This document shows positions 1 to 63,177 of a stretch of 63,177 bases of DNA, piece after piece. The position numbers and the translations under genes are program-made. Under the pieces are notes generated by a model. That model ran no database searches. It was given only the letters and a program-made list of their open reading frames with translations, and was not told where the DNA came from. Source of the stretch: Acidobacteriota bacterium (GTDB taxonomy: Bacteria > Acidobacteriota > Vicinamibacteria > Fen-336); contig QHVM01000046.1 of NCBI GenBank assembly GCA_003223555.1, forward strand, positions 1 to 63,177. The letters run 5' to 3'. Within the stretch, counting starts at the first letter, position 1; the number at the start of each line of letters is the position of its first letter.

Positions 1-2
1 CC

Positions 3-365
3 AATTTCCCGATGGCCTTCGACACGTCACACCATCGGCTTTTTGTCCTGACGCGCAAACCGCCGCACCTGGTCGTGCTCGACACCGAGACCGGTAAAGA
101 AGTCGCGAGGCTGCCCGCCGACGGCGATGCGGACGACCTCTTCTACGACGCCGCGCGACACCGTCTCTACGGCTGCTTCGGGGCGGGGTCGGTCATGGTA
201 TACGGCCAGAGCGATCCCGACCACTACGCGGAGCTCGCGAAGGTCCCCACCGCGGCCGGGGCCCGGACGGGTTTCTTCGCCCCGGAGCTGGGGCGCCTCT
301 TCGTCGCCGTGCCTCACCGCGCGAACCCCACCGCGGAGATCCGCGTATTCGACACCGGAACGTAA
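3..365 (+). CDS. C-terminal part of a beta-propeller protein (5' end outside window)
   Basis: The frame is open from the left edge, so this is the last ~120 residues of a gene that starts outside the window; the ATG at 12 is probably internal. The visible part repeats short strand-turn-strand units (HRLFVLTRKP, LVVLDTETGKEV, HRLYGCFGAGSV, GRLFVAVPHR), ending in EIRVFDTG. This pattern is typical of YncE/WD40-like beta-propellers, often secreted and used for ligand or protein binding. No catalytic residue can be assigned and the N-terminus, including any signal peptide, is not visible. It lies left of the tRNA-Ser remnant, so it may belong to an integrated element rather than the core chromosome. 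Confidence 0.6.
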   Translation, partial: NFPMAFDTSHHRLFVLTRKPPHLVVLDTETGKEVARLPADGDADDLFYDAARHRLYGCFGAGSVMVYGQSDPDHYAELAKVPTAAGARTGFFAPELGRLFVAVPHRANPTAEIRVFDTGT

Positions 366-713
366 TGACTGTTCGGGAGACTGAGATGACTGCTTCGGCA
401 AGACGACTGTGGCCGTTGGGCGGCACGATGATCGCCACGCTTCATTCGATGATTTGGAACGGCGGAGGTCGCGGCCGGTAAGGCGTCGCTAGGTGGGCGC
501 GCGATTGACTGACGAGGACGACCGATGGTTCGAACTTCCGTGCGCCGCTCGGGCCGGCGCGCGTCGACTCTAACGCGAATTTGACGAGATCAGGGCCTCC
601 GCCGGCCTAGCCAGGTTGTGGCCCAAGCGTGGTCATTCTGATTCTCGGGTGCACCCTCAGACTGTTACCACGCTGCTACCGTTTCTCAACCTGCTGGCTG
701 GTTCCAGGGTGTC
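366..713. other. gene-free stretch left of the IS element
   Basis: About 350 bases between the propeller gene and the IS630 insertion. No open frame with plausible codon use, no RNA gene and no clear terminator were seen. Base composition is less GC-rich than the rest of the window. It ends in the CTA half of the CTAG insertion target. Confidence 0.5.
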
Positions 714-715
714 TA

Positions 716-732
716 GTGTAGCGTCTCCTAAA
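716..732 (+). repeat. left terminal inverted repeat of IS630 element
   Basis: GTGTAGCGTCTCCTAAA; pairs with the right end except for a two-base inversion (CT versus TC) near the inner edge. Confidence 0.85.
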
Positions 733-781
733 TAGATGGAACATGCGATGGTCCCAACTCGTTTCGTAGAGTGTGGGATTC

Positions 782-1831
782 ATGCCGACGGAGTGCGTGG
801 TCAGCGCAGCGGATCGAGCAGTGCTGGAGCAGTGGCTGCGGTCACCGACGGTGCCTCAGGAATGGGGCTTGCGGGCCAGGATCCTGTTGGCGACCGCAGC
901 GGGCGAGGGCGTTCGTGCTATGGCACGGCGGCTGGACGTCTCGCCCACCACCGTGTGTCTCTGGCGTGAGCGGTACCGAGAGGAGGGCTTGGCGGGCCTG
1001 CGCACGCAGCCCCGCCCCGGCAGACCTCGCCGGATCAGTCCAGCCAAGGAGCGCTCGGTTGTGGAAGCCACTCTGCGTCCGCCGAAAGTAGCGACCCACT
1101 GGAGCGCGCGGCGACTCGCCAAGGAAGTGGGACTCAGTTCCGCCACGGTTCACCGCATCTGGCAGAAGTACGGCCTGCAGCCGCACCGAGTGAAGCGCTT
1201 CAAGTTCAGCACCGATCCCAACTTCGACAGTAAGCTGGCGGATGTAATCGGGCTCTACCTTGACCCGCCCGAGCGGGCCCTGGTGTTGTGCGTCGACGAG
1301 AAGTCCCAGATTCAGGCCTTGAATCGGACCCAACCGATCCTGCCCTTGCGCTCGGATCTGCCCACGCGTATGACCCACGACTACGAACGTCACGGCACGA
1401 CCAGCCTGTTCGCCGCTCTTGAGGTGACCAGCGGAAAGGTCCACGGGCGCTGCTTCCCGAAGCACACTCACATGGAGTTCATCGACTTCTTGAAGTCGAT
1501 CGACCGCCGATACCGGCGACGGGAGATCCACCTCATCTGCGACAACTACGGCACCCACAAACACCCCGCGGTCCGGGCCTGGCTCGCCGAGCATCCCCGC
1601 TTCCAGCTGCACTTCACTCCCACCAGCGCCTCCTGGCTCAACCTCGTGGAGCGCTGGTTCGGCCTCATCACGGAACAAACCATCCGGCGGGGAAGCTTCG
1701 ACACTGTCTGGAAGCTCGAGCGCGCCATTCATCGCTTCATCGCCAACTGGAACGAGGACGCCAAGCCCTTCCGTTGGACGGCTTCTCCTCGAAGCATCAA
1801 GGCCAAGATCCGCCGTGTTGCAGAGATTTGA
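782..1831 (+). CDS. IS630-family transposase
   Basis: Catalyses cut-and-paste transposition of the surrounding element. The first ~110 residues hold helix-turn-helix DNA-binding segments (AMARRLDVSPTTVCLWRERY and a second around SARRLAKEVGLSSATVHRIW). The C-terminal DDE superfamily endonuclease domain shows the three acidic catalytic positions in VDEKSQ, CDNYGTHK and WLNLVERWFG. The length of about 350 residues is normal for the family. ATG at 782 is preferred; an in-frame GTG at 773 would add MGF. The frame ends inside the right inverted repeat, as in many IS630 elements. No frameshift is seen. Confidence 0.92.
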   Translation: MPTECVVSAADRAVLEQWLRSPTVPQEWGLRARILLATAAGEGVRAMARRLDVSPTTVCLWRERYREEGLAGLRTQPRPGRPRRISPAKERSVVEATLRPPKVATHWSARRLAKEVGLSSATVHRIWQKYGLQPHRVKRFKFSTDPNFDSKLADVIGLYLDPPERALVLCVDEKSQIQALNRTQPILPLRSDLPTRMTHDYERHGTTSLFAALEVTSGKVHGRCFPKHTHMEFIDFLKSIDRRYRRREIHLICDNYGTHKHPAVRAWLAEHPRFQLHFTPTSASWLNLVERWFGLITEQTIRRGSFDTVWKLERAIHRFIANWNEDAKPFRWTASPRSIKAKIRRVAEI

Positions 1832-1843
1832 GAGACGCTACAC
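1827..1843 (-). repeat. right terminal inverted repeat of IS630 element
   Basis: Reverse complement reads GTGTAGCGTCTCTCAAA, matching the left end; overlaps the last codons of the transposase. Confidence 0.85.
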
Positions 1844-1917
1844 TAGTCCTCGGTGCTGCGCTTGTCGTCAGAAGGGCTTGAGTCCCCTGGAACCGTCGGA
1901 GATATCTCGCCACTCGG

Positions 1918-1979
1918 GTTGCTAATCTGTTGTGCGGGTAAACCTGCACCGGGGGTTCGAATCCCCCCCCTGTCCGCCA
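1918..1979 (+). pseudogene. 3' half of tRNA-Ser(GCU), probable attachment-site remnant
   Basis: From the anticodon loop onward the sequence is a class II tRNA-Ser: loop TTGCTAA with anticodon GCU, then a long variable-arm hairpin (GTGC...GCAC), a T arm GGGGG-TTCGAAT-CCCCC, acceptor strand CCTGTCC, discriminator G and CCA. Upstream there is no matching 5' acceptor strand (GGACAGG), no D arm and no proper anticodon 5' stem, so the 5' half is absent. The C run after the T loop has eight Cs where seven would be expected, which also argues against function. A break in the anticodon loop is characteristic of integrase-mediated insertion into a tRNA gene. The IS630 end lies 75 bases away and did not cause the truncation. 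Confidence 0.8.
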
Positions 1980-2026
1980 AGTGCTGATGCGCGTCTTCGG
2001 CGGGGCCATGACCCCCCATTCCCTCG

Positions 2027-2424
2027 CTACCGCCGGAGGTCTTCCACTCGGCATCCGACGGAGCGCTTGGTGATCTCTGGATCGCCGGTGAGCAAAACCG
2101 CCCTGCGAGCCGCGGCCGTGGCAATAGCAAAGGCGTCCGCATAAGCGAGCGGATGCGTCGCTTTGATCCGGGCAGCAGCTAGGACGCGTTCCGGCGTCAC
2201 GGCATCCAGGGCCAATATCGGGCGGAGCATGGCCAGCGTGACGTCCGCCTCCTTTCCCCCGGCCGCCCGGTGGATGGTGTAGTACACCTCGCCTAGGTTG
2301 ATCCAGCTCATGGCCGCCCACGCCTCAGAACTTGCCGGACCCGGCGCGCGGCTGGCGAAGAGCCTTCGAGAAACCGCAGGACCGCCCACGAATCGAGGCA
2401 GTAGGAGCGAACGCGGTCGGCCAT
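2027..2424 (-). pseudogene. PIN-domain (VapC-like) toxin, frameshifted
   Basis: VapC-type toxins are Mg-dependent ribonucleases restrained by a cognate antitoxin. The N-terminal frame starts at an ATG that overlaps the antitoxin stop (TGATG) and reads MADRVRSYCLDSWAVLRFLE, stopping at 2308. The rest continues in another frame from about 2311 (AMSWINLGEVYYTI ... YADAFAIATA ... LLTGDPEI). Joined, they give ~132 residues with the usual PIN acidic positions: D near residue 11, E in NLGEVYY, D in YADAF and D in TGDPEI. The two parts are separated by a single-base-type frame change in GTGGGCGGCC. It may be inactivated, a sequence error, or translated as two pieces. Confidence 0.75.
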
Positions 2425-2642
2425 CAGCGGCGACGCTCAGCCCGACGGTCCTCCTCCAGCGCCTTCACCAAACGGTGGCCGGCCAACCGCCCCATCAGTG
2501 CATCGGGCGAAGCCAGGCGTTCGACTCGGATGGCGTTGCCATCCCGTGAGAACGTGACCTCGTCCCCCGGCTCGAGATTCACGGCCTCCCGAAAGGCTTT
2601 TGGGATGACAACCTGCCCCTTGCGGCCAACGCGGTGAGTCAT
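2424..2642 (-). CDS. AbrB/SpoVT-fold (VapB-like) antitoxin
   Basis: A 72-residue DNA-binding antitoxin. The first ~45 residues carry the swapped-hairpin AbrB signature: VGRKGQVVIPKAFREAVNLE followed by PGDEVTFSRDGNAIRVERL. The charged C-terminal tail (KALEEDRRAERRR) is where such antitoxins usually bind the toxin. Its stop codon overlaps the toxin start by one base, so the two are translationally coupled, antitoxin first. Pairs of this type normally autorepress through the AbrB domain. The toxin frame is broken, so this antitoxin may be an orphan. Confidence 0.85.
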   Translation of the reverse strand: MTHRVGRKGQVVIPKAFREAVNLEPGDEVTFSRDGNAIRVERLASPDALMGRLAGHRLVKALEEDRRAERRR

Positions 2643-2884
2643 ACCGCATAGTATAACCGCAAGCGACGCCGAGGGCCATGAGACCTAGCTTGTCCGCGGT
2701 TCACCCCTGGCGCCGTACCAGCTCGCTCTTCGGAGCCCGAGCAGGCGGCTTAGCTCGACGCTCCACGACTGCAGGCCGTCGCGCTGCTCCTTGAGAGGGC
2801 GATTCGGGACTCGGCAGGACTCGACCTTGATCTTGACGTTCTCCCCGCCAACCGTTAATGTCGCCGCCCGCCCACGGACTCGGC

Positions 2885-3636
2885 ATGAAGAAGAAGATCC
2901 CGATCGCACTCGCCGTCGTCGTCGCGCTGCCGCTCCTCGGCGTGGGCGCCCTGTTCGCGACGAGGGAGAAGCCCGACGGCCCCCGGGTCGAGGTCGGGCC
3001 CGGCGTGGTCGGGGTCGACACCGGTGGGGCGTACGCCTGGATCGTGCGTACCCCGCACGGCGCGGTGCTGGTCGACGCCGGGCTCGATGCCAAGGGCGCC
3101 GCCATCCTGGCCGAACTAAAGGCCGAGGGCGTGCCGCCGGACCAGGTCCACGCTGTCCTCATCACCCATGGCCACCCCGACCACTACGCAGCCGCCGGGC
3201 TCTTCCCGAAGGCCAGGGTCATGGCCGGCTCCGGCGACCTGGCGATGATCCGCGGCGACAAGGCCCACTACGCCACCTTCGGCAGGATCATGAGCGCCGT
3301 GATGCCGTTGCCGCCGGGCCCCCCGGCGGTGACGGGGCTCCGCGGCGACGAGCAGCTGGAGTTCGACGGCGCCCGGTTCAGGGTGATCGCCACCCCCGGC
3401 CACTGCCGGGCAGCGTGATGTACCTCTACCGGGACGTGCTCTTCACGGGCGACTCGCTGATGCGCAAGAAGGACGGCGTCGCCATTGCGCCCTCCCTGTT
3501 CTCCGAGGATTCCGAGAGGAACCGCGCCTCACTCCGGGCGCTCGAGCCGCTGGCGTTCGACAAGATCGCCGACGGCCACGCCGGCGTCACCACCGGCGCC
3601 AAGGGCAAGCTCGCCCGCTTCCTCGCGGGCTCGTGA
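2885..3636 (+). pseudogene. metallo-beta-lactamase-fold hydrolase, one-base frameshift
   Basis: Begins MKKKIPIALAVVVALPLLG, a signal peptide or N-terminal anchor, so the product is exported. The MBL metal-binding motif THGHPDHYAAA is intact, and the next ligand lies in IATPGHC. At about 3410 the frame changes: the first frame ends with CRAA and a stop at 3418, while the continuation (GSVMYLYRDVLFTGDSLMRK ... IADGHAGV) is in the next frame to 3636. Restoring one C in CTGCC-GGGCAG, giving the palindrome CTGCCCGGGCAG, rejoins them as ATPGHCPGSVMYLY. The intact product would be ~250 residues, normal for a glyoxalase II-like hydrolase. Substrate is unknown. Real frameshift and sequence error cannot be separated here. 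Confidence 0.8.
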
Positions 3637-3695
3637 ACGCGTCCGGCCCGCGACGTCACGAGACTGGTCGAGGGTCGTGAGATGATGTCGGGTTC

Positions 3696-5210
3696 ATGCC
3701 CGACCCCGCCTCGTCTCCTGATCCGCCGCGCTTTGATCCGGCCCGCCGCCGTGCGGTCACGTTCGCGCTGGCGCTCATCAGCGCCACCGCCGCGCTCGAG
3801 GGCACGGTGGTGTCCACCGCCATGCCGACGATCGTCGGCGACCTCCAGGGCCTGTCCCTCTACTCCTGGGTCTTCTCGGTCTTCCTCCTGACCTCCACCG
3901 TCACGATGCCGCTCTATGGGCGGCTGGCCGACATCTACGGGCGGCGCCGCGTGCTGCTGCTGGCGACCAGCCTGTTCCTCATCGGCGGGCTCGCGTGCGC
4001 GTTCGCGCGCTCGATGCCGCAGCTCGTGGCGGCGCGCGGCCTCCAGGGGCTCGGCGCCGGGGGACTCCTGCCGGTGGCGATCGCCGTCGTCGCCGACCTG
4101 TATGCGCTCCGCGAGCGGGCGCGCATCCAGGCGCTGTTCAGCGCGATCTGGGGCACCGCGAGCCTCATCGGTCCGCTCCTCGGTGCGTTCCTGACGCTGA
4201 GCCTCGGCTGGCGGTCGATCTTCCTGGTGATCGTGCCGCTCGGCCTCGTATCCCTCGCGCTCGAGGCCACGCAGATGCGCGAGTCGCGCGCCTCGCGCCC
4301 CGATCCGTTCGACTGGGTGGGTGGGGCAACGCTCACGGCCGGCGTGTCCGCGCTGCTGCTCGCCACCCTGCGCGAAGCGGGGAGTGGCGGGCACACCCGG
4401 CCACGTCTGGCGCTCATCGCCGTCGGCGTCGCGCTGCTGGCCGCCTTCGCGCGCCAGCAGGTGCGGCGGGAGCACCCCTTGGTGCCGCTCACGCTGCTCA
4501 CGCATCGGGACACGGCGGCGCCGTACCTGGCGGGCGCGCTGGTGGGGACGACGATCTTCGGTGTCGACACCTTCGTCCCCCTCTTCGTCCAGGGGGCGCG
4601 CGGGGGAACGGCCGCCGCGGCGGGAGCGGTCGTGACGCCGATCATGTTCTTCTGGGCGACTTCGGCCTCGCTCGGCACGCGCGCGCTCGTGCGCTACGGC
4701 TTCCGCGCCACCGCCCACGTGGGGTCGCTCCTGGTCACCGCGGGCTGCGCCGCGCTGCTGGCCGCCGCGCTGGCCGAGGCCCGCGTCGCGTGGATCAGCG
4801 CCGCTTGCGCCCTCATCGGCATGGGCCTGGGACCCCTGGCCACGTCGCAGATGCTGGCCGTGCAGCACGCCGCGCCCGAGAGCCAGCGGGGTGTGGCGAG
4901 CAGCCTGGTCCCCTTCTTCCGCGCGCTCGGCGGCGCGCTCGGCGTCGGCACGCTGGGCGGGCTGTTGTCGTCGGGCCTCGACCGCCACCTGGGCCCGGCG
5001 GCCGACGTGGCCGGCCGTCTCCTGGCGGGTCGCGAGACCGTCCTGCCGCCCGGGGTCACGCCGCTCGGGGTGCGCCATGCGATCGCCGGCTCCCTGCTGC
5101 CCGTCTTCGGCGTCATGCTGGTCCTCGCCATCGTCAACGTGGCCATCGTCGGCCGCTTCCCTGGCCGGGCCCACGATCCGGCCGAGCAGGTCCCCCGTCC
5201 AGCCGCTTGA
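3696..5210 (+). CDS. MFS drug-exporter-like transporter (DHA2/EmrB-QacA type)
   Basis: A 504-residue integral inner-membrane protein with about 14 hydrophobic segments, the DHA2 arrangement. Near the N-terminus TALEGTVVSTAMPTIVGDL-like sequence matches the family signature at the end of helix 1, and YGRLADIYGRRRVLL is the conserved MFS loop 2-3 motif. MAARGLQGLGAGGLLPV-like sequence matches the helix 4 region. Members couple proton influx to export of hydrophobic drugs or metabolites; the substrate cannot be inferred. It follows the broken MBL gene by 59 bases on the same strand. No regulator is adjacent. Confidence 0.88.
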   Translation: MPDPASSPDPPRFDPARRRAVTFALALISATAALEGTVVSTAMPTIVGDLQGLSLYSWVFSVFLLTSTVTMPLYGRLADIYGRRRVLLLATSLFLIGGLACAFARSMPQLVAARGLQGLGAGGLLPVAIAVVADLYALRERARIQALFSAIWGTASLIGPLLGAFLTLSLGWRSIFLVIVPLGLVSLALEATQMRESRASRPDPFDWVGGATLTAGVSALLLATLREAGSGGHTRPRLALIAVGVALLAAFARQQVRREHPLVPLTLLTHRDTAAPYLAGALVGTTIFGVDTFVPLFVQGARGGTAAAAGAVVTPIMFFWATSASLGTRALVRYGFRATAHVGSLLVTAGCAALLAAALAEARVAWISAACALIGMGLGPLATSQMLAVQHAAPESQRGVASSLVPFFRALGGALGVGTLGGLLSSGLDRHLGPAADVAGRLLAGRETVLPPGVTPLGVRHAIAGSLLPVFGVMLVLAIVNVAIVGRFPGRAHDPAEQVPRPAA

Positions 5211-5271
5211 ACACCATCTGGCGACCTGAGGAAAGGCAGGACTCGAGCCCGCTGCCGAACGTTACCGGGGC

Positions 5272-5352
5272 GTGGAGGTGCGCGTGAACGACCGTAACTC
5301 GACCGTCCGGATCTGGATCGACGAGAGCGCGGACGCGCAGGAGGGGAAGTGA
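5272..5352 (+). CDS. very short open frame coupled to the next gene
   Basis: A ~26-residue frame from GTG 5272 (or GTG 5278/5284) ends VNDRNSTVRIWIDESADAQE plus GK, and its stop lies one base before the ATG of the next gene (TGAGATG). The tight spacing suggests coupled translation. The frame is open back to 5230, so it could instead be the tail of a decayed gene. The product is not recognised. Confidence 0.35.
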   Translation: MEVRVNDRNSTVRIWIDESADAQEGK

Positions 5353-5353
5353 G

Positions 5354-5629
5354 ATGCTGCTCAAGATCGGCGTGGTCCTCGCCGCGATCCCGGTGACCCT
5401 GGGAGCCGTGGTGGCCGGCACCGGCGTGATGGTCGTGGACGTGAAGGACTCGGACGGCACGCGCATCGTGGTGCCGGTCCCGTTCGACCTCGCCCGCCAG
5501 GCACTGCGCCAGGCCCGCGACGGCCGCGTCTCGCCGGCCGATCTGGTGGCGGCGCTACGCCGGGCGCGCCTGACGCGCCTCGCCGACGTGCGCGACGGCG
5601 GCGATCACGTGAGGATCACGATCTGGTGA
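5354..5629 (+). CDS. small membrane-anchored protein of unknown function
   Basis: 91 residues. An N-terminal hydrophobic segment (GVVLAAIPVTLGAVVAG) is a membrane anchor or signal, followed by a short soluble domain beginning VMVVDVKDSDGTRIVVPVPF and ending DGGDHVRITIW. The ATG follows the stop of the upstream short frame almost immediately. No family function is recognised. The charged middle (ALRQARDGRVSPADLVAALR) looks helical. It ends just before a convergent gene. Confidence 0.6.
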   Translation: MLLKIGVVLAAIPVTLGAVVAGTGVMVVDVKDSDGTRIVVPVPFDLARQALRQARDGRVSPADLVAALRRARLTRLADVRDGGDHVRITIW

Positions 5630-5649
5630 TCTGAGCCGCCGCGGACCGG

Positions 5650-6036
5650 TCAGTCGGTCTTCTGGACCAGCTCCTCGACGACGGAGAGCCAGCCGCGCAG
5701 CTCGGCCGCGGTCGGCGCCAGCTCGTAGGCATGGTGGTGGCAGGCCCGGCTCAGCGCCGACCAGGCATGGCCGGCGCGCGCGGCGAGGTCCGCATCTTCC
5801 AGGTAGGTTCGCAGGCAGATGAGCTGGACCCTCATGGGGCAGCGCTGGAGGTCGAGCGTGCGGCGCTCCCACAGCCGCTGCACGGCGGCCTCCAGGGCCC
5901 GGCACCCGAGCAGGGCCGAGGCTCGGGGCCACAGGCCCGCCGTGTCCGGGTCGACGCGACCGAGCATGGCTCGGGCCAGGCTCAGCACGTTGCGGGGGCC
6001 GTCGTCGCCTCTTCTCAATTCAGCCCCCGGAGCCAC
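5650..6036 (-). CDS. small helical protein partnered with the SMC-like ATPase (possible HEPN)
   Basis: 128 residues from a GTG that overlaps the ATPase stop by about 20 bases; a TTG about 15 bases further in is an alternative. The sequence is predicted mostly helical and Leu/Ala-rich, with no signal or membrane segment. The C-terminal half contains SALSRACHHHAYELAPTAAE, in which R-A-C-H-H-H fits the loose Rx4-6H pattern of HEPN ribonucleases and the following YEL/helix resembles HEPN helix 4. That match is short and is inference only. Overlap with the ATPase indicates one transcription unit and probably a functional pair. Other cysteines (GCRAL, RCPM, ICL) are not arranged as a zinc site. Confidence 0.65.
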   Translation of the reverse strand: MAPGAELRRGDDGPRNVLSLARAMLGRVDPDTAGLWPRASALLGCRALEAAVQRLWERRTLDLQRCPMRVQLICLRTYLEDADLAARAGHAWSALSRACHHHAYELAPTAAELRGWLSVVEELVQKTD

Positions 6037-8459
6037 GCCGCGAGCTTGCTCGCCAGGCGCACGAGGTCGACCGCCTCCGCCGGCGGGATCTCACCGCCCT
6101 CCTCGCAGCGCCGCAGCGTATCGGCAAGGGAAGCTCCGGCGCCGCGTTGGAGGCGCTCGCGCACCTCCCCGCCGCGGGCGACGTCGTCGAAGAGGGCGAG
6201 GGCGGCGAGGCCGGTCAGGTGCCCGGCCTCGCTCAAGGTCCGCTCGACCGAGGCGTGACCCTCTCCGCGGTCCAGCCGCCGGCGACGCACCACCTCCATG
6301 CACGTCGCCTCGAGGGCGAGCCGGCAGAGGCCCGGAACCACATGCGCGGCGGCGGAGGAAGGCAGCTCGGCCGTGCTGGCGACGGCGAGGGCATCTTCGA
6401 GGTAGCGCCCGACCGGATCGCCGGCCCGGCGCAGCTCGACGATCGACCCCTCCCGACGCGTTACCTCGAGGATCTCGGCCGCGATGTCCAGCCGGCGCAC
6501 GGCCTCGGGGAGACGGTCGTCGTGGGTGAAGACCACGACCTGGCGGTCCGTGGAGGCGCTCTGGAGGACGCGGGCCAGGCCGTCGACCCGGGCCGGGTCC
6601 ATGGACTGGACGGGATCGTCGATCACGATGAAGCGGAACGGGCTCTCGGGGAGCGTGGCGCGGGGGACGAAGAGGCTGAGGGCGAGGGAGTGCAGCTCGC
6701 CCTGGCTCATCACGCCGAGGGCGGCGCCCGCGACGCCGTCGACGGTGACGTCGAGGACCACGCGGCGTCGCGTGCCGTCGCCGGTGAGCTGGATCCGTCC
6801 CAGCTCCACGTGGCTCTGCTGGCGGAGGCGCTCCCAGATCCCCGCCGCTTTCTCGGCGATCGGCCCGAAGCGGTCGTCACGGATCCCGGCCGCCGCCTTC
6901 TTCAGCCAGGTCTCCGCCGGCTTGATGCGCTTGAGGTCGCCGACTCCGCGCACGGCCTCGCGCGCCCCGGCCAGCCAGCCCGCGACCTCCGCCACCACGG
7001 GACGCCAGGCGTCCTCCCGGCGATCGAGCCTCACGCGCGCCGCCTCCCGCAGGCGAAGGACCGCCTTGCCCAGCGGCCCGCTCGCGGATTCCACGTGGTT
7101 GGCGAGGTCCCCGAGATCGTCGATCGACTGCGCCCGGACCCAGACCTCCAGCGCGGCGACCAGCTCCCGCAGGTCCAGCCCCGCCTCGCTCGCACGCTGG
7201 AGCGCCTCGCCCTTCAGGACCGCCAGCTCCTCCCACCGCCGCCGGGCGGCTTCGGCGCGCTCGTAGGCGGCCTCCGCGTCCCGCGCCGTTTCCCGAAGGC
7301 GCGCCACGGCGGTCCGCTGCCGCTTGTCCCAGCCGCGGTCGAGGGCGAGCTCGCGCCCGCAGACCGGGCAGTCGCCGTCGCCATGGGTGGCATGGAAGGC
7401 GAGCGCGAGCTCGAGGAGCTTCGCCGCGTCGCGGGAGCGGGCGGCCGGCGTGCTCTGGGCGAAGGTCAGGGCCCCCGCCGCCCCGCGCATCTCGGCCACG
7501 GCGTCCGCCACCCGAACCGGGTCGGGCGGCTCCAGGCCTGCGATCGCCCGCAGCACGTCGGCTTCCGCCGTGCCCGTCCCCGTCGAGCCGGCGGCGGTGA
7601 CGACCGCTTCCACGGCGGCGAGATCCCATTCCTTGCCCTCGATGGCCGCGACTACCCGCCGCGCCCGTTTGTCGTCGACCTCCCGCAGCCGTTCGACCAG
7701 GCGATCCCGCCCCTCGGTCGCGTCCTTGAGCGCCTTCTCCCGCGAGCGGCGGGCCTCCTGGAGCGCGCCCTGGGCTTCGACGAGGTCCTCCAGACCCAGG
7801 ATGGAGGAAAGGGCGTCGTAAAGCTTCGAGGGTCCTTCGTCGAGCAGCGATCCCAGCTCGTTGTAGGACAGGAACGGGCGATGCGTACGCAGCGCCGAGG
7901 TCCAGCCGAGAGAGTCCAGGTCGGACTTCGGCCGGCCGGGTAGCTCGACCACGACGTCCGCGACTTCGAAGTCGGCCTCGGCCTCCCACCGGCGCGAAAC
8001 CACGCAGGGTCGCGGCTCCCCCTCCACGAGGAAGGTGGCGCTCAGGAAGGCCGCGGGATGGTGGAGGTTCCGCCAGCCGTCACGCCAGACGGCGGCGCGC
8101 TCTTTCCAGCGCAGGCTGTCGCCCGTGAGCAGCACCTCGAGGGCTTCGGCGAAGCTCGATTTGCCGGAGCCGTTGCGCCCCACGACCAGGGTGAGACCGG
8201 GGCCCGGCGCCAGCTCCAGGGTCTGCGGGCGGCCGATGCCGCGGAAGCCCTCGACGGCGACCGAGCGCAGGAAGGTGCCGGTCGCCGCCGGAGACGGCGG
8301 CGCCGCGAGCGGCCGGGGCGAGGCAGAGCTGCCGGCCAGCTGCGCCTCGAGACCGTCGCGGCCTTCGAGGGCGCCGAGGACGACGTCGCTCCAACCGTCG
8401 GCGCGGGCGCCGTCCGCCTCGAGCCGCGCCAGCACGATTCGCCGCAGGCCGGGATCCAT
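6015..8459 (-). CDS. SMC/Rad50-like ABC ATPase with zinc-hook motif
   Basis: About 814 residues starting at ATG 8459; an upstream in-frame extension to 8513 is less likely. Walker A is VVGRNGSGKSSF near residue 94. A charged coiled-coil arm follows, with a single CPVC (residues ~364-367, context DGDCPVCGREL) at its apex, which is the Rad50-type zinc hook. A second coiled-coil returns to an ABC signature MSQGELHSLAL (~584), Walker B FRFIVIDDPVQSMD (~609) and the switch region VVVFTHDDR (~645). About 130 helical residues follow, with LDRGEGHASVE. It is shorter than SbcC/Rad50 and has no adjacent Mre11/SbcD nuclease. The tail and the overlapping small gene suggest a stand-alone DNA- or nucleotide-sensing ATPase system, possibly defensive. 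Confidence 0.85.
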   Translation of the reverse strand: MDPGLRRIVLARLEADGARADGWSDVVLGALEGRDGLEAQLAGSSASPRPLAAPPSPAATGTFLRSVAVEGFRGIGRPQTLELAPGPGLTLVVGRNGSGKSSFAEALEVLLTGDSLRWKERAAVWRDGWRNLHHPAAFLSATFLVEGEPRPCVVSRRWEAEADFEVADVVVELPGRPKSDLDSLGWTSALRTHRPFLSYNELGSLLDEGPSKLYDALSSILGLEDLVEAQGALQEARRSREKALKDATEGRDRLVERLREVDDKRARRVVAAIEGKEWDLAAVEAVVTAAGSTGTGTAEADVLRAIAGLEPPDPVRVADAVAEMRGAAGALTFAQSTPAARSRDAAKLLELALAFHATHGDGDCPVCGRELALDRGWDKRQRTAVARLRETARDAEAAYERAEAARRRWEELAVLKGEALQRASEAGLDLRELVAALEVWVRAQSIDDLGDLANHVESASGPLGKAVLRLREAARVRLDRREDAWRPVVAEVAGWLAGAREAVRGVGDLKRIKPAETWLKKAAAGIRDDRFGPIAEKAAGIWERLRQQSHVELGRIQLTGDGTRRRVVLDVTVDGVAGAALGVMSQGELHSLALSLFVPRATLPESPFRFIVIDDPVQSMDPARVDGLARVLQSASTDRQVVVFTHDDRLPEAVRRLDIAAEILEVTRREGSIVELRRAGDPVGRYLEDALAVASTAELPSSAAAHVVPGLCRLALEATCMEVVRRRRLDRGEGHASVERTLSEAGHLTGLAALALFDDVARGGEVRERLQRGAGASLADTLRRCEEGGEIPPAEAVDLVRLASKLAAWLRGLN

Positions 8460-8599
8460 CTGCCTAGAGTCTACTGCGGCAGCCGAAGCGGTCGTTCGGC
8501 CGCGACCGGCCATCTTCCTCGAGGTGGCGGACTTCGACTACGATTACCGGCGGGCCACACCTACGTCGGCCACTGCGAGCCGCGCGTGCCCCTGATCTG

Positions 8600-9226
8600 A
8601 TGCGCACGAACCTCCGCCGGGCGGCCGTTCTGGCCGTCGCGCTCCTCCTCTCCGTCGGACCGTCCGCCCATCCGCTCGATTCGGAAGCCGAACGGATCGT
8701 CGCCGCCCTCGGCCTCCGGCCAGGACTGCGGGTGGCCGACGTGGGCACGGGGAACGGGGACTGGGCGGAACGCATCGGCCGCGAGGTGGGGGAGACGGGG
8801 CACGTCTACGCCACGGAGGTCGATCGCGACAAACTCCAGACGGTCGACGCACGGCTGAAGGAGGCGGGCCTGAAGAACGTGACCACCATCCTCGGAACCC
8901 AGGAGGATACCGGCCTGCCCCCCGGGTGCTGCGATGCGATCCTGCTGCGCATGGTCTATCACCACTTCACCGACCCCGCACGGATGCGGGTCAGCCTGCG
9001 CTCGGCCCTTCGCCGGGGCGCTCCCCTCGTGGTCATCGACACGGAGCCCCAGAAGAACTGGCGGCGCCTCGAAGGGGTTCCCGACCGCGGCGGGCACGGC
9101 ATCAAGCAGGAGGACCTGGTGCGCGAGATGACCGCGGACGGCTTCGAGGTGGTGGCGCGGCACGACGACTGGCCCGGCGACGGCGCCCGCTACTGCGTGG
9201 TCTTCCGTCGGACGAACGGATCGTAG
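8600..9226 (+). CDS. exported class I SAM-dependent methyltransferase
   Basis: 208 residues with an N-terminal signal peptide (RRAAVLAVALLLSVGPSAHP). The Rossmann methyltransferase core shows motif I VADVGTGNGDWAERIGREV, an acidic residue closing strand 2 (YATEVDR), and a later GCCDAILLRMVYHHF segment. The C-terminus ends GARYCVVFRRTNGS. A methyltransferase with a signal peptide is unexpected because SAM is cytoplasmic, but such proteins are common in Acidobacteria and Planctomycetes. The substrate is unknown. It is divergent from the SMC-like ATPase with a 140-base gap. Confidence 0.8.
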   Translation: MRTNLRRAAVLAVALLLSVGPSAHPLDSEAERIVAALGLRPGLRVADVGTGNGDWAERIGREVGETGHVYATEVDRDKLQTVDARLKEAGLKNVTTILGTQEDTGLPPGCCDAILLRMVYHHFTDPARMRVSLRSALRRGAPLVVIDTEPQKNWRRLEGVPDRGGHGIKQEDLVREMTADGFEVVARHDDWPGDGARYCVVFRRTNGS

Positions 9227-9282
9227 CCTCGAGCCTCGCCGCGGGGCTCGGCGGTCTGAGACAATGGCCCAGGAGGTCTCCC

Positions 9283-9732
9283 ATGCTGAGGCGATTCGTC
9301 TTCGTCGCCGTTGCCGCCGCTCTCGCGGCCTCACCCGCGCTGGCCGACAAGGGCAAGGGAAAGTCCAAGGGGCGGGGCCGGGAGGGGGGAGTCGTCGAGG
9401 AGAGGGGCCGGCGTGAGGTCGTGGTGTTCAACGACCGCGACCGCGAGGCCGTACGGACGTACTGGGTGCAGACCTACGGGCCGGGCAACTGCCCGCCCGG
9501 CCTGGCCAAGAAGCACAACGGCTGCCTGCCCCCCGGCCTCGCGAAGAGGCGATACGTCGTCGGCCGGCCCCTGCCGGCCTCGGTCAGGGTCGAGCCGCTG
9601 CCGCCGGTCCTCGTGACGCGGCTCGGCCCGCCGCCCGCGGGATACGAGTACGCCGTGGTGGACGGCGATGTCGTCAAGCTGGCGGTCGGCACGAGACTCG
9701 TCGTCGACGCGATCAACGCCATCCTCCGCTGA
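9283..9732 (+). CDS. RcnB-like secreted small protein
   Basis: 149 residues from ATG 9283, which is preceded by an AGGAGGT ribosome-binding site. A signal peptide (RRFVFVAVAAALAASPALA) is followed by a Lys/Gly/Arg-rich basic stretch. The C-terminal domain carries NCPPGLAKKHNGCLPPGLAK and PPAGYEYAVVDGDVVKLAV, typical of RcnB/CigR-family periplasmic proteins. E. coli RcnB affects nickel/cobalt balance, but the function of other family members is largely unknown. It sits 23 bases before the enolase-superfamily gene on the same strand. Confidence 0.75.
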   Translation: MLRRFVFVAVAAALAASPALADKGKGKSKGRGREGGVVEERGRREVVVFNDRDREAVRTYWVQTYGPGNCPPGLAKKHNGCLPPGLAKRRYVVGRPLPASVRVEPLPPVLVTRLGPPPAGYEYAVVDGDVVKLAVGTRLVVDAINAILR

Positions 9733-9755
9733 CATCGTTCCGGCCGGAGGATCTC

Positions 9756-11117
9756 ATGCAACGCCGCGACGTCCTGCGATGGCTGTCGTCTGGAGTGGGC
9801 GCGGGGGGAGTCGCCTTCGCGCCGTCCCGCGGACTCGCGTTCCAACCGCCCTCGGCGGCCGCGCCGGCGGCGCGCGGCCTTCCGCCGCTGCGCATCACGG
9901 ACGTCAAGACCGTCCTGACCGCGCCCAACGGGATCCGGCTGGTCGTGGTCAAGGTGACCACGAGCGAGCCCGGCCTCTATGGCGTGGGCTGCGCGACCTT
10001 CACCCAGCGCGCCTACGCCGTGGACACCGCGGTCGAGAAGTACCTGCGGCCGTTCCTCCTCGGACGGAACCCCGACGAGATCGAGGACATCTGGCAGTCC
10101 AGCTACGTGAGCTCGTACTGGCGGAACGGCCCCGTCCTCTTCAACGCGATGAGCGGCGTCGACGAGGCGCTGTGGGACATCAAGGCCAAGCGAGCGAGCA
10201 TGCCGCTCTACCAGCTCCTGGGGGGAAAGGTCCGCAAGGGCGCCGACCTCTATTACCACGCGAGCGGGCGCGACTTCGCCGAGGTGGAGGACCAGGTCCG
10301 CTGGGCCGTGGAGCGGGGCTTCCGGCACGTCCGCATCCAGGTCGCGGTGGAGGGGGTGTCCACCTACGGCGCGGGCGGTGCCGCGGGCGCCGCGGCCGCG
10401 GGGGAGGACGGCCCCACCAACCCGACCCGGGTCTGGGAGCCGTCGGCCTACGTCCGGCTGGTCCCGAGGCTGTTCGAGCACATCCGGGCCAAGGTCGGCG
10501 AGGAGGTCGAGCTGCTGCACGACGTCCACGAGCGCGTCACGCTCCCGCAGGCCGTGCAACTGTGCAAGGAGCTGGAGAAGTACCGGCCGTTCTTCATCGA
10601 GGACCCGCTGCCGCCCGAGGAGAACGAGCACTTCCGGATCCTGCGCCAGCAGACGAGCGCGCCCCTGGCCATGGGAGAGCTGTTCAACACCCAGCACGAG
10701 TACGTCCCCCTCGTCGCCGGGCGCCTCGTCGATTTCATCCGGTGCCACGTCTCGCAGATCGGCGGGCTCAGCATGGCGCGCAAGGTGGCCGCGCTCTGCG
10801 AGTTCTTTGGCGTGCGCACGGCCTGGCACGGGCCGGGCGACACTTCACCGGTCGGGCACGCGTCGCAGCTGGCCCTGGAGCTGGCGAGCTACAACTTCGG
10901 CATCCACGAGGGCGCGGGCTTCCCCCCGGAGACGCGCGACGTGTTCCGCGGCTGCCCGGAGGTCAAGGACGGCTACATGCTCGCCAGCGAGGCGCCCGGG
11001 CACGGGATCGAGGTGGACGAGAAGCTGGCCGCGAAGTTCCCGTATCCCGAAGGACCGACCTTCGATTACAACTGGGGGCGGACGCGCCGCCGGGACGGCA
11101 CGGTGATCCGTCCGTAG
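9756..11117 (+). CDS. enolase-superfamily dehydratase, mannonate dehydratase/RspA-like, Tat-exported
   Basis: 453 residues. The N-terminus RRDVLRWLSSGVGAGGVAFA is a twin-arginine-type signal, so a folded enzyme is probably exported. The barrel carries the expected Mg ligands in order: LLHDVHERVTLPQA (D and H as in ManD enzymes), FFIEDPLPPEENEHF (E) and MGELFNTQHEYVPL (E). These are followed by CHVSQIGGLS and TAWHGPGDTSPVGHA. Characterised relatives dehydrate D-mannonate or D-gluconate, or belong to the poorly active RspA subgroup. The exact acid substrate cannot be read from sequence. A Tat signal on this family is recurrent in Acidobacteria and Planctomycetes. Confidence 0.85.
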   Translation: MQRRDVLRWLSSGVGAGGVAFAPSRGLAFQPPSAAAPAARGLPPLRITDVKTVLTAPNGIRLVVVKVTTSEPGLYGVGCATFTQRAYAVDTAVEKYLRPFLLGRNPDEIEDIWQSSYVSSYWRNGPVLFNAMSGVDEALWDIKAKRASMPLYQLLGGKVRKGADLYYHASGRDFAEVEDQVRWAVERGFRHVRIQVAVEGVSTYGAGGAAGAAAAGEDGPTNPTRVWEPSAYVRLVPRLFEHIRAKVGEEVELLHDVHERVTLPQAVQLCKELEKYRPFFIEDPLPPEENEHFRILRQQTSAPLAMGELFNTQHEYVPLVAGRLVDFIRCHVSQIGGLSMARKVAALCEFFGVRTAWHGPGDTSPVGHASQLALELASYNFGIHEGAGFPPETRDVFRGCPEVKDGYMLASEAPGHGIEVDEKLAAKFPYPEGPTFDYNWGRTRRRDGTVIRP

Positions 11118-11122
11118 CGGCC

Positions 11123-11716
11123 TCACTCCGCCCGGTAGCCGACGAAGATGAACTTGCCCTGCGTCTGCTGCAGGCGCACCTGGGCGGTGGCCGCGGTCTG
11201 GCCGCTCGCGCCGTCGCGCAGGATCAGGTTGTAGGTCTGGCCTTCGGTCGTCGACCAGTCGACGATGTACAGCGCACCGCTCTGGTCGATGGGCAGGTCG
11301 ATGCCTTCCTCGCTGGCCAGCTCCTTCTCCGCGATGAGCTGCACGCCGCTCGCTTCCACCCGGCGCACCTTGAGGCTCACCAGGTCCCTGCGCTTGAGCG
11401 TGTCCACCTCGATCCGGGGGGCGAAGACGACCGTCTTGGCCACGCCCACCGCGTCCGAGGAGGCCGGAGGCGCCGACATGAAGGGTCCGGAGGGCGGAAC
11501 GGCCGGGCGCGATCGCAGCTCGGTCACACCCGTTTCGACGGCCTTCAGCGCGCCTTTCATGGCGTCCAGGGCCTCGTCCCTCTGCCGCGCCCTGGCCTCC
11601 AGCGCGGCCACCTCGCTCTGCAAGCGATCCAGCTCTGCCCGAAGCGCCGATACGTCCGGCGAAGGCGCCTGCGGCGCCAGCAGCACGGTCAGGACGAGCG
11701 GCAGCGGATCGAGCAT
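11123..11716 (-). CDS. secreted coiled-coil protein of unknown function
   Basis: About 197 residues. The ATG at 11716 is preferred over 11722 because AGGAGG lies six bases upstream of it. A short hydrophobic signal (PLPLVLTVLLAPQAP) precedes a heptad-rich coiled coil (DVSALRAELDRLQSEVAALE and onward), then a Pro/Ser linker. The C-terminal half is beta-rich: VFAPRIEVDTLKRRDLVSLK, then GKFIFVGYRAE at the end. No enzyme motif is seen. It is convergent with the dehydratase gene, with only five bases between stops. Confidence 0.65.
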   Translation of the reverse strand: MLDPLPLVLTVLLAPQAPSPDVSALRAELDRLQSEVAALEARARQRDEALDAMKGALKAVETGVTELRSRPAVPPSGPFMSAPPASSDAVGVAKTVVFAPRIEVDTLKRRDLVSLKVRRVEASGVQLIAEKELASEEGIDLPIDQSGALYIVDWSTTEGQTYNLILRDGASGQTAATAQVRLQQTQGKFIFVGYRAE

Positions 11717-11757
11717 GGTCATCCTCCTGTGCGGAGGCCAGCGGCCCCGCCGCTATC

Positions 11758-12366
11758 TTAGTGGAGCTGCAGGTAGGAGTACCCGACGCGCAGGTGCCCG
11801 GTGACCCGTTGATCGAGGCAAGCCAGGACAGCCAGGGTCGAGAGGGCGTGGGACAAGGCGAGAGGCACCAGGTTCGGATGGCGGTCGTAGATCCAGCACC
11901 ATGCGGCCGCGGCCACGAGCGTGACCGGAGCCAGGAACGGGTTGGGCAGGTGGAGCGCGCCGAAGACGGCGGCGGCGAGAGCGATGCCCTTGCCGCGCGA
12001 CGTGGCCGACTGGGCTTCCCGCAGCAGCACGGTCTGGAGCGCGAATTGCTGTCCCGCGCCCCATGGCACGAGAAAGGCGAGATCTTGCCAGGGCTGTTCT
12101 CGCCGGTGCAGGCTGCCGAGCGCGGATCCCGCCATGTAGACGGCGAGAACGGCCAGCAGCGTGAACGCGGCCGCGCCGCGCAGGGCCGGCCAGAAGGCGG
12201 ACCGGCGCAGGCCCCATTCTCCGGTAAGGACGGCCCGCCAGATCGAAAGACCCACGACGGCGGCCGTCACGAGCTGGCCGGCCCAGCGCGGGGTGAGGGG
12301 GGCGAGCACCCACGTGTAGCCGACGATGAGGGCCAGCATCGGCAGCGTGAACCTCAACCTGCCCAT
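11758..12366 (-). CDS. CPBP-type (Abi) membrane protein with degenerate active site
   Basis: 202 residues with about six hydrophobic segments. The last half resembles the CPBP/CAAX intramembrane protease fold: a helix with GAGQQFALQTVLLREAQSAT where active enzymes have EExxxR, then FGALHLPNPFLAP (the FxxxH motif) and LALSHALSTLAVL (the third motif). Two glutamines replace the two catalytic glutamates, so it is probably not an active protease of the known type. The histidines are kept. It is followed after 32 bases, upstream on the same strand, by SCO1 and mtoX, but no functional link is evident. Confidence 0.65.
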   Translation of the reverse strand: MGRLRFTLPMLALIVGYTWVLAPLTPRWAGQLVTAAVVGLSIWRAVLTGEWGLRRSAFWPALRGAAAFTLLAVLAVYMAGSALGSLHRREQPWQDLAFLVPWGAGQQFALQTVLLREAQSATSRGKGIALAAAVFGALHLPNPFLAPVTLVAAAAWCWIYDRHPNLVPLALSHALSTLAVLACLDQRVTGHLRVGYSYLQLH

Positions 12367-12398
12367 CGAGCGCTCTCGGGGCCGGCCCGCCGCCGAGC

Positions 12399-13133
12399 TC
12401 AGCGGGCGCTCGTAGCCGACCGAGCCGGATCCCCCTCGCTCCTCTGCTCCATCAGCAGCGTCTCGATGTCGCCCATGATCGACCGGGGGTGCAGGAACGT
12501 CGAGGTGTAGATCTCCCGGACATAGCCGGCCCGGTCGATGAGGAAGACCTTCAGGACATGGGAGAGCTGGCGCACCGGCAGGCCGGTCGACCGGTCCTCG
12601 GAGTAACGCACGTCCTGACCGAAGCCCTCCACGAGCGGCAGCAGGTCCTCGACCGAACGCGTGGTGAGGAAGAACCAGCGCAGCCCGCGGTCTTCCTCGA
12701 GCCGGCTGCCCGCGTATCGCTTCATCACCGACGGCGAGTCTCGCGCGGGATCGAAGCTCAGCGACACGAGCTGCACCTCGTCCCGCAGGGCCGGGTGGGC
12801 CTCGATCTCGTCTTTCAGACGGCCGAAGACCCGGTAGGCGAGCGGGCAGCCTTCCGGGTCCATGCAGCTCGTATAGATGAAGCCGAGGAGCGTGATCCGT
12901 TCCCGGGTGAACCGCGAGAGCGCCTCCACCCGCCCATCGACCGTGAGCACCCGTCCCTCGGGCGCTCGCATGATGCGGTGAAGCTCGTAGGTCCCCGGCT
13001 CGGGGGGAACAAACTCCAGCGGCGGCCGTGGCTCATCGGGCTGATCCGCGGAGGCGGGGACCGCCGCCCGCCCGGCCAGCCAGAGCGCGAACAGGGACGC
13101 GACGAGTGCATGGCGGCCGGCGCGCGTTCTCAC
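12399..13133 (-). CDS. SCO1/SenC-family copper chaperone
   Basis: 244 residues from a GTG overlapping the upstream mtoX stop (GTGA), so translation is coupled. The N-terminus is a signal peptide (LVASLFALWLAGRAAVPASA), placing it in the periplasm. The thioredoxin fold carries IYTSCMDPEGCPLAYRVFG, with copper-binding cysteines at residues 90 and 96, and QLSHVLKVFLIDRAGYV with the conserved His192. In most SCO proteins the cysteines are spaced CxxxC; here five residues separate them. Established for the methanethiol oxidase of Hyphomicrobium: a SCO1/SenC gene lies beside mtoX and is thought to deliver copper. Confidence 0.88.
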   Translation of the reverse strand: MRTRAGRHALVASLFALWLAGRAAVPASADQPDEPRPPLEFVPPEPGTYELHRIMRAPEGRVLTVDGRVEALSRFTRERITLLGFIYTSCMDPEGCPLAYRVFGRLKDEIEAHPALRDEVQLVSLSFDPARDSPSVMKRYAGSRLEEDRGLRWFFLTTRSVEDLLPLVEGFGQDVRYSEDRSTGLPVRQLSHVLKVFLIDRAGYVREIYTSTFLHPRSIMGDIETLLMEQRSEGDPARSATSAR

Positions 13134-14443
13134 CGGCGCGGCGCGGCGTACGCGGTACGGAGCACCTTCGACCCCAGCTTCATGTGGTGGGCGCGGCCCA
13201 GCTTCTCCCGGGTGAAGTCGACCTCGAAGGCCGGGGTCAGCTCCTTGCCGTCCCAGGTGAAGCCGCGCAGGAACTGCTCGTTGTCCGGGCCGGCCTTGTC
13301 CCAGTTGGCGAGGAGCGAGGACGTGATGTAGACACGCTTGCCGTCCCAGCTCTGCGAGATCATGTTGAGCTGCCGGCCGGTGTGCTTCTCGTAGGTCTGC
13401 TTCGGGGCGTGCGGATCCGAGAGATCGAAGTAGCGGGTCATGCCGTCCATGAACGTGTTTACCCAGAGTCCCTTGCCATCCCGGGTGATGCTGATGTCCA
13501 CCGGCAGGGGGATCTTCGCCGGGTCGCCGATGGTGGCCACCTCCTTCGCCTGCCACTGGCCTTTCGCGTCCTGCTCCACGAGCCAGAGCTTGGAGGTGAG
13601 CGCGGCGGCGGTCACCGCCCAGTTTGCGCCCGGAACGAGCGACCAGCGGATCTCCAGCGGCGCACCGGGGACCGCCATGACCTGCTTCGGCTTCATCGCC
13701 TTCAGGTCCCACACGACCATCGTGTTGCCGAAGCGCTTCATGGCCGCCTCGTCCTTGATGAGCTCGCCCAGCGGTCGCATGTAGTTCGCGTGGCCGGTGA
13801 AGCTCGACGTCAGCAGCGCGTTCTTCGTCGGGTTCACCGCCAGGTCATAGGCGTAGCCGTCTCCGCCGTTCCCGACCGGCATGGGATAGCTGGCGATGAA
13901 GTCGCCCTGGTTGTTGTAGAGCGCCATGCCGGTCACGCCGCCCTTGTCCTTGGTGTTGGAAAGAGCCTGGACCAGCATGCGGCCCGGCAGCGCGTAGTAG
14001 GTGTGGGGCCCGATGAACCCGGTCTTGGCGGCGAGATCCTTGATCGTCTTCAGGAGCCGGGGCCGGGCGGGGTCGGTCGCGATGTCGAACACGTAGACGT
14101 CGCTACCGTCCAGCCCGCCCGCCCAGATCTGCCGGCGATCGTCGGTGAAGCCCATGTGGTGGGCCTCGCCGCGCGTGCCGACCGGGACCTGGCTCAGCAC
14201 CTTGCCGTAGGTCTTCGATTTCGGGTCGACGTCCACGGTGACCAGCTTGTCCCAGCCGTCCCCGAGGCCCTCGACGCCCAGCGTCCAGACGTAGACGTAA
14301 TCCTCCTGCCCCTTGATGAGCTTGGCGATGTAGGGCGAGTTGCAGGTCTCGTCGCCATGGACGAGCGGCGCCGCGAGCAGCACGGCGACGGCGGCCGCGG
14401 CGGGAATCGCACGGGAAAGGAAGCGCAGATCGACGAGTCTCAT
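13130..14443 (-). CDS. mtoX: methanethiol oxidase (SBP56 / selenium-binding-protein family)
   Basis: 437 residues, with signal peptide (AIPAAAAVAVLLAAPLVHG) and ribosome-binding site GGGAGGG before the ATG. The mature part is the seven-bladed SBP56 propeller: ETCNSPYIAKLIKGQEDYVY at the start, RGEAHHMGFTDDRRQIWAGG, HANYMRPLGE, and a His-rich end (GRAHHMKLGSKVL). Bacterial SBP56 members with a signal peptide and SCO1 neighbour are known copper-dependent periplasmic methanethiol oxidases, converting CH3SH to formaldehyde, H2S and H2O2. The coupled SCO1 gene supports that assignment over the eukaryotic-type selenium-binding role. No MauG-like gene is nearby, unlike the Hyphomicrobium operon. Confidence 0.88.
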   Translation of the reverse strand: MRLVDLRFLSRAIPAAAAVAVLLAAPLVHGDETCNSPYIAKLIKGQEDYVYVWTLGVEGLGDGWDKLVTVDVDPKSKTYGKVLSQVPVGTRGEAHHMGFTDDRRQIWAGGLDGSDVYVFDIATDPARPRLLKTIKDLAAKTGFIGPHTYYALPGRMLVQALSNTKDKGGVTGMALYNNQGDFIASYPMPVGNGGDGYAYDLAVNPTKNALLTSSFTGHANYMRPLGELIKDEAAMKRFGNTMVVWDLKAMKPKQVMAVPGAPLEIRWSLVPGANWAVTAAALTSKLWLVEQDAKGQWQAKEVATIGDPAKIPLPVDISITRDGKGLWVNTFMDGMTRYFDLSDPHAPKQTYEKHTGRQLNMISQSWDGKRVYITSSLLANWDKAGPDNEQFLRGFTWDGKELTPAFEVDFTREKLGRAHHMKLGSKVLRTAYAAPRR

Positions 14444-14542
14444 GGCGGCCCTCCCTTTGTGGTGGACGATCGAAAGCTCTCGAGTCCCGGTTTTCCGGAC
14501 ATGCTACGCCGCGCCCGGGGTCGGATCAAGGATCGGTCTGGC

Positions 14543-15304
14543 CTAGCTCAGCTCGCGGACCCACACGTTCCGGTAACGCACCGGATTGCCGTGGTCCTGC
14601 AGCCCGAGGGGAAGCTTTTCCGGATGCGCCTTGTAGGGCGGACGGGCCTGGTGCGCGGTGGGACCGGTCAGCGCCTGGTTGTCCTGGACCAGCACGCCGT
14701 TGTGGAGAACGGTGGCGCGGGCGGGCCGCAGCAGCGCGCCGTCGGGGCCGAAGCGCGGCCCGTGGAACACGATGTCGTAGGTCTGCCACTCGCCGGGCGC
14801 ACGTGACGCGTTGACGAGCGGCGGCGACTGCCCGTACAGCGCCGCCGCCTGCCCGTCGGCGTAGGTCCGGCTCTGGTAGGAGTCGAGGACCTGGACCTCG
14901 TAGAGTCCCATCAGGAACACGCCGCTGTTGCCGCGCTCCTGACCCTCCCCGCTGGCCGGCGTGGGCGTGCGCCACTCCACGTGGAGCTGCGCGTCCCCGA
15001 AGGGCTGCTCGGTGTGGATCCCCCCCGTGCCCTTCACCACCTCCATGGCGCCGTTGTCGACCTTCCAGCCCGCCGCTCCCCCCTTGTCCGCGCGCCAGCG
15101 CGAAAGGTCCTTGCCGTCGAAGAGGACGACGGCGTCCGAGGGCGGCCGGCCCGGCTGGTCGGCGGTGCTGGCCGTGCCCGGGTCGACGACCCGCGGCAGG
15201 GGCCGGTTCATGTCGTGGATCGCCCACTCCTTCGGCGGCTGGGCGAAGGCGGCGAGAGCGAGAGCGGTGGCCGCGGCCGCGGCCAGGGCAGAGTGACGGA
15301 TCAT
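14543..15304 (-). CDS. secreted DUF1080 (3-keto-disaccharide hydrolase) domain protein
   Basis: 253 residues. ATG 15304 follows AGGAGGG. A signal peptide (HSALAAAAATALALAAFAQ) precedes a single concanavalin-like DUF1080 domain with VVLFDGKDLSRWRADKGG near its start, ERGNSGVFLMGLYEVQVLDS in the middle and HGNPVRYRNVWVREL at the end, the usual family signature. Some DUF1080 proteins hydrolyse 3-keto-glycosides, and many are extracellular carbohydrate-active proteins of unknown specificity. It stands alone between mtoX and a divergent lipoprotein gene. Confidence 0.88.
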   Translation of the reverse strand: MIRHSALAAAAATALALAAFAQPPKEWAIHDMNRPLPRVVDPGTASTADQPGRPPSDAVVLFDGKDLSRWRADKGGAAGWKVDNGAMEVVKGTGGIHTEQPFGDAQLHVEWRTPTPASGEGQERGNSGVFLMGLYEVQVLDSYQSRTYADGQAAALYGQSPPLVNASRAPGEWQTYDIVFHGPRFGPDGALLRPARATVLHNGVLVQDNQALTGPTAHQARPPYKAHPEKLPLGLQDHGNPVRYRNVWVRELS

Positions 15305-15408
15305 GGCGGTCTCCCTCCTGATTGCGGCGGCGAGTGTACCCCAGGGACGAGGCGGTCCGCGGAAGTCGTGCCGCCCGTGTCGGCAGGCTTGTTGCAATCG
15401 CCGTCGGC

Positions 15409-15945
15409 ATGGGTCGACTCAGCCCGGCCGCGGCGCTGCTGCTCGCGGCCACGGCCACGGGCGCCTGCCGGAGCCACCCGACGAATCCCGAGACGCCCGC
15501 GCCGACGCCGACCCCGCCCGCCGCGCCGACGCCGACCCCGACCGTGGCCGCCGTGTACGGCTGCGGCCTGCCCCGGGGGACGGGACTCGGCCGGAGCTGC
15601 CCCCGTTTGAACCCCTCGTTCGATGGCGAGGTCGACACCGCCATCCAGGAGGTGATCGACGACCACCCCGAGTACATCGATTTCCGGCGGGCCCGGGGCA
15701 GCCCGGGGAGCTACCACGTCCTGAACGGCCGCGACTACACCTACGAGGTGGTCGAGAACCTCCGCAAGATGGGCCTGTGCGCCCTCGACGACGGCAAGGA
15801 GATCGCGATCAAGAACGACAACAGCTTCTCCGACCAGTACGAGGTGCTGTCGTCGGAGAGCTTCATCATCCGCGGCCTGGCCAGCTACCGCGCCACGTGC
15901 TTCCCGGCCTGGGACGCGATCCCGCCCGCGGGGGACGATTCCTGA
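15409..15945 (+). CDS. lipoprotein of unknown function
   Basis: 178 residues from ATG 15409. The N-terminus (LSPAAALLLAATATGAC) looks like a type II signal with Cys as the acylated residue. A low-complexity Pro/Thr linker (TPAPTPTPPAAPTP-like, partly tandem) follows. The folded part contains four further cysteines (YGCGLPRG, SCPRL, GLCALDD, ATCFPAW), probably two disulfides. Motifs VDTAIQEVIDDHPEYIDF and NGRDYTYEVVENLRKMGLC are seen, but no family function is recognised. It is convergent with the S9 peptidase gene. Confidence 0.7.
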   Translation: MGRLSPAAALLLAATATGACRSHPTNPETPAPTPTPPAAPTPTPTVAAVYGCGLPRGTGLGRSCPRLNPSFDGEVDTAIQEVIDDHPEYIDFRRARGSPGSYHVLNGRDYTYEVVENLRKMGLCALDDGKEIAIKNDNSFSDQYEVLSSESFIIRGLASYRATCFPAWDAIPPAGDDS

Positions 15946-15951
15946 CCCGCC

Positions 15952-17970
15952 TCAGGGCGTCGGCACGACGGCCGAAGCGGCGGCGCCGGCGCCGGCTTTC
16001 AGGTACTTGTCGTACCAGGCCACGTAGCGCTCGTAGCGATCCTTGACGTAGCTGGGCCGGCGGATGCCGTGGGTCTGCCCGGGATAGATGACGAGCTCGC
16101 TCGGCACTCCGAGCCGCCGCAGCGCCTGGTAGAGCTGCTCGGAGTTGAGCAGCGGCACGTTCATGTCCTCCGAGCCGCCCATCAGCAGCGTAGGCGTCGT
16201 GATCTTGTCCACCCGGAACCAGGGCGACATCCTCACCCACCGCTCCACGTTGCGCCACGGCAGACCCAGCTCGGTCTCCCACTCGTACTGGTAGTGGTCG
16301 GTCCCATAGTTGGAGAGGTAGTTGGCCTCGCTGGCGCCCGAGATGGCGGCCTTGAAGCGGCCGGTCCGGGTGATGACGTTGTCGGTCAGGATGCCGCCGT
16401 AGCTCCAGCCCCCGACGCCGAGACGCTCGGGGTCGGCCACCCCCATCTGCACCACGTGGTCCACCGCCGCCATCACGTCGTCGAAGTCCTTGTTCCCCCA
16501 GTCGGCCCAGATCGCGCGGCTGAAGGCGAGGCCGTAACCGGAGGAGCCACGGGGGTTGCCGGCGATGACCGCGTAGCCGTTGGCCGCGAGGATCTGCCAC
16601 TCGAAGCTGAAGCGGGTGGAGAACTGCGACACCGGCCCGCCGTGGATCCGCAGGACCGCGGGGAGCTTGTGCCCGGGGGGGGCGTCAGGAGGGTACGTCA
16701 GGAAGCCGTCGATGATCGTGCCGTCGGCGCCCTTCGCCTTGAACCGCTCCACCCGTCCCAGCCGGATGCCCCTCAGGAACTCGTCGTTGACGTGGGTGAG
16801 CCGGCGCAACCGACCCCCCGAGTCCACCGCTGAAACCTCGGCCGGGCGGTCGAGCTGGCCCTCCAATACGACGATCTCGCCCTTCGGCCCGAGGTCGAAG
16901 GCCTCGATGTCCCTCTCGCCCGCGACCACCCGCTCGACCGGCCCCCCGGCGGCCGGGATGCGGGCGAGGTGGGAGTTGCCGCCTTCCTCGAGCAGGAAGT
17001 AGATCCACCTGCCGTCCGGCGAGAAGCGCGGACGCGAGACGTCGCGGTCGAGGGAAGCGGTCAGCGCCGTGGCGTCGCCGCCGGCCGCCGGCACCACCGC
17101 CAGATGATTGGTGCCGTACCACATGTCCTGGGGATCGCCGCCGGAGACGAAAGCGATCGTACGGCCGTCGGGGCTGAAGACGGGGGTCGCGGCCGAGCGG
17201 GGATCGGCGGCCACCGGCCGCGGCGGCTCGCCACCCCCGGCGGCCACGACGTAGATGTCGCTGTTGCGGCTCGCGTCCGGGTCGGGCGAACGGTTGCTCG
17301 AAAAGGCGATCCACTGCGAGTCGGGGGACCAGGCCGGGGCGGCGTCGTCGTAGGCGCCGCTCGAGACCTGGAGGCTTGTCTTCCCCTGCACGTCGAAGAC
17401 GTGGATGTGGTTGCGCAGCTCGCGCAGGTATCCCTGGCCGTCGCGCTTGAACTGCAGCCGGCGGATGACGATGGGCCGGGGCGGCTTCTTTTCCGCCGGC
17501 GGCCTGTCGTCGGCCTCCTCCGGCGCGTCGGGATCGGGATCGGGCGCCACGATGGCGAGCCGGCGGCTGTCGGGTGACCATGTGAAGCTGGACACGCCGC
17601 CCTTGAGGTCGGTGAGCTTGACCGCCTCGCCTCCCCGCCGGTCGAGGATCCAGACCTGGGCCTTCTTGCCGTCGCGGCCGGAGAGGAAGGCCAGCGTGCG
17701 GCCGTCGGGACTGAACCGCGGGCTCGACTCGGGCTTCTTGCTCGTGGTCACGCGGATCGGGTCGCGGCCCGAGAACGGGACGAGATAGACGTCGGTGTCC
17801 GACTCGTCTGCCTTGGCGTCCATCCCGCCCACGGTGTAGGCGACCCAGGCCCCGTCGGGACTGAGGCGCGGATCGCCGACGTCCTTCAAGGCGAACATGT
17901 CGTCGACCCGGAGGGACCGGGTCTGGGCGGCGGCGATGGTGGCGAAGGCAAGGACGGCGGGAGCGATCAT
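15952..17970 (-). CDS. S9-family serine peptidase (dipeptidyl/acylaminoacyl peptidase type)
   Basis: 672 residues with a short signal peptide (MIAPAVLAFATIAAAQT). The N-terminal ~400 residues are TolB/WD40-like propeller blades (LSPDGAWVAYTVGG, FSPDGRTLAFLSGRDG and similar repeats). The C-terminal alpha/beta-hydrolase holds the triad: nucleophile in GVGGWSYGGILTD, Asp in LLMGGSEDMNVP and His in YPGQTHGIRRP. The HGGP oxyanion segment (LRIHGGPVSQFSTRF) is present. Predicted to cleave short peptides in the periplasm, for nutrition. A Glu/Pro-rich insertion (DPDAPEEADDRPPAEKKPP) lies in one propeller loop. Confidence 0.9.
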   Translation of the reverse strand: MIAPAVLAFATIAAAQTRSLRVDDMFALKDVGDPRLSPDGAWVAYTVGGMDAKADESDTDVYLVPFSGRDPIRVTTSKKPESSPRFSPDGRTLAFLSGRDGKKAQVWILDRRGGEAVKLTDLKGGVSSFTWSPDSRRLAIVAPDPDPDAPEEADDRPPAEKKPPRPIVIRRLQFKRDGQGYLRELRNHIHVFDVQGKTSLQVSSGAYDDAAPAWSPDSQWIAFSSNRSPDPDASRNSDIYVVAAGGGEPPRPVAADPRSAATPVFSPDGRTIAFVSGGDPQDMWYGTNHLAVVPAAGGDATALTASLDRDVSRPRFSPDGRWIYFLLEEGGNSHLARIPAAGGPVERVVAGERDIEAFDLGPKGEIVVLEGQLDRPAEVSAVDSGGRLRRLTHVNDEFLRGIRLGRVERFKAKGADGTIIDGFLTYPPDAPPGHKLPAVLRIHGGPVSQFSTRFSFEWQILAANGYAVIAGNPRGSSGYGLAFSRAIWADWGNKDFDDVMAAVDHVVQMGVADPERLGVGGWSYGGILTDNVITRTGRFKAAISGASEANYLSNYGTDHYQYEWETELGLPWRNVERWVRMSPWFRVDKITTPTLLMGGSEDMNVPLLNSEQLYQALRRLGVPSELVIYPGQTHGIRRPSYVKDRYERYVAWYDKYLKAGAGAAASAVVPTP

Positions 17971-17987
17971 GACGACGCCCGGGCGCC

Positions 17988-18668
17988 CTACATCCTATGG
18001 ATGAGGTCGTGGCGCCCCTCGGCCGCCAGCGAGGTCAGCAGCACGCGCAAGCTCTCCAGGGACTCCTCGGTGAGGGTCTGGAAATCCTCGCGGATGAACT
18101 GGATCTGCTCCCACTCCCGGTCGGCGTTCGCCTCGTCCCGCGCGATGCGCTGGGTGGAAGAGAGCAGGAACCGCGTGGCGACGCCGAAGCTGCGGCCCAG
18201 GATGTAGGCGCGCAGGCGGTAGCGCTCGGCGGTGGTGACGAGGAAGTTGTGCAGGAGCTGGTTGAGGTAGGCGAGGGAGGCGATCTGGCCGAGCCGGAAG
18301 CCCTGCGGCCGCAGGGGCTGCACGGGCGCCATCGCCGAGACCATGCGCGAGAAGGTGCTCATCGCCGCCAGCAGGCGCAGCATGTTGGGCGAGAACTTCT
18401 CGATCACCTTGTAGCCGAGGTCGAGCAGGTGCTTGGCCTCGTCCACCGAGCCGAGCGCGTGGACGGTGAAGGCTTCCTCGTAGGTGAGGTTGGCCAGCTC
18501 CATCTCGGAGCTCACCCGGGTGTGGATCGAGCGGTACAGCTCTTTTCCCTTGTGGGTGAGGAGCAGCTCCCAGTCGTGCCGCACCCTCCGCTCGTTGCGG
18601 CGGCCAAGGGAGAAGAGGATGGGCAGGCAGGCGAGGACCGAGACGACGATGGCCAACGACATCCACAT
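17988..18668 (-). CDS. membrane-anchored helical protein of unknown function
   Basis: 226 residues. The N-terminal segment MWMSLAIVVSVLACLPILFS is a single membrane anchor. The rest is almost wholly helical and charged, with HDWELLLTHKGKELYRSIHT near the start and LTYEEAFTVHALGSVDEAKH. No catalytic motif or known domain is recognised. A start at the second ATG (18662) is equally possible. It ends 18 bases before the S9 peptidase start and may be co-transcribed with it. Confidence 0.7.
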   Translation of the reverse strand: MWMSLAIVVSVLACLPILFSLGRRNERRVRHDWELLLTHKGKELYRSIHTRVSSEMELANLTYEEAFTVHALGSVDEAKHLLDLGYKVIEKFSPNMLRLLAAMSTFSRMVSAMAPVQPLRPQGFRLGQIASLAYLNQLLHNFLVTTAERYRLRAYILGRSFGVATRFLLSSTQRIARDEANADREWEQIQFIREDFQTLTEESLESLRVLLTSLAAEGRHDLIHRM

Positions 18669-18727
18669 GAGGAAGGCTCCGGCGCGATCCTAACACGCCG
18701 GACGGCCGGCTTCATCTCATGCGGCGG

Positions 18728-18970
18728 CTAGCCCATGCCGGCGTCGCGAAGCGCCTGGCGCATGACCGACTCGACGCCCTGGGGGGTCTGGTGGTCGGTA
18801 TCCACCCAGGCCAGCACCTCGTTTCCGTCTTCCAGCTCGACGATCACGTCCCAGCGGGCGCTGCGCGGCGACTCGATGATCTGGCTGTGCCGAACGCGGC
18901 CCCGGCCGACCGCCCGCTCGATGGTCTGGGGGACCCAGGCCGGTATGCTCCGCGACAACTGCGCTTGCAT
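18728..18970 (-). CDS. small conserved-looking soluble protein, unknown
   Basis: About 80 residues from ATG 18970. A longer frame to 19003 would start inside a GTATAC motif without any ribosome-binding site. It contains AVGRGRVRHSQIIESPRSAR, then WDVIVELEDGNEVLAWVDTD and GVESVMRQALRDAGMG, a small alpha/beta protein with no known motif. The start lies two bases from one half of a GTATAC pair, so its expression may depend on that site. Confidence 0.55.
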   Translation of the reverse strand: MQAQLSRSIPAWVPQTIERAVGRGRVRHSQIIESPRSARWDVIVELEDGNEVLAWVDTDHQTPQGVESVMRQALRDAGMG

Positions 18971-18972
18971 GC

Positions 18973-19001
18973 GTATACCCCGGATAGGCCATTGAGTATA
19001 C
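18973..19001. promoter_or_regulatory. paired GTATAC palindromes with 17-base spacer (site A)
   Basis: Two copies of the palindrome GTATAC at 18973-18978 and 18996-19001, exactly 23 bases apart start to start. The same geometry recurs at 20066-20094. GTATAC should be rare in DNA this GC-rich. The site sits directly upstream of the small gene at 18728-18970. It could be an operator for a dimeric regulator or a -35/-10-like arrangement. Confidence 0.5.
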
Positions 19002-19033
19002 ATATTTCGGTGGGCATGGCAAGCGACAGGAGG

Positions 19034-19747
19034 CTAGGCGGAGAGCGGTTCGCCGATCCGGGGCCGCAGGCTGGGAGGACGCATTTCCGGAGGACGCGCG
19101 GGCGCTTCCGCCCGTCGCCAGGCGGCGAGGGCCCAACAGACGATGACGACCAGGTAAGCGACCTGGTAGAGGTAACGCATGGTGTCGCCGAACCGCTCGG
19201 AAATCCTGGACCCCATGGCGTTCACGGTCACGGTGAAGATCAGCAAGAATGGTACGTAGCTCAGGAGCACGGCCTTCTGGAAGGGATCGACGGGCAGGCG
19301 GTACCACAGAATCAGCGCGGCGATTGCGGTAAATAGCCAGATGCTGCCGTACAGGACCCGCGGCTGCATTTCGGCGAGGAACGCGCGGTAATCGGTGCTG
19401 CCGGTCGAAGCAGCGATGACCGCTCCGAGGGTCGCTATCAGCACGAAGAGCATCGTCCAACGAAGGGTCGCGGTCGCGCCCGGGAACGAGCGGAAGACCC
19501 GGTATGCCAGCTCGAGCGCCGTCGCGAAGCGAAGCACGCTGAACGCGGTCTCCTTGGCGCGCCAGAACTCGTGTGTATAAAACCTGCCTGGCCATGCCAT
19601 GATCATGAGCGCAGAAGCGAGCGTGATGGCCAGAAAAACGGCGAAAGAGTACCAAATACGATAACGGCGGCGCGCGAGCACACCGGCGAGCACGACCGCC
19701 AGCACGCCGGTTCCGACATGCCCGATCCACATCTGTACGGCAGTCAT
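19034..19747 (-). CDS. multi-pass membrane protein, unknown function
   Basis: About 237 residues from ATG 19747; a TTG at 19765 is an alternative. Seven hydrophobic segments can be counted, beginning MWIGHVGTGVLAVVLAGVLA and including TAIAALILWYRLPVDPFQK and VAYLVVIVCWALAAWRR. The C-terminal tail is Pro/Arg-rich and cytoplasmic-looking. No transporter or enzyme signature is recognised. The size and topology recall the seven-helix membrane proteins common in Acidobacteria. Local GC is lower than in neighbours. Confidence 0.65.
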   Translation of the reverse strand: MTAVQMWIGHVGTGVLAVVLAGVLARRRYRIWYSFAVFLAITLASALMIMAWPGRFYTHEFWRAKETAFSVLRFATALELAYRVFRSFPGATATLRWTMLFVLIATLGAVIAASTGSTDYRAFLAEMQPRVLYGSIWLFTAIAALILWYRLPVDPFQKAVLLSYVPFLLIFTVTVNAMGSRISERFGDTMRYLYQVAYLVVIVCWALAAWRRAEAPARPPEMRPPSLRPRIGEPLSA

Positions 19748-19822
19748 GGGCCGAGAGAGGTTCAAGCGTAGCGCAGAAGCTGCTCCTCGTGAAGACGCGT
19801 CCCTCGCGACCCAAAATAGCCA

Positions 19823-19844
19823 GGGCGCCCGCGGAGGGGCGCCC
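19823..19844 (-). terminator. hairpin terminator candidate downstream of the 47-residue gene
   Basis: GGGCGCCC at 19823-19830 pairs with GGGCGCCC at 19837-19844 across a six-base loop. Reading on the minus strand, a short U tract (ATTTT) follows shortly after. It lies ~30 bases past the stop of the gene at 19875-20018. Confidence 0.45.
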
Positions 19845-19874
19845 CGTGAGTTCTCGAGAGCTACAGGAAGATTC

Positions 19875-20018
19875 TTACGGCTTCGGTGGGGGATAGGGAT
19901 CGTCCATGATCGTGACGCCGCCGTTGTCCACGTCCGGTCCGTCAGTCACGATCTGTCCCAGGATCATCCAATCGCCCAGCGCCGCGAAGGCACCAAAAAA
20001 CAGTGTCCAAAGCCTCAT
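19875..20018 (-). CDS. 47-residue small protein
   Basis: Starts at ATG 20018 with an ideal ribosome-binding site (GAGGAGG, six bases upstream); an upstream in-frame extension is therefore unlikely. The N-terminal half is hydrophobic (MRLWTLFFGAFAALGDWMIL) and the C-terminal half is acidic with a proline end (IMDDPYPPPKP), like a small membrane or secreted peptide. It has its own paired GTATAC element upstream (20066-20094) and a terminator candidate downstream, so it looks like an independent unit. Function unknown. Confidence 0.6.
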   Translation of the reverse strand: MRLWTLFFGAFAALGDWMILGQIVTDGPDVDNGGVTIMDDPYPPPKP

Positions 20019-20065
20019 GTCGACCTCCTCGTTCCCGGCCAGCTCATCCAGCAGGGGGAAACGAA

Positions 20066-20094
20066 GTATACATTTCATGTCAAGTATGGTATAC
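20066..20094. promoter_or_regulatory. paired GTATAC palindromes with 17-base spacer (site B)
   Basis: GTATAC at 20066-20071 and 20089-20094, the same 23-base period as site A. It lies between the divergent 47-residue gene and the GAF-Fis regulator gene. On the minus strand the inner copy reads TATACT and the outer copy sits where a -35 element would be, about 48 bases before the ATG. It may be a promoter of unusual sequence or a dimeric operator, possibly of the adjacent regulator. Confidence 0.5.
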
Positions 20095-20197
20095 GGAAAA
20101 TGTATCCGGGGCTCTGGGCGTGACTTTTTTGTGTCCAGGCCATTGACCGCGTCGGCCGGAAGCGGCTACGATGTGCCCTCTCTGTGAGGAGGGCTGC

Positions 20198-20902
20198 GTG
20201 AAACGCCGAGTAGACCTGATCGATCAGTTCGCAGAGCTCGTGGTAGGGGCGGACGATCCCAGGCGGCTGGCCGAGCGGACGTTGGAGGTCGTAATGTCCT
20301 TGACCAACGGACGCAGCGGGGCCGTGTTCACCCGCGACGACGACCGCATCACGCTCTTCGCCTCGCGCGGCATCGACCAGCACGTCCTGGACGCCATCCA
20401 GACCGTGTGGGACCGTCATCGCGAGGTCTTCGAGAAGGGTGAGACCTTCTACGTGCCGGACCGGGACAGCGACAGCCGGCTGCCCAAGCGGGCCTCGCGG
20501 ATCGGACCGTCGGCCTTCGCCGTGGTGCCCGTCTTCAGCGGCGAGGACCTGGTCGCGCTGCTCTACGTCGACAGCCTCGACCCCCACTTCTGCTCCGCCC
20601 ACGACCTCGAGCGGATGACCAAGTTCTCGAAGATCGTGGCCAAGGCCGTGACCGAGCAGCAGCCGCAACGCGACCGCGCGCAGGCCCGGGCCGAGGCCTG
20701 GGAGACCTACCTGGAGCGCACTCCGGTGGAGGACATGGAGCGCGAGAAGCTACTGCTCCTCCTCAACCGCAACGAGTGGAACATCGCGCGGGTGGCCCGC
20801 CTGATGGGGGTGACCCGGCGGACGATCTACCTGCGCCTGCAGCGGTACAACATCCCGCGGGAGCGGGTGCCCAAGACCCGTACCCGCGCCGCGACCGCAT
20901 AA
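20198..20902 (+). CDS. GAF-domain transcriptional regulator with Fis-type HTH
   Basis: 234 residues from GTG 20198, chosen because AGGAGG lies five bases upstream; the ATG at 20171 would add MCPLCEEGC. Residues ~5-155 form a GAF ligand-sensing domain (VVMSLTNGRSGAVFTRDDDR ... AVVPVFSGEDLVALLYVDSL). Residues ~180-225 form a Fis-like helix-turn-helix (LLLLLNRNEWNIARVARLMG followed by VTRRTIYLRLQRYNIP). It lacks the AAA+ sigma-54 domain usually found between such parts, so it probably regulates sigma-70 promoters or acts as an accessory factor. GAF-Fis proteins of this short form are common in Acidobacteria and Myxococcota. It lies next to GTATAC site B. Confidence 0.82.
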   Translation: MKRRVDLIDQFAELVVGADDPRRLAERTLEVVMSLTNGRSGAVFTRDDDRITLFASRGIDQHVLDAIQTVWDRHREVFEKGETFYVPDRDSDSRLPKRASRIGPSAFAVVPVFSGEDLVALLYVDSLDPHFCSAHDLERMTKFSKIVAKAVTEQQPQRDRAQARAEAWETYLERTPVEDMEREKLLLLLNRNEWNIARVARLMGVTRRTIYLRLQRYNIPRERVPKTRTRAATA

Positions 20903-20918
20903 GGGCGGGCGATCCCCG

Positions 20919-20956
20919 GGGGGCGCAGTTCGAGAGAACGGCGCCCCCTTCGTTTT
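20919..20956. terminator. bidirectional terminator between regulator and glnS
   Basis: GGGGGCGC (20919-20926) pairs with GCGCCCCC (20941-20948), with an inner GTTC/GAAC extension around a GAGA loop. A T-rich run (TTCGTTTT) follows on the plus strand. It lies between two convergent genes. Confidence 0.75.
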
Positions 20957-20961
20957 CCTGC

Positions 20962-22626
<1,665 letters not shown>

Positions 22627-22640
22627 CGGTTCTGCCTCTA

Positions 22641-24089
<1,449 letters not shown>

Positions 24090-24157
24090 CTACGGCCGGT
24101 GCGCGTGAGACATGGAAAGTGCACTATACCACGCGCGCCGGACCGTCCAGGGCGGGC

Positions 24158-25033
24158 TCAGTCCCGCGTCACGTCCAGCGGCCGCTCCAGTTGCAGGGTC
24201 AGGATGGCGCCCGCCGGCAGCTCGACGTCCTCACCGAGCTTGGCCGCCAGCGCCCCCCCTCCGCCGAGCACGGCCCCGATGATGGCGCCCTTGGTGCCGC
24301 CGATGACCTGGCCGATGACCCCTCCGAGCACCGCCCCGATCCCGGCCCGTTTGGCGTTCTCGCCGCCGAGGTCGATCTTCTCCTTCACCGAGACGACGCG
24401 TGTCCGCAGGTCCGTCCGCGTGCGGTCGTCGAAGTAGATCGAATCGAACGTCAGGTCCAGCCGCCCTCCCTTGACCAGACGCTCGGCCGGCTGCGCGTCC
24501 CGGACGATGCCGCGCACGCGGATTCCGGCCGGGATGACGACCCGCCCCTCGAGCTGGACCGGCAGCGCCACCGACGCCTCGAAACGGTCCTCGACCCGCG
24601 CGGTTCGGGACGAGAGGGGCTGCTCGAGGCGGACCTGGATCTCCGAGCCTTCGGGCAGCGTGCCGCGGCCGGAGAAGCGGCGGTTGAGGGCGGCGTCGAT
24701 GTCGCCCCGCAGGTCGGCGATCGAGCGCCGCAGGTCCTCTACCTCGGCCCGCGTCGCCCCCACGCCCGGCGTGCGGCTCCGCTGCGCGCGGCGGAGCTCG
24801 ACCTTGAGGTAGGTCACCTCGTCCCGGATGTCGTCCGCCCGGCCCTGGAACTCCTGATAGCGCGGGTGGCTGGTAGAGAGGGCGGCCAGGCTGTCGTCGA
24901 GGTTCTGGAGGTCGTACTGCAGCCGCTGGATGTCCGCCGTGGTCGCGGCCTGGGATTCCTGCGCCACCGCGGGCCGGGAGCCGAGGACCAGGGCGAGACC
25001 GAGGCAGAAGAACAGGACCGAGAGCTTTCTCAT
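24158..25033 (-). CDS. exported protein with coiled coil and glycine-zipper-like segment
   Basis: 291 residues from ATG 25033. Signal peptide LSVLFFCLGLALVLGSRPAV. Residues ~30-125 form a coiled coil (IQRLQYDLQNLDDSLAALST, EVEDLRRSIADLRGDIDAAL). A beta-rich part follows (LPEGSEIQVRLEQPLSSRTA, VVIPAGIRVRGIVRDAQPAE). A Gly-rich hydrophobic repeat (GAVLGGVIGQVIGGTKGAII) precedes a final strand (ILTLQLERPLDV). Proteins of this layout occur widely in Acidobacteria as probable envelope-stabilising factors, but no activity is assigned. It stands alone between gltX and a DUF5666 gene. Confidence 0.7.
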   Translation of the reverse strand: MRKLSVLFFCLGLALVLGSRPAVAQESQAATTADIQRLQYDLQNLDDSLAALSTSHPRYQEFQGRADDIRDEVTYLKVELRRAQRSRTPGVGATRAEVEDLRRSIADLRGDIDAALNRRFSGRGTLPEGSEIQVRLEQPLSSRTARVEDRFEASVALPVQLEGRVVIPAGIRVRGIVRDAQPAERLVKGGRLDLTFDSIYFDDRTRTDLRTRVVSVKEKIDLGGENAKRAGIGAVLGGVIGQVIGGTKGAIIGAVLGGGGALAAKLGEDVELPAGAILTLQLERPLDVTRD

Positions 25034-25146
25034 GGGCGTTCGTCCTCCTGAGCAGACGTCCCCCTCAGACCGGGAGCCGTCCTCGAAGGACCAAGCAAGA
25101 AGCAGGCCACGAGTGCCGGCAAGCCAGCTCGCGGAGAGTGATTCCC

Positions 25147-26157
25147 CTACTTCTGGACCATGACCTGTCTGGCCTGGGCCGCGGCACTCGCCAGATCGCA
25201 GCTCGTCAAGGTGCCGCTGACGTGGACCTTGGCTCCGCTCTTGACGGTGGCCTGGCACTCGGCCAGGGTGCCCTTGAACCCGTTGCACTTGAATGTGGCC
25301 CCGCTGGCGTCGACGGCGATGTTGCCCGAGCTGCGGTTGCCCTGGACCTTCATGGTGAAGGCGGCGCTCGCTCCGGCGACGACACTGCCTTCGAGCTCGA
25401 CGCCCGAGCCGACGATGCCGCCTTCGATCATGCAGGTCTTGGCCGGCGACGGCGAAGCCCCGGGGCCCTCGTTTTCGCCGTCTTCGGCCTGGAGGACGAT
25501 CTCCTCGGCCAGGACGGCCTGTCCGGAGGCGTCGGCCGGCAGCCATACTCCCTTGACGTGGACGTGGGTGCCCGTCGTCAGGTCGGCCACGGTGCGGGCG
25601 CGATTGCCCTCCCGGATGGCGGTGGCGCCGGGGCGGGCGACCACGGCCTTGCCGGCGATCGTGAAGCGGCTGTCGGCGGCGGGCTGGAGCGAGATCACCG
25701 CGGTGACCACTCCTTCGATCTCCACGTCGCCGTGCCCGATGCCGTTGCGTTGCTCCTCGAGCAAGGTCACGCTGGAAGAGTCGACCTTGACCGTGATGGT
25801 GATCTCCTGGTTGGGGAGCAAGCCGGACAACGTCAGGGTGCCGAGGGTCGTGCCCCCGCTGGAGAAGACGAGGGTGAAGCTGCCCTCGGGCAGGCCACGG
25901 AGGGTGAACGTGCCGTCGTCACCCACGGTGGTGCTGATGGCGGTGCCCTGGACCGTAACGGTGAGGGGAGACGCTGCCGCGGAGCGCGCGGACAGCGCCG
26001 ATAACGACGCCGAGCCCGCGGGCGTGCCGAGCACCGTGCCGCGCAGCACGATGCCCCCGGGGGAAGGCGAGGCGGGGTTGCCGCCGCAACGCGCCAGCGT
26101 CAGGGGCAGGGCGACCAGAAGCGCCAAGAAAAGGAATGCCGAGCGTCTGAAGGGCAT
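25147..26157 (-). CDS. DUF5666-type lipoprotein
   Basis: 336 residues. The N-terminus ends in LLVALPLTLARCGG, a lipobox-like site. A carboxypeptidase-regulatory-like beta domain follows (VGDDGTFTLRGLPEGSFTLV). The C-terminal part holds DUF5666-type OB-like units (VEIEGVVTAVISLQPAADSR, HVHVKGVWLPADASGQAVLA, GSGVELEGSVVAGASAAFTM). DUF5666 proteins are surface lipoproteins of unknown role. Two cysteines in TCMIEGG and FKCNGFKG, plus TSCDLAS, may form disulfides. Confidence 0.75.
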   Translation of the reverse strand: MPFRRSAFLFLALLVALPLTLARCGGNPASPSPGGIVLRGTVLGTPAGSASLSALSARSAAASPLTVTVQGTAISTTVGDDGTFTLRGLPEGSFTLVFSSGGTTLGTLTLSGLLPNQEITITVKVDSSSVTLLEEQRNGIGHGDVEIEGVVTAVISLQPAADSRFTIAGKAVVARPGATAIREGNRARTVADLTTGTHVHVKGVWLPADASGQAVLAEEIVLQAEDGENEGPGASPSPAKTCMIEGGIVGSGVELEGSVVAGASAAFTMKVQGNRSSGNIAVDASGATFKCNGFKGTLAECQATVKSGAKVHVSGTLTSCDLASAAAQARQVMVQK

Positions 26158-26210
26158 GGAGGGACCTCCGCGTGTTGGGGAAGCGTAGCGACCACTGTCC
26201 TCCTTCGTAT

Positions 26211-26384
26211 ATGCGTCGCCTCACGGCCCCGGGCTGTGACCCTGCGCACGTTTCGGTCGACCGAGCGGGCGGGCTGCTCACCGTGGCCGGCGCGGCCATC
26301 CTCCCGCTCGGCGTCCTGATGAACCTGAGGATCTATTTCGAACGCGGCTGGCCGGCGGGCTCGGCCGGGTGGCCCGCGCGTTGA
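26211..26384 (+). CDS. possible 57-residue single-pass membrane protein
   Basis: ATG 26211 opens a short frame with one hydrophobic helix (GGLLTVAGAAILPLGVLMNL) and a Gly/Trp end (YFERGWPAGSAGWPAR). No clear ribosome-binding site is seen. Codon use is compatible with coding, but the region could equally be untranslated. Placed before tRNA-Glu. Confidence 0.3.
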   Translation: MRRLTAPGCDPAHVSVDRAGGLLTVAGAAILPLGVLMNLRIYFERGWPAGSAGWPAR

Positions 26385-26426
26385 AACCGTTCGCCTGACG
26401 CCGCGCAGAGCGATATACTGCGGGAC

Positions 26427-26501
26427 GGCGCTATCGTCTAGGGGTTAGGACGGATGGTTCTCAGCCATCAGACCCGGGTTCGATTCCCGGTAGCGCTACC
26501 A
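26427..26501 (+). tRNA. tRNA-Glu (CUC anticodon)
   Basis: Full cloverleaf: acceptor GGCGCTA pairs with TAGCGCT (G1-U72 wobble). The D arm is GTCTAGGGGTTAGGAC, the anticodon stem GATGG/CCATC with loop TTCTCAG (anticodon CTC), and the T arm CCGGGTTCGATTCCCGG. The encoded 3' end is ACCA. The gene lies 2.4 kb from gltX, whose product would charge it. Confidence 0.95.
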
Positions 26502-26695
26502 TCTCCCCTCGCCGGCCCGCGGCGCCGAGGCCCAAACGTACAGAGGCCGTAATCGCAAAGCGTACGCCGCCCGCCCGCTGCTCCCGTCGGACCTTTCTGC
26601 CAATCCTGTGATTGAATGCGGCGGCCGCTTGCGGTAGCCTAGCGCCCTCATCTGCGGCGCCGCATCGGCGCCGCCAACTCGGAGCCTGATCGACG

Positions 26696-27169
26696 ATGAC
26701 TCTTGCCTCTGCGCTGAAGGATGCCGTTCGCCGTGCCTCCGCCCGCGAGATGCAGAAGACGATGCGGCGTCTCCGCCGCCTGCAGCGGCAGGTGAAGTCG
26801 TTGCGGCTGGAGGCCCGCGCCCAGCGTCGCATCGTGGCCGGGGTGGAGCGCCGTTTCTCGCGCCTGAAGTCGCGCGTCCTGCGCACGGGCGTGTCGGCCG
26901 GGCCCGGCCGGCCGCTGACGCCGCAGTCCATCCGCTCCCTCCGGGAAAGGCTGGGGATGCCGCGGATCGAGTTCGCCAAGCTCGTGGGCGTCAGCCCGGG
27001 CTCGATCTTCGGCTGGGAGACCGGCCGCACCCTGCCCCGGGGGCGCAGCGTGGCCCGGCTGCGGGACGTGCGGAAGATGGGCGTGCGCGCCGCACGCGGG
27101 AAGGCCGGCCGGCGCCGCGCGCGCCGCCGCGGCGGCCGGAAGACGACCCGGAAGACGGCGCGCCGCTAG
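26696..27169 (+). CDS. basic coiled-coil HTH DNA-binding protein
   Basis: 157 residues. The first half is an Arg/Lys-rich coiled coil (MQKTMRRLRRLQRQVKSLRL). The middle is an XRE-like helix-turn-helix (LRERLGMPRIEFAKLVGVSP followed by GSIFGWETGRTLPRGRS). The last ~25 residues are nearly all Arg/Lys/Gly/Thr (GRRRARRRGGRKTTRKTARR), resembling the tails of nucleoid-associated proteins. It may be a chromatin-like factor or regulator. It ends only eight bases from the convergent NYN gene. Confidence 0.75.
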   Translation: MTLASALKDAVRRASAREMQKTMRRLRRLQRQVKSLRLEARAQRRIVAGVERRFSRLKSRVLRTGVSAGPGRPLTPQSIRSLRERLGMPRIEFAKLVGVSPGSIFGWETGRTLPRGRSVARLRDVRKMGVRAARGKAGRRRARRRGGRKTTRKTARR

Positions 27170-27176
27170 CGAGGGA

Positions 27177-28508
27177 CTAGCCCTCGGGCTCGGACGACCC
27201 ACCCCCACCGGGCGGGGACGGGTCGGGCTCGCGCCTCATCCAGGACGACAGGAACGAGAACCGTCGGCGATCCTCCTGGTGCGCGTCGGAAGGCGCCTCG
27301 GCCGCCGGCGGCGCCTCGCCGCCCGGAGACGGCGCGCCGGGACGGGCGGTCGCCTCGGTCGCGCTTTGTTCCGCCGGTTCGGGGCCGGCCTCCTCGCTGC
27401 CTTCGGCAGAGAGGTCGGCTTCGTCGCTCTCGACCTCCTCGTGCTCGTCGGCTCCCCCGGCCTCGTCGTTCCCGGGATGCGATCCCGGCTCCATGAATGC
27501 GCCGGCGGCGAGGACGGAGGCGGCCCGCCCGCGTCCCCGGCCGCGGCTGCGGCGCCGGCGTGGCGTCCGCGTGCCGTTGGCGGCCGCCTCGCTGGGGCCA
27601 GCCTCGCCGGCCGCCACCGGCACGGGGCCCAATGCGGCGGCCTCGGGTGGCCGAGCGACGCCCGGCGCGGGCATCGACGCGGCAACCGCGGGCGGCGCGG
27701 GCGGCGCAGCGGTGGCGGGAACGGCGGCGCCGCTCGACACCGCGCCGGGCCCGAGGTCCTCGACGATGTAGCTGCCTGACTTCTGGTCCCGGCGCAGCAC
27801 GACGATCCCGCGTCGCTGGGCGTCTTCCAGCAGGTGCGAGAAGGTGCGGAAGCCGTAGTAGGTCTCGTTGAAGGAGGGCTTCTTGCGCTTCATGGTCTCC
27901 TTGACCATGGAGCCCCAGAGCACCTCCTTGTTCTCGCGCTGGAGGGCGAGCACGGAGTCGACGAGCAGCGAGAAGACTTCCTGCTGCTTCTCGTTGGCGT
28001 TGGCGATCACCGGCACCGGCCGCTGCTGGCCGCGGACGAGGTCCTCGTAGAAGATGAACTCGTCGCAGTTCTCGATCAGCAGGTCGGAGGTCGAGTTCTT
28101 CACCCCCAGCCCGATGACGTACTTGTTGTTCTCCTTCAGCTTGGAGACGAGGGGCGAGAAGTCGGAGTCGCCCGAGGCGACCACGAAGCAGTTGATGTGC
28201 TCCTTCTGGAACGACATGTCCATGGCGTCGACCACCAGTCGGATGTCGGCCGAGTTCTTGCCGCCGACCGACTTCTGGGGCACCTCGATCAGCTCGATGG
28301 CCGCCTCGTGGAAGCTGCGCTTGTAGTCGGCATAGCGGCTCCAGTCCGCGTAGGCCTTCTTGACGAGGAGCTTGCCCTTGTCGAGCAGCCGCTCGAGGAC
28401 GAGGTTGACGTCGAACTTGCGGTAGTGGGCGTCGCGGACGCCGATGGCGATGTTCTCGAAGTCGATGAAGAGGGCGAGCCGTTGCTCGTCCTGGGAATTG
28501 CTGGCCAA
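27177..28508 (-). CDS. NYN-domain nuclease with OST-HTH/LOTUS RNA-binding domain
   Basis: 443 residues from a TTG start that has GAGGAGG six bases upstream. Residues ~10-160 are a LabA/NYN PIN-like domain: LALFIDFENIAIGVRDAHYR with the first catalytic Asp, GKNSADIRLVVDAMDMSFQ, and FVVASGDSDFSPLVSKLKE with the last acidic pair. Residues ~180-260 form an OST-HTH (LOTUS) domain (SVLALQRENKEVLWGSMVKE ... YYGFRTFSHLLEDAQRRGIV). The last ~170 residues are low-complexity Ala/Pro/Glu. Such proteins are believed to act on RNA. Catalytic aspartates are present, so it is probably an active metal-dependent RNase. Confidence 0.88.
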   Translation of the reverse strand: MASNSQDEQRLALFIDFENIAIGVRDAHYRKFDVNLVLERLLDKGKLLVKKAYADWSRYADYKRSFHEAAIELIEVPQKSVGGKNSADIRLVVDAMDMSFQKEHINCFVVASGDSDFSPLVSKLKENNKYVIGLGVKNSTSDLLIENCDEFIFYEDLVRGQQRPVPVIANANEKQQEVFSLLVDSVLALQRENKEVLWGSMVKETMKRKKPSFNETYYGFRTFSHLLEDAQRRGIVVLRRDQKSGSYIVEDLGPGAVSSGAAVPATAAPPAPPAVAASMPAPGVARPPEAAALGPVPVAAGEAGPSEAAANGTRTPRRRRSRGRGRGRAASVLAAGAFMEPGSHPGNDEAGGADEHEEVESDEADLSAEGSEEAGPEPAEQSATEATARPGAPSPGGEAPPAAEAPSDAHQEDRRRFSFLSSWMRREPDPSPPGGGGSSEPEG

Positions 28509-28864
28509 GAAGTTCCTCCTCGGGGGGAGTCGAATTCGGGATCGACACCCCCATGCCCGGACCTTCGGGGTCCCAGGCGGGGGCGCCCGGGGGGACCCGG
28601 GGCCGCGGGGACCACCAGTCTAGCATTCAATTCCCCGCTATGCCACGCTAAGGCCCGCGACTGAGCCGTCTTCCTGATCACGGGGGCGGCGCTGGTCCTG
28701 GCCGCCGCCGGCGCCTATCGCCATCTGCCCCGAGTGCGTTCAGCGTCTCTACCGTGGCCTCGCGGAGAAAGTCGCCCGGCGCTCCTCGGCGGGGAATTGA
28801 TGCGGCGGGGCTTGACAGCGCGGCTGCCCCTGGAACAGGATGGCGAAGAAAAGACGAAACTGGA
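28509..28864. other. intergenic stretch between divergent NYN and imuA genes
   Basis: About 350 bases holding the two divergent promoters. A TTGACA hexamer at 28812-28817 points toward imuA, but no good -10 follows at 16-18 bases. No LexA-type palindrome was recognised. A G/C-rich segment (28680-28745) could encode LITGAALVLAAAGAYRHLP in one frame, but it has no start and is probably fortuitous. Confidence 0.4.
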
Positions 28865-29581
28865 ATGGCCCCCCACTCCTCCGCCCTCAAGCACACGCTG
28901 GAAGAGCTGCTGCGGCACCGACGGCTGCAGGCCGAAGCTCCGCCCCTGCGCGGGCAGGACCGGCGCCTCTTGCCGCTGCCCACGGGCGTCAACGTGGTGG
29001 ACGAGCCGCTCGGCGGCGGGCTGCCCCGCGGCCAGGTGTCGGAGGTCCACGGCCCGCCTTCTGCGGGCCGGACCGCCCTCGTCCTTTCGCTGGCGGCGCG
29101 GGTCACGCGGAGCGGCGCGCTGGCCGGCTGGATCGACCCTCGCGACCGCTTCGATCCGGCCACCGCCTCCTCGGCCGGCACGGACCTCGCGCGCTTGCTG
29201 TGGCTGCGTGGCAGGGCCGGGTCGGGCCGGATCCTGTCCGAGTCCGCAGCCGCGACGGGCACGCTCGTGGGCGCGGGCTTGTTCGACCTCGTGGTCCTGG
29301 ACTTGGCGGGGATCCCGTTCCCGGAGATCCAGCGCCTGCCCGGCGCGACCTGGATCCGGCTGCAGCGGATGATCGAAGCGACGCCGACCGCGCTGGTCCT
29401 CGTGGCCGATGGTCACGTGGCCCATGGTCCCGGCGGAGTCTCCCTGGCCCTGGCCCCCGGCTCCGCGCGCTGGTCCGGTCCGGCCGGGCCGGGTCGGCTG
29501 CTCCGCGGCCTCGTCACCGAGGTGCGCGCGGGGGGTCACGTGCTTCGTCCCGTCGCTTTCGAGCGGGTTGCCGGTATTTGA
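28865..29581 (+). CDS. imuA: ImuA-like RecA-fold protein of the mutasome
   Basis: 238 residues from ATG 28865 (an upstream in-frame ATG at 28754 is less likely). The RecA-like core shows PLPTGVNVVDEPLGGGLPRG, then EVHGPPSAGRTALVLSLAAR in place of a strict Walker A (GPPSAGRTAL), and a Walker-B-like strand (LFDLVVLDLAGIPF). ImuA acts with ImuB and DnaE2 in DNA-damage-induced mutagenesis, replacing the RecA-like function at the lesion. Nineteen bases separate it from the ImuB-like gene. No dnaE2 gene lies in the rest of the window. Confidence 0.8.
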   Translation: MAPHSSALKHTLEELLRHRRLQAEAPPLRGQDRRLLPLPTGVNVVDEPLGGGLPRGQVSEVHGPPSAGRTALVLSLAARVTRSGALAGWIDPRDRFDPATASSAGTDLARLLWLRGRAGSGRILSESAAATGTLVGAGLFDLVVLDLAGIPFPEIQRLPGATWIRLQRMIEATPTALVLVADGHVAHGPGGVSLALAPGSARWSGPAGPGRLLRGLVTEVRAGGHVLRPVAFERVAGI

Positions 29582-29599
29582 GCGGCTACCTGCCGATCC

Positions 29600-30909
29600 A
29601 TGTACGGAGGGCTTCACTCGCCGGCGCCGCTCCCGACCCCGGATGCGCTCGTCGATCTCGCGCGGCAGTTCACGCCGCGAGTGGAGGCGCTCGGCCCCAC
29701 GCCGGTCCTGCTCGACCTGCACGGCCTGGGCCGCGCCTGGCCTTCTCCACGCGCTCTCGGGGAGGCCCTGCTGGACGCGGCCCGCCGACAGCGGCTGGAG
29801 CCCCGGGTGGCCCTGGCCGGCAGCCGTGTGGCCGCCCTCCTCGTGGCCCGGGCCCGGGAGGGCCTGACCGTCGTGGGCCCCGGCGAGGAGGCGGTAGCCC
29901 TGGCCCCGCTGCCGCTGGCGCTTCTCGACCTCGACCCCGAGCGCGAAGAGACGCTGCTGCGCTGGGGCCTGCGCACGCTGGGGGACCTGGCCGCGCTGCC
30001 CCCCTCGGGCCTGGCCCAGCGCCTGGGCCCCGACGCGTCGCGCCTGTGCCGCCTGGCCCGGGGAGAGGACGAAGCGCCGCTGGTGGCCACGGCGCCGCCC
30101 GAGACCTTCGCTTGCACGCTGGAGCTGGACTGGCCAGTCGACGGGCTCGAGCCGCTCTCGTTCCTGCTCGCCCGCGTGCTCGACCCGCTCTGCGCCGGCC
30201 TCGTCACGCGGGGCCGCCGGGCCGCTTCCCTCGCCGCCGAGCTGGGGCTGGTGGATGGATCTCTTCACCGGCGCGTGCTCCATCCTGCGGCGGCCTCGGC
30301 CGAGCCTCGCACCTGGCGGACGCTGCTGCTGCTCGACCTGGAGACCCACCCGCCGCGCGATGCGATCCAGGCCGTCACGCTGCGGGCCGAGCCCACCCCG
30401 GCCAGTTCTCGCTCCTCGACCCCGCCCAGCCCTCCCCCGAGCGCCTGGCCGAGACGATGGCCCGCTTGCACGAGTGGACCGCCGCCGGCCGGGGCGGCGC
30501 CGCGGTGCTCCTCGACACCCATCGGCCGGGGGCCTTCGTCATGGGCAGCTTCGCCCCCGGCCCTTTCACGGGGGGTCTGAGGGGTGCGGAGCACCCCCCA
30601 GCTCATGGCGCGAGCGAGGGATTCACTCCCGAGCGAGCGAAAGACGGCCCGCCTCGGATCGCTCTTCGCGTCTTCCGTCCGCCCCGCCCGGCCGAGGTCT
30701 CCCTCCGGGAGGGCATCCCCGTGTTCGTCGCCGCGGGCCGCGTCCGGGGCGCGGTGCGGGACCGGGCCGGCCCCTGGCGCGCCTCGGGGGACTGGTGGGA
30801 CGTGGGGTGGGGCCGCGAGCAGTGGGACGTCTCGCTGGAAGCCGGCGTGTACCGGATCTTCCGCGATCTGTTGCAAGACGCGTGGTTTATTGAAGGTGAG
30901 TTCGATTAA
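29600..30909 (+). pseudogene. imuB: ImuB-like Y-family polymerase homologue, frameshifted
   Basis: Starts MYGGLHSPAPLPTPDALVDL, lacking the first ~80 residues of proteobacterial ImuB. This short form is, to my recollection, typical of acidobacterial homologues. Y-family parts are recognisable: PVLLDLHGLGRAWPSPRAL, the HhH thumb LLRWGLRTLGDLAALPPSGL and a little-finger region around ELDWPVDGLEPLSFLLARVL. At about 30405 the frame changes within CCACCCCGGCCAG. The next frame reads GQFSLLDPAQPSPERLAETM and continues to 30909 (FRPPRPAEVSLREG ... YRIFRDLLQDAWFIEGEFD). Restoring one C, or one GGCC unit, rejoins them. A repeat copy (30569-30630) is inserted in frame in the C-terminal part. Confidence 0.75.
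30569..30630 (-). repeat. dispersed hairpin repeat, copy 1 (inside imuB)
   Basis: On the minus strand: GGG-AGTGAAT-CCC (30618-30630), then CTGGGGGGTGC-TCC-GCACCCCTCAG (30577-30601) and ACCCCCC. The same two hairpins occur at 36650-36771 and 42624-42764 with different but still paired stems. Here it adds an in-frame peptide to imuB (GGLRGAEHPPAHGASEGF). Confidence 0.7.
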
Positions 30910-30912
30910 CGG

Positions 30913-31425
30913 CTATGCGGCAGGCCGGGGCGAGGCCGCATCATCGGTCTTCCCTCCCAGGCCCAGCCCGCGCGCGAGCAAGGCGTCGAGGCTCACCACG
31001 CCCGGGCCGTAGAGCACGAGCCAGGCGAGCAGGATCAGGAAGACGAAGGACGCGATGTCGGTGGGGCCGACCTCGCCCGAGAAGCGCCACGACTCGAGGA
31101 ACTGCTTGCGCTCCGTGACGAGCGCCACCAGCATCGTGCCGGCCAGGCCGAGCGCCACCAGGCGGGTCAGCAGGCCGATCACGAGCAGCATGCCGCCGTA
31201 GTACTCGAGACGCGCCACGACGTGGGCGTTCATCTCCGGCCAGGGCACACCCTGCTCGCCCAGGAACGAGACGAAGGTCTCGAAGTTCGCGAGCTTGCCG
31301 CGGCCGGTCAGGAAGAAGGCGTGGCCGAGCGTGATGCGGGTGAGGAGGGGGGCCAGGAACGCGAGGGCGGCCGCCGCCCGCAGCCCGAGCCGGGCGAGGC
31401 GCTGCACGAAGGAAGGGGCGGGCAT
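30913..31425 (-). CDS. DoxX-family membrane protein
   Basis: 170 residues from ATG 31425, chosen for AGGAGG upstream; a longer frame to 31461 exists. Four hydrophobic helices are seen, with RITLGHAFFLTGRGKLANFE in the first and EYYGGMLLVIGLLTRLVALG in the second, matching the DoxX/SURF4-like superfamily. Family members include a thiosulfate:quinone oxidoreductase subunit and oxidative-stress-related membrane proteins, but most are unassigned. The gene is convergent with imuB (three bases apart). Confidence 0.85.
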   Translation of the reverse strand: MPAPSFVQRLARLGLRAAAALAFLAPLLTRITLGHAFFLTGRGKLANFETFVSFLGEQGVPWPEMNAHVVARLEYYGGMLLVIGLLTRLVALGLAGTMLVALVTERKQFLESWRFSGEVGPTDIASFVFLILLAWLVLYGPGVVSLDALLARGLGLGGKTDDAASPRPAA

Positions 31426-31538
31426 CGGCGACCTCCTTTTGACGGCCGGATGGCGCGACATCCTAACTCAACGCCGGCGGCCCGCCCGCCATTCCCTCCC
31501 TCCGGGGCCGCCGCGGGCCCAGGGTGGCCGAGTGTAGG

Positions 31539-32645
31539 ATGAAGGCCGTGCCCTCCCGGCGTCCCCGGCGCGTCGGCCTGCTGACCGGGGGCGGCGACTG
31601 CCCCGGCCTGAACGCGGTCATCCGCGCGGCCAGCCGCACCGCCTTCCACCTCGGCTGGGAGGTGTGGGGGATCGAGGACGGCTTCGACGGGCTCCTCACC
31701 CGCAACGTGCGGCGGCTCACCAGCCGCGACGTGCGGGGGATCCTCCAGCTCGGGGGGACCATCCTCGGCACCACCAACCGCTACAACCCGTTTCGCTACC
31801 CCGTGCGGAGGCGAGGAGCGCTGGTGGAGACGGACCGCTCGCGCGAGGTGCTGCGGAACTTCCGCGCGTTGGGCCTCGACGTCCTCATCGCGATCGGCGG
31901 CGACGGCACCCTCGGCATCGCCGAGCAGTTCCATCGCCAGGGCATGCGCCTGGTGGGGGTACCCAAGACCATCGACAACGACATCGCCTCCACCGTGGTC
32001 ACGTTCGGCTTCGACACCGCCGTCACCACCGCCACCGACGCCCTCGACAAGCTGCACACGACCGCCGAGTCCCACAAGCGGGTGATGGTCGTGGAGGTGA
32101 TGGGCCGCTACGCGGGATGGATCGCGCTCCATTCCGGCATCGCCGGCGGCGCGGACGTCATCCTCATCCCCGAGATACCCTTCGACGTCCACAAGGTGTG
32201 CGACACCGTGCGGTCGCGGGAGCGCGCCGGCAGCGAGTTCTCCATCGTGGTCGTGGCGGAGGGAGCGACCGCCCGCCACGGCCGGCGCATTCTCCGCGAG
32301 AAGAAGGAAGTGGGGCGCGAGCCTCGCCTGGGCGGCATCGGGGAATGGCTGGCGGTGCAGATCGCGCGGCACACCGGCAAGGAGACGCGCAACCTGGTCC
32401 TCGGCCACCTGCAGCGGGGAGGCCAGCCCACGAGCTTCGACCGGCTGCTCGGGACCCGCTTCGGGGCGGCGGCGATGCGGCTGGTGGCCGGGGGGCACTT
32501 CGGGACCATGGTCGCCCTCGACCCGCCACGGGTCCTGGCGGTGCCGCTGGCCGAGGCGGTCGGACACGGTAGGATGAAGAAGGTGCCTCTCGACTCGGAC
32601 ATCCTCCAATCGGCCCGCGACATGGGCATCGGTTTCGGAGATTGA
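31539..32645 (+). CDS. pfkA: 6-phosphofructokinase
   Basis: 368 residues from ATG 31539. Phosphorylates fructose 6-phosphate in glycolysis. Signatures in order: RVGLLTGGGDCPGLNAVIRA (phosphoryl-donor loop), LIAIGGDGTLGIAEQF, VGVPKTIDNDIASTVVTFGF with the catalytic Asp, VVEVMGRYAGWIALHSGIAG and LGHLQRGGQPTSFDRLLGTR. Gly in GGDGT together with PKTIDND is the combination seen in the ATP-using branch that is closest to PPi-dependent enzymes, so the donor should be tested. Its TGA overlaps the start of the next gene. Confidence 0.93.
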   Translation: MKAVPSRRPRRVGLLTGGGDCPGLNAVIRAASRTAFHLGWEVWGIEDGFDGLLTRNVRRLTSRDVRGILQLGGTILGTTNRYNPFRYPVRRRGALVETDRSREVLRNFRALGLDVLIAIGGDGTLGIAEQFHRQGMRLVGVPKTIDNDIASTVVTFGFDTAVTTATDALDKLHTTAESHKRVMVVEVMGRYAGWIALHSGIAGGADVILIPEIPFDVHKVCDTVRSRERAGSEFSIVVVAEGATARHGRRILREKKEVGREPRLGGIGEWLAVQIARHTGKETRNLVLGHLQRGGQPTSFDRLLGTRFGAAAMRLVAGGHFGTMVALDPPRVLAVPLAEAVGHGRMKKVPLDSDILQSARDMGIGFGD

Positions 32646-33082
32646 CGGCCCCGCGCTGGAGTCGGAGCGGGCCGGCCGCGCTGGCCCTGGCCCTGGCCTT
32701 CGGCTGCGCGCTCTTCCACAAGGAGCAAGGTCCGCCCGCGGCAACGGGACCGCCCCCGCCCCTGCCGGTGAAGAAGGCGAGCGAGGAGGTCGTGGTCGCG
32801 GCCTGGGCGGAGCCGCCGCGGCTGCCTCCCGCGGGCGGGCAAGTGCAGATCCTCGTCCGGCTGCAGCGGCGCGGGGGCGCGCCGTTCGAGGGAGTGGAGG
32901 TGCGCCTGACGGCCGCGGGGGGGGCGCTGTTCTCGGGCGGCCGTGTCCTCGTCAGCGACGCCGGGGGCCAGACCCGCGACCGGCTGACCGCCCACCACAC
33001 CGCCTTCATCACCCTCAATGCAGGAGGCACGGTGTACCGCTTCAAGGTGCCGGTGGGCGGACGCGAGGCGCCCTCCCGCTGA
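32642..33082 (+). CDS. small lipoprotein-like exported protein
   Basis: 146 residues from a TTG that overlaps the phosphofructokinase stop (TTGA). The N-terminus (GPAALALALAFGCALFH) looks like a lipoprotein signal with Cys after AFG. A Pro-rich linker (PPAATGPPPPLPVKK) precedes one Ig-like beta domain (LRRRGGAPFEGVEVRLTAA-like, ending FKVPVGG). Ig-like domains of this sort with GxxTD-type turns resemble invasin/Big1 modules. Function unknown. Confidence 0.65.
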   Translation: MTAPRWSRSGPAALALALAFGCALFHKEQGPPAATGPPPPLPVKKASEEVVVAAWAEPPRLPPAGGQVQILVRLQRRGGAPFEGVEVRLTAAGGALFSGGRVLVSDAGGQTRDRLTAHHTAFITLNAGGTVYRFKVPVGGREAPSR

Positions 33083-33192
33083 GCCTCGACGCGCCGCTCC
33101 GGCCCACCGACCCCGCCCTCGTCCGCGACCTGGGCCGCCTCCTCGCGCCCGAGCGGGTTCTCTCGCGGCCCCTCGACCGGCTGGGCCGCTCG

Positions 33193-35962
<2,770 letters not shown>

Positions 35963-35970
<8 letters not shown>

Positions 35971-36580
35971 CCGGTTCCTGGAGTGGGTGAGCGCGCTGCC
36001 CGTGGCGTGGATCTACGTCGCCGTCGTCGCGCTGTCGGCGGTGGAGAACGTGTTCCCGCCCGTGCCCGCCGACGTGGCCGTGGTCCTGGGCGCCTTCCTG
36101 TCCCGTCGGGGGCTGACGTCGGCTCCCCTCGTCGGAGCGCTGTGTTGGCTCGCCAACACCGCGTCCTCGGCCGGCATGTACTTCTACGCGCGCGCCCACG
36201 GGCGGCGTTTCGTGGAGGAGGGCTGGCCGCGCCGCTTCATGCCGCCGCGGACGCTGCGGGCGCTCGAGGACGCCTACGCCCGGCACGGCGTCTACGGGAT
36301 CTTCCTCAGCCGCTTCCTGCCCGGCATCCGGGCCGCGGTTACGCCCTTCGCCGGCATCGTCGGCATCTCACCCCTGCGCGCCCTCGTCCCCTCCGCCTCC
36401 GCCTCCGCGATCTGGTACGCGTTCCTGGTCGCGGCCGGGGCGGCCCTGGGAGCGAACTTCGAGGCGGCCAAAGGCCTCGTCAGCAGCGCCAACCGCGTGC
36501 TCGGCATCGTATCCCTCGCGGTCGTGATGCTCATCGCGCTCTGGCTGTGGCGCCAGCGCCGCCGCCGCGGCGAAGGCTAG
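35963..36580 (+). CDS. DedA/VTT-family membrane protein
   Basis: 205 residues from a GTG overlapping the previous stop, so coupled to the dehydrogenase. Several hydrophobic helices. DedA signatures are present: YVAVVALSAVENVFPPVPAD, with the reentrant-loop E near the start, and GIFLSRFLPGIRAAVTPFAG, the conserved FxRxxPGxR motif. DedA proteins flip or transport undecaprenyl phosphate or phospholipids and support envelope integrity. A second helix pair ends in a basic tail (RQRRRRGEG). Confidence 0.9.
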
Positions 36581-36603
36581 GCCGTTCCGCGCGCGGCGCT
36601 TTC

Positions 36604-36866
36604 CTTTAACGCAGAGGACGCGGAGAAAAACGGAGAGGACCTCATCAAGCTGGGGGGTGCTAGCGGCGCACCCCCCAGACCCCCCCGCTCGCGTCTTCCG
36701 CGGCGTCGAAGTGAATTCGCCGCCGCTCATCGAGCGGGTCCGCTTTCGCGGCCCCGGGGCGAGTGAATCGCGCTCCGCTCGCAGTCTGTTGTCTGTTTCC
36801 CTCCGTCTCCGTTCTCTGCGTCCTCGGGCCATTCGCGCAAGCCCTCTGCGAACTCTGCGTTGAAAG
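36604..36866. mobile_element. MITE-like non-coding repeat element
   Basis: About 260 bases with inverted ends: left TTTAACGCAGAGGACGCGGA, right (reverse complement) TTTCAACGCAGAGTTCGCAG. A second inverted unit, GAGGACGCGGAGAAAAACGG on the left, matches GAGGACGCAGAGAACGG on the right arm (36804-36828). Between the arms sits a copy of the dispersed hairpin repeat. No gene is inside. This layout suggests a non-autonomous element, or a composite of small dispersed repeats. It lies between dedA and the radical SAM gene. Confidence 0.5.
36650..36771 (+). repeat. dispersed hairpin repeat, copy 2
   Basis: CTGGGGGGTGC (36650-36660), loop TAGCGGC, then GCACCCCCCAG (36668-36678) and a C run. Further on, CGA-AGTGAAT-TCG (36707-36719, extended by flanking GGCG/CGCC) and GCG-AGTGAAT-CGC (36759-36771). 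The loop AGTGAAT is constant while the stems change as pairs. Confidence 0.7.
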
Positions 36867-36884
36867 GCAATCCTCGCGCGTTAC

Positions 36885-37029
36885 CTAGCCTTGCTTGGCC
36901 CCGAGGGAGGCGACGATGTCGCGGATGCGGTCCTGGGTGGCGGGAGAGAACCAGCCGTCCAGCCACTCCGAGATCGCCTCCGACCCCCCGGCGCAGCTCG
37001 GCCGTGAGCGCCTCGTCGATGGCGTTCCA
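36885..37029 (-). pseudogene. C-terminal remnant of an unidentified gene
   Basis: A short minus-strand piece with coding character in two frames: WNAIDEALTAELRRG, then EAISEWLDGWFSPATQDRIR and DIVASLGAKQG to a TAG at 36885. A frame change lies between them. There is no start and no upstream partner, because the C-terminus of the radical SAM gene follows immediately. The parent family is not recognised. Confidence 0.35.
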
Positions 37030-37055
37030 CCTTCCCGAGGGAGAGATTCTAGCGC

Positions 37056-38027
37056 TCAGGGCCAGAGCCCGAGCTGCTCGGGGAGGGCCAGGGCGCGCTC
37101 GCCGCGTTCCTCGTCAATGAAGCCGTGCTTGCGCTTCAGCCGGCGGACCATCTCGCCCAGCCGCTCGCGGTAGGGACCGCGCAGGTAGACCCGGCCCGCG
37201 TAGGCTCGCTCGTAGGCCTCGAGGTACCGCGGGAACTCCTGGGCCAGCCAGCGCAGGTACTTCTCCTTCGTGGGCGAGCGCAGGAAGAGCACGTTCATGA
37301 ACATGCGCCGTACGCCCGCCCCGGCGACCTCGCCGAGCAGGCGGTCGAGGCTCGGCTCGTCGTCGGTGATCGCGGGCAGGACGGGGGCCAGGCCGAGCCC
37401 GGCGTCGATCCCCGCCTCGTGGAGCCGCTTCAGCACCTCGATGCGGACCGCGGGGGGCGGGGCCCACGGATCCAGCCGCCGGACGAGGTCGGCATGGGGT
37501 GAGACGAGCGACACGCGCACCCACAACGACGACCGGCGGTGGATCGTCTGCAGCACGTCCAGGTCGCGCAAGATGAGGGCGCCCTTGGTCACGATGCCCA
37601 GGCGTGCGTCGCGGTGTCCGGCCACCATCTCCAGGAACCGGCGGGTCACCCGCGCTTCGCCCTCCGCGGGCTGGTAGGGATCGGTGGCGGTGCCGAGGGC
37701 GATCAGCTCCCCCTTGCGGATGACGGCGGGCAGCCGGCGGGCGGTCTCCTCGTCGGCCCCCGTCTTCACGTAGACGAGCGAGTGGAACTGCTCCGGCACG
37801 TCGATGCCCAGGAACTCGTGGGTATAGGCGGCGTAGCAGTAGCGGCAGCCCATGGCGCAGCCGCGGTAGGGATTCACCGTCCAGGTGAAGGGCATCCGCG
37901 GCGAGTCGCAGCGGTTGAGGAGCGAGCGCGCCCGGATCTCTCGGTAGCTGACGACGCCCTGCTCGCGCACCGTCTGGGTGCCCATGAGGGGAGCGAGGTT
38001 GGGAGCGGGGACGCCGGGCTTGATCAC
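37056..38027 (-). CDS. radical SAM protein, Rv2578c/SplB-like family
   Basis: 323 residues. The 4Fe-4S/SAM motif is NPYRGCAMGCRYCYAAYTHE (CxxxCxxC variant of the Rv2578c family). Further motifs: LIALGTATDPYQPAEGEARV, LGIVTKGALILRDLDVLQTI and LWVRVSLVSPHADLVRRLDP, all standard for the family. Function is unknown; relatives resemble spore photoproduct lyase. It is cytoplasmic, with no signal peptide, and is divergent from the next radical SAM gene by ~135 bases. Confidence 0.85.
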   Translation of the reverse strand: MIKPGVPAPNLAPLMGTQTVREQGVVSYREIRARSLLNRCDSPRMPFTWTVNPYRGCAMGCRYCYAAYTHEFLGIDVPEQFHSLVYVKTGADEETARRLPAVIRKGELIALGTATDPYQPAEGEARVTRRFLEMVAGHRDARLGIVTKGALILRDLDVLQTIHRRSSLWVRVSLVSPHADLVRRLDPWAPPPAVRIEVLKRLHEAGIDAGLGLAPVLPAITDDEPSLDRLLGEVAGAGVRRMFMNVLFLRSPTKEKYLRWLAQEFPRYLEAYERAYAGRVYLRGPYRERLGEMVRRLKRKHGFIDEERGERALALPEQLGLWP

Positions 38028-38163
38028 CGAGAGGGGCCTCGATGTGGCTTTCGCCTTATCTTCGCCAAAGGCCCGGCCGCTGTCAAGCGCGGTCTGTCCC
38101 GGGTGCGAACGCTATAATCAGGAGGAGCGAAGGCAGCCGCGCCGCGGCACCCCGTCGAAAACG

Positions 38164-39276
38164 ATGAAGGCCAGCGAAACCCCGCTCGGAGAAATGCTTG
38201 CCCGCCGCACGGCCGAGGGCGAGCTGTACGAGAAGCTCGCCAACAAGCGCATCCGGTGCTTCGCCTGCGGCCACCGGTGCCTCATCCCGCCCGGCTTCGA
38301 CGGGATCTGCCGTGTCCGCTTCAACGACGACGGCGTGCTCAAGGTGCCCTGGGGCTACGTGGGGGCCCTGCAGCTCGACCCGGTCGAGAAGAAGCCCTTC
38401 TTCCACGCCCTGCCCGGCTCGCGCGCGCTGTCGTTCGGCATGCTCGGTTGCGATTATCACTGCGGGTATTGCCAGAACTGGGTCACCTCGCAGGCGCTGC
38501 GCGACCCATCGGCGGTCGCGCCGCCGCAGGAGATCACGCCCCGGGAGCTGGTCCGCCTGGCCTTCCAGCACGAGGCGCGCATCATCACCTCGACCTACAA
38601 CGAGCCGCTCATCACCAGCGAGTGGGCAGTGGCCGTCTTCAAGGAGGCGCAGAAGGCCGGGCTCGTCTGCTCCTATGTCTCCAACGGCAACGGCACCCCC
38701 GAGGTGCTGGACTACATCAAGCCGTACGTCTCCCTCTACAAGGTGGACCTCAAGAGCTTCCGCGACCGCCACTACCGCGAGCTGGGGGGGACCCTCGAGC
38801 GCGTGCTGTGGACGATACGCGCCCTGCACGAGAAGGGCTTCTGGGTCGAGATCGTGACCCTCCTGATCCCCGGCTTCAACGACTCCGACGAGGAGCTGGC
38901 CGACATCGCCCGCTTCCTGCTATCCGTTTCCCCCGACATCCCGTGGCACGTGACCGCCTTCCACAAGGACTACAAGATGACCGGTCCCGACAACACGAGC
39001 GTGGCCACCCTGCTCCGGGCGGCCGAGACAGGGGCCCGGGAGGGACTGCGCTACGTCTATGCGGGGAACCTTCCGGGGCAGGTGGGAGAGTGGGAGAACA
39101 CCCGCTGCCCACGCTGCCGCGAGCTCCTCATCGAGCGCTACGGCTTCCGCGTGCTGCGCAACCGCGTCGCCGACGGACGCTGCCCGAAGTGCGCGCAGGC
39201 GATCCCCGGCTTCTGGAAGGTCCCGGAGGCTGATCAGCGGGTCGAGGACGCGCGCCCGCCCTCGGCCGGCTCCTGA
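38164..39276 (+). CDS. amrS: AmmeMemoRadiSam-system radical SAM enzyme (PflA-like)
   Basis: 370 residues from ATG 38164. The N-terminal zinc-like part reads KRIRCFACGHRCLIPPGFDG. The radical SAM motif is LGCDYHCGYCQNWVTSQ, with the CxxxCxxC cysteines in CDYHCGYC. Then comes RIITSTYNEPLITSEWAVAV, and GNLPGQVGEWENTRCPRCRE begins a C-terminal Cys-rich binding region (RCPRC ... RCPKC). The system normally includes MEMO1 and AMMECR1 homologues, and neither is in the window. The substrate is not established. Supports an anaerobe-tolerant or microaerobic lifestyle only weakly. Confidence 0.85.
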   Translation: MKASETPLGEMLARRTAEGELYEKLANKRIRCFACGHRCLIPPGFDGICRVRFNDDGVLKVPWGYVGALQLDPVEKKPFFHALPGSRALSFGMLGCDYHCGYCQNWVTSQALRDPSAVAPPQEITPRELVRLAFQHEARIITSTYNEPLITSEWAVAVFKEAQKAGLVCSYVSNGNGTPEVLDYIKPYVSLYKVDLKSFRDRHYRELGGTLERVLWTIRALHEKGFWVEIVTLLIPGFNDSDEELADIARFLLSVSPDIPWHVTAFHKDYKMTGPDNTSVATLLRAAETGAREGLRYVYAGNLPGQVGEWENTRCPRCRELLIERYGFRVLRNRVADGRCPKCAQAIPGFWKVPEADQRVEDARPPSAGS

Positions 39277-39279
39277 AGG

Positions 39280-39687
39280 CTACCGGCCGATCTCGTCGAT
39301 CACCCAGCCGGTCCGGCCCTTGCTCATGTTGAAGGTCTGGGGGAACGCGCCGGGGATGGAGCCGTTGATCGTGTCGCGGCGCGTCACCTTCACCACCGCC
39401 TGGTGCTCCTTCACGTCGATGGAGAGGAAGGTGATCTTGACGACCTGGGACTGGATGCTGGCGAAGGCGGTCCGGGCCCGCCGCTCCTCGTCGGCGCTGA
39501 GGCTGGGCTTGACCGCCTTGAACAGATCGAGGTCCTTGTTCTCGATGGCCTTGGCGTAATCGCCGATGACCTTGCGGATGGCGGTCTGGTCGGCGGACTC
39601 GGTGGCGGTCGAAGACTGCAGGTCGGGGCCGGCAGCGTCCCCCGCGGGCGCGAGCAGCGCCAGCATCACGAGCATACCAACAAGCAT
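39280..39687 (-). CDS. small exported NTF2-like protein
   Basis: 135 residues from ATG 39687 with a signal (LVGMLVMLALLAPAGDAAG). The rest, SADQTAIRKVIGDYAKAIEN through FNMSKGRTGWVIDEIGR, has the helix/sheet order of an NTF2-like (SnoaL/DUF4440) cone fold. Family members include dehydratases and immunity-like accessory proteins; no catalytic residue can be named. It is convergent with amrS, three bases between stops. Confidence 0.7.
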   Translation of the reverse strand: MLVGMLVMLALLAPAGDAAGPDLQSSTATESADQTAIRKVIGDYAKAIENKDLDLFKAVKPSLSADEERRARTAFASIQSQVVKITFLSIDVKEHQAVVKVTRRDTINGSIPGAFPQTFNMSKGRTGWVIDEIGR

Positions 39688-39842
39688 CGACACCTTCGCG
39701 CCACCGCCGCGGAGGGAGCGGTCACGCCCGGCCGGAGAATATAGCACGGCGGGCGCGCGGCCGCCGGCCGGCGTGACCGCGCTCACCTACCCGCTGCTTC
39801 AGGGAAAGGGAATAAGGAAGAGGACGTATCCGCCGGCGGTGA

Positions 39843-41930
39843 TCAGCTTCCGTTGATGCGCTGGATCGCCGCCCGCGCGGCCTTGCGCAGGTCCTCGTAG
39901 TGGATCTGGTTGTTCATCTGCTCGCGCTCGCACACCGTGCACTCGTAGGGATTCCGGCCGGCGATGCCCTGGAGCTGTGGCACGGCGGAGCGGGCGGGAG
40001 GGCCGATCTGGCCCAGCGACTGGATCGCCGCCTCGCGGACGTCCCAGTCCTTGTCGTTGACGGCCGCGTAGGTCAGGACCTCTACGGCGGGCGCTCCGAA
40101 CCGGGCCAGGTCGCGCGCGGCCGATCGCCGCGCCGCCGCGGCTCCCTTCATCAGCGTGTAGCCCAGGCTGCCCACGGTGGGGCCCTGCGGCACCTCCGCC
40201 TGGGCCTGGGCCGCCTCGGCGGCGGCCTTCTCCGCCTGCTGGCCCTTCTCGACCTTCACGATGTTCTCGGCCACCTGGGGCACCCGCGGGTCGCCGGCGG
40301 GCAGCTCGCTCTTCGCCTTGTCGAGCACAGCGCGGGCCTGGGCCAGGTCCTTCTTGAACGTGTATGACCAGGCGATCCCCAGGTTCGCCTCTCCCGCGTA
40401 GCTCGGCTCGAGCTGGATTGTCTTCTTGTACATCTCGATGGCCTCGTCGAACCGGTTGGCGTTGAAGAGGCTCCGGGCGAGGCCGAGCGCGACCTGCTCG
40501 TTCTTGGGGTCGATGTCCATCGCCTTCTTGTAGGCGGCGATGGCGTCCTCGGTCCGGGGCGGCTTCATCGTCCGGTAGGCGTAGCCCAGGTTGGCATAGC
40601 CGGCGGCGTCCTTGTAACCGGGCGTCGCGATGACCTTCTTCAGCTCGCCGACGGCTTCCTCGTGCTTGCCGGCCATGGCGAGCAGCAGGCCGTAGTTCGA
40701 GCGGTTGTCGAGGTTCTTGGGGTCCAGCTCGACCGCCTTCTTGTAGGCGGCGAGCGCCTGGTCGGGCTGCCGTGTGCGGACGAAGGCGAGCCCGGCCAGG
40801 GCCTGCGCCTCGGCCGAGCCGGGCAGGGCCTTGGCCGCCTTCTCGAGCGGGCCGATCGCGCCTGCGAAGTCCCCCTTCTGGGCCAGGAGCCGTCCGAGGA
40901 TGAGCTGCGCCTCTCCGCTGTCGGGAGCCTCCGCGGCGAGTTTCTGCGCCTCCGGCAGGGCGGCGTCGGTCTCGCCGCGCCGGACCTGGAGCTGCACGAG
41001 GGCGGCCCGGGCGGGAACGTACCCGGGATCGGCCTCGAGGGCGCGCTTGTACGAGCTGACCGCCTGATCGAGGTTGCCGCCGGCCTCGAAGATGTGACCC
41101 ACCGCCACCTGCACGACCGGGCTGGCCGGGCTCACGAAGGCGCCCTGCTGCGCCTGGGCGATGGCGTCGGACCAGTTCTTGGAGTTCTCGGCCAGGATCG
41201 CGGTGCCGAGGACCGCGAACGCCTCTCCGGACTTGGGGTCGGTCTCGGTCGCCTTGCGCGCCTCTGCCACCGCTTCGGCCGCCTTGTTCTGCGCGAGCAG
41301 GGCTTGCGCAACGCCCACCTGGGCCTCGGCCATCTTCGCGTCGAGCTGCATCGCCTTCCGGAAGGCGGCCTCCGCCTCCGCATTGCGTCCTGAGGCGAGC
41401 AGCGCCTCTCCATGGGACTCCTGGGCGGCCGCGCTGGTGGCGCCGGCCTGGACGGCCCTCTCCGCGGATTGCAGCGCCGCGACGTTCTGCTGCGTCCGCA
41501 CCTGGGCGCGAGCCAGCGCGGCCAGTGCCGCCGGCGTCTCCTGGGCCTTGACGGCCTCCTGGGCCTGGGCCAGCGCCTCCTTGCCGGCGCCGCGCCTCAG
41601 CGTGAGGCCGGAGACGTTGGCGAGCACTTCCGAGCGCACCGGGGGAGGCGCCGAGGCGCTCAGCTCCTGGGCCTTGCCCGCGCTCTTGCCCGCCCCCTCC
41701 GCATCGCCCACCTTCCACTGGAAGCGGGCGAGGGCCGCGTAGGCCTCCGCGCTCGGGGCCTGTTCGGCGAGGCGCTGGAGCGTCTTGACACCTTCCTCGG
41801 GATGTCCTCGCTGGAGCTGCTGATCGGCCCGGGCTATGGCGTCATCGACCTTCTTGTCGGCCCGGGCGGGCGCGACGGCCAGCGTCCAGGCCGCCAGCGC
41901 CGCGGCCACTGTCTTCATCGAGGAACTCAT
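39843..41930 (-). CDS. secreted TPR-repeat protein with HEAT-like C-terminus
   Basis: 695 residues from ATG 41930; the frame is open further upstream but with poor codon use. Signal peptide MKTVAAALAAWTLAVAPARA. Roughly twelve to fourteen TPR units follow, recognisable as repeated A-x-x-x-Y-K-K-A (ALAAYKKAVELDPKNLDNRS, AIAAYKKAMDIDPKNEQVAL, AIEMYKKTIQLEPSYAGEAN). The last ~100 residues look like a HEAT-type repeat (VREAAIQSLGQIGPPARSAV) with NPYECTVCEREQMNNQIH, a possible CxxC metal site. Likely an envelope scaffold for protein complexes. It stands alone on its strand. Confidence 0.85.
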   Translation of the reverse strand: MSSSMKTVAAALAAWTLAVAPARADKKVDDAIARADQQLQRGHPEEGVKTLQRLAEQAPSAEAYAALARFQWKVGDAEGAGKSAGKAQELSASAPPPVRSEVLANVSGLTLRRGAGKEALAQAQEAVKAQETPAALAALARAQVRTQQNVAALQSAERAVQAGATSAAAQESHGEALLASGRNAEAEAAFRKAMQLDAKMAEAQVGVAQALLAQNKAAEAVAEARKATETDPKSGEAFAVLGTAILAENSKNWSDAIAQAQQGAFVSPASPVVQVAVGHIFEAGGNLDQAVSSYKRALEADPGYVPARAALVQLQVRRGETDAALPEAQKLAAEAPDSGEAQLILGRLLAQKGDFAGAIGPLEKAAKALPGSAEAQALAGLAFVRTRQPDQALAAYKKAVELDPKNLDNRSNYGLLLAMAGKHEEAVGELKKVIATPGYKDAAGYANLGYAYRTMKPPRTEDAIAAYKKAMDIDPKNEQVALGLARSLFNANRFDEAIEMYKKTIQLEPSYAGEANLGIAWSYTFKKDLAQARAVLDKAKSELPAGDPRVPQVAENIVKVEKGQQAEKAAAEAAQAQAEVPQGPTVGSLGYTLMKGAAAARRSAARDLARFGAPAVEVLTYAAVNDKDWDVREAAIQSLGQIGPPARSAVPQLQGIAGRNPYECTVCEREQMNNQIHYEDLRKAARAAIQRINGS

Positions 41931-42082
41931 GGCGGCAACCTCATCGCTATCACCAAGTTCGATTATAGCCCGGGCCCGCGGGCCGTCGCGCCGCCCGGTG
42001 GGCGTTTCCCTTGGGTGGTATACTCTCCTCGTACCACGATTCATTCCCGCCGTCGACCCACGGCCTCCGGAGGTCGAGGAGG

Positions 42083-42316
42083 ATGACGCCACCTTCCACT
42101 TGCCAGTCGTGTCGTCAGTCCGCCACCGCCGCCCGGCTCGATTACCGGAAGGGCGCCGGGGTGGTCCACAACGACCACTTCCTCCAGTGCGACATCTGCG
42201 AGCGCTTCGCTTGCGCGGACTGTCTCCAGGTCTACGACATCCTCTCCAGTTACGACTTCATCTGCCACGATTGCGCACACGCCTTCGGCACCCTGCCGCC
42301 GCACCGCGGCCACTGA
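42083..42316 (+). CDS. 77-residue cysteine-rich zinc-finger protein
   Basis: ATG 42083 follows GAGGTCGAGGAGG. Cysteine pairs: STCQSCRQSA, HFLQCDICERFACADCLQVY and ICHDCAHAF, eight cysteines plus histidines, consistent with two zinc sites in a B-box/RING-like or zinc-ribbon fold. No signal peptide is present. Function unknown; partner proteins are not obvious. It is divergent from the TPR gene. Confidence 0.7.
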   Translation: MTPPSTCQSCRQSATAARLDYRKGAGVVHNDHFLQCDICERFACADCLQVYDILSSYDFICHDCAHAFGTLPPHRGH

Positions 42317-42590
42317 CCCTCGCGCAGTGCCGGTGCCATAGTGGCGCTGAAAACCTGTGCGAGAAAGATGACGGTCATTCGATACACGTGCAGCGAGCCG
42401 ATTTTCCAAGCTGCTGATAACGAAGGGCTTGACATCAATTAACATGCTCCTGGAAACCGGCATGCCTCTTGCTACGTAATAGCATCCAGAAAGGCCATGA
42501 ACAACGCTTTCCTGATGGCTAGACCAACCTATAACTAATCCCGCTGACACAATCCTTCCCCCCCAAAGAGGGGACCTTCCACAGGCTGTG
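42317..42590. other. AT-richer gene-free stretch with possible RNA
   Basis: About 270 bases, visibly less GC-rich than the window. No credible gene in any frame. TTGACA at 42429-42434 has no good -10 partner. A strong terminator follows at 42594-42621, with no open frame ending before it within 270 bases. An untranslated RNA ending at that terminator is possible. Confidence 0.4.
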
Positions 42591-42593
42591 CGA

Positions 42594-42621
42594 GGGGCGC
42601 CGCAAGGCGCCCCTTAGTTTT
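42594..42621 (+). terminator. Rho-independent terminator
   Basis: GGGGCGCC (42594-42601), loop GCAA, GGCGCCCC (42606-42613), then TTAGTTTT. Perfect 8-bp stem with a stable tetraloop. Confidence 0.75.
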
Positions 42622-42623
42622 AG

Positions 42624-42764
42624 CTGGGGGGCGCTAGCGGCGCGCCCCCCAGACCCCCCGCTCGCTCCGCCGGAGTGAATCCGGCTCCGCTCGCAGCTTT
42701 GGCGGTTGCGGGGGGCTCTAGCCGTAGGCGCTGCCGAACCGCTCGCTACTCGGGAGTGAATCCC
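42624..42764 (+). repeat. dispersed hairpin repeat, copy 3
   Basis: CTGGGGGGCGC (42624-42634), loop TAGCGGC, GCGCCCCCCAG (42642-42652) and a C run. Then GCCGG-AGTGAAT-CCGGC (42669-42685) and GGG-AGTGAAT-CCC (42752-42764). Compared with copy 2, one stem base pair changes from T-A to C-G, so pairing is kept. Confidence 0.7.
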
Positions 42765-42796
42765 TCGGCGATTGCTCTTGCCAGTTGTTGCACACC

Positions 42797-44152
42797 TTAG
42801 CGGGGGACGGCTCTCGCATTGGACGCCTGGCGCGGGGAGCGGACCTCGAGCGCGGCCTGCACCGCCGCCTCCGCGTCCACGGCGCCCCAGCCCTGACGGT
42901 CCGCATTCACGCCGGCGATCCGCCGCGCGGTGCCGATGAGTAGTCGCTTCGTCTCGCGGGGCGCCAGCCGCGGGTTTGCTTCCAGCATCTGGGCGGCGAT
43001 GGACGCCACGATGGGCGAAGCGAAGCTGGTGCCGTCTACGTGCTTGTAGGCGCCCGAGATCACCTTCTGGTCCTTCAGCTTCAGCCGCACGAGCTGCCGC
43101 AGAAGCGCCGGGGCCAGGCCGGAGGCGGCATCGAGCTCGGGGTCGATGCCCGCCCGTGCCGCGAGCACCGTCTTCATCTCCGGATCGGATGCGGCGTCGA
43201 GGCGGGAGAGCAGGTCGGCCTGGGCGGCGGTCGGCGTGCCGGGCAGGATCGGGGCCGCGACCCAGATCCCGGGGGCGATGACCTCCGGCTTCTGCAGACC
43301 GTCGACCGTCGGTCCGAAGCTCGAGTGGTACATGCCGTAGGCGGCGAAGTCGAGCCGGTTCTGGTCGTCGAGACCGCCGACGGTGAGCACCGACGGGGCG
43401 GAAGCGGGAGGGAGCACGGGATGGCCCGGCACGTGGCCGAGGTTGCCCACCGCGGCACAGACCAGGAGGCCCTCGCGGCTCGCCCGCTCCGCGGCCTGCG
43501 AGAGCCCATCCGTCAGGTAGGAGGCCTCGTAATCGCCACCGCAGCTGACGTTCACGACGCGGATGCCGAAGCGGCGGCGGTTGCGCAGGACCCACTCCAG
43601 CCCGCGCTGGATGTCGTGGTGCGTGATGCGGCGCAGGGTGCCGCACTTGACGAGGACGAGACGCGCTTCCGAGGCCACCCCGCGGTAGAGGCCGCCCGAC
43701 CGGCGCCCGTTGCCGCAGGCCACCACGGAGGTCATCGTGCCGTGCCACGAGGACTCATCCGGCCGGCGAAGATCCTGCGCCCGCCGGCGCGTCCGCGTCA
43801 CGTCCACGTAGGCGAGGATGCGGTCCTCGGGCTCCACGAGGTCGGGATGAGCGTAGAACCCGGAGTCCAGGAAGGCGACCGTCACCCCCCGCCCGCGGTA
43901 GCGGTCCGGCGCGGCCAGGCGCAGCGGCGTGGGGAGGATCGCGCCGCTCGAGACGCCGTGGCGGCCCAGCTCGTCGCGCGCCGTGGCGAACCGCCGCACG
44001 CATTCACGGCAGGCTCCGCCGGCCGGCGTCCAACCCGGCGTGTTGGCGGCGATCAGCGCGCCGAGGTCGGCGTCCAGCTCGGGTCCGGTAAGGAGTTCGC
44101 CGACGGCCACGTCGCGCCGGCAGAGCGGGCAGCCGCGGGACTCCGGAAGCAT
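42797..44152 (-). CDS. subtilisin-family (S8) serine protease with N-terminal Cys pairs
   Basis: 451 residues from ATG 44152. A start at 44185 would add [11 protein letters not shown] and would overlap the divergent gene's ATG. No signal peptide. Residues 1-60 hold SRGCPLCRRDVAVG and GGACRECVRRFATAR (C8, C11, C48, C51), suggestive of a zinc site. Catalytic triad: FLDSGFYAHPD (D96), SSWHGTMTSVVAC (H137), GTSFASPIVASI (S376), with oxyanion N237 in VGNLGH. A deletion-free catalytic domain ends with AALEV. A cytoplasmic S8 protease with a metal-binding N-terminus is unusual. Substrate unknown. Confidence 0.85.
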   Translation of the reverse strand: MLPESRGCPLCRRDVAVGELLTGPELDADLGALIAANTPGWTPAGGACRECVRRFATARDELGRHGVSSGAILPTPLRLAAPDRYRGRGVTVAFLDSGFYAHPDLVEPEDRILAYVDVTRTRRRAQDLRRPDESSWHGTMTSVVACGNGRRSGGLYRGVASEARLVLVKCGTLRRITHHDIQRGLEWVLRNRRRFGIRVVNVSCGGDYEASYLTDGLSQAAERASREGLLVCAAVGNLGHVPGHPVLPPASAPSVLTVGGLDDQNRLDFAAYGMYHSSFGPTVDGLQKPEVIAPGIWVAAPILPGTPTAAQADLLSRLDAASDPEMKTVLAARAGIDPELDAASGLAPALLRQLVRLKLKDQKVISGAYKHVDGTSFASPIVASIAAQMLEANPRLAPRETKRLLIGTARRIAGVNADRQGWGAVDAEAAVQAALEVRSPRQASNARAVPR

Positions 44153-44183
44153 GGCGGGAAGGAGCCAGTATAATCCGAAGTCC

Positions 44184-45362
44184 ATGGACCTCGCCGGCAT
44201 CCAGCGCGCCCTCCGCGAGCAGCGGATCGACGGATGGCTCCTCTACGACTTCCGCGGCTCCAATCCGATCGCCCGCGCGGTCATCGGCTTCGACGAGACC
44301 CAGATCGGCACGCGGCGGTGGTTCTACCTGATCCCGGCCCAGGGCGACCCGGTCGCGATCGTCCACGTCATCGAGCCGCACGCGCTGAGGGACGCGCCGG
44401 GGAACTCGCTGTTGTACCGGTCGTGGAAGGAGCTGGAGGCCCTGCTCCACGAGAAGCTGGCCGGCATGAAGCGGGTGGCCATGGAGTACAGCCCCGGCGC
44501 AGCCATCCCCTACGTGGGCCGGGTCGACGCGGGCACGGTGGAGATGGTGCGGGCGACCGGGGTCGAGGTCGTCACTTCCGCCGACCTCGTCCAGGCCTTC
44601 GAGTCCCGCTGGACCGCCGAGCAGAAGGCGCTGCACGACCAGGCGGCGCGCGACACGTTGCTGGCCAAGGACGAGGCCTTCGCCCTCGTGAAGGCGCGGC
44701 TCGCCGCGCGGATGCCGGTCAAGGAGAGCGAGGTCCAGGGCTTCATCCAGTCGCGCTTCGACGCTCGCGGGCTCACCACCCACCACCCCTGCATCGTGGC
44801 CGTCAACGAGCACGCTTCCGACCCGCACTTCGAGACCGCGCCCGGCTCCGACGACCGCCCGATCCGGCCGGGCGACCTGCTGCTCATCGACCTGTGGGCC
44901 AAGGTCAAGGACGACCCGCGCGCGGTCTACTACGACGCGACGTGGATGGCCTTCTGCGGCCGGGAGGTCCCGGGCCCGATGCGCGAGGTGTGGGAGGCGG
45001 TGAAGGGCGCCCGCGACGCCGCGGTGGCGTTCGTGCAGGATGCCGTGCGCTCCGGCCGCACCATCCACGGGTACGAGGTGGACGACGTCTCGCGCGGCTA
45101 CATCGACGAGCGCGGCTACGGCGCGTACTTCCTCCACCGGACCGGCCACTCCATCGGCTACGAGGTCCACGGCAACGGGGTGAACATCGACAACCTCGAG
45201 ACCCGCGACCAACGGACGATCATCCCCGGAGTCTGCTTCTCGATCGAGCCGGGCATCTACCTGCCCGAGTTCGGCGTGCGGAGCGAGATCGACGTCTACG
45301 TGGGCGAGCGGTCGGCCGAGGTCACCGGAGACATCCAGCGGGAGCTGCTGCTCCTGGCGTGA
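44184..45362 (+). CDS. M24-family metallopeptidase (Xaa-Pro aminopeptidase type)
   Basis: 392 residues from ATG 44184. The N-terminal creatinase-like domain ([20 protein letters not shown]) precedes the pita-bread domain. Metal ligands: Asp in [11 protein letters not shown], Asp in VYYDATW, His in [13 protein letters not shown], and Glu in [20 protein letters not shown] (two). Cleaves N-terminal Xaa-Pro peptides or releases proline from dipeptides in the cytoplasm. A TATAAT at 44169-44174 is very close to the start, so the message may be nearly leaderless. Followed after 7 bases by a broken aldo/keto reductase. Confidence 0.88.
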
Positions 45363-45369
45363 GCGCGAC

Positions 45370-46283
45370 ATGAACACGAGAAGGCTGGGACGGACGGGGC
45401 TGATGGTCTCGGAGATCGGCTTCGGGGCCTGGGGCATCGGCAAAGGGATGTGGATCGGGGCCGAGGACGACGAGAGCCTGCGCGCGCTGCGGCGGGCGGT
45501 CGAGCGGGGCGTCAACTTCATCGATACCGCCCTCGCCTACGGCCCCGGGCACAGCGAGAGGCTGGTCGGACGGCTGGTGCGGGAGCGGAAGGAGACGCTC
45601 TACGTCGCCACCAAGGTGCCGCCCAAGAACTCGACCTGGCCGGCTGCCCGGGGCGTGCCGGCGCGCGAGGTGTTCCCCGCCGCCTACCTGACGCGCTGCG
45701 CCGAGGAGAGCCTGAACAACCTCGGACGGCGGGCTGGCAGGATGCGCTGCGCCGGCTGCGGGAGTCCGGCCGGGTGCGCTTCGTCGGGATCTCGGTCAAC
45801 GACCACGACCCCGCCTCCGCGATGCGGGCGGTGGCGTCGGGGATCTTCGACACCGTCCAGGTCATCTACAACGTGTTCGACCAGAGCCCGGCCGCGGCCT
45901 TCTTCCCCGCCTGCCGTCGGCACGACGTCGGCGTCGTCGCCCGCGTGCCTTTCGACGAAGGCGGCCTCACGGGCTCGATCACGCCCGAGACGAAGTTTCC
46001 CTCCGGCGACTTCCGCAACCAGTACTTCAAGGGGGCACGCCGGCGGCAGGTGTGGGAGCGCGCCGAGGCGCTCAAGAAGCTCCTGGACGCCGAGGCGAAG
46101 ACGCTGGCCGAGCTGGCCCTGCGCTTCTGCCTGAGCCAGGACGCCGTGTCCACCGTGATCCCCGGAATGCGGCGGATGGCCAGCGTCGACGCCAACACCG
46201 CGGTGTCGGACGGCCGGCGGCTGTCTCCGGCCCTGCTGGCGAAGCTCGAAGGACACGCCTGGCCGCGAAACTTCTACGCCTGA
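45370..46283 (+). pseudogene. aldo/keto reductase with internal deletion and frame change
   Basis: First frame from ATG 45370: [40 protein letters not shown] (Asp, Tyr) and [12 protein letters not shown] (Lys) are intact, to LNNLGR. At about 45729 the frame changes, and the next frame starts [20 protein letters not shown] and continues to 46283 (SVNDHDP ... VIPGMRRMASVDAN ... PRNFYA). The missing part is the short stretch carrying the catalytic-His motif (LxQLHxW) and its strand, around 45-55 bases. NADPH-binding residues at the end are present, so only the central His segment is lost. Sequence error or a real deletion is possible. Confidence 0.8.
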
Positions 46284-46332
46284 CTCCGGCCGGGACGCCT
46301 TCGGGAGACACCGTTCCTACCTCATCCTGTTC

Positions 46333-47595
46333 GTGGTGTCGTTCCCGCTCTGGTACGCCGGCGTGCGCCTCCGCGGTGGCACTGGGGTGCTCGACCACAG
46401 CCCGATCGACCAGCACACGCGCCAAGCCCAGGCCTGGCTCTCGGGGCGGCTCGACCTCCCCGGGGCGCCCGCCTATCTGGAGATCGCGCGCTACCAGGAC
46501 CGCTTCTACGACAGCTTCCCGCCGACGCCGTCGCTCTTCGAGCTGCCCCTCGTTCTCGTCTTCGGCCGCCAGACGCCGAGCAGCCTGGTCATCTATGTCT
46601 TCTGGATGGCGGCGCTCGGAGCGGCCCATGCCGTGCTGCGCCGCCGCGGCTTTCCCGAGCGCGACGCGCTGCTGGCCAGCCTGGCCTTCGTCTTCGCCAC
46701 CAACGTCTACGTGTCGTGCGCGCGGGCCAACGTGTGGGCCCAGGGCCTGAGCCTCGGGTTCAGCCTGGCCGTGGCCGGTCTCGCCTTCGTCATCGGCAAC
46801 TCCCGCCGCGAATGGCGCGGTCCAGGCGTCGGCTACCTGCTGCTCTCGCTGGCCGTGGGCTGCCGGCCCCTGCTGCTGCTGATGACGCCGCTCTACCTCG
46901 CGCTCGACCACCGGACCTGCGGCCGCCGCCTGGGCCCGGCGGCGGTCTCCGCGGTCCTGTGGATGGCACCCTACGGCGCCTTCCTGGCCTGGCTCAACCA
47001 GGCGCGCTTCGGCGACGCGCTGGAGTTCGGCCATCACCACCTGGCTTTCGCGCAGAGCCTGCCCTACGGGCTGATGAGCCTCCACTACCTGCCCTGGCAC
47101 CTCTACCACGCGGTGCTGAAGCTGCCCCGGCTCCAGGCGCATTGGCCGCCGCTGGAGTTCGACATGAACGGGAACGCGTTCTGGTTGCACAACCCCATGC
47201 TGGCGGCCGCCATCGGCGGGCTCGTGGCCCGGCGGTTCGACCCCTGGGTGCGGGCCGCGGCCGCCTTCGCCTTCGTCACCATCGGGACCGGCGTACTGAT
47301 GTACGAGTCGGGGGGCTGGGTGCAGTTCGGCTTCCGGTACCTCATCGACCTGCTGCCGGCCGGCCTGGTCGTCTTCGCGTACGCCTTCGACCGCTTCCCG
47401 CGCCTGCTCCTGGCGGGCTCGCTCGTCACCCTAGCCTTGAACGTCTACGGCCTCGCCGGCTGGAAGCACTTCCCCCGCCAGCCGCGCGATGCCCCGTGGC
47501 TACGAGACGTCCCCGCTTCGCCGCCTCCGGCGGATCTCAGCGCGATCGGGCCGACCAGGCTATGCCCGCCTGTCCCGTCCAATAGAGAAGGATGA
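46333..47595 (+). CDS. multi-pass membrane protein, possible glycosyltransferase-like
   Basis: About 420 residues from GTG 46333; the frame is open upstream to the preceding stop (FVVSFPLWYAGVR). Nine or ten hydrophobic segments. The periplasmic loop near the N-terminus has YLEIARYQDRFYDSFPPTPS with conserved-looking acidic and aromatic residues, a layout like GT-C-type mannosyl/arabinosyltransferases. No DxD or ExD catalytic motif can be fixed. It overlaps the convergent YhhN gene by ~60 bases at its 3' end. Confidence 0.6.
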   Translation: MVSFPLWYAGVRLRGGTGVLDHSPIDQHTRQAQAWLSGRLDLPGAPAYLEIARYQDRFYDSFPPTPSLFELPLVLVFGRQTPSSLVIYVFWMAALGAAHAVLRRRGFPERDALLASLAFVFATNVYVSCARANVWAQGLSLGFSLAVAGLAFVIGNSRREWRGPGVGYLLLSLAVGCRPLLLLMTPLYLALDHRTCGRRLGPAAVSAVLWMAPYGAFLAWLNQARFGDALEFGHHHLAFAQSLPYGLMSLHYLPWHLYHAVLKLPRLQAHWPPLEFDMNGNAFWLHNPMLAAAIGGLVARRFDPWVRAAAAFAFVTIGTGVLMYESGGWVQFGFRYLIDLLPAGLVVFAYAFDRFPRLLLAGSLVTLALNVYGLAGWKHFPRQPRDAPWLRDVPASPPPADLSAIGPTRLCPPVPSNREG

Positions 47596-48091
47596 TCGGA
47601 ACCCGAGCGTAGGGGACCGGTCCGTGGAAGCGGTCGAGGGCGATGAGCGTGTCGCTGAGCGCGAAGAAGATCGCGCCGGCGAGGCCGGCCCACTCGCCGG
47701 CTCTCGGCGCGCCGGAGCGCCCGACCCGAGCGGCGGCGCGCCACACCATCGTACAGATCGCGACCACGTAGGCTACGACCGCCGGCCGCAGGTCGCCCAG
47801 GCCCGACCACAGGAAGGCGGCCATGCCGGCGCCGTAGGCGGCGATCGGCAGGGCGCGAAGGAGGCGAGGGCGGGCCGTGTCGGCCAGGAACGCGGCGATG
47901 TACGCGATGTGGCCGAGCAGGAAGGCGGCCAGGCCGGCGGCGAAGCTCCACTCGATCAGGACGTCGCCGATCAGCGAGAGCGCGAGGCCCGCGGCGAGGC
48001 GGTTCCGGTAGGCGCTCTCCGGGGCCTCGAGGACCCACAGGGTCAGGCCGAGGACGGGCACCGGCTTGAACGCGAGCCAGAGCCAGCGCAA
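47537..48091 (-). CDS. YhhN/TMEM86-family lysoplasmalogenase-like membrane protein
   Basis: 184 residues with about seven hydrophobic helices. Family motifs: RNRLAAGLALSLIGDVLIEW (SLxGDxxL) in the middle, and GAIFFALSDTLIALDRFHGP (GAxxFxxSD) near the end, both with the conserved Asp. Some members hydrolyse the vinyl-ether bond of lysoplasmalogen; many are unassigned. It is the last gene of a minus-strand operon (adenosine deaminase, beta-lactamase fusion, membrane protein), with a nine-base gap. Confidence 0.85.
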   Translation of the reverse strand: MRWLWLAFKPVPVLGLTLWVLEAPESAYRNRLAAGLALSLIGDVLIEWSFAAGLAAFLLGHIAYIAAFLADTARPRLLRALPIAAYGAGMAAFLWSGLGDLRPAVVAYVVAICTMVWRAAARVGRSGAPRAGEWAGLAGAIFFALSDTLIALDRFHGPVPYARVPIILLYWTGQAGIAWSARSR

Positions 48092-48100
48092 TCGACGCCC

Positions 48101-49120
48101 TTAGAGGTCGTGCTCGCGATCGCTGAGCGCGGTCTCCGGCCGGATGAAGCTGTGCGTCTCCGCCGCGCGGTGGATCTCGTTGACCGTCTCGAGCCCGAGC
48201 TGCCTGGCCAGGCGCAGCGTCTCCTTCACCTGGTCGGTCCGCGACACCGTCGTGTTGTCGCAGCAGATGGCGACCGGCACCCCGGCCTCCAGGAACCGGT
48301 GGATCGGATGCGGCTCCCCCCGGCGGACCGCGCCCGAGTCGTAGTTGCTCGACAGGCAGCACTCGACGACGATCCGGTCCCGGGCCAGGCGCCGCATCAG
48401 CGCCTCGTCGCCCGCAGCCGAGCAGCCGTGGCCGATGCGCTGGGCGCCCAGACCGTCGACCGCGTCCCAGACGTATTCGGCGGGCGCGTCCTCGCCCGCG
48501 TGGACGGTCAGGCCCAGCCGGCCGATGCGGGCGATCTCGTACGCGCTCCGGAACAGGCGGGGCGGGTTGCCGCTCTCGGGGCCGGCGATGTCGAAGCCGA
48601 CCACGCCCACCCGCGCGTGGAGGTGCTGCGCTTCCGATATGGCCTGCCGGGCCAGGATCTTGGCGATGTGGGGTCCGTGCTGCCGCATCGCGATGACGAT
48701 CAGGCCGAGCTTCATCGGGTGACGCTGGGCGGCGTGGTTCATGCCGGAGAGCACGGCCCGGATGGACTGGCGGGGGGTGAGGCCGGCGAAGGTGTGGATG
48801 ATCGGCGAGTAGCGCAGCTCCAGCGTGGCCACCCCCGCCGCGGCCGCCTCGTCCACGATGGCCTCGGTGACCTGGCTGATGTTCTCGTAGAACTGGGTGA
48901 TCCAGAGCGGGTAGTGCATCTTGTCGAGGTAGGCGAGCAGGGTGCCCTCCTCCTCCGGCTGCAGCTCCAGCCGCCGCCGCATCTCGTCGAGGGTGTCCAC
49001 CGGGTTGAGGCCGTAATGCTTCATGAGCTGCCACGTCACCTCGGCCGGGATCGAGCCGTCGACGTGCTGGTGCAGCTCGACCTTGGGCAGGGCGCGGACC
49101 TGCGCATCCAGCTCCGGCAT
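48101..49120 (-). CDS. add: adenosine deaminase family protein
   Basis: 339 residues. TIM-barrel amidohydrolase. Zinc ligands in LPKVELHQHVDGS (HxH), LTVHAGEDAPAEY (His, catalytic Glu), GAQRIGHGCSA (His), and AICCDNTTVSRTD (Asp; CDN replaces the usual SDDP). Catalyses deamination of adenosine to inosine, or of a related purine nucleoside; the change near the last Asp makes the exact substrate uncertain. It follows the beta-lactamase/DUF1343 gene by five bases. Confidence 0.88.
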   Translation of the reverse strand: MPELDAQVRALPKVELHQHVDGSIPAEVTWQLMKHYGLNPVDTLDEMRRRLELQPEEEGTLLAYLDKMHYPLWITQFYENISQVTEAIVDEAAAAGVATLELRYSPIIHTFAGLTPRQSIRAVLSGMNHAAQRHPMKLGLIVIAMRQHGPHIAKILARQAISEAQHLHARVGVVGFDIAGPESGNPPRLFRSAYEIARIGRLGLTVHAGEDAPAEYVWDAVDGLGAQRIGHGCSAAGDEALMRRLARDRIVVECCLSSNYDSGAVRRGEPHPIHRFLEAGVPVAICCDNTTVSRTDQVKETLRLARQLGLETVNEIHRAAETHSFIRPETALSDREHDL

Positions 49121-49125
49121 GGCCC

Positions 49126-51444
49126 TCAAGGATAGAGCAGGTGCGGCGCGCGCCGGAGCCGCCAACGCGCCTCGTCGGCCGCCCACCCGGCGGCGATGCG
49201 GGCCGGGTCTTCTCCGCCCTCCAGCCGGGCCAGGGCCTCCTTCGAACCCCCCAACGGCTCCGCCCCCGACATCTCGTAGCGGAGGCCGAAGAGCCGGCGC
49301 AGCGCCGACGCGATCTCCAGCGCCACCCGCACCGGCCGCAGCGCCGCGCGGTCGGTGACGACGAGGAACACGCCCCCGCAGGCCTCGCCCGCGTAGCGTC
49401 CCGCCGCGGGCGTGAAGCGCACCGGGTAGGCGCGCGCGCCGGGCAGGCCGCGGGCGCGGAGCGCCTCGGCCAGGCGCGGGCCGTCCACCCACGGCGCCCC
49501 CACCTGCTCGAAGGGGTGGTCGGTGCCGCGTCCCACCGAGACGCTCGTGTCCTCGAGGGCCCGGAACCCGGGGTGGAGCATCGCGGCCGGCAACGTGCGC
49601 AGATCAGGGGCGGGATCGATCCACGGCAGGCCCGTCTCGTCGAACCACTGCTCGCGCCGCCAGCCCTTCATCGGCACCACGCGGAGGTCGGCGTCGATTC
49701 CGCTGTCCGCATTCAGGAAGCGGGCCAGCTCGCCGGCCGTCATCCCGTGCCGCGCGGGCAGGCCGAGGTCCCCCGCCGCGCCCTCGATCTGGAAGCCGTC
49801 GATGGGGTTCGGCCGGTCGAGGAGGACGACGGCAAGCTTGCGCTTCGCCGCCTGCCGGAGCAGGGCGGAGATGGCGGCCGCCTCGGACCGGTCGCCGGCG
49901 CCGGCGAGGTCGACGACCATGGTGTCGACGCCGCCCCATGCTTCCGCGCCGGCCGTCGAGACCGATTCGACGGCGAGCGAGCGCACCAGCTCGACTCCGT
50001 CGGCGCCGCGCAACAGCTCCGCCGTGCCGGCTCCGGTCCGATCGGCCGCGGCGGGACTCGCGACCAGGGCCAGCCGCTTCCCCCGCAGGAGCGCGAAGCC
50101 CGCGGAGCGCAGCATGTCGATGCCGGCCTGGACCACCGTCGCCTCACGGGGAGGGCCGGGCGGGCGCGCGGCCGGGCCGAAGTCGCCGCGCGCGAAGCCG
50201 GCCTCGCGGAGGGCGGCCGGTGGACCGGGGTCGACGACGGCCGACGCCACTGCGGTAGCGACGCGGGCCCGCAGCGGCGTGACGTCCCCCTTGCCGTCGG
50301 GATGGAGGCGGCTCGACAGGAACACCACCGAGACGCCGGTGAGCGGATCGATCCAAAGCGAGGTGCCGGTGAACCCGGTGTGGCCGAAAGAGCCGACGGG
50401 GAACAGCTCGCCCGCGTTGGAGGAGAAGCGGGAGTCGAAATCCCAGCCGAACCCGCGCGCGTCGGCCATCTCCGGCGGCGTCGCCGGCGAGGTCATCTTC
50501 GCCACCGCCAGCGGAGAGAGGATCCGCGCCGCGCCGAGCCGGCCGCCGTGGAGCAGCATGCGGCAGAAGCGCGACAGGTCGGCGGCGGTGCTGAACAGGC
50601 CCGCGTGGCCGGCGACCCCGCCCATCCGGCGCGCGGTCGGGTCGTGGACGACGCCGCGCAGCATCGGACCGGGCGGGCACCCGAGGCCGGCGCAAGGCTC
50701 GGTGGGCGCGATGCGGGAGGCCAGCGCGGCGGGAGGATTGAAGAGAGTCTCGCGCATTCCCAGCGGTCCGAAGATGCGCTGGCGGGCGAAGCGGTCGAGG
50801 CCGACGCCGCTGGCCCGGGCGACGACCTCGCCGAGCAGGATGAAGTTGACGTCGCTGTAGACGAACCGCTCGCCGGGCGCGGACGTCGGCACCTCCTCGA
50901 CGGCCCGGGCGATGGCGGTCTCGTAACCGGTCCAGGGGTCGGCGAGGTCGAGGTCCGGCCGCAAGCCCGACGTGTGGGTGAGGAGTTGGCGCAGCGTGAT
51001 CGCGCCCTTGCCGTAGCGCTCGAAGCCGCGCACGTACGCGGAGACCGGATCGCTGAGGCGCAGCCGGCCCTCCTCGACGAGAATCATCACGCTCGTCGTC
51101 GTGGCCACGACCTTGGTGAGCGAGGCGAGGTCGAAGACGGTGTCGGTGGTCATGGGCTCGACCGCGGGGACGAGAGCCCGGTGGCCGTAGGCCCGGAGCA
51201 GCGGCACGCGGTCGCCGCGGCCGACGAGCAACACCGCTCCCGGAAGCTGCCGCGCCCGGATGGCTTCGGCGACGAGGCCGTCGATGCGGGCCAGGCGGGC
51301 CGGATCGAAGCCGACCGCTTCGGTCCCCGCCGGCGCGGCGGGCGGCGCGGCGGGACGGGCCCCCGCCAGCGCGCTCCCCAGGAACGCCGCCAGGAGGAGG
51401 GCCGCGCCCCGGGAACGCCGTCGCGCCGGCACCGTCCGTCTCAC
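49126..51444 (-). CDS. serine beta-lactamase-like domain fused to DUF1343 (NamZ-like) domain
   Basis: 772 residues from GTG 51444 that overlaps the upstream stop (GTGA). Signal peptide LLLAAFLGSALAGARPA. Residues ~45-400 are a class C beta-lactamase/esterase-like domain: SLTK (S108 to K111), VYSDVNFILLGEV (YxN) and FGHTGFTGTSLW (HxG). Residues ~430-770 are DUF1343, recognisable by LDRPNPIDGFQIEGAAGDLG and GVFLVVTDRAAL. In NamZ this domain is an exo-beta-N-acetylmuramidase. Here the N-terminal portion is shortened and the EHG and QDxGxR motifs of active members are not visible (VVDLAGAGDRS stands in that place). Possibly a peptidoglycan-related enzyme with an inactive second domain. Confidence 0.85.
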   Translation of the reverse strand: MRRTVPARRRSRGAALLLAAFLGSALAGARPAAPPAAPAGTEAVGFDPARLARIDGLVAEAIRARQLPGAVLLVGRGDRVPLLRAYGHRALVPAVEPMTTDTVFDLASLTKVVATTTSVMILVEEGRLRLSDPVSAYVRGFERYGKGAITLRQLLTHTSGLRPDLDLADPWTGYETAIARAVEEVPTSAPGERFVYSDVNFILLGEVVARASGVGLDRFARQRIFGPLGMRETLFNPPAALASRIAPTEPCAGLGCPPGPMLRGVVHDPTARRMGGVAGHAGLFSTAADLSRFCRMLLHGGRLGAARILSPLAVAKMTSPATPPEMADARGFGWDFDSRFSSNAGELFPVGSFGHTGFTGTSLWIDPLTGVSVVFLSSRLHPDGKGDVTPLRARVATAVASAVVDPGPPAALREAGFARGDFGPAARPPGPPREATVVQAGIDMLRSAGFALLRGKRLALVASPAAADRTGAGTAELLRGADGVELVRSLAVESVSTAGAEAWGGVDTMVVDLAGAGDRSEAAAISALLRQAAKRKLAVVLLDRPNPIDGFQIEGAAGDLGLPARHGMTAGELARFLNADSGIDADLRVVPMKGWRREQWFDETGLPWIDPAPDLRTLPAAMLHPGFRALEDTSVSVGRGTDHPFEQVGAPWVDGPRLAEALRARGLPGARAYPVRFTPAAGRYAGEACGGVFLVVTDRAALRPVRVALEIASALRRLFGLRYEMSGAEPLGGSKEALARLEGGEDPARIAAGWAADEARWRLRRAPHLLYP

Positions 51445-52238
51445 GCGGCCGATCCCTCGACCCTCCGCTTCACGGCTTGCAGCCACATCCGGCGTATGAG
51501 GGAGCTGCCCGGATAGATCACCCGCCAGTAGACCGCGAAGAGGCGTCGCGTCGCCGCGTCGGTGGCGAAGACGCGGGTCTCGGTGCTGAGGCGGCACCCG
51601 CCGCCGGGTTCGGCCTCGACGAGGAAGTTCATGGCCGTCATGGCGTAGCCGGGGGCATTCAGCCCTGCGAAAGCGCGCGGGTCCTGGCGAACGGCGTGGA
51701 CGGCGCGGGCGATCCGCTCCGCCTCGTCCGGGCGCGCCGGCGCCAGGCGCATCGCGGTGCCGAAGACCACCTCGCGGCCGGGCTCGCCGCCGAGCGAGAC
51801 GAAGCCCGAGCGCAGCGCCACCTCCAGGATCGGCTGCCCCTCGGGCGCGTTGAGGATCGACGCGCGGCCGCCGCGACCGAAGCGGGGCGAGCGGATCCAG
51901 GTGAGGGTGCGGAAGAGCCGGATCTCCCCGGCCGTGACGCGGCGAACCGCGTCCAGGACCACCTCCGGCGAGGCCTGGACGCGCACCGAGTGGATCTCGT
52001 GGAACTGGTAGACGGGCACCACGGCGTCCAGGCGCGTCCGGTTGACGGCGACGCGGACGAGCGAGGCGGGAAGGGCAAAGCCGGCCAGCGCGCCGAGCAC
52101 GCCGCCGCCGGCCAGGAGCGCGGCCGTGCGCCGGCCGCGGACGCCGAGCGCGCGGGGAGGCTTGACGAGACAAGCCAGCCCGAGCAGGGTCACCAGGCCG
52201 CCGGCGTAGACGAGCGTGACGGCTGCGAGCTGGAGCAT
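51441..52238 (-). CDS. membrane protein with SRPBCC-like domain
   Basis: 265 residues from ATG 52238; TTG 52265 is an alternative. Two hydrophobic helices (LAAVTLVYAGGLVTLLGLAC, TAALLAGGGVLGALAGFAL) precede a ~170-residue soluble domain (VPVYQFHEIHSVRVQASPEV ... GGCRLSTETRVFATDAATRR), which has the strand pattern of the START/SRPBCC fold. No ligand is known. It is the first gene of the operon with the beta-lactamase fusion, overlapping it by four bases. Confidence 0.65.
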   Translation of the reverse strand: MLQLAAVTLVYAGGLVTLLGLACLVKPPRALGVRGRRTAALLAGGGVLGALAGFALPASLVRVAVNRTRLDAVVPVYQFHEIHSVRVQASPEVVLDAVRRVTAGEIRLFRTLTWIRSPRFGRGGRASILNAPEGQPILEVALRSGFVSLGGEPGREVVFGTAMRLAPARPDEAERIARAVHAVRQDPRAFAGLNAPGYAMTAMNFLVEAEPGGGCRLSTETRVFATDAATRRLFAVYWRVIYPGSSLIRRMWLQAVKRRVEGSAA

Positions 52239-52364
52239 CGGAAGGTCCGACGGACGATACCCCAAAACCGCCGTGCCTTCGTCCGCGGAGACCCGGAGGC
52301 ACGCTTCGCGGGCGCGCTCGGCGAGTGCAGTGCGGTTCGCCGGCCTTCGCCTCGCCCGCGACGC

Positions 52365-52877
52365 CTAACGCGCGCCTCCCCGGGTGGAGGACAGCGCATA
52401 ACCGGCCCGGGACAGATGGGCCCGCACCTTGCGGTACGCCCACGGGGCCAGCGGTACGACGATGTGCCGCGCGGCCTCTCGCTTGAGGGTCATCTTGAGC
52501 CGCCAGGGCGTCACCACCAGGGATTCGATGACCGCGCGCGGGTAGAACGTGACCGGCCGGAAGGCCTCGACCCGCGGCCAGCGGTGCTCGTTCAAGAGCT
52601 CGGGCGGCACTTCCGAGGCCCAGCACGTCAGCACCTCGGTCATCTCGGCGAGGCCGGGCGTGGCGTGGGGCCGCAGGTAGAGGCGCATCGGTCCTCCGGG
52701 CAGGCCGATCTGGTCCACGAGCGTGGCGAGCAGCGCCCCCATCATTCCTCCGCCCACGATGAGGGCGGCGATCGACGCCTGCCGCCGCTCCTCCGCCGAC
52801 CGGCGCTCGACGGTGATGATCGCCTCGTCGGTGACGACGACGTGTCGCGCGGGGCCGTAAGAGATGGTGAGAGGCAT
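52365..52877 (-). CDS. hypothetical protein with one membrane helix
   Basis: 170 residues. One hydrophobic segment (SIAALIVGGGMMGALLATLV) near residue 35, with soluble parts on both sides. Motifs such as ISYGPARHVVVTDEAIITVE and RWPRVEAFRPVTFYPRAVIE are not recognised. Its 5' end is ~40 bases from the divergent AlkA gene. Confidence 0.55.
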   Translation of the reverse strand: MPLTISYGPARHVVVTDEAIITVERRSAEERRQASIAALIVGGGMMGALLATLVDQIGLPGGPMRLYLRPHATPGLAEMTEVLTCWASEVPPELLNEHRWPRVEAFRPVTFYPRAVIESLVVTPWRLKMTLKREAARHIVVPLAPWAYRKVRAHLSRAGYALSSTRGGAR

Positions 52878-52916
52878 GTATCGGCACCGTTGCGAAGAGG
52901 GAGGATTCGCATTCTA

Positions 52917-53564
52917 ATGCGTCTCGTGCCCCTGAACGCCGTCGAGGTGGATCGTGCCGTGCGACACCTTCGCCGCCGCGACCCGGTGCTGGCGGCGATC
53001 ATCAGCCGCGTCGGCCGGTGCGCCTGGGAGACCGAGCGCGCCGGCAGCGCTTTCTCCTCCCTCGTCGAGGCGATGCTCTACCAGCAGATCACCGGGAAGG
53101 CCGCCGCCTCCGTCCACCGCCGCCTCCGCGGTGTGCTGGGCCGGCGGCACCCGCGGCCGCAGGAGATCCTCGCCGCTTCGACCCGGGCCCTCCGGGGCGC
53201 CGGCCTCTCGCGCCAGAAGATCGCCTACATGCGCGACCTCGCCGCGCGGGCGGGCGACGGCCTCCCGCTGCGTGGCCTCTCTCGCCGGCCGGACGAGGAG
53301 GTGATCGAGGCGCTCTGCGCCGTCAAGGGCATCGGGCGATGGACGGCCGAGATGTTCCTCATCTTCCGCCTCGGCCGCTTGGACGTGCTGCCGGTGGACG
53401 ACTACGGCGTGCGCAAGGCCGCGCAGAGGGCCTACGGGCTCCGCGAGCTTCCCGACGCGCGCTGGCTGCGGGAGAAGGGCGAGGCCTGGCGTCCCTACCG
53501 CACGGTGGCGAGCTGGTACCTCTGGCGCAGTCTCGAGCCGGGCGGGGTGGAGCCCGCGGAGTGA
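52917..53564 (+). CDS. DNA-3-methyladenine glycosylase II (AlkA-like, HhH-GPD)
   Basis: 215 residues from ATG 52917. Removes alkylated purines from DNA, the first step of base excision repair. The HhH-GPD fold shows SSLVEAMLYQQITGKAAASV, then IEALCAVKGIGRWTAEMFLI (helix-hairpin-helix) and the catalytic Asp in LPVDDYGVRKAAQRAYG. It is short, lacking the N-terminal AlkA domain, as in many archaeal and bacterial single-domain forms. No adaptive-response genes (Ada) are adjacent. Confidence 0.9.
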   Translation: MRLVPLNAVEVDRAVRHLRRRDPVLAAIISRVGRCAWETERAGSAFSSLVEAMLYQQITGKAAASVHRRLRGVLGRRHPRPQEILAASTRALRGAGLSRQKIAYMRDLAARAGDGLPLRGLSRRPDEEVIEALCAVKGIGRWTAEMFLIFRLGRLDVLPVDDYGVRKAAQRAYGLRELPDARWLREKGEAWRPYRTVASWYLWRSLEPGGVEPAE

Positions 53565-53646
53565 GGCGAACGGGGCCCGTGCTGGCGGGGATGCTGGCCA
53601 GCGTCGGGATGGTCGCCCCATCGCCCGGTCACGTCGCGGCAACCGG

Positions 53647-53868
53647 CTGAAGGGCCTCCTGCTGGGCCTCGCCGAGTTCGACCGGGACCCGGACGGTGGC
53701 GTCACCCGGCTGGGCTTCTCGGCCGCTGACCGGTCCGCGCGCGCCTGGGTGATCGAGCCGGACCTGGAGCGCGCGACCATCGACGACATGGCGGCGCGCA
53801 TCCGGGCCCGGGCGGAGGCGATCGGCCGGGAGACCGGGGTGGCGGTCAGCGAAGGATCGTCGCCGTGA
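53647..53868 (+). pseudogene. remnant of an M20-family amidohydrolase
   Basis: One frame reads GLLLGLAEFDRDPDGGVTRLGF, then SAADRSARAWVIEPDLERAT and IDDMAARIRARAEAIG to a stop at 53868. The first part resembles the N-terminus of N-carbamoyl-L-amino acid hydrolase-type M20 enzymes (GGVTRLxFSxxDRxAR). The second resembles their dimerisation domain. The metal-binding core between and after them is missing, so this is a decayed remnant. Its end overlaps the stop region of the minus-strand secreted protein. Confidence 0.5.
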
Positions 53869-54424
53869 CCTCCAGGCTGACCCGGCGGTCGCTCAAGGGG
53901 TCGGCCGACTGCGCCACCCTCACCGTCTTGCCGTCCTCGAGCACGAGGCCCAGGCGATCCCGGATCTCCAGCTTCGGATACTGCTTCGCCTCCGCCGATG
54001 TGTCGACGAAGTTGTACTCCAGGGTCAGCCCCAGGCGCACGTGGCTGCCTTCGATCTCGGGGCTGACGTCCACGTGGAGGGGAATGCTCCGCAGGTTCTC
54101 GGTCTTCGAGCCGAACGGCGCCTCGGCGCTGGAGCGGATGAAGCCGTCGCGGCGGTCGGCCACGGTCAGGCTCACCGCCTTGGTCATGGCCGGCTGGCCG
54201 CCCCGCTCGTCGATGATCCGCACGTCGATGCGGACGTTGGCGAGCTGGCCGGGGCGCCGCGGAGGCTCCGGCTTGGCCTCCGGCGCCGGCGCGGCCCGGG
54301 GGGCCGGCGATGGGGCAGCCTTTGGAGCCGGCCTCGGGCGCGGCTCCGGCCGCGGCTCCTGCGCGAGGAGCGTCGCGGCCGCCAGGGCGGCGGCCAGGGG
54401 GACGAGGGCAGAGCTGATCTTCAT
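53846..54424 (-). CDS. secreted protein following the anti-sigma-like gene
   Basis: 192 residues from ATG 54424. Signal (LVPLAAALAAATLLAQE), then a long Pro/Ala/Arg-rich linker. A beta-rich C-terminal domain follows (RIDVRIIDERGGQPAMTKAV, VRLGLTLEYNFVDTSAEAKQ, LEIRDRLGLVLEDGKTVRVA). Similar secreted proteins follow ECF sigma/anti-sigma pairs in Acidobacteria. No known enzyme motif. It probably belongs to the same transcript. Confidence 0.65.
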   Translation of the reverse strand: MKISSALVPLAAALAAATLLAQEPRPEPRPRPAPKAAPSPAPRAAPAPEAKPEPPRRPGQLANVRIDVRIIDERGGQPAMTKAVSLTVADRRDGFIRSSAEAPFGSKTENLRSIPLHVDVSPEIEGSHVRLGLTLEYNFVDTSAEAKQYPKLEIRDRLGLVLEDGKTVRVAQSADPLSDRRVSLEVTATILR

Positions 54425-54440
54425 GGGCTTCCTTTCTCGG

Positions 54441-54989
54441 TTACGGCTGGGGCTCGGCCAGCGGCTCGATGTCCATGCGCTCGATCCGGAGCGGCCTGAG
54501 GACGACGCGCTCGTCACCCATCGCCGCGACGTCCAGTGGCGAGACCTCGATCGGCGCTACCTCGACGCCGTCCGCCGGCTCCGGGGCCGGCTCGCTCGCG
54601 CGCATCCGCGCCGGCCGCCGAGCCCGCGGCGGCGCGGGAACAGGGGGAACGCTCTCCGCCCTGGCCTGCACCGTCGGCGCCGGCGCGGCCGTACGCGGCT
54701 CGGCGACAGAGCCGACGGGCGGCTCGTGAACGCTCGTCACCGAGCGAGCCGGGGTCGAGGCCCGGCGAACGAGGACGAGCGAGGCCGCCACGACGGCGAT
54801 CCCCGCCGCCGCGGCCAGGACCGGCCACGCGCGCCAGGGAGACGGCGAGGGCCGCTCGGCCAGGCGGGCCGCCACCCTGCGGTGCAGGTCGGCCGGTCCT
54901 TCGCCGGCCACCATGTCGTGCAGGACGGCGTCGATCGCCGCGTCGAGGGGGGACGGCGCCGGAGGTCGCGGGCCGCGGGTCTCACTCAT
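54441..54989 (-). CDS. membrane anti-sigma-factor-like protein
   Basis: 182 residues from ATG 54989 that overlaps the sigma-factor stop by eight bases, so coupled. An N-terminal cytoplasmic domain (DAAIDAVLHDMVAGEGPADL ...) precedes one membrane helix (AWPVLAAAAGIAVVAASLVL) and a Pro/Ala-rich periplasmic part ending in VVLRPLRIERMDIEPLAEP. No zinc-finger HxxxCxxC motif of ZAS anti-sigma factors is visible. Order and topology still suggest it sequesters the sigma factor at the membrane. Confidence 0.65.
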   Translation of the reverse strand: MSETRGPRPPAPSPLDAAIDAVLHDMVAGEGPADLHRRVAARLAERPSPSPWRAWPVLAAAAGIAVVAASLVLVRRASTPARSVTSVHEPPVGSVAEPRTAAPAPTVQARAESVPPVPAPPRARRPARMRASEPAPEPADGVEVAPIEVSPLDVAAMGDERVVLRPLRIERMDIEPLAEPQP

Positions 54990-55539
54990 GGCCGTATCCC
55001 AGGCGGACGAGCCTCTGCTTGAGCTGGCGACGCGCCTCCGCCACCCGCCACTTGAGTGTCCCCTCGGGGATGCCGAGGACGACCGCGATCTCGCCGTAGG
55101 TCTGCTCCCCGGCCGCGCACAGCAGCAGGGGGTCGCGCAGCCGGGCGGGAAGCGCCCGCACCAGCCGCTCCACATGATGGGCCATCTCCGCGTCGATCAG
55201 CGCGCCTTCCTGCGTGCGGGTCTCCCGTGACACCGCCGGCTCGGGAAGCTCGCCGGAGGCGAAGCGCCGCCAGCGCGAGACGAGGCTCCGTCGCCGGCTG
55301 AGCGCCCGGTGCCAGGCGATCGACAGCAGCCACGTCTTGAAGCTGGCCTCGGCCCGATACGTCCCCATCTTCTGATACGCGGCCAGGAACGCCTCCTGGG
55401 CCGCGTCCTCCGCCTCGCTGGCCGAGCCGAGGGCCGCGTGAGCCGCGCGGTACACGGCCGCGCGGTGTCGCTCCACCAGCTCCCCGAAGGCCGCGTGATC
55501 GCCCTGCCGGGCCCGCGCCACCAGCTCGGCATCGCTCAC
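54982..55539 (-). CDS. ECF-type RNA polymerase sigma factor
   Basis: About 185 residues from GTG 55539; the frame extends to 55605 without a better start. Region 2: ELVARARQGDHAAFGELVER and ASEAEDAAQEAFLAAYQKMG with the DAxQExF signature, then FKTWLLSIAWHRALSRRRSL. Region 4 near the C-terminus: GEQTYGEIAVVLGIPEGTLK (HTH), with VAEARRQLKQRLVRL. Controls an extracytoplasmic response through the membrane partner that follows. Its promoter region lies between it and the divergent porin gene. Confidence 0.92.
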   Translation of the reverse strand: MSDAELVARARQGDHAAFGELVERHRAAVYRAAHAALGSASEAEDAAQEAFLAAYQKMGTYRAEASFKTWLLSIAWHRALSRRRSLVSRWRRFASGELPEPAVSRETRTQEGALIDAEMAHHVERLVRALPARLRDPLLLCAAGEQTYGEIAVVLGIPEGTLKWRVAEARRQLKQRLVRLGYGHE

Positions 55540-55699
55540 ATGCCCTGTAGAAGCCGCCCGGCCGCCGTCGGTTGGGAAAAAGCCGGGGGCGGAAGGCTGG
55601 CCCACTCGCGCATTGTAGGCGGCGTGCGCGGGAGACCTGGGCGGGGCTGGGTGCTATCATCCGCAGGTCGAAGCCGGCGCTAGGAACGGAAAGGCGTTC

Positions 55700-56935
55700 A
55701 TGAGACTCCGGCTCATCGGCGGGCTCGTCGTCGCCATCCTCACCCCTGCCGGCCCGGCCGCCGCCCAGACCGCCCCCGGGCCCCAGGCGTTCTTCAACGG
55801 GACGGTGGACCTCGCCTACCCCTTCGAGGACGGCGGCGCGCCCAAGATCAATCGCCTGATCCGCGGCGACAGCCCCTTCGACAACGTCCGCCTCCGTCTC
55901 TTCGCCGACGTCGTCCTCAACTCCCGCTGGTCGGCCTTCAGCCAGATCCTGATCGACCCCTCCAGCCGGCTGGGCCTGGAGTCCTTCCTGCGCTCCTACG
56001 TCCGCTTCAACGCGTTCAAGAAGGAGAAGGCGGACCTCAGCTTCCAGGCCGGCGTGGTCCCCACGCCCTTCGGCGCCTACTCTCCGCGCGCGTACTCCGA
56101 GCGCAACCCTCTCGTGAGCGACCCGCTCATGTACCACTACTTCACGAGCCTGCGGTCCAACCAGCTCCCGGCCAGCAACGCGGACCTGCTGCGCCACCGC
56201 GGGCAGGGCCAGTCCGACGACTTCACCAGCTTCGCCGGCCCGGGCAGCCCGGTGCGCTTCAACGGCATGCCGATGATCTACGACCCGTGCTGGGACGTGG
56301 GCGTGCAGGCGCTCGGCTCGGCGGGCCGGCTCGAGTACGTCCTCGCGGTCGCCCAGGGCACGCTGTCCAACCCGCGCTTCAAGGGCGGCGACAACAACGC
56401 CGGCAAGCAGCTCTCCGGGCGTCTGGCCTTCGTGCCACGGCCCGGCGTGGTGCTGGGCGCCTCGTATGCGCGCGGGCCCTATCTCGACGCCGTCCTCCAG
56501 TCTGGCCTCCGGCCCGGCACTGACGTGGACGACTTCCGCCAGGAGATCTGGGGCTTCGACGCGGAATACGGCGTTCGCCACCTGGTCCTCTATGCGGAGC
56601 TGGCGCGCAACCGCTGGCAGTCGCCGAACATCACGGACGGCCGCGGCCGGAGGCAGGACCTCACCGTCCTCGGCGGGTACGTGGAGGCGAAGTACACGCT
56701 GCGGCCGGGCCTCTTCGCCGCCCTGCGTTACGACCGCATCGACTTCGGTGACATCGACGGGGCCGGCCCCGGCGCCCGCACGCCGTGGGACTACGACGTC
56801 CGGACCTGGGAGTACGGCGTGGGCTATTACTTGACCGATCGGGTCATCGCCAAGCTCGTGCGCCAGGATTACCGGACGGCGGGAGAAGAGGGGAGCGAGC
56901 ACTTTTGGGCGATGCAGGTCTCGGTCTCGTTCTGA
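55700..56935 (+). CDS. outer-membrane beta-barrel protein (porin-like)
   Basis: 411 residues with signal peptide (RLIGGLVVAILTPAGPAAAQ). Alternating amphipathic strands fill the mature part (NVRLRLFADVVLNSRWSAFS, LSFQAGVVPTPFGAYSPRAY, FAALRYDRIDFGDIDGAG), and the last residue is Phe (AMQVSVSF), the outer-membrane assembly signal. It belongs to the phosphate-selective-porin/DUF3138-like group of OMPs. It heads an operon with a copper protein and a hybrid kinase (8 and 11 bases apart), so it may pass copper or a metal-bound ligand. Confidence 0.8.
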   Translation: MRLRLIGGLVVAILTPAGPAAAQTAPGPQAFFNGTVDLAYPFEDGGAPKINRLIRGDSPFDNVRLRLFADVVLNSRWSAFSQILIDPSSRLGLESFLRSYVRFNAFKKEKADLSFQAGVVPTPFGAYSPRAYSERNPLVSDPLMYHYFTSLRSNQLPASNADLLRHRGQGQSDDFTSFAGPGSPVRFNGMPMIYDPCWDVGVQALGSAGRLEYVLAVAQGTLSNPRFKGGDNNAGKQLSGRLAFVPRPGVVLGASYARGPYLDAVLQSGLRPGTDVDDFRQEIWGFDAEYGVRHLVLYAELARNRWQSPNITDGRGRRQDLTVLGGYVEAKYTLRPGLFAALRYDRIDFGDIDGAGPGARTPWDYDVRTWEYGVGYYLTDRVIAKLVRQDYRTAGEEGSEHFWAMQVSVSF

Positions 56936-56943
56936 GGCGGGGC

Positions 56944-57600
56944 GTGAGCAGGCCGGGCTTCGCGGTCGGCGTGCTGGCCGCGCTCGCGGTCGCGGCTCCG
57001 CTGGCCGGCGGAACGCTGAGCGGCAGCGTCCTCACCAAGCCCACGGCGCGGCAGAAGGTGCCGCCGCGGTATTACCAGGGGCCCTACCGGTCCGGCCGCG
57101 GACCATCGATGGTGGAGGAGGGTGGCCCCCAGGACGTGGTCGTGTTCGTCGACGGCGTGAAGGGTCCCTACCTGCCTCCCGCGCGTCACCCCCAGCTCGT
57201 CCAGAAGGACGAGCGCTTCGTGCCCCACGTCCTGGCCGTCCAGGCGGGATCGACGGTGGACTTCCCGAACGAGGACGACTTCTACCACAACGTCTTCTCG
57301 GTCGTGGCCGGCGACCGCTTCGACCTCGGGCGCTACGCCAAGGGCAAGAGCGCCCACCAGACGCTCACCAAGCCGGGGGTCGTGGTCGTCCGCTGCGAGA
57401 TCCACTCCGGAATGAAGGCCTACATCCTGGTGGTGCCCAACCCGTTCTTCGCCGTGCCCGGTCCCGACGGCGCCTTCTCGATCCCCGACCTGCCCGGCGG
57501 CACCTACGCGGTCAAGGCCTGGCACCCCGACTTCGGCTATCAGGAGCGCACCGTGACCGTGCCCGCTTCCGGGACGGCCACGGTCGGCTTCGCCTTCTGA
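56944..57600 (+). CDS. exported cupredoxin with C-terminal beta domain
   Basis: 218 residues from GTG 56944. Signal peptide (FAVGVLAALAVAAPLAGGTL). The cupredoxin domain has type I copper ligands: H115 in DDFYHNVFS, C151 and H154 in VVRCEIHSGM, with M157 as a fourth ligand. The last ~40 residues (FSIPDLPGGTYAVKAWHPDF) are a carboxypeptidase-regulatory-like beta sandwich. Related proteins are annotated as 'methylamine utilization' proteins. Placed between a porin and a sensor kinase, it may be a periplasmic copper-binding or electron-transfer partner of the sensor. Confidence 0.82.
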   Translation: MSRPGFAVGVLAALAVAAPLAGGTLSGSVLTKPTARQKVPPRYYQGPYRSGRGPSMVEEGGPQDVVVFVDGVKGPYLPPARHPQLVQKDERFVPHVLAVQAGSTVDFPNEDDFYHNVFSVVAGDRFDLGRYAKGKSAHQTLTKPGVVVVRCEIHSGMKAYILVVPNPFFAVPGPDGAFSIPDLPGGTYAVKAWHPDFGYQERTVTVPASGTATVGFAF

Positions 57601-57611
57601 GGGGAGCCGCG

Positions 57612-60545
57612 ATGCGCTTCCGGCCCGGCCTGCGCAGCAAGATGCTGGCCTTCACCTTCGGCGTCGTGGCCCTGCTCGTCGGCCTGTCGCTGGCGGTGAT
57701 CCATCGCTTCGTGGCCCGGCAGGTGCAGGCGGGCATCGTCGAGCAGCTCGTGAAGACGCGGACCGTGTTCGAGCGGTTCATGGAGGCGCGGGCGGGCTGG
57801 CTGCGGACCCAGGGCGCCGTCGTGGCGGAGGACCCGCGCTTCAATGCCATCCTGGACATACCCCGGGCGGACCTGGCCGCCCAGTCGCGCACCGTGCTGC
57901 GCGAGGCGCGCCGCTTCCAGGGCCTCATCGGCAGCGACCACTTCCTCGTGACCGACCGCTCCGGCGCGGTGCTCGCCCGGGTCGACCTGTCCAGCTCCAC
58001 CGGCGGGGGACTGAGCGGCCTCTCCACGCTCGCCGCGGCCGCCCGCGGCGAGCGGGCCGAGGGCCGCTGGCGATGGGACGGCCGGGACTACCACGTCGTC
58101 ACCGTTCCGGTGCGGGACGGGCCGCGCGTGGCCGGCGCGCTGACCGTCGGCTTCGCCGAGCCGGCCGAGTCGGGGGCGCTGGCGGAGGCGCTCAGGAGCG
58201 CCGCCGCGGACGACCGGCCGCGTCAGGCCATCGTCTCCGGTAGCGCGTCCGACGTATCGGCGACGATCCGGGGCCTCGAGAGCGAGCTACCCGACGCCGA
58301 CCTGGTCGCGCTCACGGATGCTCGGGGCACCGCGCGCGGCCTCTCCGTGCGGCGGGCCGCGTCGGGCGGCGACCTGGCCGCCGCGCCCCGCGTGCAGGAG
58401 GCGCTCTCCGGCGTGGAGACGGCCGGCCTGGAGGTCGACGGAGGGCGCATCGTGCAGATGGTGGTGGTGCCCGTCTGGTCGCGCGGCGAGGTGATCGGCA
58501 CTCTCGGCACCGGCTTCGAGATCGACGACCGGCTGGCGGGCGACCTGCGGCACATGACCCGATGCGAGGTGACGTTCGTCCTCGACGGGCGGGTGGTCGC
58601 CTCGACCTGGCCCGCGGCCATGCGCGACGACGTGGAGAGGGGACTCGCTTCGGTGGCCGGGGCCGGCGGCGGGGCTCCCTTCGAGATGGCGCTCGGCCGG
58701 GAGACGTACGTGTCGCTTTCCGGCCACCTGCCGGGCGGGCGGGGCGGCTACCTCATCCAGCGCTCGCTCGACGAGGCCATCGGGTTCTTGACCCCGCTGG
58801 AGCGAACGCTCGTTGCCCTGGGCCTCGGCGTGCTGCTGGCGGCGGCGGTCATGAGCTTCGTGGGGGTGGCCCGCATCGCCGGACCGGTGCAGGCTCTCGT
58901 CGAAGGGACCCGCCGGCTGGCCGCCGGCGACCTCGGCCATCGGCTGCCCGTGACCACGGGCGACGAGCTGGGCGAGCTGGCCGGATCGTTCAACGAGATG
59001 GCGGGGGCGCTCGCCAGCTCCCGCGAGCACCTCGCCGAGTCCGGCCGGCGCTACCGGGACCTGTTCGATCACGCGCAGGACGTGGTCTACACGACCGACG
59101 TGGAGGGTCATCTCACCTCGGTGAACCAGGCGGGGCTGAAGCTGGTCGGATACACGGCCGAGGAGCTCCTCGGCCGCAGCGTCTACGACCTGCTGGCCCC
59201 GGAGGACAGGGAACGCATCCGGAGCGAAGACGCGCGGTGGCCGCCGCCCGGCCCCCGCCCGGCCCAGGAGGCCCAGGTCGTGCACAAGGACGGGACGCGC
59301 ACCACGCTGGAGATCGCCGCCCGCTGGATGGTGGAGGGCGGACGCCCGGTGGGCGTGCACGGGATCGGGCGCGACATCTCCGAGCGGCGCGAGCGCGAGC
59401 GCGCGGCCCAGCGCTTCCGGGAGCAGGTGCACGAGTCGGAGAAGCTCCGGGCCCTGGGGGAGATGGCGGCCGGGGTGGCCCACAACTTCAACAACCTGCT
59501 GGGCGGCGTCATCGGATACGCCCAGCTCATGGAATCGCGGCCCCGCACCTCCGAGGAGTACCAGCGCTTCGCCCGCAAGATCGTGGAGTCGGCCGAGCAG
59601 TGCGCGGCGGTGGTCAAGCGCATCCAGACCTTCGGCCGCCCGATCGACACCCGGCGCCGGGAGTCGGTCGACCTCCGCCGGGTCGTGCGGGAAACGCTGG
59701 AGCTGACGCGGCCGAAGTGGAAGGCCGTTCCCGAGCGCGAGGGCCGGACCGTCGAGGTGGAGCTGGACCTGCAGGAGGTCCCTCCGATCTCCAGCACCGG
59801 GGCGGCCTGGGAGGAGATCCTTTCCAACCTCGTCTTCAACGCCGTGGACGCCATGCCGGAGGGGGGTTCCCTCACGATCGCCACCCGGCGGGAGGGCGAG
59901 GACGGCATCCTGTCGGTGCGCGACTCCGGCATCGGCATGGACGCCGAGACCCAGCGGCGGATCTTCGAGCCGTTCTTCACCACCAAGGGCCCCGAGCTGG
60001 GGACGGGGCTGGGCCTGAGCACGGTCTGGGGCCTGGTCCAGAGCCAGGGCGGTCGCATCGAGGTGCGGAGCGCGCCGGGCCAGGGGACCACGTTCACGGT
60101 CCGCGTGCCGCTCGCGCGGGGCGACACGCGGCCGGCGGCCGAGCGCCCGTCGCAGGCGGCGGCCGGCCTGCGCATCCTGGTGATCGACGACGAGCCGGCC
60201 ACGCGGGACGTGCTGCCCCAGATGCTCGCCGACCACGCGGTCGAGACCGCGGCGGGCGGGGCCGAGGGCCTGAACCGGTTCCGCGAGCGGCCGCACGACG
60301 TCGTCATCAGCGACTGGAGCATGCCCGGCCTGTCCGGCCTGGAGGTGGCGGCCGAGGTGAAACGCCGCTCGGCCTCCACGGTGATGGTGCTCATGACGGG
60401 CTGGGAGGTGCGCGGCACGGCCGCCGCCTCCAGCCCCGACGTCGACCTGCTCCTGGCCAAGCCGATCGTGATGCGCGAGCTGGACCGCGTGGTGGCCGAA
60501 GCGGCGCTGCTCCGGCGCCAGCGCACCCGCGCCTCCCCCGCCTAG
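57612..60545 (+). CDS. hybrid sensor histidine kinase with periplasmic Cache-like domain and receiver
   Basis: 977 residues. TM1 (~11-32), an extracytoplasmic Cache-like sensor (~35-395), TM2 (~397-420), HAMP (~420-470), PAS (~480-590), HisKA with H624 in GEMAAGVAHNFNNLLGGVIG, HATPase with N743 in LSNLVFNAVDAMPEG and DSGIGMD, then a receiver with ILVIDDEPATRD and phospho-acceptor D901 in DVVISDWSMPG. It is in one operon with the porin and cupredoxin genes, and no separate DNA-binding response regulator follows. It probably senses the periplasmic copper or redox state and signals to an unlinked partner. Confidence 0.93.
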   Translation: MRFRPGLRSKMLAFTFGVVALLVGLSLAVIHRFVARQVQAGIVEQLVKTRTVFERFMEARAGWLRTQGAVVAEDPRFNAILDIPRADLAAQSRTVLREARRFQGLIGSDHFLVTDRSGAVLARVDLSSSTGGGLSGLSTLAAAARGERAEGRWRWDGRDYHVVTVPVRDGPRVAGALTVGFAEPAESGALAEALRSAAADDRPRQAIVSGSASDVSATIRGLESELPDADLVALTDARGTARGLSVRRAASGGDLAAAPRVQEALSGVETAGLEVDGGRIVQMVVVPVWSRGEVIGTLGTGFEIDDRLAGDLRHMTRCEVTFVLDGRVVASTWPAAMRDDVERGLASVAGAGGGAPFEMALGRETYVSLSGHLPGGRGGYLIQRSLDEAIGFLTPLERTLVALGLGVLLAAAVMSFVGVARIAGPVQALVEGTRRLAAGDLGHRLPVTTGDELGELAGSFNEMAGALASSREHLAESGRRYRDLFDHAQDVVYTTDVEGHLTSVNQAGLKLVGYTAEELLGRSVYDLLAPEDRERIRSEDARWPPPGPRPAQEAQVVHKDGTRTTLEIAARWMVEGGRPVGVHGIGRDISERRERERAAQRFREQVHESEKLRALGEMAAGVAHNFNNLLGGVIGYAQLMESRPRTSEEYQRFARKIVESAEQCAAVVKRIQTFGRPIDTRRRESVDLRRVVRETLELTRPKWKAVPEREGRTVEVELDLQEVPPISSTGAAWEEILSNLVFNAVDAMPEGGSLTIATRREGEDGILSVRDSGIGMDAETQRRIFEPFFTTKGPELGTGLGLSTVWGLVQSQGGRIEVRSAPGQGTTFTVRVPLARGDTRPAAERPSQAAAGLRILVIDDEPATRDVLPQMLADHAVETAAGGAEGLNRFRERPHDVVISDWSMPGLSGLEVAAEVKRRSASTVMVLMTGWEVRGTAAASSPDVDLLLAKPIVMRELDRVVAEAALLRRQRTRASPA

Positions 60546-62095
60546 GGCCGGCCGAGTATCTTCTCTATCGTCGGGCGCGGGCCCTCGAGGGCCACCCGCT
60601 GGAGGTAGAAGGACAGCCCCCGCGGGCCGCCCAGCTCCTCGCCGCCCCCCGCCCGGCCGGGCCCGCCGTGGACGAGCAGGGGCAGCACGGTGCCGGGGCC
60701 GGGCGACATCTCCGCGATCCTGGCGCTGCCAAGGAAGATCCGCCCGTGGAACGGAGCCAGCGCCATCACCAGGTCGCTCGTGAAGGCGGCGTCCTCGGAA
60801 TAGATGGAGGAGACGAGGCCCCCTTGGCCGCGGCAGACCAGCTCCCCGGCCTCGCCCGGCCCTCCCGCGTAAGGCACCACGGTGGCCACGGGACCGAAGA
60901 CCTCGTGCGAGTGCACCCGCGGGGCGTCGGCTCCCGGCTCCACTTCGAGCAGCACCGGCCCGACGAAGAATCCCCGGCCGGGCTCCACGCCCACCGGCCG
61001 CGTCTCGGCGCGGCCGTGAACGAGGCGGCCGTCGCGGGCCAGCAGGTCGATTCCCTCCCGGACGTCCTTGAGCTGGCTGGCGGTCGCCACCGGCCCCATG
61101 CGCACGCCCTCCTGCGCTGGATTGCCTACGGTGACCGATTGCAGGCGATCGACGAGGTCCTCCCGGACGCGGTCGGCGACCGCCCTGGGAACCATCACCC
61201 GCCGGATGGCCGTGCACTTCTGCCCGGCCTTCTGGGTCATGTCACGCAGCACGTCCTTGAGGAAGAAGTCGTAGGTCTCCGAGCCGGGCTCGGCGTCCGG
61301 ACCGAGCACGGCCGCGTTCAGGCTGTCGGCCTCGACGTTGACCCGCACCGAGTTGCGGACGACTCGGGGCAGGACGCGGATGAGCGCGCCGGTGTCGCTC
61401 GAGCCGGTGAAGGCGACGACGTCCTGCGGACCGAGGTGGTCGAGCAGGTCGCCCACGCCGCCGACCAGGAGCGACAGCGCGCCGGGGGGGAGCACCTGTT
61501 TCTCGGCCAGGATCTCGACGATGCGGTGGGCGAGCATGGCCGAGGAGGTGGCGGGCTTGGTCACGACCGGCATGCCGGCGAGCAGGGCCACCGCCGCCTT
61601 CTCGGCCAGGCCCCAGGCCGGGAAGTTGTAGGCGTTGACGTGTACCGCTGCCCCCTGGCGGGGGACCATCACGTGCTGGCCGTGGAAGCGCGGGCTGCGC
61701 GCCAGGGAGACGCCTTCCCCGTCCGTGAGGAGGCGGACGTCGCCCAGGCTGCGGCCGATCTCGGCGTAGGTGGCGAGGGTGAACGTCGCCCCGTCGACAT
61801 CGAACTTCGCATCGCTCCGGGTGTTGCCGCCGTTGCGCACCGCGAGGTCCAGCAGCTCGTCCCGATGGGCCTGCAGCGCGCCGGCCATGGCCTCGAGGAG
61901 AGCGGCCCGCTGGGCGAAGGTCAGCTCGCGGAGCGCGGGGCCGCCGGTGCGCCGGGCGAAGTCGAGGGCGGCGGCGAGGTCGAGTCCGGCGGCGCCGGCT
62001 CGGGCCAGCGGCTCCTCGGTGGCCGGGTTGACGAGCACCTGCGGCGACCCGCCCTCCATCCAGCGGCCCTGCAGATGGCTGCGCAGCGTGATCAT
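60542..62095 (-). CDS. aldehyde dehydrogenase (PaaZ/BoxD-like)
   Basis: 517 residues from ATG 62095, overlapping the oligopeptidase stop (ATGA). NAD(P)-binding and catalytic segments: [20 protein letters not shown] (with N), [37 protein letters not shown] (general-base Glu), and [19 protein letters not shown] (nucleophile Cys in QKCT). Closest layout is the aldehyde-dehydrogenase half of PaaZ (3-oxo-5,6-dehydrosuberyl-CoA semialdehyde) or BoxD. The hydratase half of PaaZ is absent. The C-terminal [20 protein letters not shown] is conserved in that family. Confidence 0.88.
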
Positions 62096-63177
62096 GCCGG
62101 CATGCCGAGCTGCGTCAGTATGAACGCGTAGTCGAAGGCGACCTCCCGCAGGTAATCGTAGCGGCCCGAGGCGCCGCCGTGGCCCGCCTCCAGGTTGGTC
62201 TTCAGCGCGAGGAGGTTGTCGTCGGTCTTGAGGGCCCGCAGCCTGGCTACGTACTTGGCCGGCTCCCAGTACATGACCTGGCTGTCGTTGAAGGACGTCT
62301 TGACGAGCATGATCGGATACGCCTTCGGCTCCACGTTGGTGTACGGACAATAGGTCTTCATGTACTCGTACTGGTCCTTCACCCGGGGGTCGCCCCATTC
62401 CTCCCACTCTCCGGCCGTCAGGGGCAGCGAGGCGTCGAGCATCGTGTTGATGACGTCGACGAAGGGCACCTTCGAGACCACGACCTTGAACAGCTCGGGC
62501 CGCATGTTGGCCACCGCCCCCACGAGCAGCCCCCCCGCGCTGCCGCCCTCGATCACGAGCCGCCCGGGCGCGCTGTAGCCCTGGCCGAGGAGGTGCTCGG
62601 CCACCACGATGAAGTCGGTGAACGTGTTGCGCTTCTTCGTCATCCGGCCTTCGTCGTGCCACTGCTTCCCGAGGTCGCCGCCGCCGCGGACGTGGGCCAT
62701 CGCAAAGACGAAGCCGCGGTCGAGGAGGCTCAGCCGATTGGAGGAGAAGCCGACCGGCAGCGGGAACCCGTATGCACCGTAGCCGTAGAGCAGCAGCGGG
62801 TGGGAGCCGTCGCTCTTCAGCCCCTTGCGGTAGACGATCGAGACCGGCACCTTCACGCCGTCGGGTGCCTCGGCGAGCAGCCGCTCCGAGTGGTACTGCG
62901 AGCGGTCGTAGCCCCCGAGCACCGGCTGCTCCTTGAGCAGGGTCGCCTGGCGCGTTTCCATGTCGTAGTCGAAGACCGAGTGGGGGGTGACCAGGGACTC
63001 GTAGGTGTAGCGGAACACACGGCTGTCGAACTCGGCGTTCGCGCCCGGGAAGGCCGAGTAGGCCGGCTCGGGGAACGCGATGTCGTGGGTCGTCTCCCGG
63101 CGCAGGTCGGTGACCCGCATCCGGGGCAGGCCCTGCTCCCGCTCCAGCCGCACGTAGTGGTCGCGGAAGACCTCCAG
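62092..63177 (-). CDS. ptrB: oligopeptidase B / prolyl oligopeptidase, C-terminal part (5' end outside window)
   Basis: The frame runs off the right edge, so only the last ~360 residues are seen. The alpha/beta-hydrolase domain is complete: VSIVYRKGLKSDGSHPLLLY, nucleophile Ser in VIEGGSAGGLLVGAVANMRP, acidic residue in VKTSFNDSQVMYWEPAKYVA, and His in EAGHGGASGRYDYLREVAF. The visible residues and DRGFVFAMAHVRGGGDLGKQ fit oligopeptidase B, which cleaves after basic residues, though substrate subsites need the missing half. No start or signal can be judged. Confidence 0.92.
   Translation of the reverse strand: MEVFRDHYVRLEREQGLPRMRVTDLRRETTHDIAFPEPAYSAFPGANAEFDSRVFRYTYESLVTPHSVFDYDMETRQATLLKEQPVLGGYDRSQYHSERLLAEAPDGVKVPVSIVYRKGLKSDGSHPLLLYGYGAYGFPLPVGFSSNRLSLLDRGFVFAMAHVRGGGDLGKQWHDEGRMTKKRNTFTDFIVVAEHLLGQGYSAPGRLVIEGGSAGGLLVGAVANMRPELFKVVVSKVPFVDVINTMLDASLPLTAGEWEEWGDPRVKDQYEYMKTYCPYTNVEPKAYPIMLVKTSFNDSQVMYWEPAKYVARLRALKTDDNLLALKTNLEAGHGGASGRYDYLREVAFDYAFILTQLGMPA

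Follow-up and report, generated by a model that had tools for sequence, protein, structure and literature searches.

The window, by which we mean the whole analysed stretch of 63,177 nucleotides from a soil bacterium of the Vicinamibacteria (Acidobacteriota), contains an isolated 3' half of a tRNA-Ser(GCU) gene. The fragment is very probably the displaced 3' part of the chromosomal gene, left behind by an element with a tyrosine integrase that inserted in the anticodon loop. The insertion of elements into tRNA genes is an ordinary and well-known settling route in bacterial chromosomes. The window is the entire contig C97 of an assembly of 5.39 Mb in 151 contigs. For the coordinates of all features see Table 1.

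Table 1. Features of the window and of the complete element in the related genome G005 (contig C9, locus L137).
Feature	Location	Strand	Evidence or remark
3' part of a beta-propeller-like protein gene, truncated by the contig end	1–365	+	78% to G001:C578
IS630-type insertion sequence	713–1846	+	transposase 773–1831; DDE_3 1.3e-20
72 bases from the end of IS630 to the scar; proposed last element bases	1847–1918		site expected for the 5' half
3' half of tRNA-Ser(GCU), anticodon loop to CCA	1919–1979	+	homology to intact genes; proposed distal attachment site, displaced and decayed
PIN-domain toxin	2027–2389	-	PIN 5.3e-9; directly right of the scar
MazE/AbrB-type antitoxin	2424–2642	-	MazE_antitoxin 4e-14
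About 18 kb from the scar to the GAF-Fis gene	1980–20146		pieces common to the same-genus genome
GAF-Fis regulator gene, synteny anchor	20171–20902	+	follows intact tRNA-Ser(GCU) in three relatives
Intact tRNA-Ser(GGA)	G005:C9 600–692		family relative, complete 3.3-kb element to 4024
Integrase remnant, shortened	G005:C9 from 694		54% over 76 residues to G011 integrase
3' half of tRNA-Ser(GGA)	G005:C9 3962–4024		equals tRNA bases 31–93, 63/63 identical

The fragment comprises the anticodon loop, the 3' strand of the anticodon stem, the long variable arm, the T arm, the 3' strand of the acceptor stem and the CCA end. The anticodon is GCT, and both the long variable arm and the T arm are intact. 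The loop TTGCTAA opens with T1919, and A1979 closes the CCA. The earlier note had recognized an isolated 3' half of tRNA-Ser(GCU) here, and comparison with 14 relatives of the same order that possess the intact gene bears this out: the same 61–63 bases recur at 85–92% identity, which excludes a chance similarity. Against the gene of a same-genus genome (G001) the identity is 89% over gene positions 33–93 (E 2.2e-14), i.e. 11% of the bases differ. The 5' half is missing, as the earlier note had stated: homology begins at T1919, and the bases upstream give no acceptor stem. G1918 lies outside the match to the same-genus gene, and in each of the 14 relatives the match starts at window position 1917 or 1919. 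The 5' acceptor strand of the intact genes reads GGAGAGG or GGAGAGA. No similar strand was found at the right distance upstream of the fragment, where the best candidate forms 5 of 7 pairs and lies at the wrong distance.

The fragment also carries the extra base in the C run that the earlier note had reported. It has eight C, compared to seven C followed by TCTCC in 12 of the 14 relatives and CCCCC TC TCTCC in the remaining two. The acceptor strand reads TGTCC, compared to TCTCC in all 14. None of the relatives has either the inserted C or the TGTCC change; both are unique to the fragment, which fits a copy freed from selection. ARAGORN does not call a tRNA at 1919–1979, its sole call in the window being a tRNA-Glu at 26427–26501, and folding of the fragment RNA as a tRNA was rejected on a z-score of -0.53. 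An Rfam match on the opposite strand of the fragment (RF04351, presumably a model covering plastid serine tRNA) reached 52.6 bits, below the cut-off of 68. When 193 genomes of the class were searched with the full 93-base gene as query and up to four candidates per genome were scored, the 33–93 form gave a single match, the window fragment itself. A few matches in distant genomes cover only positions 43–93, 56–93, 60–93 or 63–93 of the gene and look like partial alignments of other tRNAs.

We propose the following mechanism. A tyrosine integrase would join the element to the tRNA-Ser(GCU) gene by recombination within the seven bases of the anticodon loop. The element would bring along its own 3' half and so make the gene whole again at the near (left) end, while the original 3' half would be moved to the far (right) end, where, being unused, it would gather at least two changes. 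We infer that this integration took place in the window's genome, that the intact gene sits in a gap between contigs and that everything left of 1919 belongs, or once belonged, to the element.

According to PMC4383910, a tyrosine integrase that acts at a tRNA gene leaves a restored gene and a displaced fragment. A 3' fragment was counted there in 3760 islands, versus a 5' fragment in 159, and the site is centred on the anticodon in 2083; the crossover subsites given are the anticodon loop, the T loop and the T/acceptor junction. The Islander criteria in the same text include an intact cognate tRNA on the same strand, an integrase in between and a length of 2–200 kb. With respect to the crossover subsite, the homology of our fragment opens at the first base of the anticodon loop. 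With respect to a terminal tDNA fragment outside conserved coding DNA, the nearest Pfam-supported genes end at 1831 and start at 2027. The fragment thus resembles the islands of subsite A (anticodon) as presented in PMC4383910, i.e. a 3' tDNA fragment broken at the loop and located at the far end of the element. In contrast to those islands, the fragment alone is visible here, and the intact tRNA, the integrase and the element would fall in the assembly gap. PMC9897764 treats partial tRNA genes of archaea and bacteria that integration has left behind. They share with our fragment an incomplete gene that results from integration; in the example given there, however, the complete copy and the intervening element are both known. 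Read in this way, the window fragment is a further example of an already known kind, the scar of integration into a tRNA gene.

The assembly itself points to missing sequence at this locus. All 36 tRNA matches in the assembly were read with ARAGORN, and the serine tRNAs among them are GGA, CGA and TGA. Neither an intact tRNA-Ser(GCU) nor its 5' half was found anywhere in the 151 contigs. Since the tRNAs for Lys, Asn, His, Trp and Ile are absent from the assembly as well, the lack of tRNA-Ser(GCU) is best read as missing sequence. AGC and AGU account for 64 of the 177 serine codons across six window genes, and the organism must therefore have a functional tRNA-Ser(GCU) that is encoded in DNA missing from the contigs. 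The DNA that flanks the gene upstream (76–81% to G001) is on contig C107, whose end is no more than one base away from the expected tRNA start; the assembly gap therefore has C107 on one side and C97 on the other. No second position that would link the window to a neighbouring contig was found in the genome for its first 21 bases. An assembly that holds neither the intact gene nor a 5' half would also be expected for a truly split tRNA gene, whose halves stem from separate genes and are joined as RNA. We consider this extremely improbable, because the end of C107 at the tRNA start and the absence of at least five further tRNA identities make missing data a sufficient explanation, and the acceptor strand of the fragment has one extra and one changed base.

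A candidate for the type of integrase involved was observed in the same-genus genome. In G001 the intact tRNA-Ser(GCU) lies near a contig end, and a convergent tyrosine integrase has its C-terminus in the next 200 bases. We call this fragment of 66 residues an integrase because of its match to a 444-residue frame of genome G011 (33 of 34 residues identical), which is itself a PF00589 integrase (1.2e-28). For the fragment alone Pfam made no call, PHROGs gave only a weak integrase match (E 0.025) and a comparison with solved structures returned nothing useful. No relative of it was found in the window's genome at E 0.01 or 0.001, among viral contigs or among plasmids; the phage search, at E up to 10, returned only tape-measure proteins among the matches listed. 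A phage collection searched with the DNA of the locus and viral contigs searched with the half-tRNA pattern likewise gave no match. Contig G001:C586 was considered as the missing front of the G001 integrase and discarded, as its end does not overlap with C328 and nothing ties the two together. Of the 14 contigs with an intact tRNA-Ser(GCU), four (G001, G003, G005 and G015) stop within 0.4 kb downstream of the tRNA and none within the same distance upstream, which fits a variable site within the limits set by small numbers and assembly effects.

The G001 integrase fragment has 23 matches in 16 of the 193 class genomes searched. At eight of the 19 loci besides G001 the match is convergent to a tRNA or a tRNA-like 3' end at a distance of at most 300 bases. 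The tRNAs concerned are Ser GGA, Arg ACG (twice), Asn, Lys (twice), Pro CGG and Thr CGT. The other 11 loci have no tRNA beside the match, and several of these matches are weak and probably not integrases. In seven of the eight tRNA-paired loci the contig stops no more than 5 kb away on the side of the element, which explains the contig break at the window locus. The finding also offers a possible reason for the breaks at tRNA genes, and for the apparent lack of essential tRNAs, in metagenome-assembled genomes of this group. Together with Ser GCU, targets such as Ser GGA and Arg ACG form a natural set for asking how related integrases switch their target tRNA, and the fragment points to a likely site of integration in a class of soil bacteria that has been little studied.

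The exception among the eight is the complete element in G005. It is the arrangement that we propose for the window, with a different serine tRNA as target and an integrase of related sequence. Its displaced 3' half begins two bases ahead of the anticodon loop (bases 33–39), and its interior holds a 418-residue frame without a Pfam match and a DUF433/DUF5615 pair. Both here and in the window a class II tRNA-Ser is broken in the same manner, and the integrase remnant is related to that of G001. The G005 element differs in its target, Ser(GGA), and in being complete, with a perfect repeat (63/63), a shortened integrase and the DUF433/DUF5615 pair. A similarity between window positions 1983–2027 and the interior of this element (3517–3564) was rejected as shared element DNA, since it extends over 48 bases at 79% with an E-value of only 5e-4. 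The window has one copy of this stretch, and an exact 17-base pattern derived from it finds only loci with the window's own copy; the similarity is perhaps a small dispersed repeat.

The earlier note had read the fragment as the far attachment site of an integrated element, and this stands in part, being well but indirectly supported. The break in the loop, the end of C107, the integrase in G001 and the G005 case speak for it. Against it, none of the ten PF00589 matches in the genome is located on C97 or C107, and neither an intact copy of the gene nor an element boundary was found in the assembly. The absence of a relative of the G001 integrase from this genome, the lack of an exact empty site among the relatives and the unfamiliar 18 kb to the right likewise count against it. 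The propeller gene and the IS630, seen in the earlier note as element cargo or later insertions, are at most candidate cargo.

To the left of the fragment, the 72 bases adjoining it have no DNA match in the relatives. The insertion sequence beyond them is bounded by terminal inverted repeats of 31 bases (713–743 and 1816–1846, 81% complementary), and its transposase matches IS630 family transposases on plasmids. The loss of the 5' half by some other rearrangement (a deletion, an inversion or an IS630-driven event), with a coincidental break in the loop and a functional gene elsewhere, could draw on this neighbourhood: the IS630 is separated from the fragment by just those 72 bases, and the locus is reordered relative to G001, where the counterparts of 3673–5638 and 5650–8502 are on separate contigs. 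We nevertheless regard it as unlikely. About 7 in 93 random breaks would fall in the 7-base loop, the same break occurs in G005 with a visible cause, and the insertion sequence has intact ends that stay clear of the tRNA.

At the left end of the window, the truncated gene at 1–365 has no Pfam match ('propeller' is the name given to it in the earlier note), and its counterpart in G001:C578 is a reading frame of 344 aa. Contig C137 of the window's genome matches the same part of G001:C578 and was considered as the left neighbour of the window. It was discarded, because it is a 52-kb contig with an internal, decayed copy and little similarity to the window. Positions 18557–19286 of C137 hold short collinear leftovers of the region that is whole in G001:C578, including a piece of the propeller-like gene; this is erosion through many deletions.

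Genome G011 provides a further case at a different tRNA. Contig G011:C67 contains half a tRNA-Arg(ACG) at 304–353 that starts in the anticodon stem and is directly followed by the full-length integrase. Aligned with the intact gene in the window's genome, it matches from base 28 onward. ARAGORN calls this stretch a tRNA, even though there is no match between its 5' half and that gene. The tRNA-Ser(GCU) of G001 and the half tRNA-Arg(ACG) of G011 have the stem ACAGA-N7-TCTGT in common, whereas the stem of G011's own tRNA-Ser(GCU) is CCAGG-N7-CCTGT. One integrase lineage in the family might thus recognize the sequence of the anticodon stem-loop and not a given tRNA, a tentative and rather doubtful idea that is drawn from two cases and a short stretch of protein. 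If it were true, the window remnant, which retains TCTGT, would be a target of the same lineage.

To the right of the fragment, the bases following the CCA are kept in none of the 14 relatives with an unbroken tRNA, and a base-exact empty site was not found among them. In G002, G004 and G012 the GAF-Fis gene lies about 170 bases after the intact tRNA-Ser(GCU), compared to about 18 kb from the scar here. G004 and G012 have a tRNA-Glu(CTC) further on, past GAF-Fis, and G012 is collinear with the window all the way from GAF-Fis to the end of the GlnRS gene. Relatives of GAF-Fis occur at nine loci in the named genomes. Three have tRNA-Ser(GCU) just upstream; the other six have none in the available upstream DNA, which is shorter than 3.2 kb in three of them. 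The DNA right of the scar is not simply the old flank. Parts of the 18-kb stretch are found in pieces on contigs C307, C425 and C590 of G001 and on contig C141 of G003.

These observations bear on a layered version of the integration reading, in which the fragment marks the boundary of two or more elements stacked at one tRNA, with the 18 kb as an older, eroded island and a younger element to the left. The displacement of GAF-Fis relative to the three relatives, the toxin-antitoxin pair adjoining the scar and the half tRNA-Arg of G011:C67 with its adjoining integrase are consistent with such stacking. No integrase match and no second tRNA fragment at the right end were found in the 18 kb, however, and the stretch is partly common to G001 and G003 and may therefore be backbone of the clade. 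We regard the layered version as a real possibility, if not the one we favour.

Within the same stretch of the window, a metallo-beta-lactamase-fold hydrolase gene at 2858–3636 appears to be frameshifted: its N-terminal frame runs to 3418 and the remainder is in another frame.

Several other tRNA genes of the window's genome (G000) are adjoined by integrase genes. At the start of contig C45 (1–1159) a tyrosine-integrase-like frame faces a tRNA-Sec (TCA) at 1061–1159 on the other strand, probably an element in the selenocysteine tRNA gene. Integrase domains on C56 (950–2019) and C23 (2359–3063), near the contig starts, are convergent to tRNA-Ala(GGC) and tRNA-Asp(GTC), respectively. The genome thus seems to carry several tRNA-integrated elements. 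On contig C127 (11090–15063) five Phage_integrase matches were observed within 4 kb, on both strands.

Follow-up and report, generated by a model that had tools for sequence, protein, structure and literature searches.

What is the role of a Rad50-type ATPase that is encoded without a nuclease neighbour and whose stop codon lies within the gene of a small helical protein? The question is raised by two overlapping genes in a 63,177-nucleotide stretch of contig QHVM01000046.1 from an Acidobacteriota bacterium, hereafter called the window. The pair appears to be a widespread mobile two-gene defence module that joins a Rad50-type ATPase to HEPN RNase-type domains in two parts.

The gene pair and the architecture of the ATPase

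6015..8459, minus strand: gene 1, Rad50-like zinc-hook ABC ATPase with a putative C-terminal HEPN-like tail, 814 aa (ORF, Pfam, Rad50 fold, family alignment)
5650..6036, minus strand: gene 2, small protein of predicted HEPN fold, 128 aa, GTG start at 6036 (ORF, predicted model, structural matches, conserved family)
6015..6036, minus strand: overlap of the two ORFs, 22 bp from the ORF coordinates (4 bp in most relatives, their commonest arrangement)
8154..8180, minus strand: Walker A, residues 94-102, GRNGSGKSS; G94, N96, G97, K100, S101 and S102 invariant in 78 homologues
7359..7370, minus strand: zinc hook CPVC, residues 364-367; C364, P365 and C367 invariant in 78
6696..6707, minus strand: ABC signature SQGE, residues 585-588, invariant in 78
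6597..6632, minus strand: Walker B and D-loop, residues 610-621, FIVIDDPVQSMD; D614, D615, P616, V617, Q618 and D621 invariant in 78

The limits of the pair are exact: the stop codon of the small gene ends at 5650, and the ATG of the ATPase begins at 8459. An alternative in-frame ATG upstream, at 8513, would give an ATPase of 832 aa, and the nearest homologues support 8459 as the probable start over 8513. The overlap of the ATPase stop with the small gene, described in an initial annotation made from the sequence alone, is confirmed by these coordinates.

The same annotation had recognised a Rad50-type hook, signature and Walker B in the ATPase, and all of these hold in the wider family. Walker B is FIVIDDP (residues 610-616), the zinc hook is found as CPxC in 73 of 73 ATPase sequences, and the predicted model (pLDDT 88.9) has Rad50 as its top solved match, with Z 27.5. 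This structure search was performed with the full-length protein and matched residues 62-680, which leaves the tail outside the matched span. The Pfam models SMC_N, AAA_21 and AAA_23 all score above their cut-offs. PF13166 (AAA_13), which matches proteins of the RloC/PrrC type, reaches 16.6 bits, below its cut-off of 36, and the PADLOC models LmuB, PtuA and AriA match the ATPase weakly.

The lack of a nuclease neighbour was also corroborated. The flanking genes encode an MFS transporter and a methyltransferase, one flanking ORF is without assignment, and none of the flanking ORFs checked is a nuclease of the Mre11/SbcD type. The window pair has no known defence system directly adjacent; at 3-5 kb lie a DDE transposase, IS630-like by its domain make-up (773-1828, plus strand), and a PIN-domain protein gene (2030-2389, minus strand). 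An NYN-domain (PIN-like RNase) protein is encoded at 27180-28508, minus strand, with no link to the pair.

The pairing of the two genes is near-strict. Scanning a broad range of genomes yielded 492 confirmed ATPase relatives, among which the similar pairs that the initial annotation mentioned for Actinobacteria were found. In the best 80 of these 492, the small gene is directly downstream of the ATPase in all 77 checkable loci, the contig or locus ending too early in the remaining three. The co-occurrence search that had been proposed also gave a conserved pair: identical genomes, 7 of 347, carry both genes in Acidobacteriota, while in Actinomycetota the ATPase is found in 15 of 286 genomes and the small gene in 15 of these 15. 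Of three extra Actinomycetota matches to the small gene, one is next to an ATPase tail where the contig ends, and the other two are a fragment and an orphan. The placement of the small gene is held by 18 of 18 class relatives having the ATPase or a clear ATPase remnant. The two genes have also diverged together, the pairwise distances of the two gene trees being correlated with r = 0.80 (0 of 2000 permutations). At least 490 matching stretches are present in one genome collection, and the pair appears to be widespread. The orphan small gene (L147, G606:C1, 8374-8898) lacks an ATPase and has helicase-like genes as neighbours; it is located on a complete chromosome and is probably a remnant.

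Given that both ORFs are conserved across phyla and that dN/dS is 0.17-0.48 against near relatives, the pair is more than a chance arrangement. For the window pair dN/dS is about 0.2, with values of 0.17-0.26 against G001 and G005, which indicate that it is maintained by purifying selection; the small gene compared with G003 reaches 0.48. The possibility that the small gene is an ORF artefact was rejected on the basis of conservation, predicted fold and dN/dS.

Predicted HEPN domains of the two proteins

5890..5904, minus strand: small protein residues 45-49; Cys45 in the window (Arg in 72 of 77), Arg46 and Glu49
5725..5748, minus strand: R97-A-C-H100-H-H102-A-Y104, HepT-like RX4HXY; of these residues, H100 and Y104 are conserved
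6018..6416, minus strand: ATPase tail, residues 682-814, predicted helices, putatively HEPN-like (helices and profile match to the small family)
6309..6323, minus strand: tail R713-X3-E717; R713 in 77 of 78, E717 in 76 of 78
6090..6092, minus strand: residue 790 of the tail; 71 of 78 relatives have His here, whereas the window and its clade have Glu

None of Pfam, PADLOC v2 and NCBIfam has a family that matches the small protein, and a sequence search of the PDB with the small family gave nothing significant. When its predicted model (pLDDT 88, pTM 0.82) is compared with solved structures, HEPN structures outrank unrelated bundles (2hsb with Z 14.6, 2q00 with 13.8, sacsin HEPN with 11.9 and HepT with 11.0). 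The best 25 matches are all HEPN or HEPN-fold nucleotidyltransferase-associated domains, with Z from 14.6 to 9.1; the Foldseek E-values are weak when taken alone. The fold of the small protein is confidently predicted to be the HEPN all-helical bundle, in agreement with the HEPN-like or helical partner proposed at the outset.

The residues conserved in the small family form a triad, R45-X3-E49-X50-H100, of which all three members are present in 70 of 77 small proteins and in 15 of 15 further loci with a complete region; across the family the E-to-H spacing is X46-52. A triad R-X3-E-X36-52-H, supported by mutagenesis, has been described in RloC (PMC2610378). As judged from the alignment, the conserved catalytic-type motif of the small family is R-X3-E...H, the pattern of the RloC/PrrC anticodon nucleases, and not Rx4H, an assignment that is new here. 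The Rx4H element in ACHHH context to which the initial annotation drew attention is indeed present in the window (R97-ACHH-H102), and together with Y104 it makes an intact RX4HXY, the motif of HepT (PMC7641770), but its arginine is not a feature of the family. R97 is found in 46 of 77 small proteins, H102 in 65 and Y104 in 73, with R97 and H102 together in 44 of 77; Rx4-6H is incomplete in about 40% of the family. For this reason, Rx4H is weakened as a candidate for the catalytic motif of the family.

These residues bear on a reading in the style of toxin-antitoxin systems, in which the small HEPN protein would be the sole RNase, acting as a HepT-like homodimer through RX4HXY, while the ATPase would silence it until triggered and the tail would serve for docking. 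The intact motif of the window copy would be explained in this way, as would the HepT structures among the fold matches and the mostly conserved H102 and Y104. It would be harder to explain why R97 varies while R45, E49 and H100 are near-invariant, why no MNT gene is adjacent (no MNT protein with GSX10DXD was found among the window neighbours) and why the tail has a conserved R-X3-E...H of its own. Such an arrangement is considered unlikely.

The extra helical tail of about 130 residues, which had been noted from the sequence, was recovered in the predicted ATPase model as seven helices past residue 680. Its profile aligns in hhalign with that of the small family with E-values of 6e-6 and 8e-5 on two cuts and a score of about 32, compared with at most 18 for 40 column shuffles and at most 17 for other ATPase segments, or 24 where these overlap the tail; the probability of the match is moderate, at 61-68%. 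The full pattern R713-X3-E717-X70-75-H790, with an E-to-H spacing of X72 in consensus numbering, is present in 69 of 78 relatives. The tail looks like a second HEPN-like domain, which goes further than what had been claimed for it.

Two loci have an unusual tail. In L146 (G649:C15, 7496-10272) the ATPase frame stops at about profile position 719, before most of the HEPN-like tail, and the small gene is retained; this locus is either a broken copy or a tail-less form that occurs naturally. In L216 (NZ_CP109103.1, 11803-14680), which is carried by a conjugative plasmid of Streptomyces, the annotation divides the ATPase between two genes, one of them a small gene for the final 72 tail residues; this reflects either a split or a frame change.

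Of the conserved columns, 19 in the small protein and 145 in the ATPase, the clade of the window deviates at one (R45) and at two (L598, conservatively, and H790), respectively. In Lentzea the deviations include H100 and H790 among a few others. The triad is altered in both proteins in these two lineages; L090 would be a third, weaker case. A joint change of this kind would be predicted by an HEPN active site shared between the two proteins; given that it was seen post hoc and in two lineages, it is suggestive only. The window copy, which is under purifying selection in spite of its degenerate triad, may be catalytically changed or regulatory, and its catalysis is uncertain.

A pair that is under purifying selection in spite of a degenerate triad would also suit an SMC/Lamassu-like DNA-targeting complex, in which recognition and inactivation of foreign DNA would fall to the ATPase, and the HEPN-fold protein would have no catalytic role, serving as a structural subunit or as one that binds nucleic acid. 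Non-catalytic HEPN domains do exist (PMC3710099), and the Rad50/SMC fold of the ATPase and its weak LmuB matches are compatible with such a complex. Nonetheless, the near-invariance of a polar triad in most of the family suggests catalysis, and the pair differs from Lamassu in that the small protein has no PADLOC match and no LmuA-type nuclease gene is found beside the window pair. This explanation is regarded as rather improbable.

Mobility and genomic surroundings

The pair is mobile and moves between bacterial phyla. The ATPase tree contains well-supported cross-phylum groups, for instance one that joins L054 (Acidobacteriota) to L055 (Actinomycetota) and another that places L062/G078 among Chloroflexota, mis-binned contigs remaining a caveat for these clades. 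Comparison of the window with its three nearest relatives (90, 84 and 76% DNA identity) gives alignments that begin at 5648-5667 and end at 8459-8502, that is, they span the two genes alone, and the immediate flanks differ. One of these relatives, G001, is also syntenic with the window farther away, at 14.5-18.6 kb, where other right-flank pieces of the window match scattered contigs. Plasmid-borne copies are found on a conjugative plasmid of Streptomyces anthocyanicus and on Streptomyces pM92, and decayed or broken copies in G066, G085 and L067. In the degraded locus of G066 (L180, G066:C17, 7117-11071) the ATPase is reduced to remnants interrupted by stops, next to which lie two small genes, one full-length and one partial. 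A search of viral contigs with the ATPase profile gave 10 pattern matches and no true relatives, and phage records held no match for the ATPase or the small protein, indicating that the pair is not typically phage-borne in those collections.

Proximity to defence genes, which had been put forward as a check, was evaluated at 21 loci by comparing the four nearest flanking ORFs with four ORFs elsewhere in the same genomes (PADLOC, E <= 1e-20). Beside the pair 66 PADLOC families were matched, against 5 in the matched controls, these being family counts in which one protein may be counted repeatedly. The pair is, by this measure, located in defence islands, which are found on plasmids as well as on chromosomes. 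The 66 include ZacA, ZacB and ZacC, PtuA, Hhe, type IV restriction, Mokosh, PDC-S37 and others; a type IV restriction enzyme is near the pair in L150. The S. anthocyanicus plasmid carries a type I R-M operon and a helicase gene in the vicinity of the pair, and the context on pM92 closely resembles this one. In L152 (G451:C1, about 3935-11750) zacC of the Azaca system is immediately upstream of the pair on the same strand.

The surroundings are different in Nocardia, where conserved genes for DUF5691, DUF5682 and MoxR-type AAA proteins lie around the pair (L088 and others, 1-7900). This suggests that the pair is inherited vertically in Nocardia and may act jointly with its neighbours, and such conserved non-defence synteny counts against a defence module. 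It would be more natural for an accessory of DNA repair or genome maintenance, as would the Rad50-like ATPase itself and its RefSeq annotation with double-strand break repair. A repair role is difficult to reconcile with the patchy distribution (7 of 347 and 15 of 286 genomes), the cross-phylum clades, the plasmid-borne and decayed copies and the enrichment of defence genes near the pair, and it is considered very unlikely.

Relation to known systems and possible mode of action

With Rad50-Mre11 and SbcC-SbcD the pair has in common the ATPase head, coiled coil and hook, and it differs from them by the lack of an Mre11/SbcD partner, the extra tail and the HEPN gene downstream (77 of 77). Septu (PtuA/PtuB) and PARIS (AriA/AriB) have a two-gene layout of an ABC-type ATPase sensor and an effector. 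The pair likewise joins an ABC-type ATPase to an effector-type partner, but this partner is HEPN-fold, whereas AriB of PARIS is a Toprim tRNase (PMC12409363); furthermore, the ATPase has a zinc hook and an HEPN-like tail, and the PtuA and AriA models match it weakly. HepT/MntA is also a two-gene unit with a small HEPN-fold protein, and the window copy keeps its RX4HXY, but here the partner is a zinc-hook ATPase and not an MNT nucleotidyltransferase, and the family motif is R-X3-E...H.

As in RloC/PrrC, a Rad50-like ABC ATPase with a CXXC hook is combined with a C-terminal helical domain carrying R-X3-E...H, and linkage to type I R-M systems is possible (PMC2610378, PMC3710099). RloC is a single polypeptide, whereas here the second HEPN domain is encoded by a separate, overlapping gene. 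In addition, the tail has an E-to-H spacing of 70-75 versus 36-52 and Glu790 in the window, so that the same-chain triad of RloC is not reproduced, and the ATPase falls below the PF13166 cut-off. PF13166 comparator proteins numbered none in 119 relatives and one in 246 Actinomycetota. The single comparator has a zinc hook and R-X3-E-X37-H with a local EGSH (tail consensus GAH); a profile comparison of this one sequence with the small protein and the tail domain found no match, so that homology to the RloC domain is at most tentative. The pair was not found described in the literature searched, and an earlier description is possible in surveys of ABC ATPases. It looks like a previously undescribed variant within the known ABC-ATPase plus HEPN kind, and a relative of RloC.

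The reading to which we give an even chance is that of a two-gene, RloC-like abortive-infection defence module, with its parts divided differently from RloC. The Rad50-like zinc-hook ATPase would be a DNA-handling sensor bearing a C-terminal HEPN-like domain, and the co-translated small protein would bind it as the second HEPN domain. The resulting heterodimer would be a metal-independent RNase of the HEPN type, to which both chains contribute R-X3-E...H residues and whose site the ATPase keeps inactive in the resting state. Abnormal DNA, such as phage ends or intermediates of replication or damage, would alter the ATP or hook state and release RNA cleavage, with tRNA as the likeliest target, and translation and phage growth would stop. 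The computed findings in favour are the ATPase architecture, the predicted fold of the small protein, the near-strict pairing and co-divergence, the mobility and island location, and the triad with its joint change; the heterodimer, its RNase activity, RNA target and DNA trigger, and abortive infection are inferred. Points against this reading are the incomplete Rx4-6H of many small proteins, the moderate profile similarity of tail and small family, the longer E-to-H spacing of the tail, the comparator without a profile match, the post hoc nature of the joint change, and the loss of R45 and H790 in the window copy. That a DNA-state sensor may control a two-chain HEPN RNase is inferred by analogy with RloC, given that its ATPase and hook restrain the nuclease and that hook mutation activates it (PMC2610378, PMC3710099).

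A narrower version of the RloC-like reading, which we hold only tentatively, places a single HEPN RNase active site across the Rad50-type sensor and its partner, with a DNA signal assembling or opening this site. The branch of the window would then have altered catalytic residues in both halves and still be under selection. With this pair one could cleanly test how a signal from DNA might be converted into RNA cleavage, and the two lineages with jointly altered active-site residues, that of the window included, are ready natural variants.
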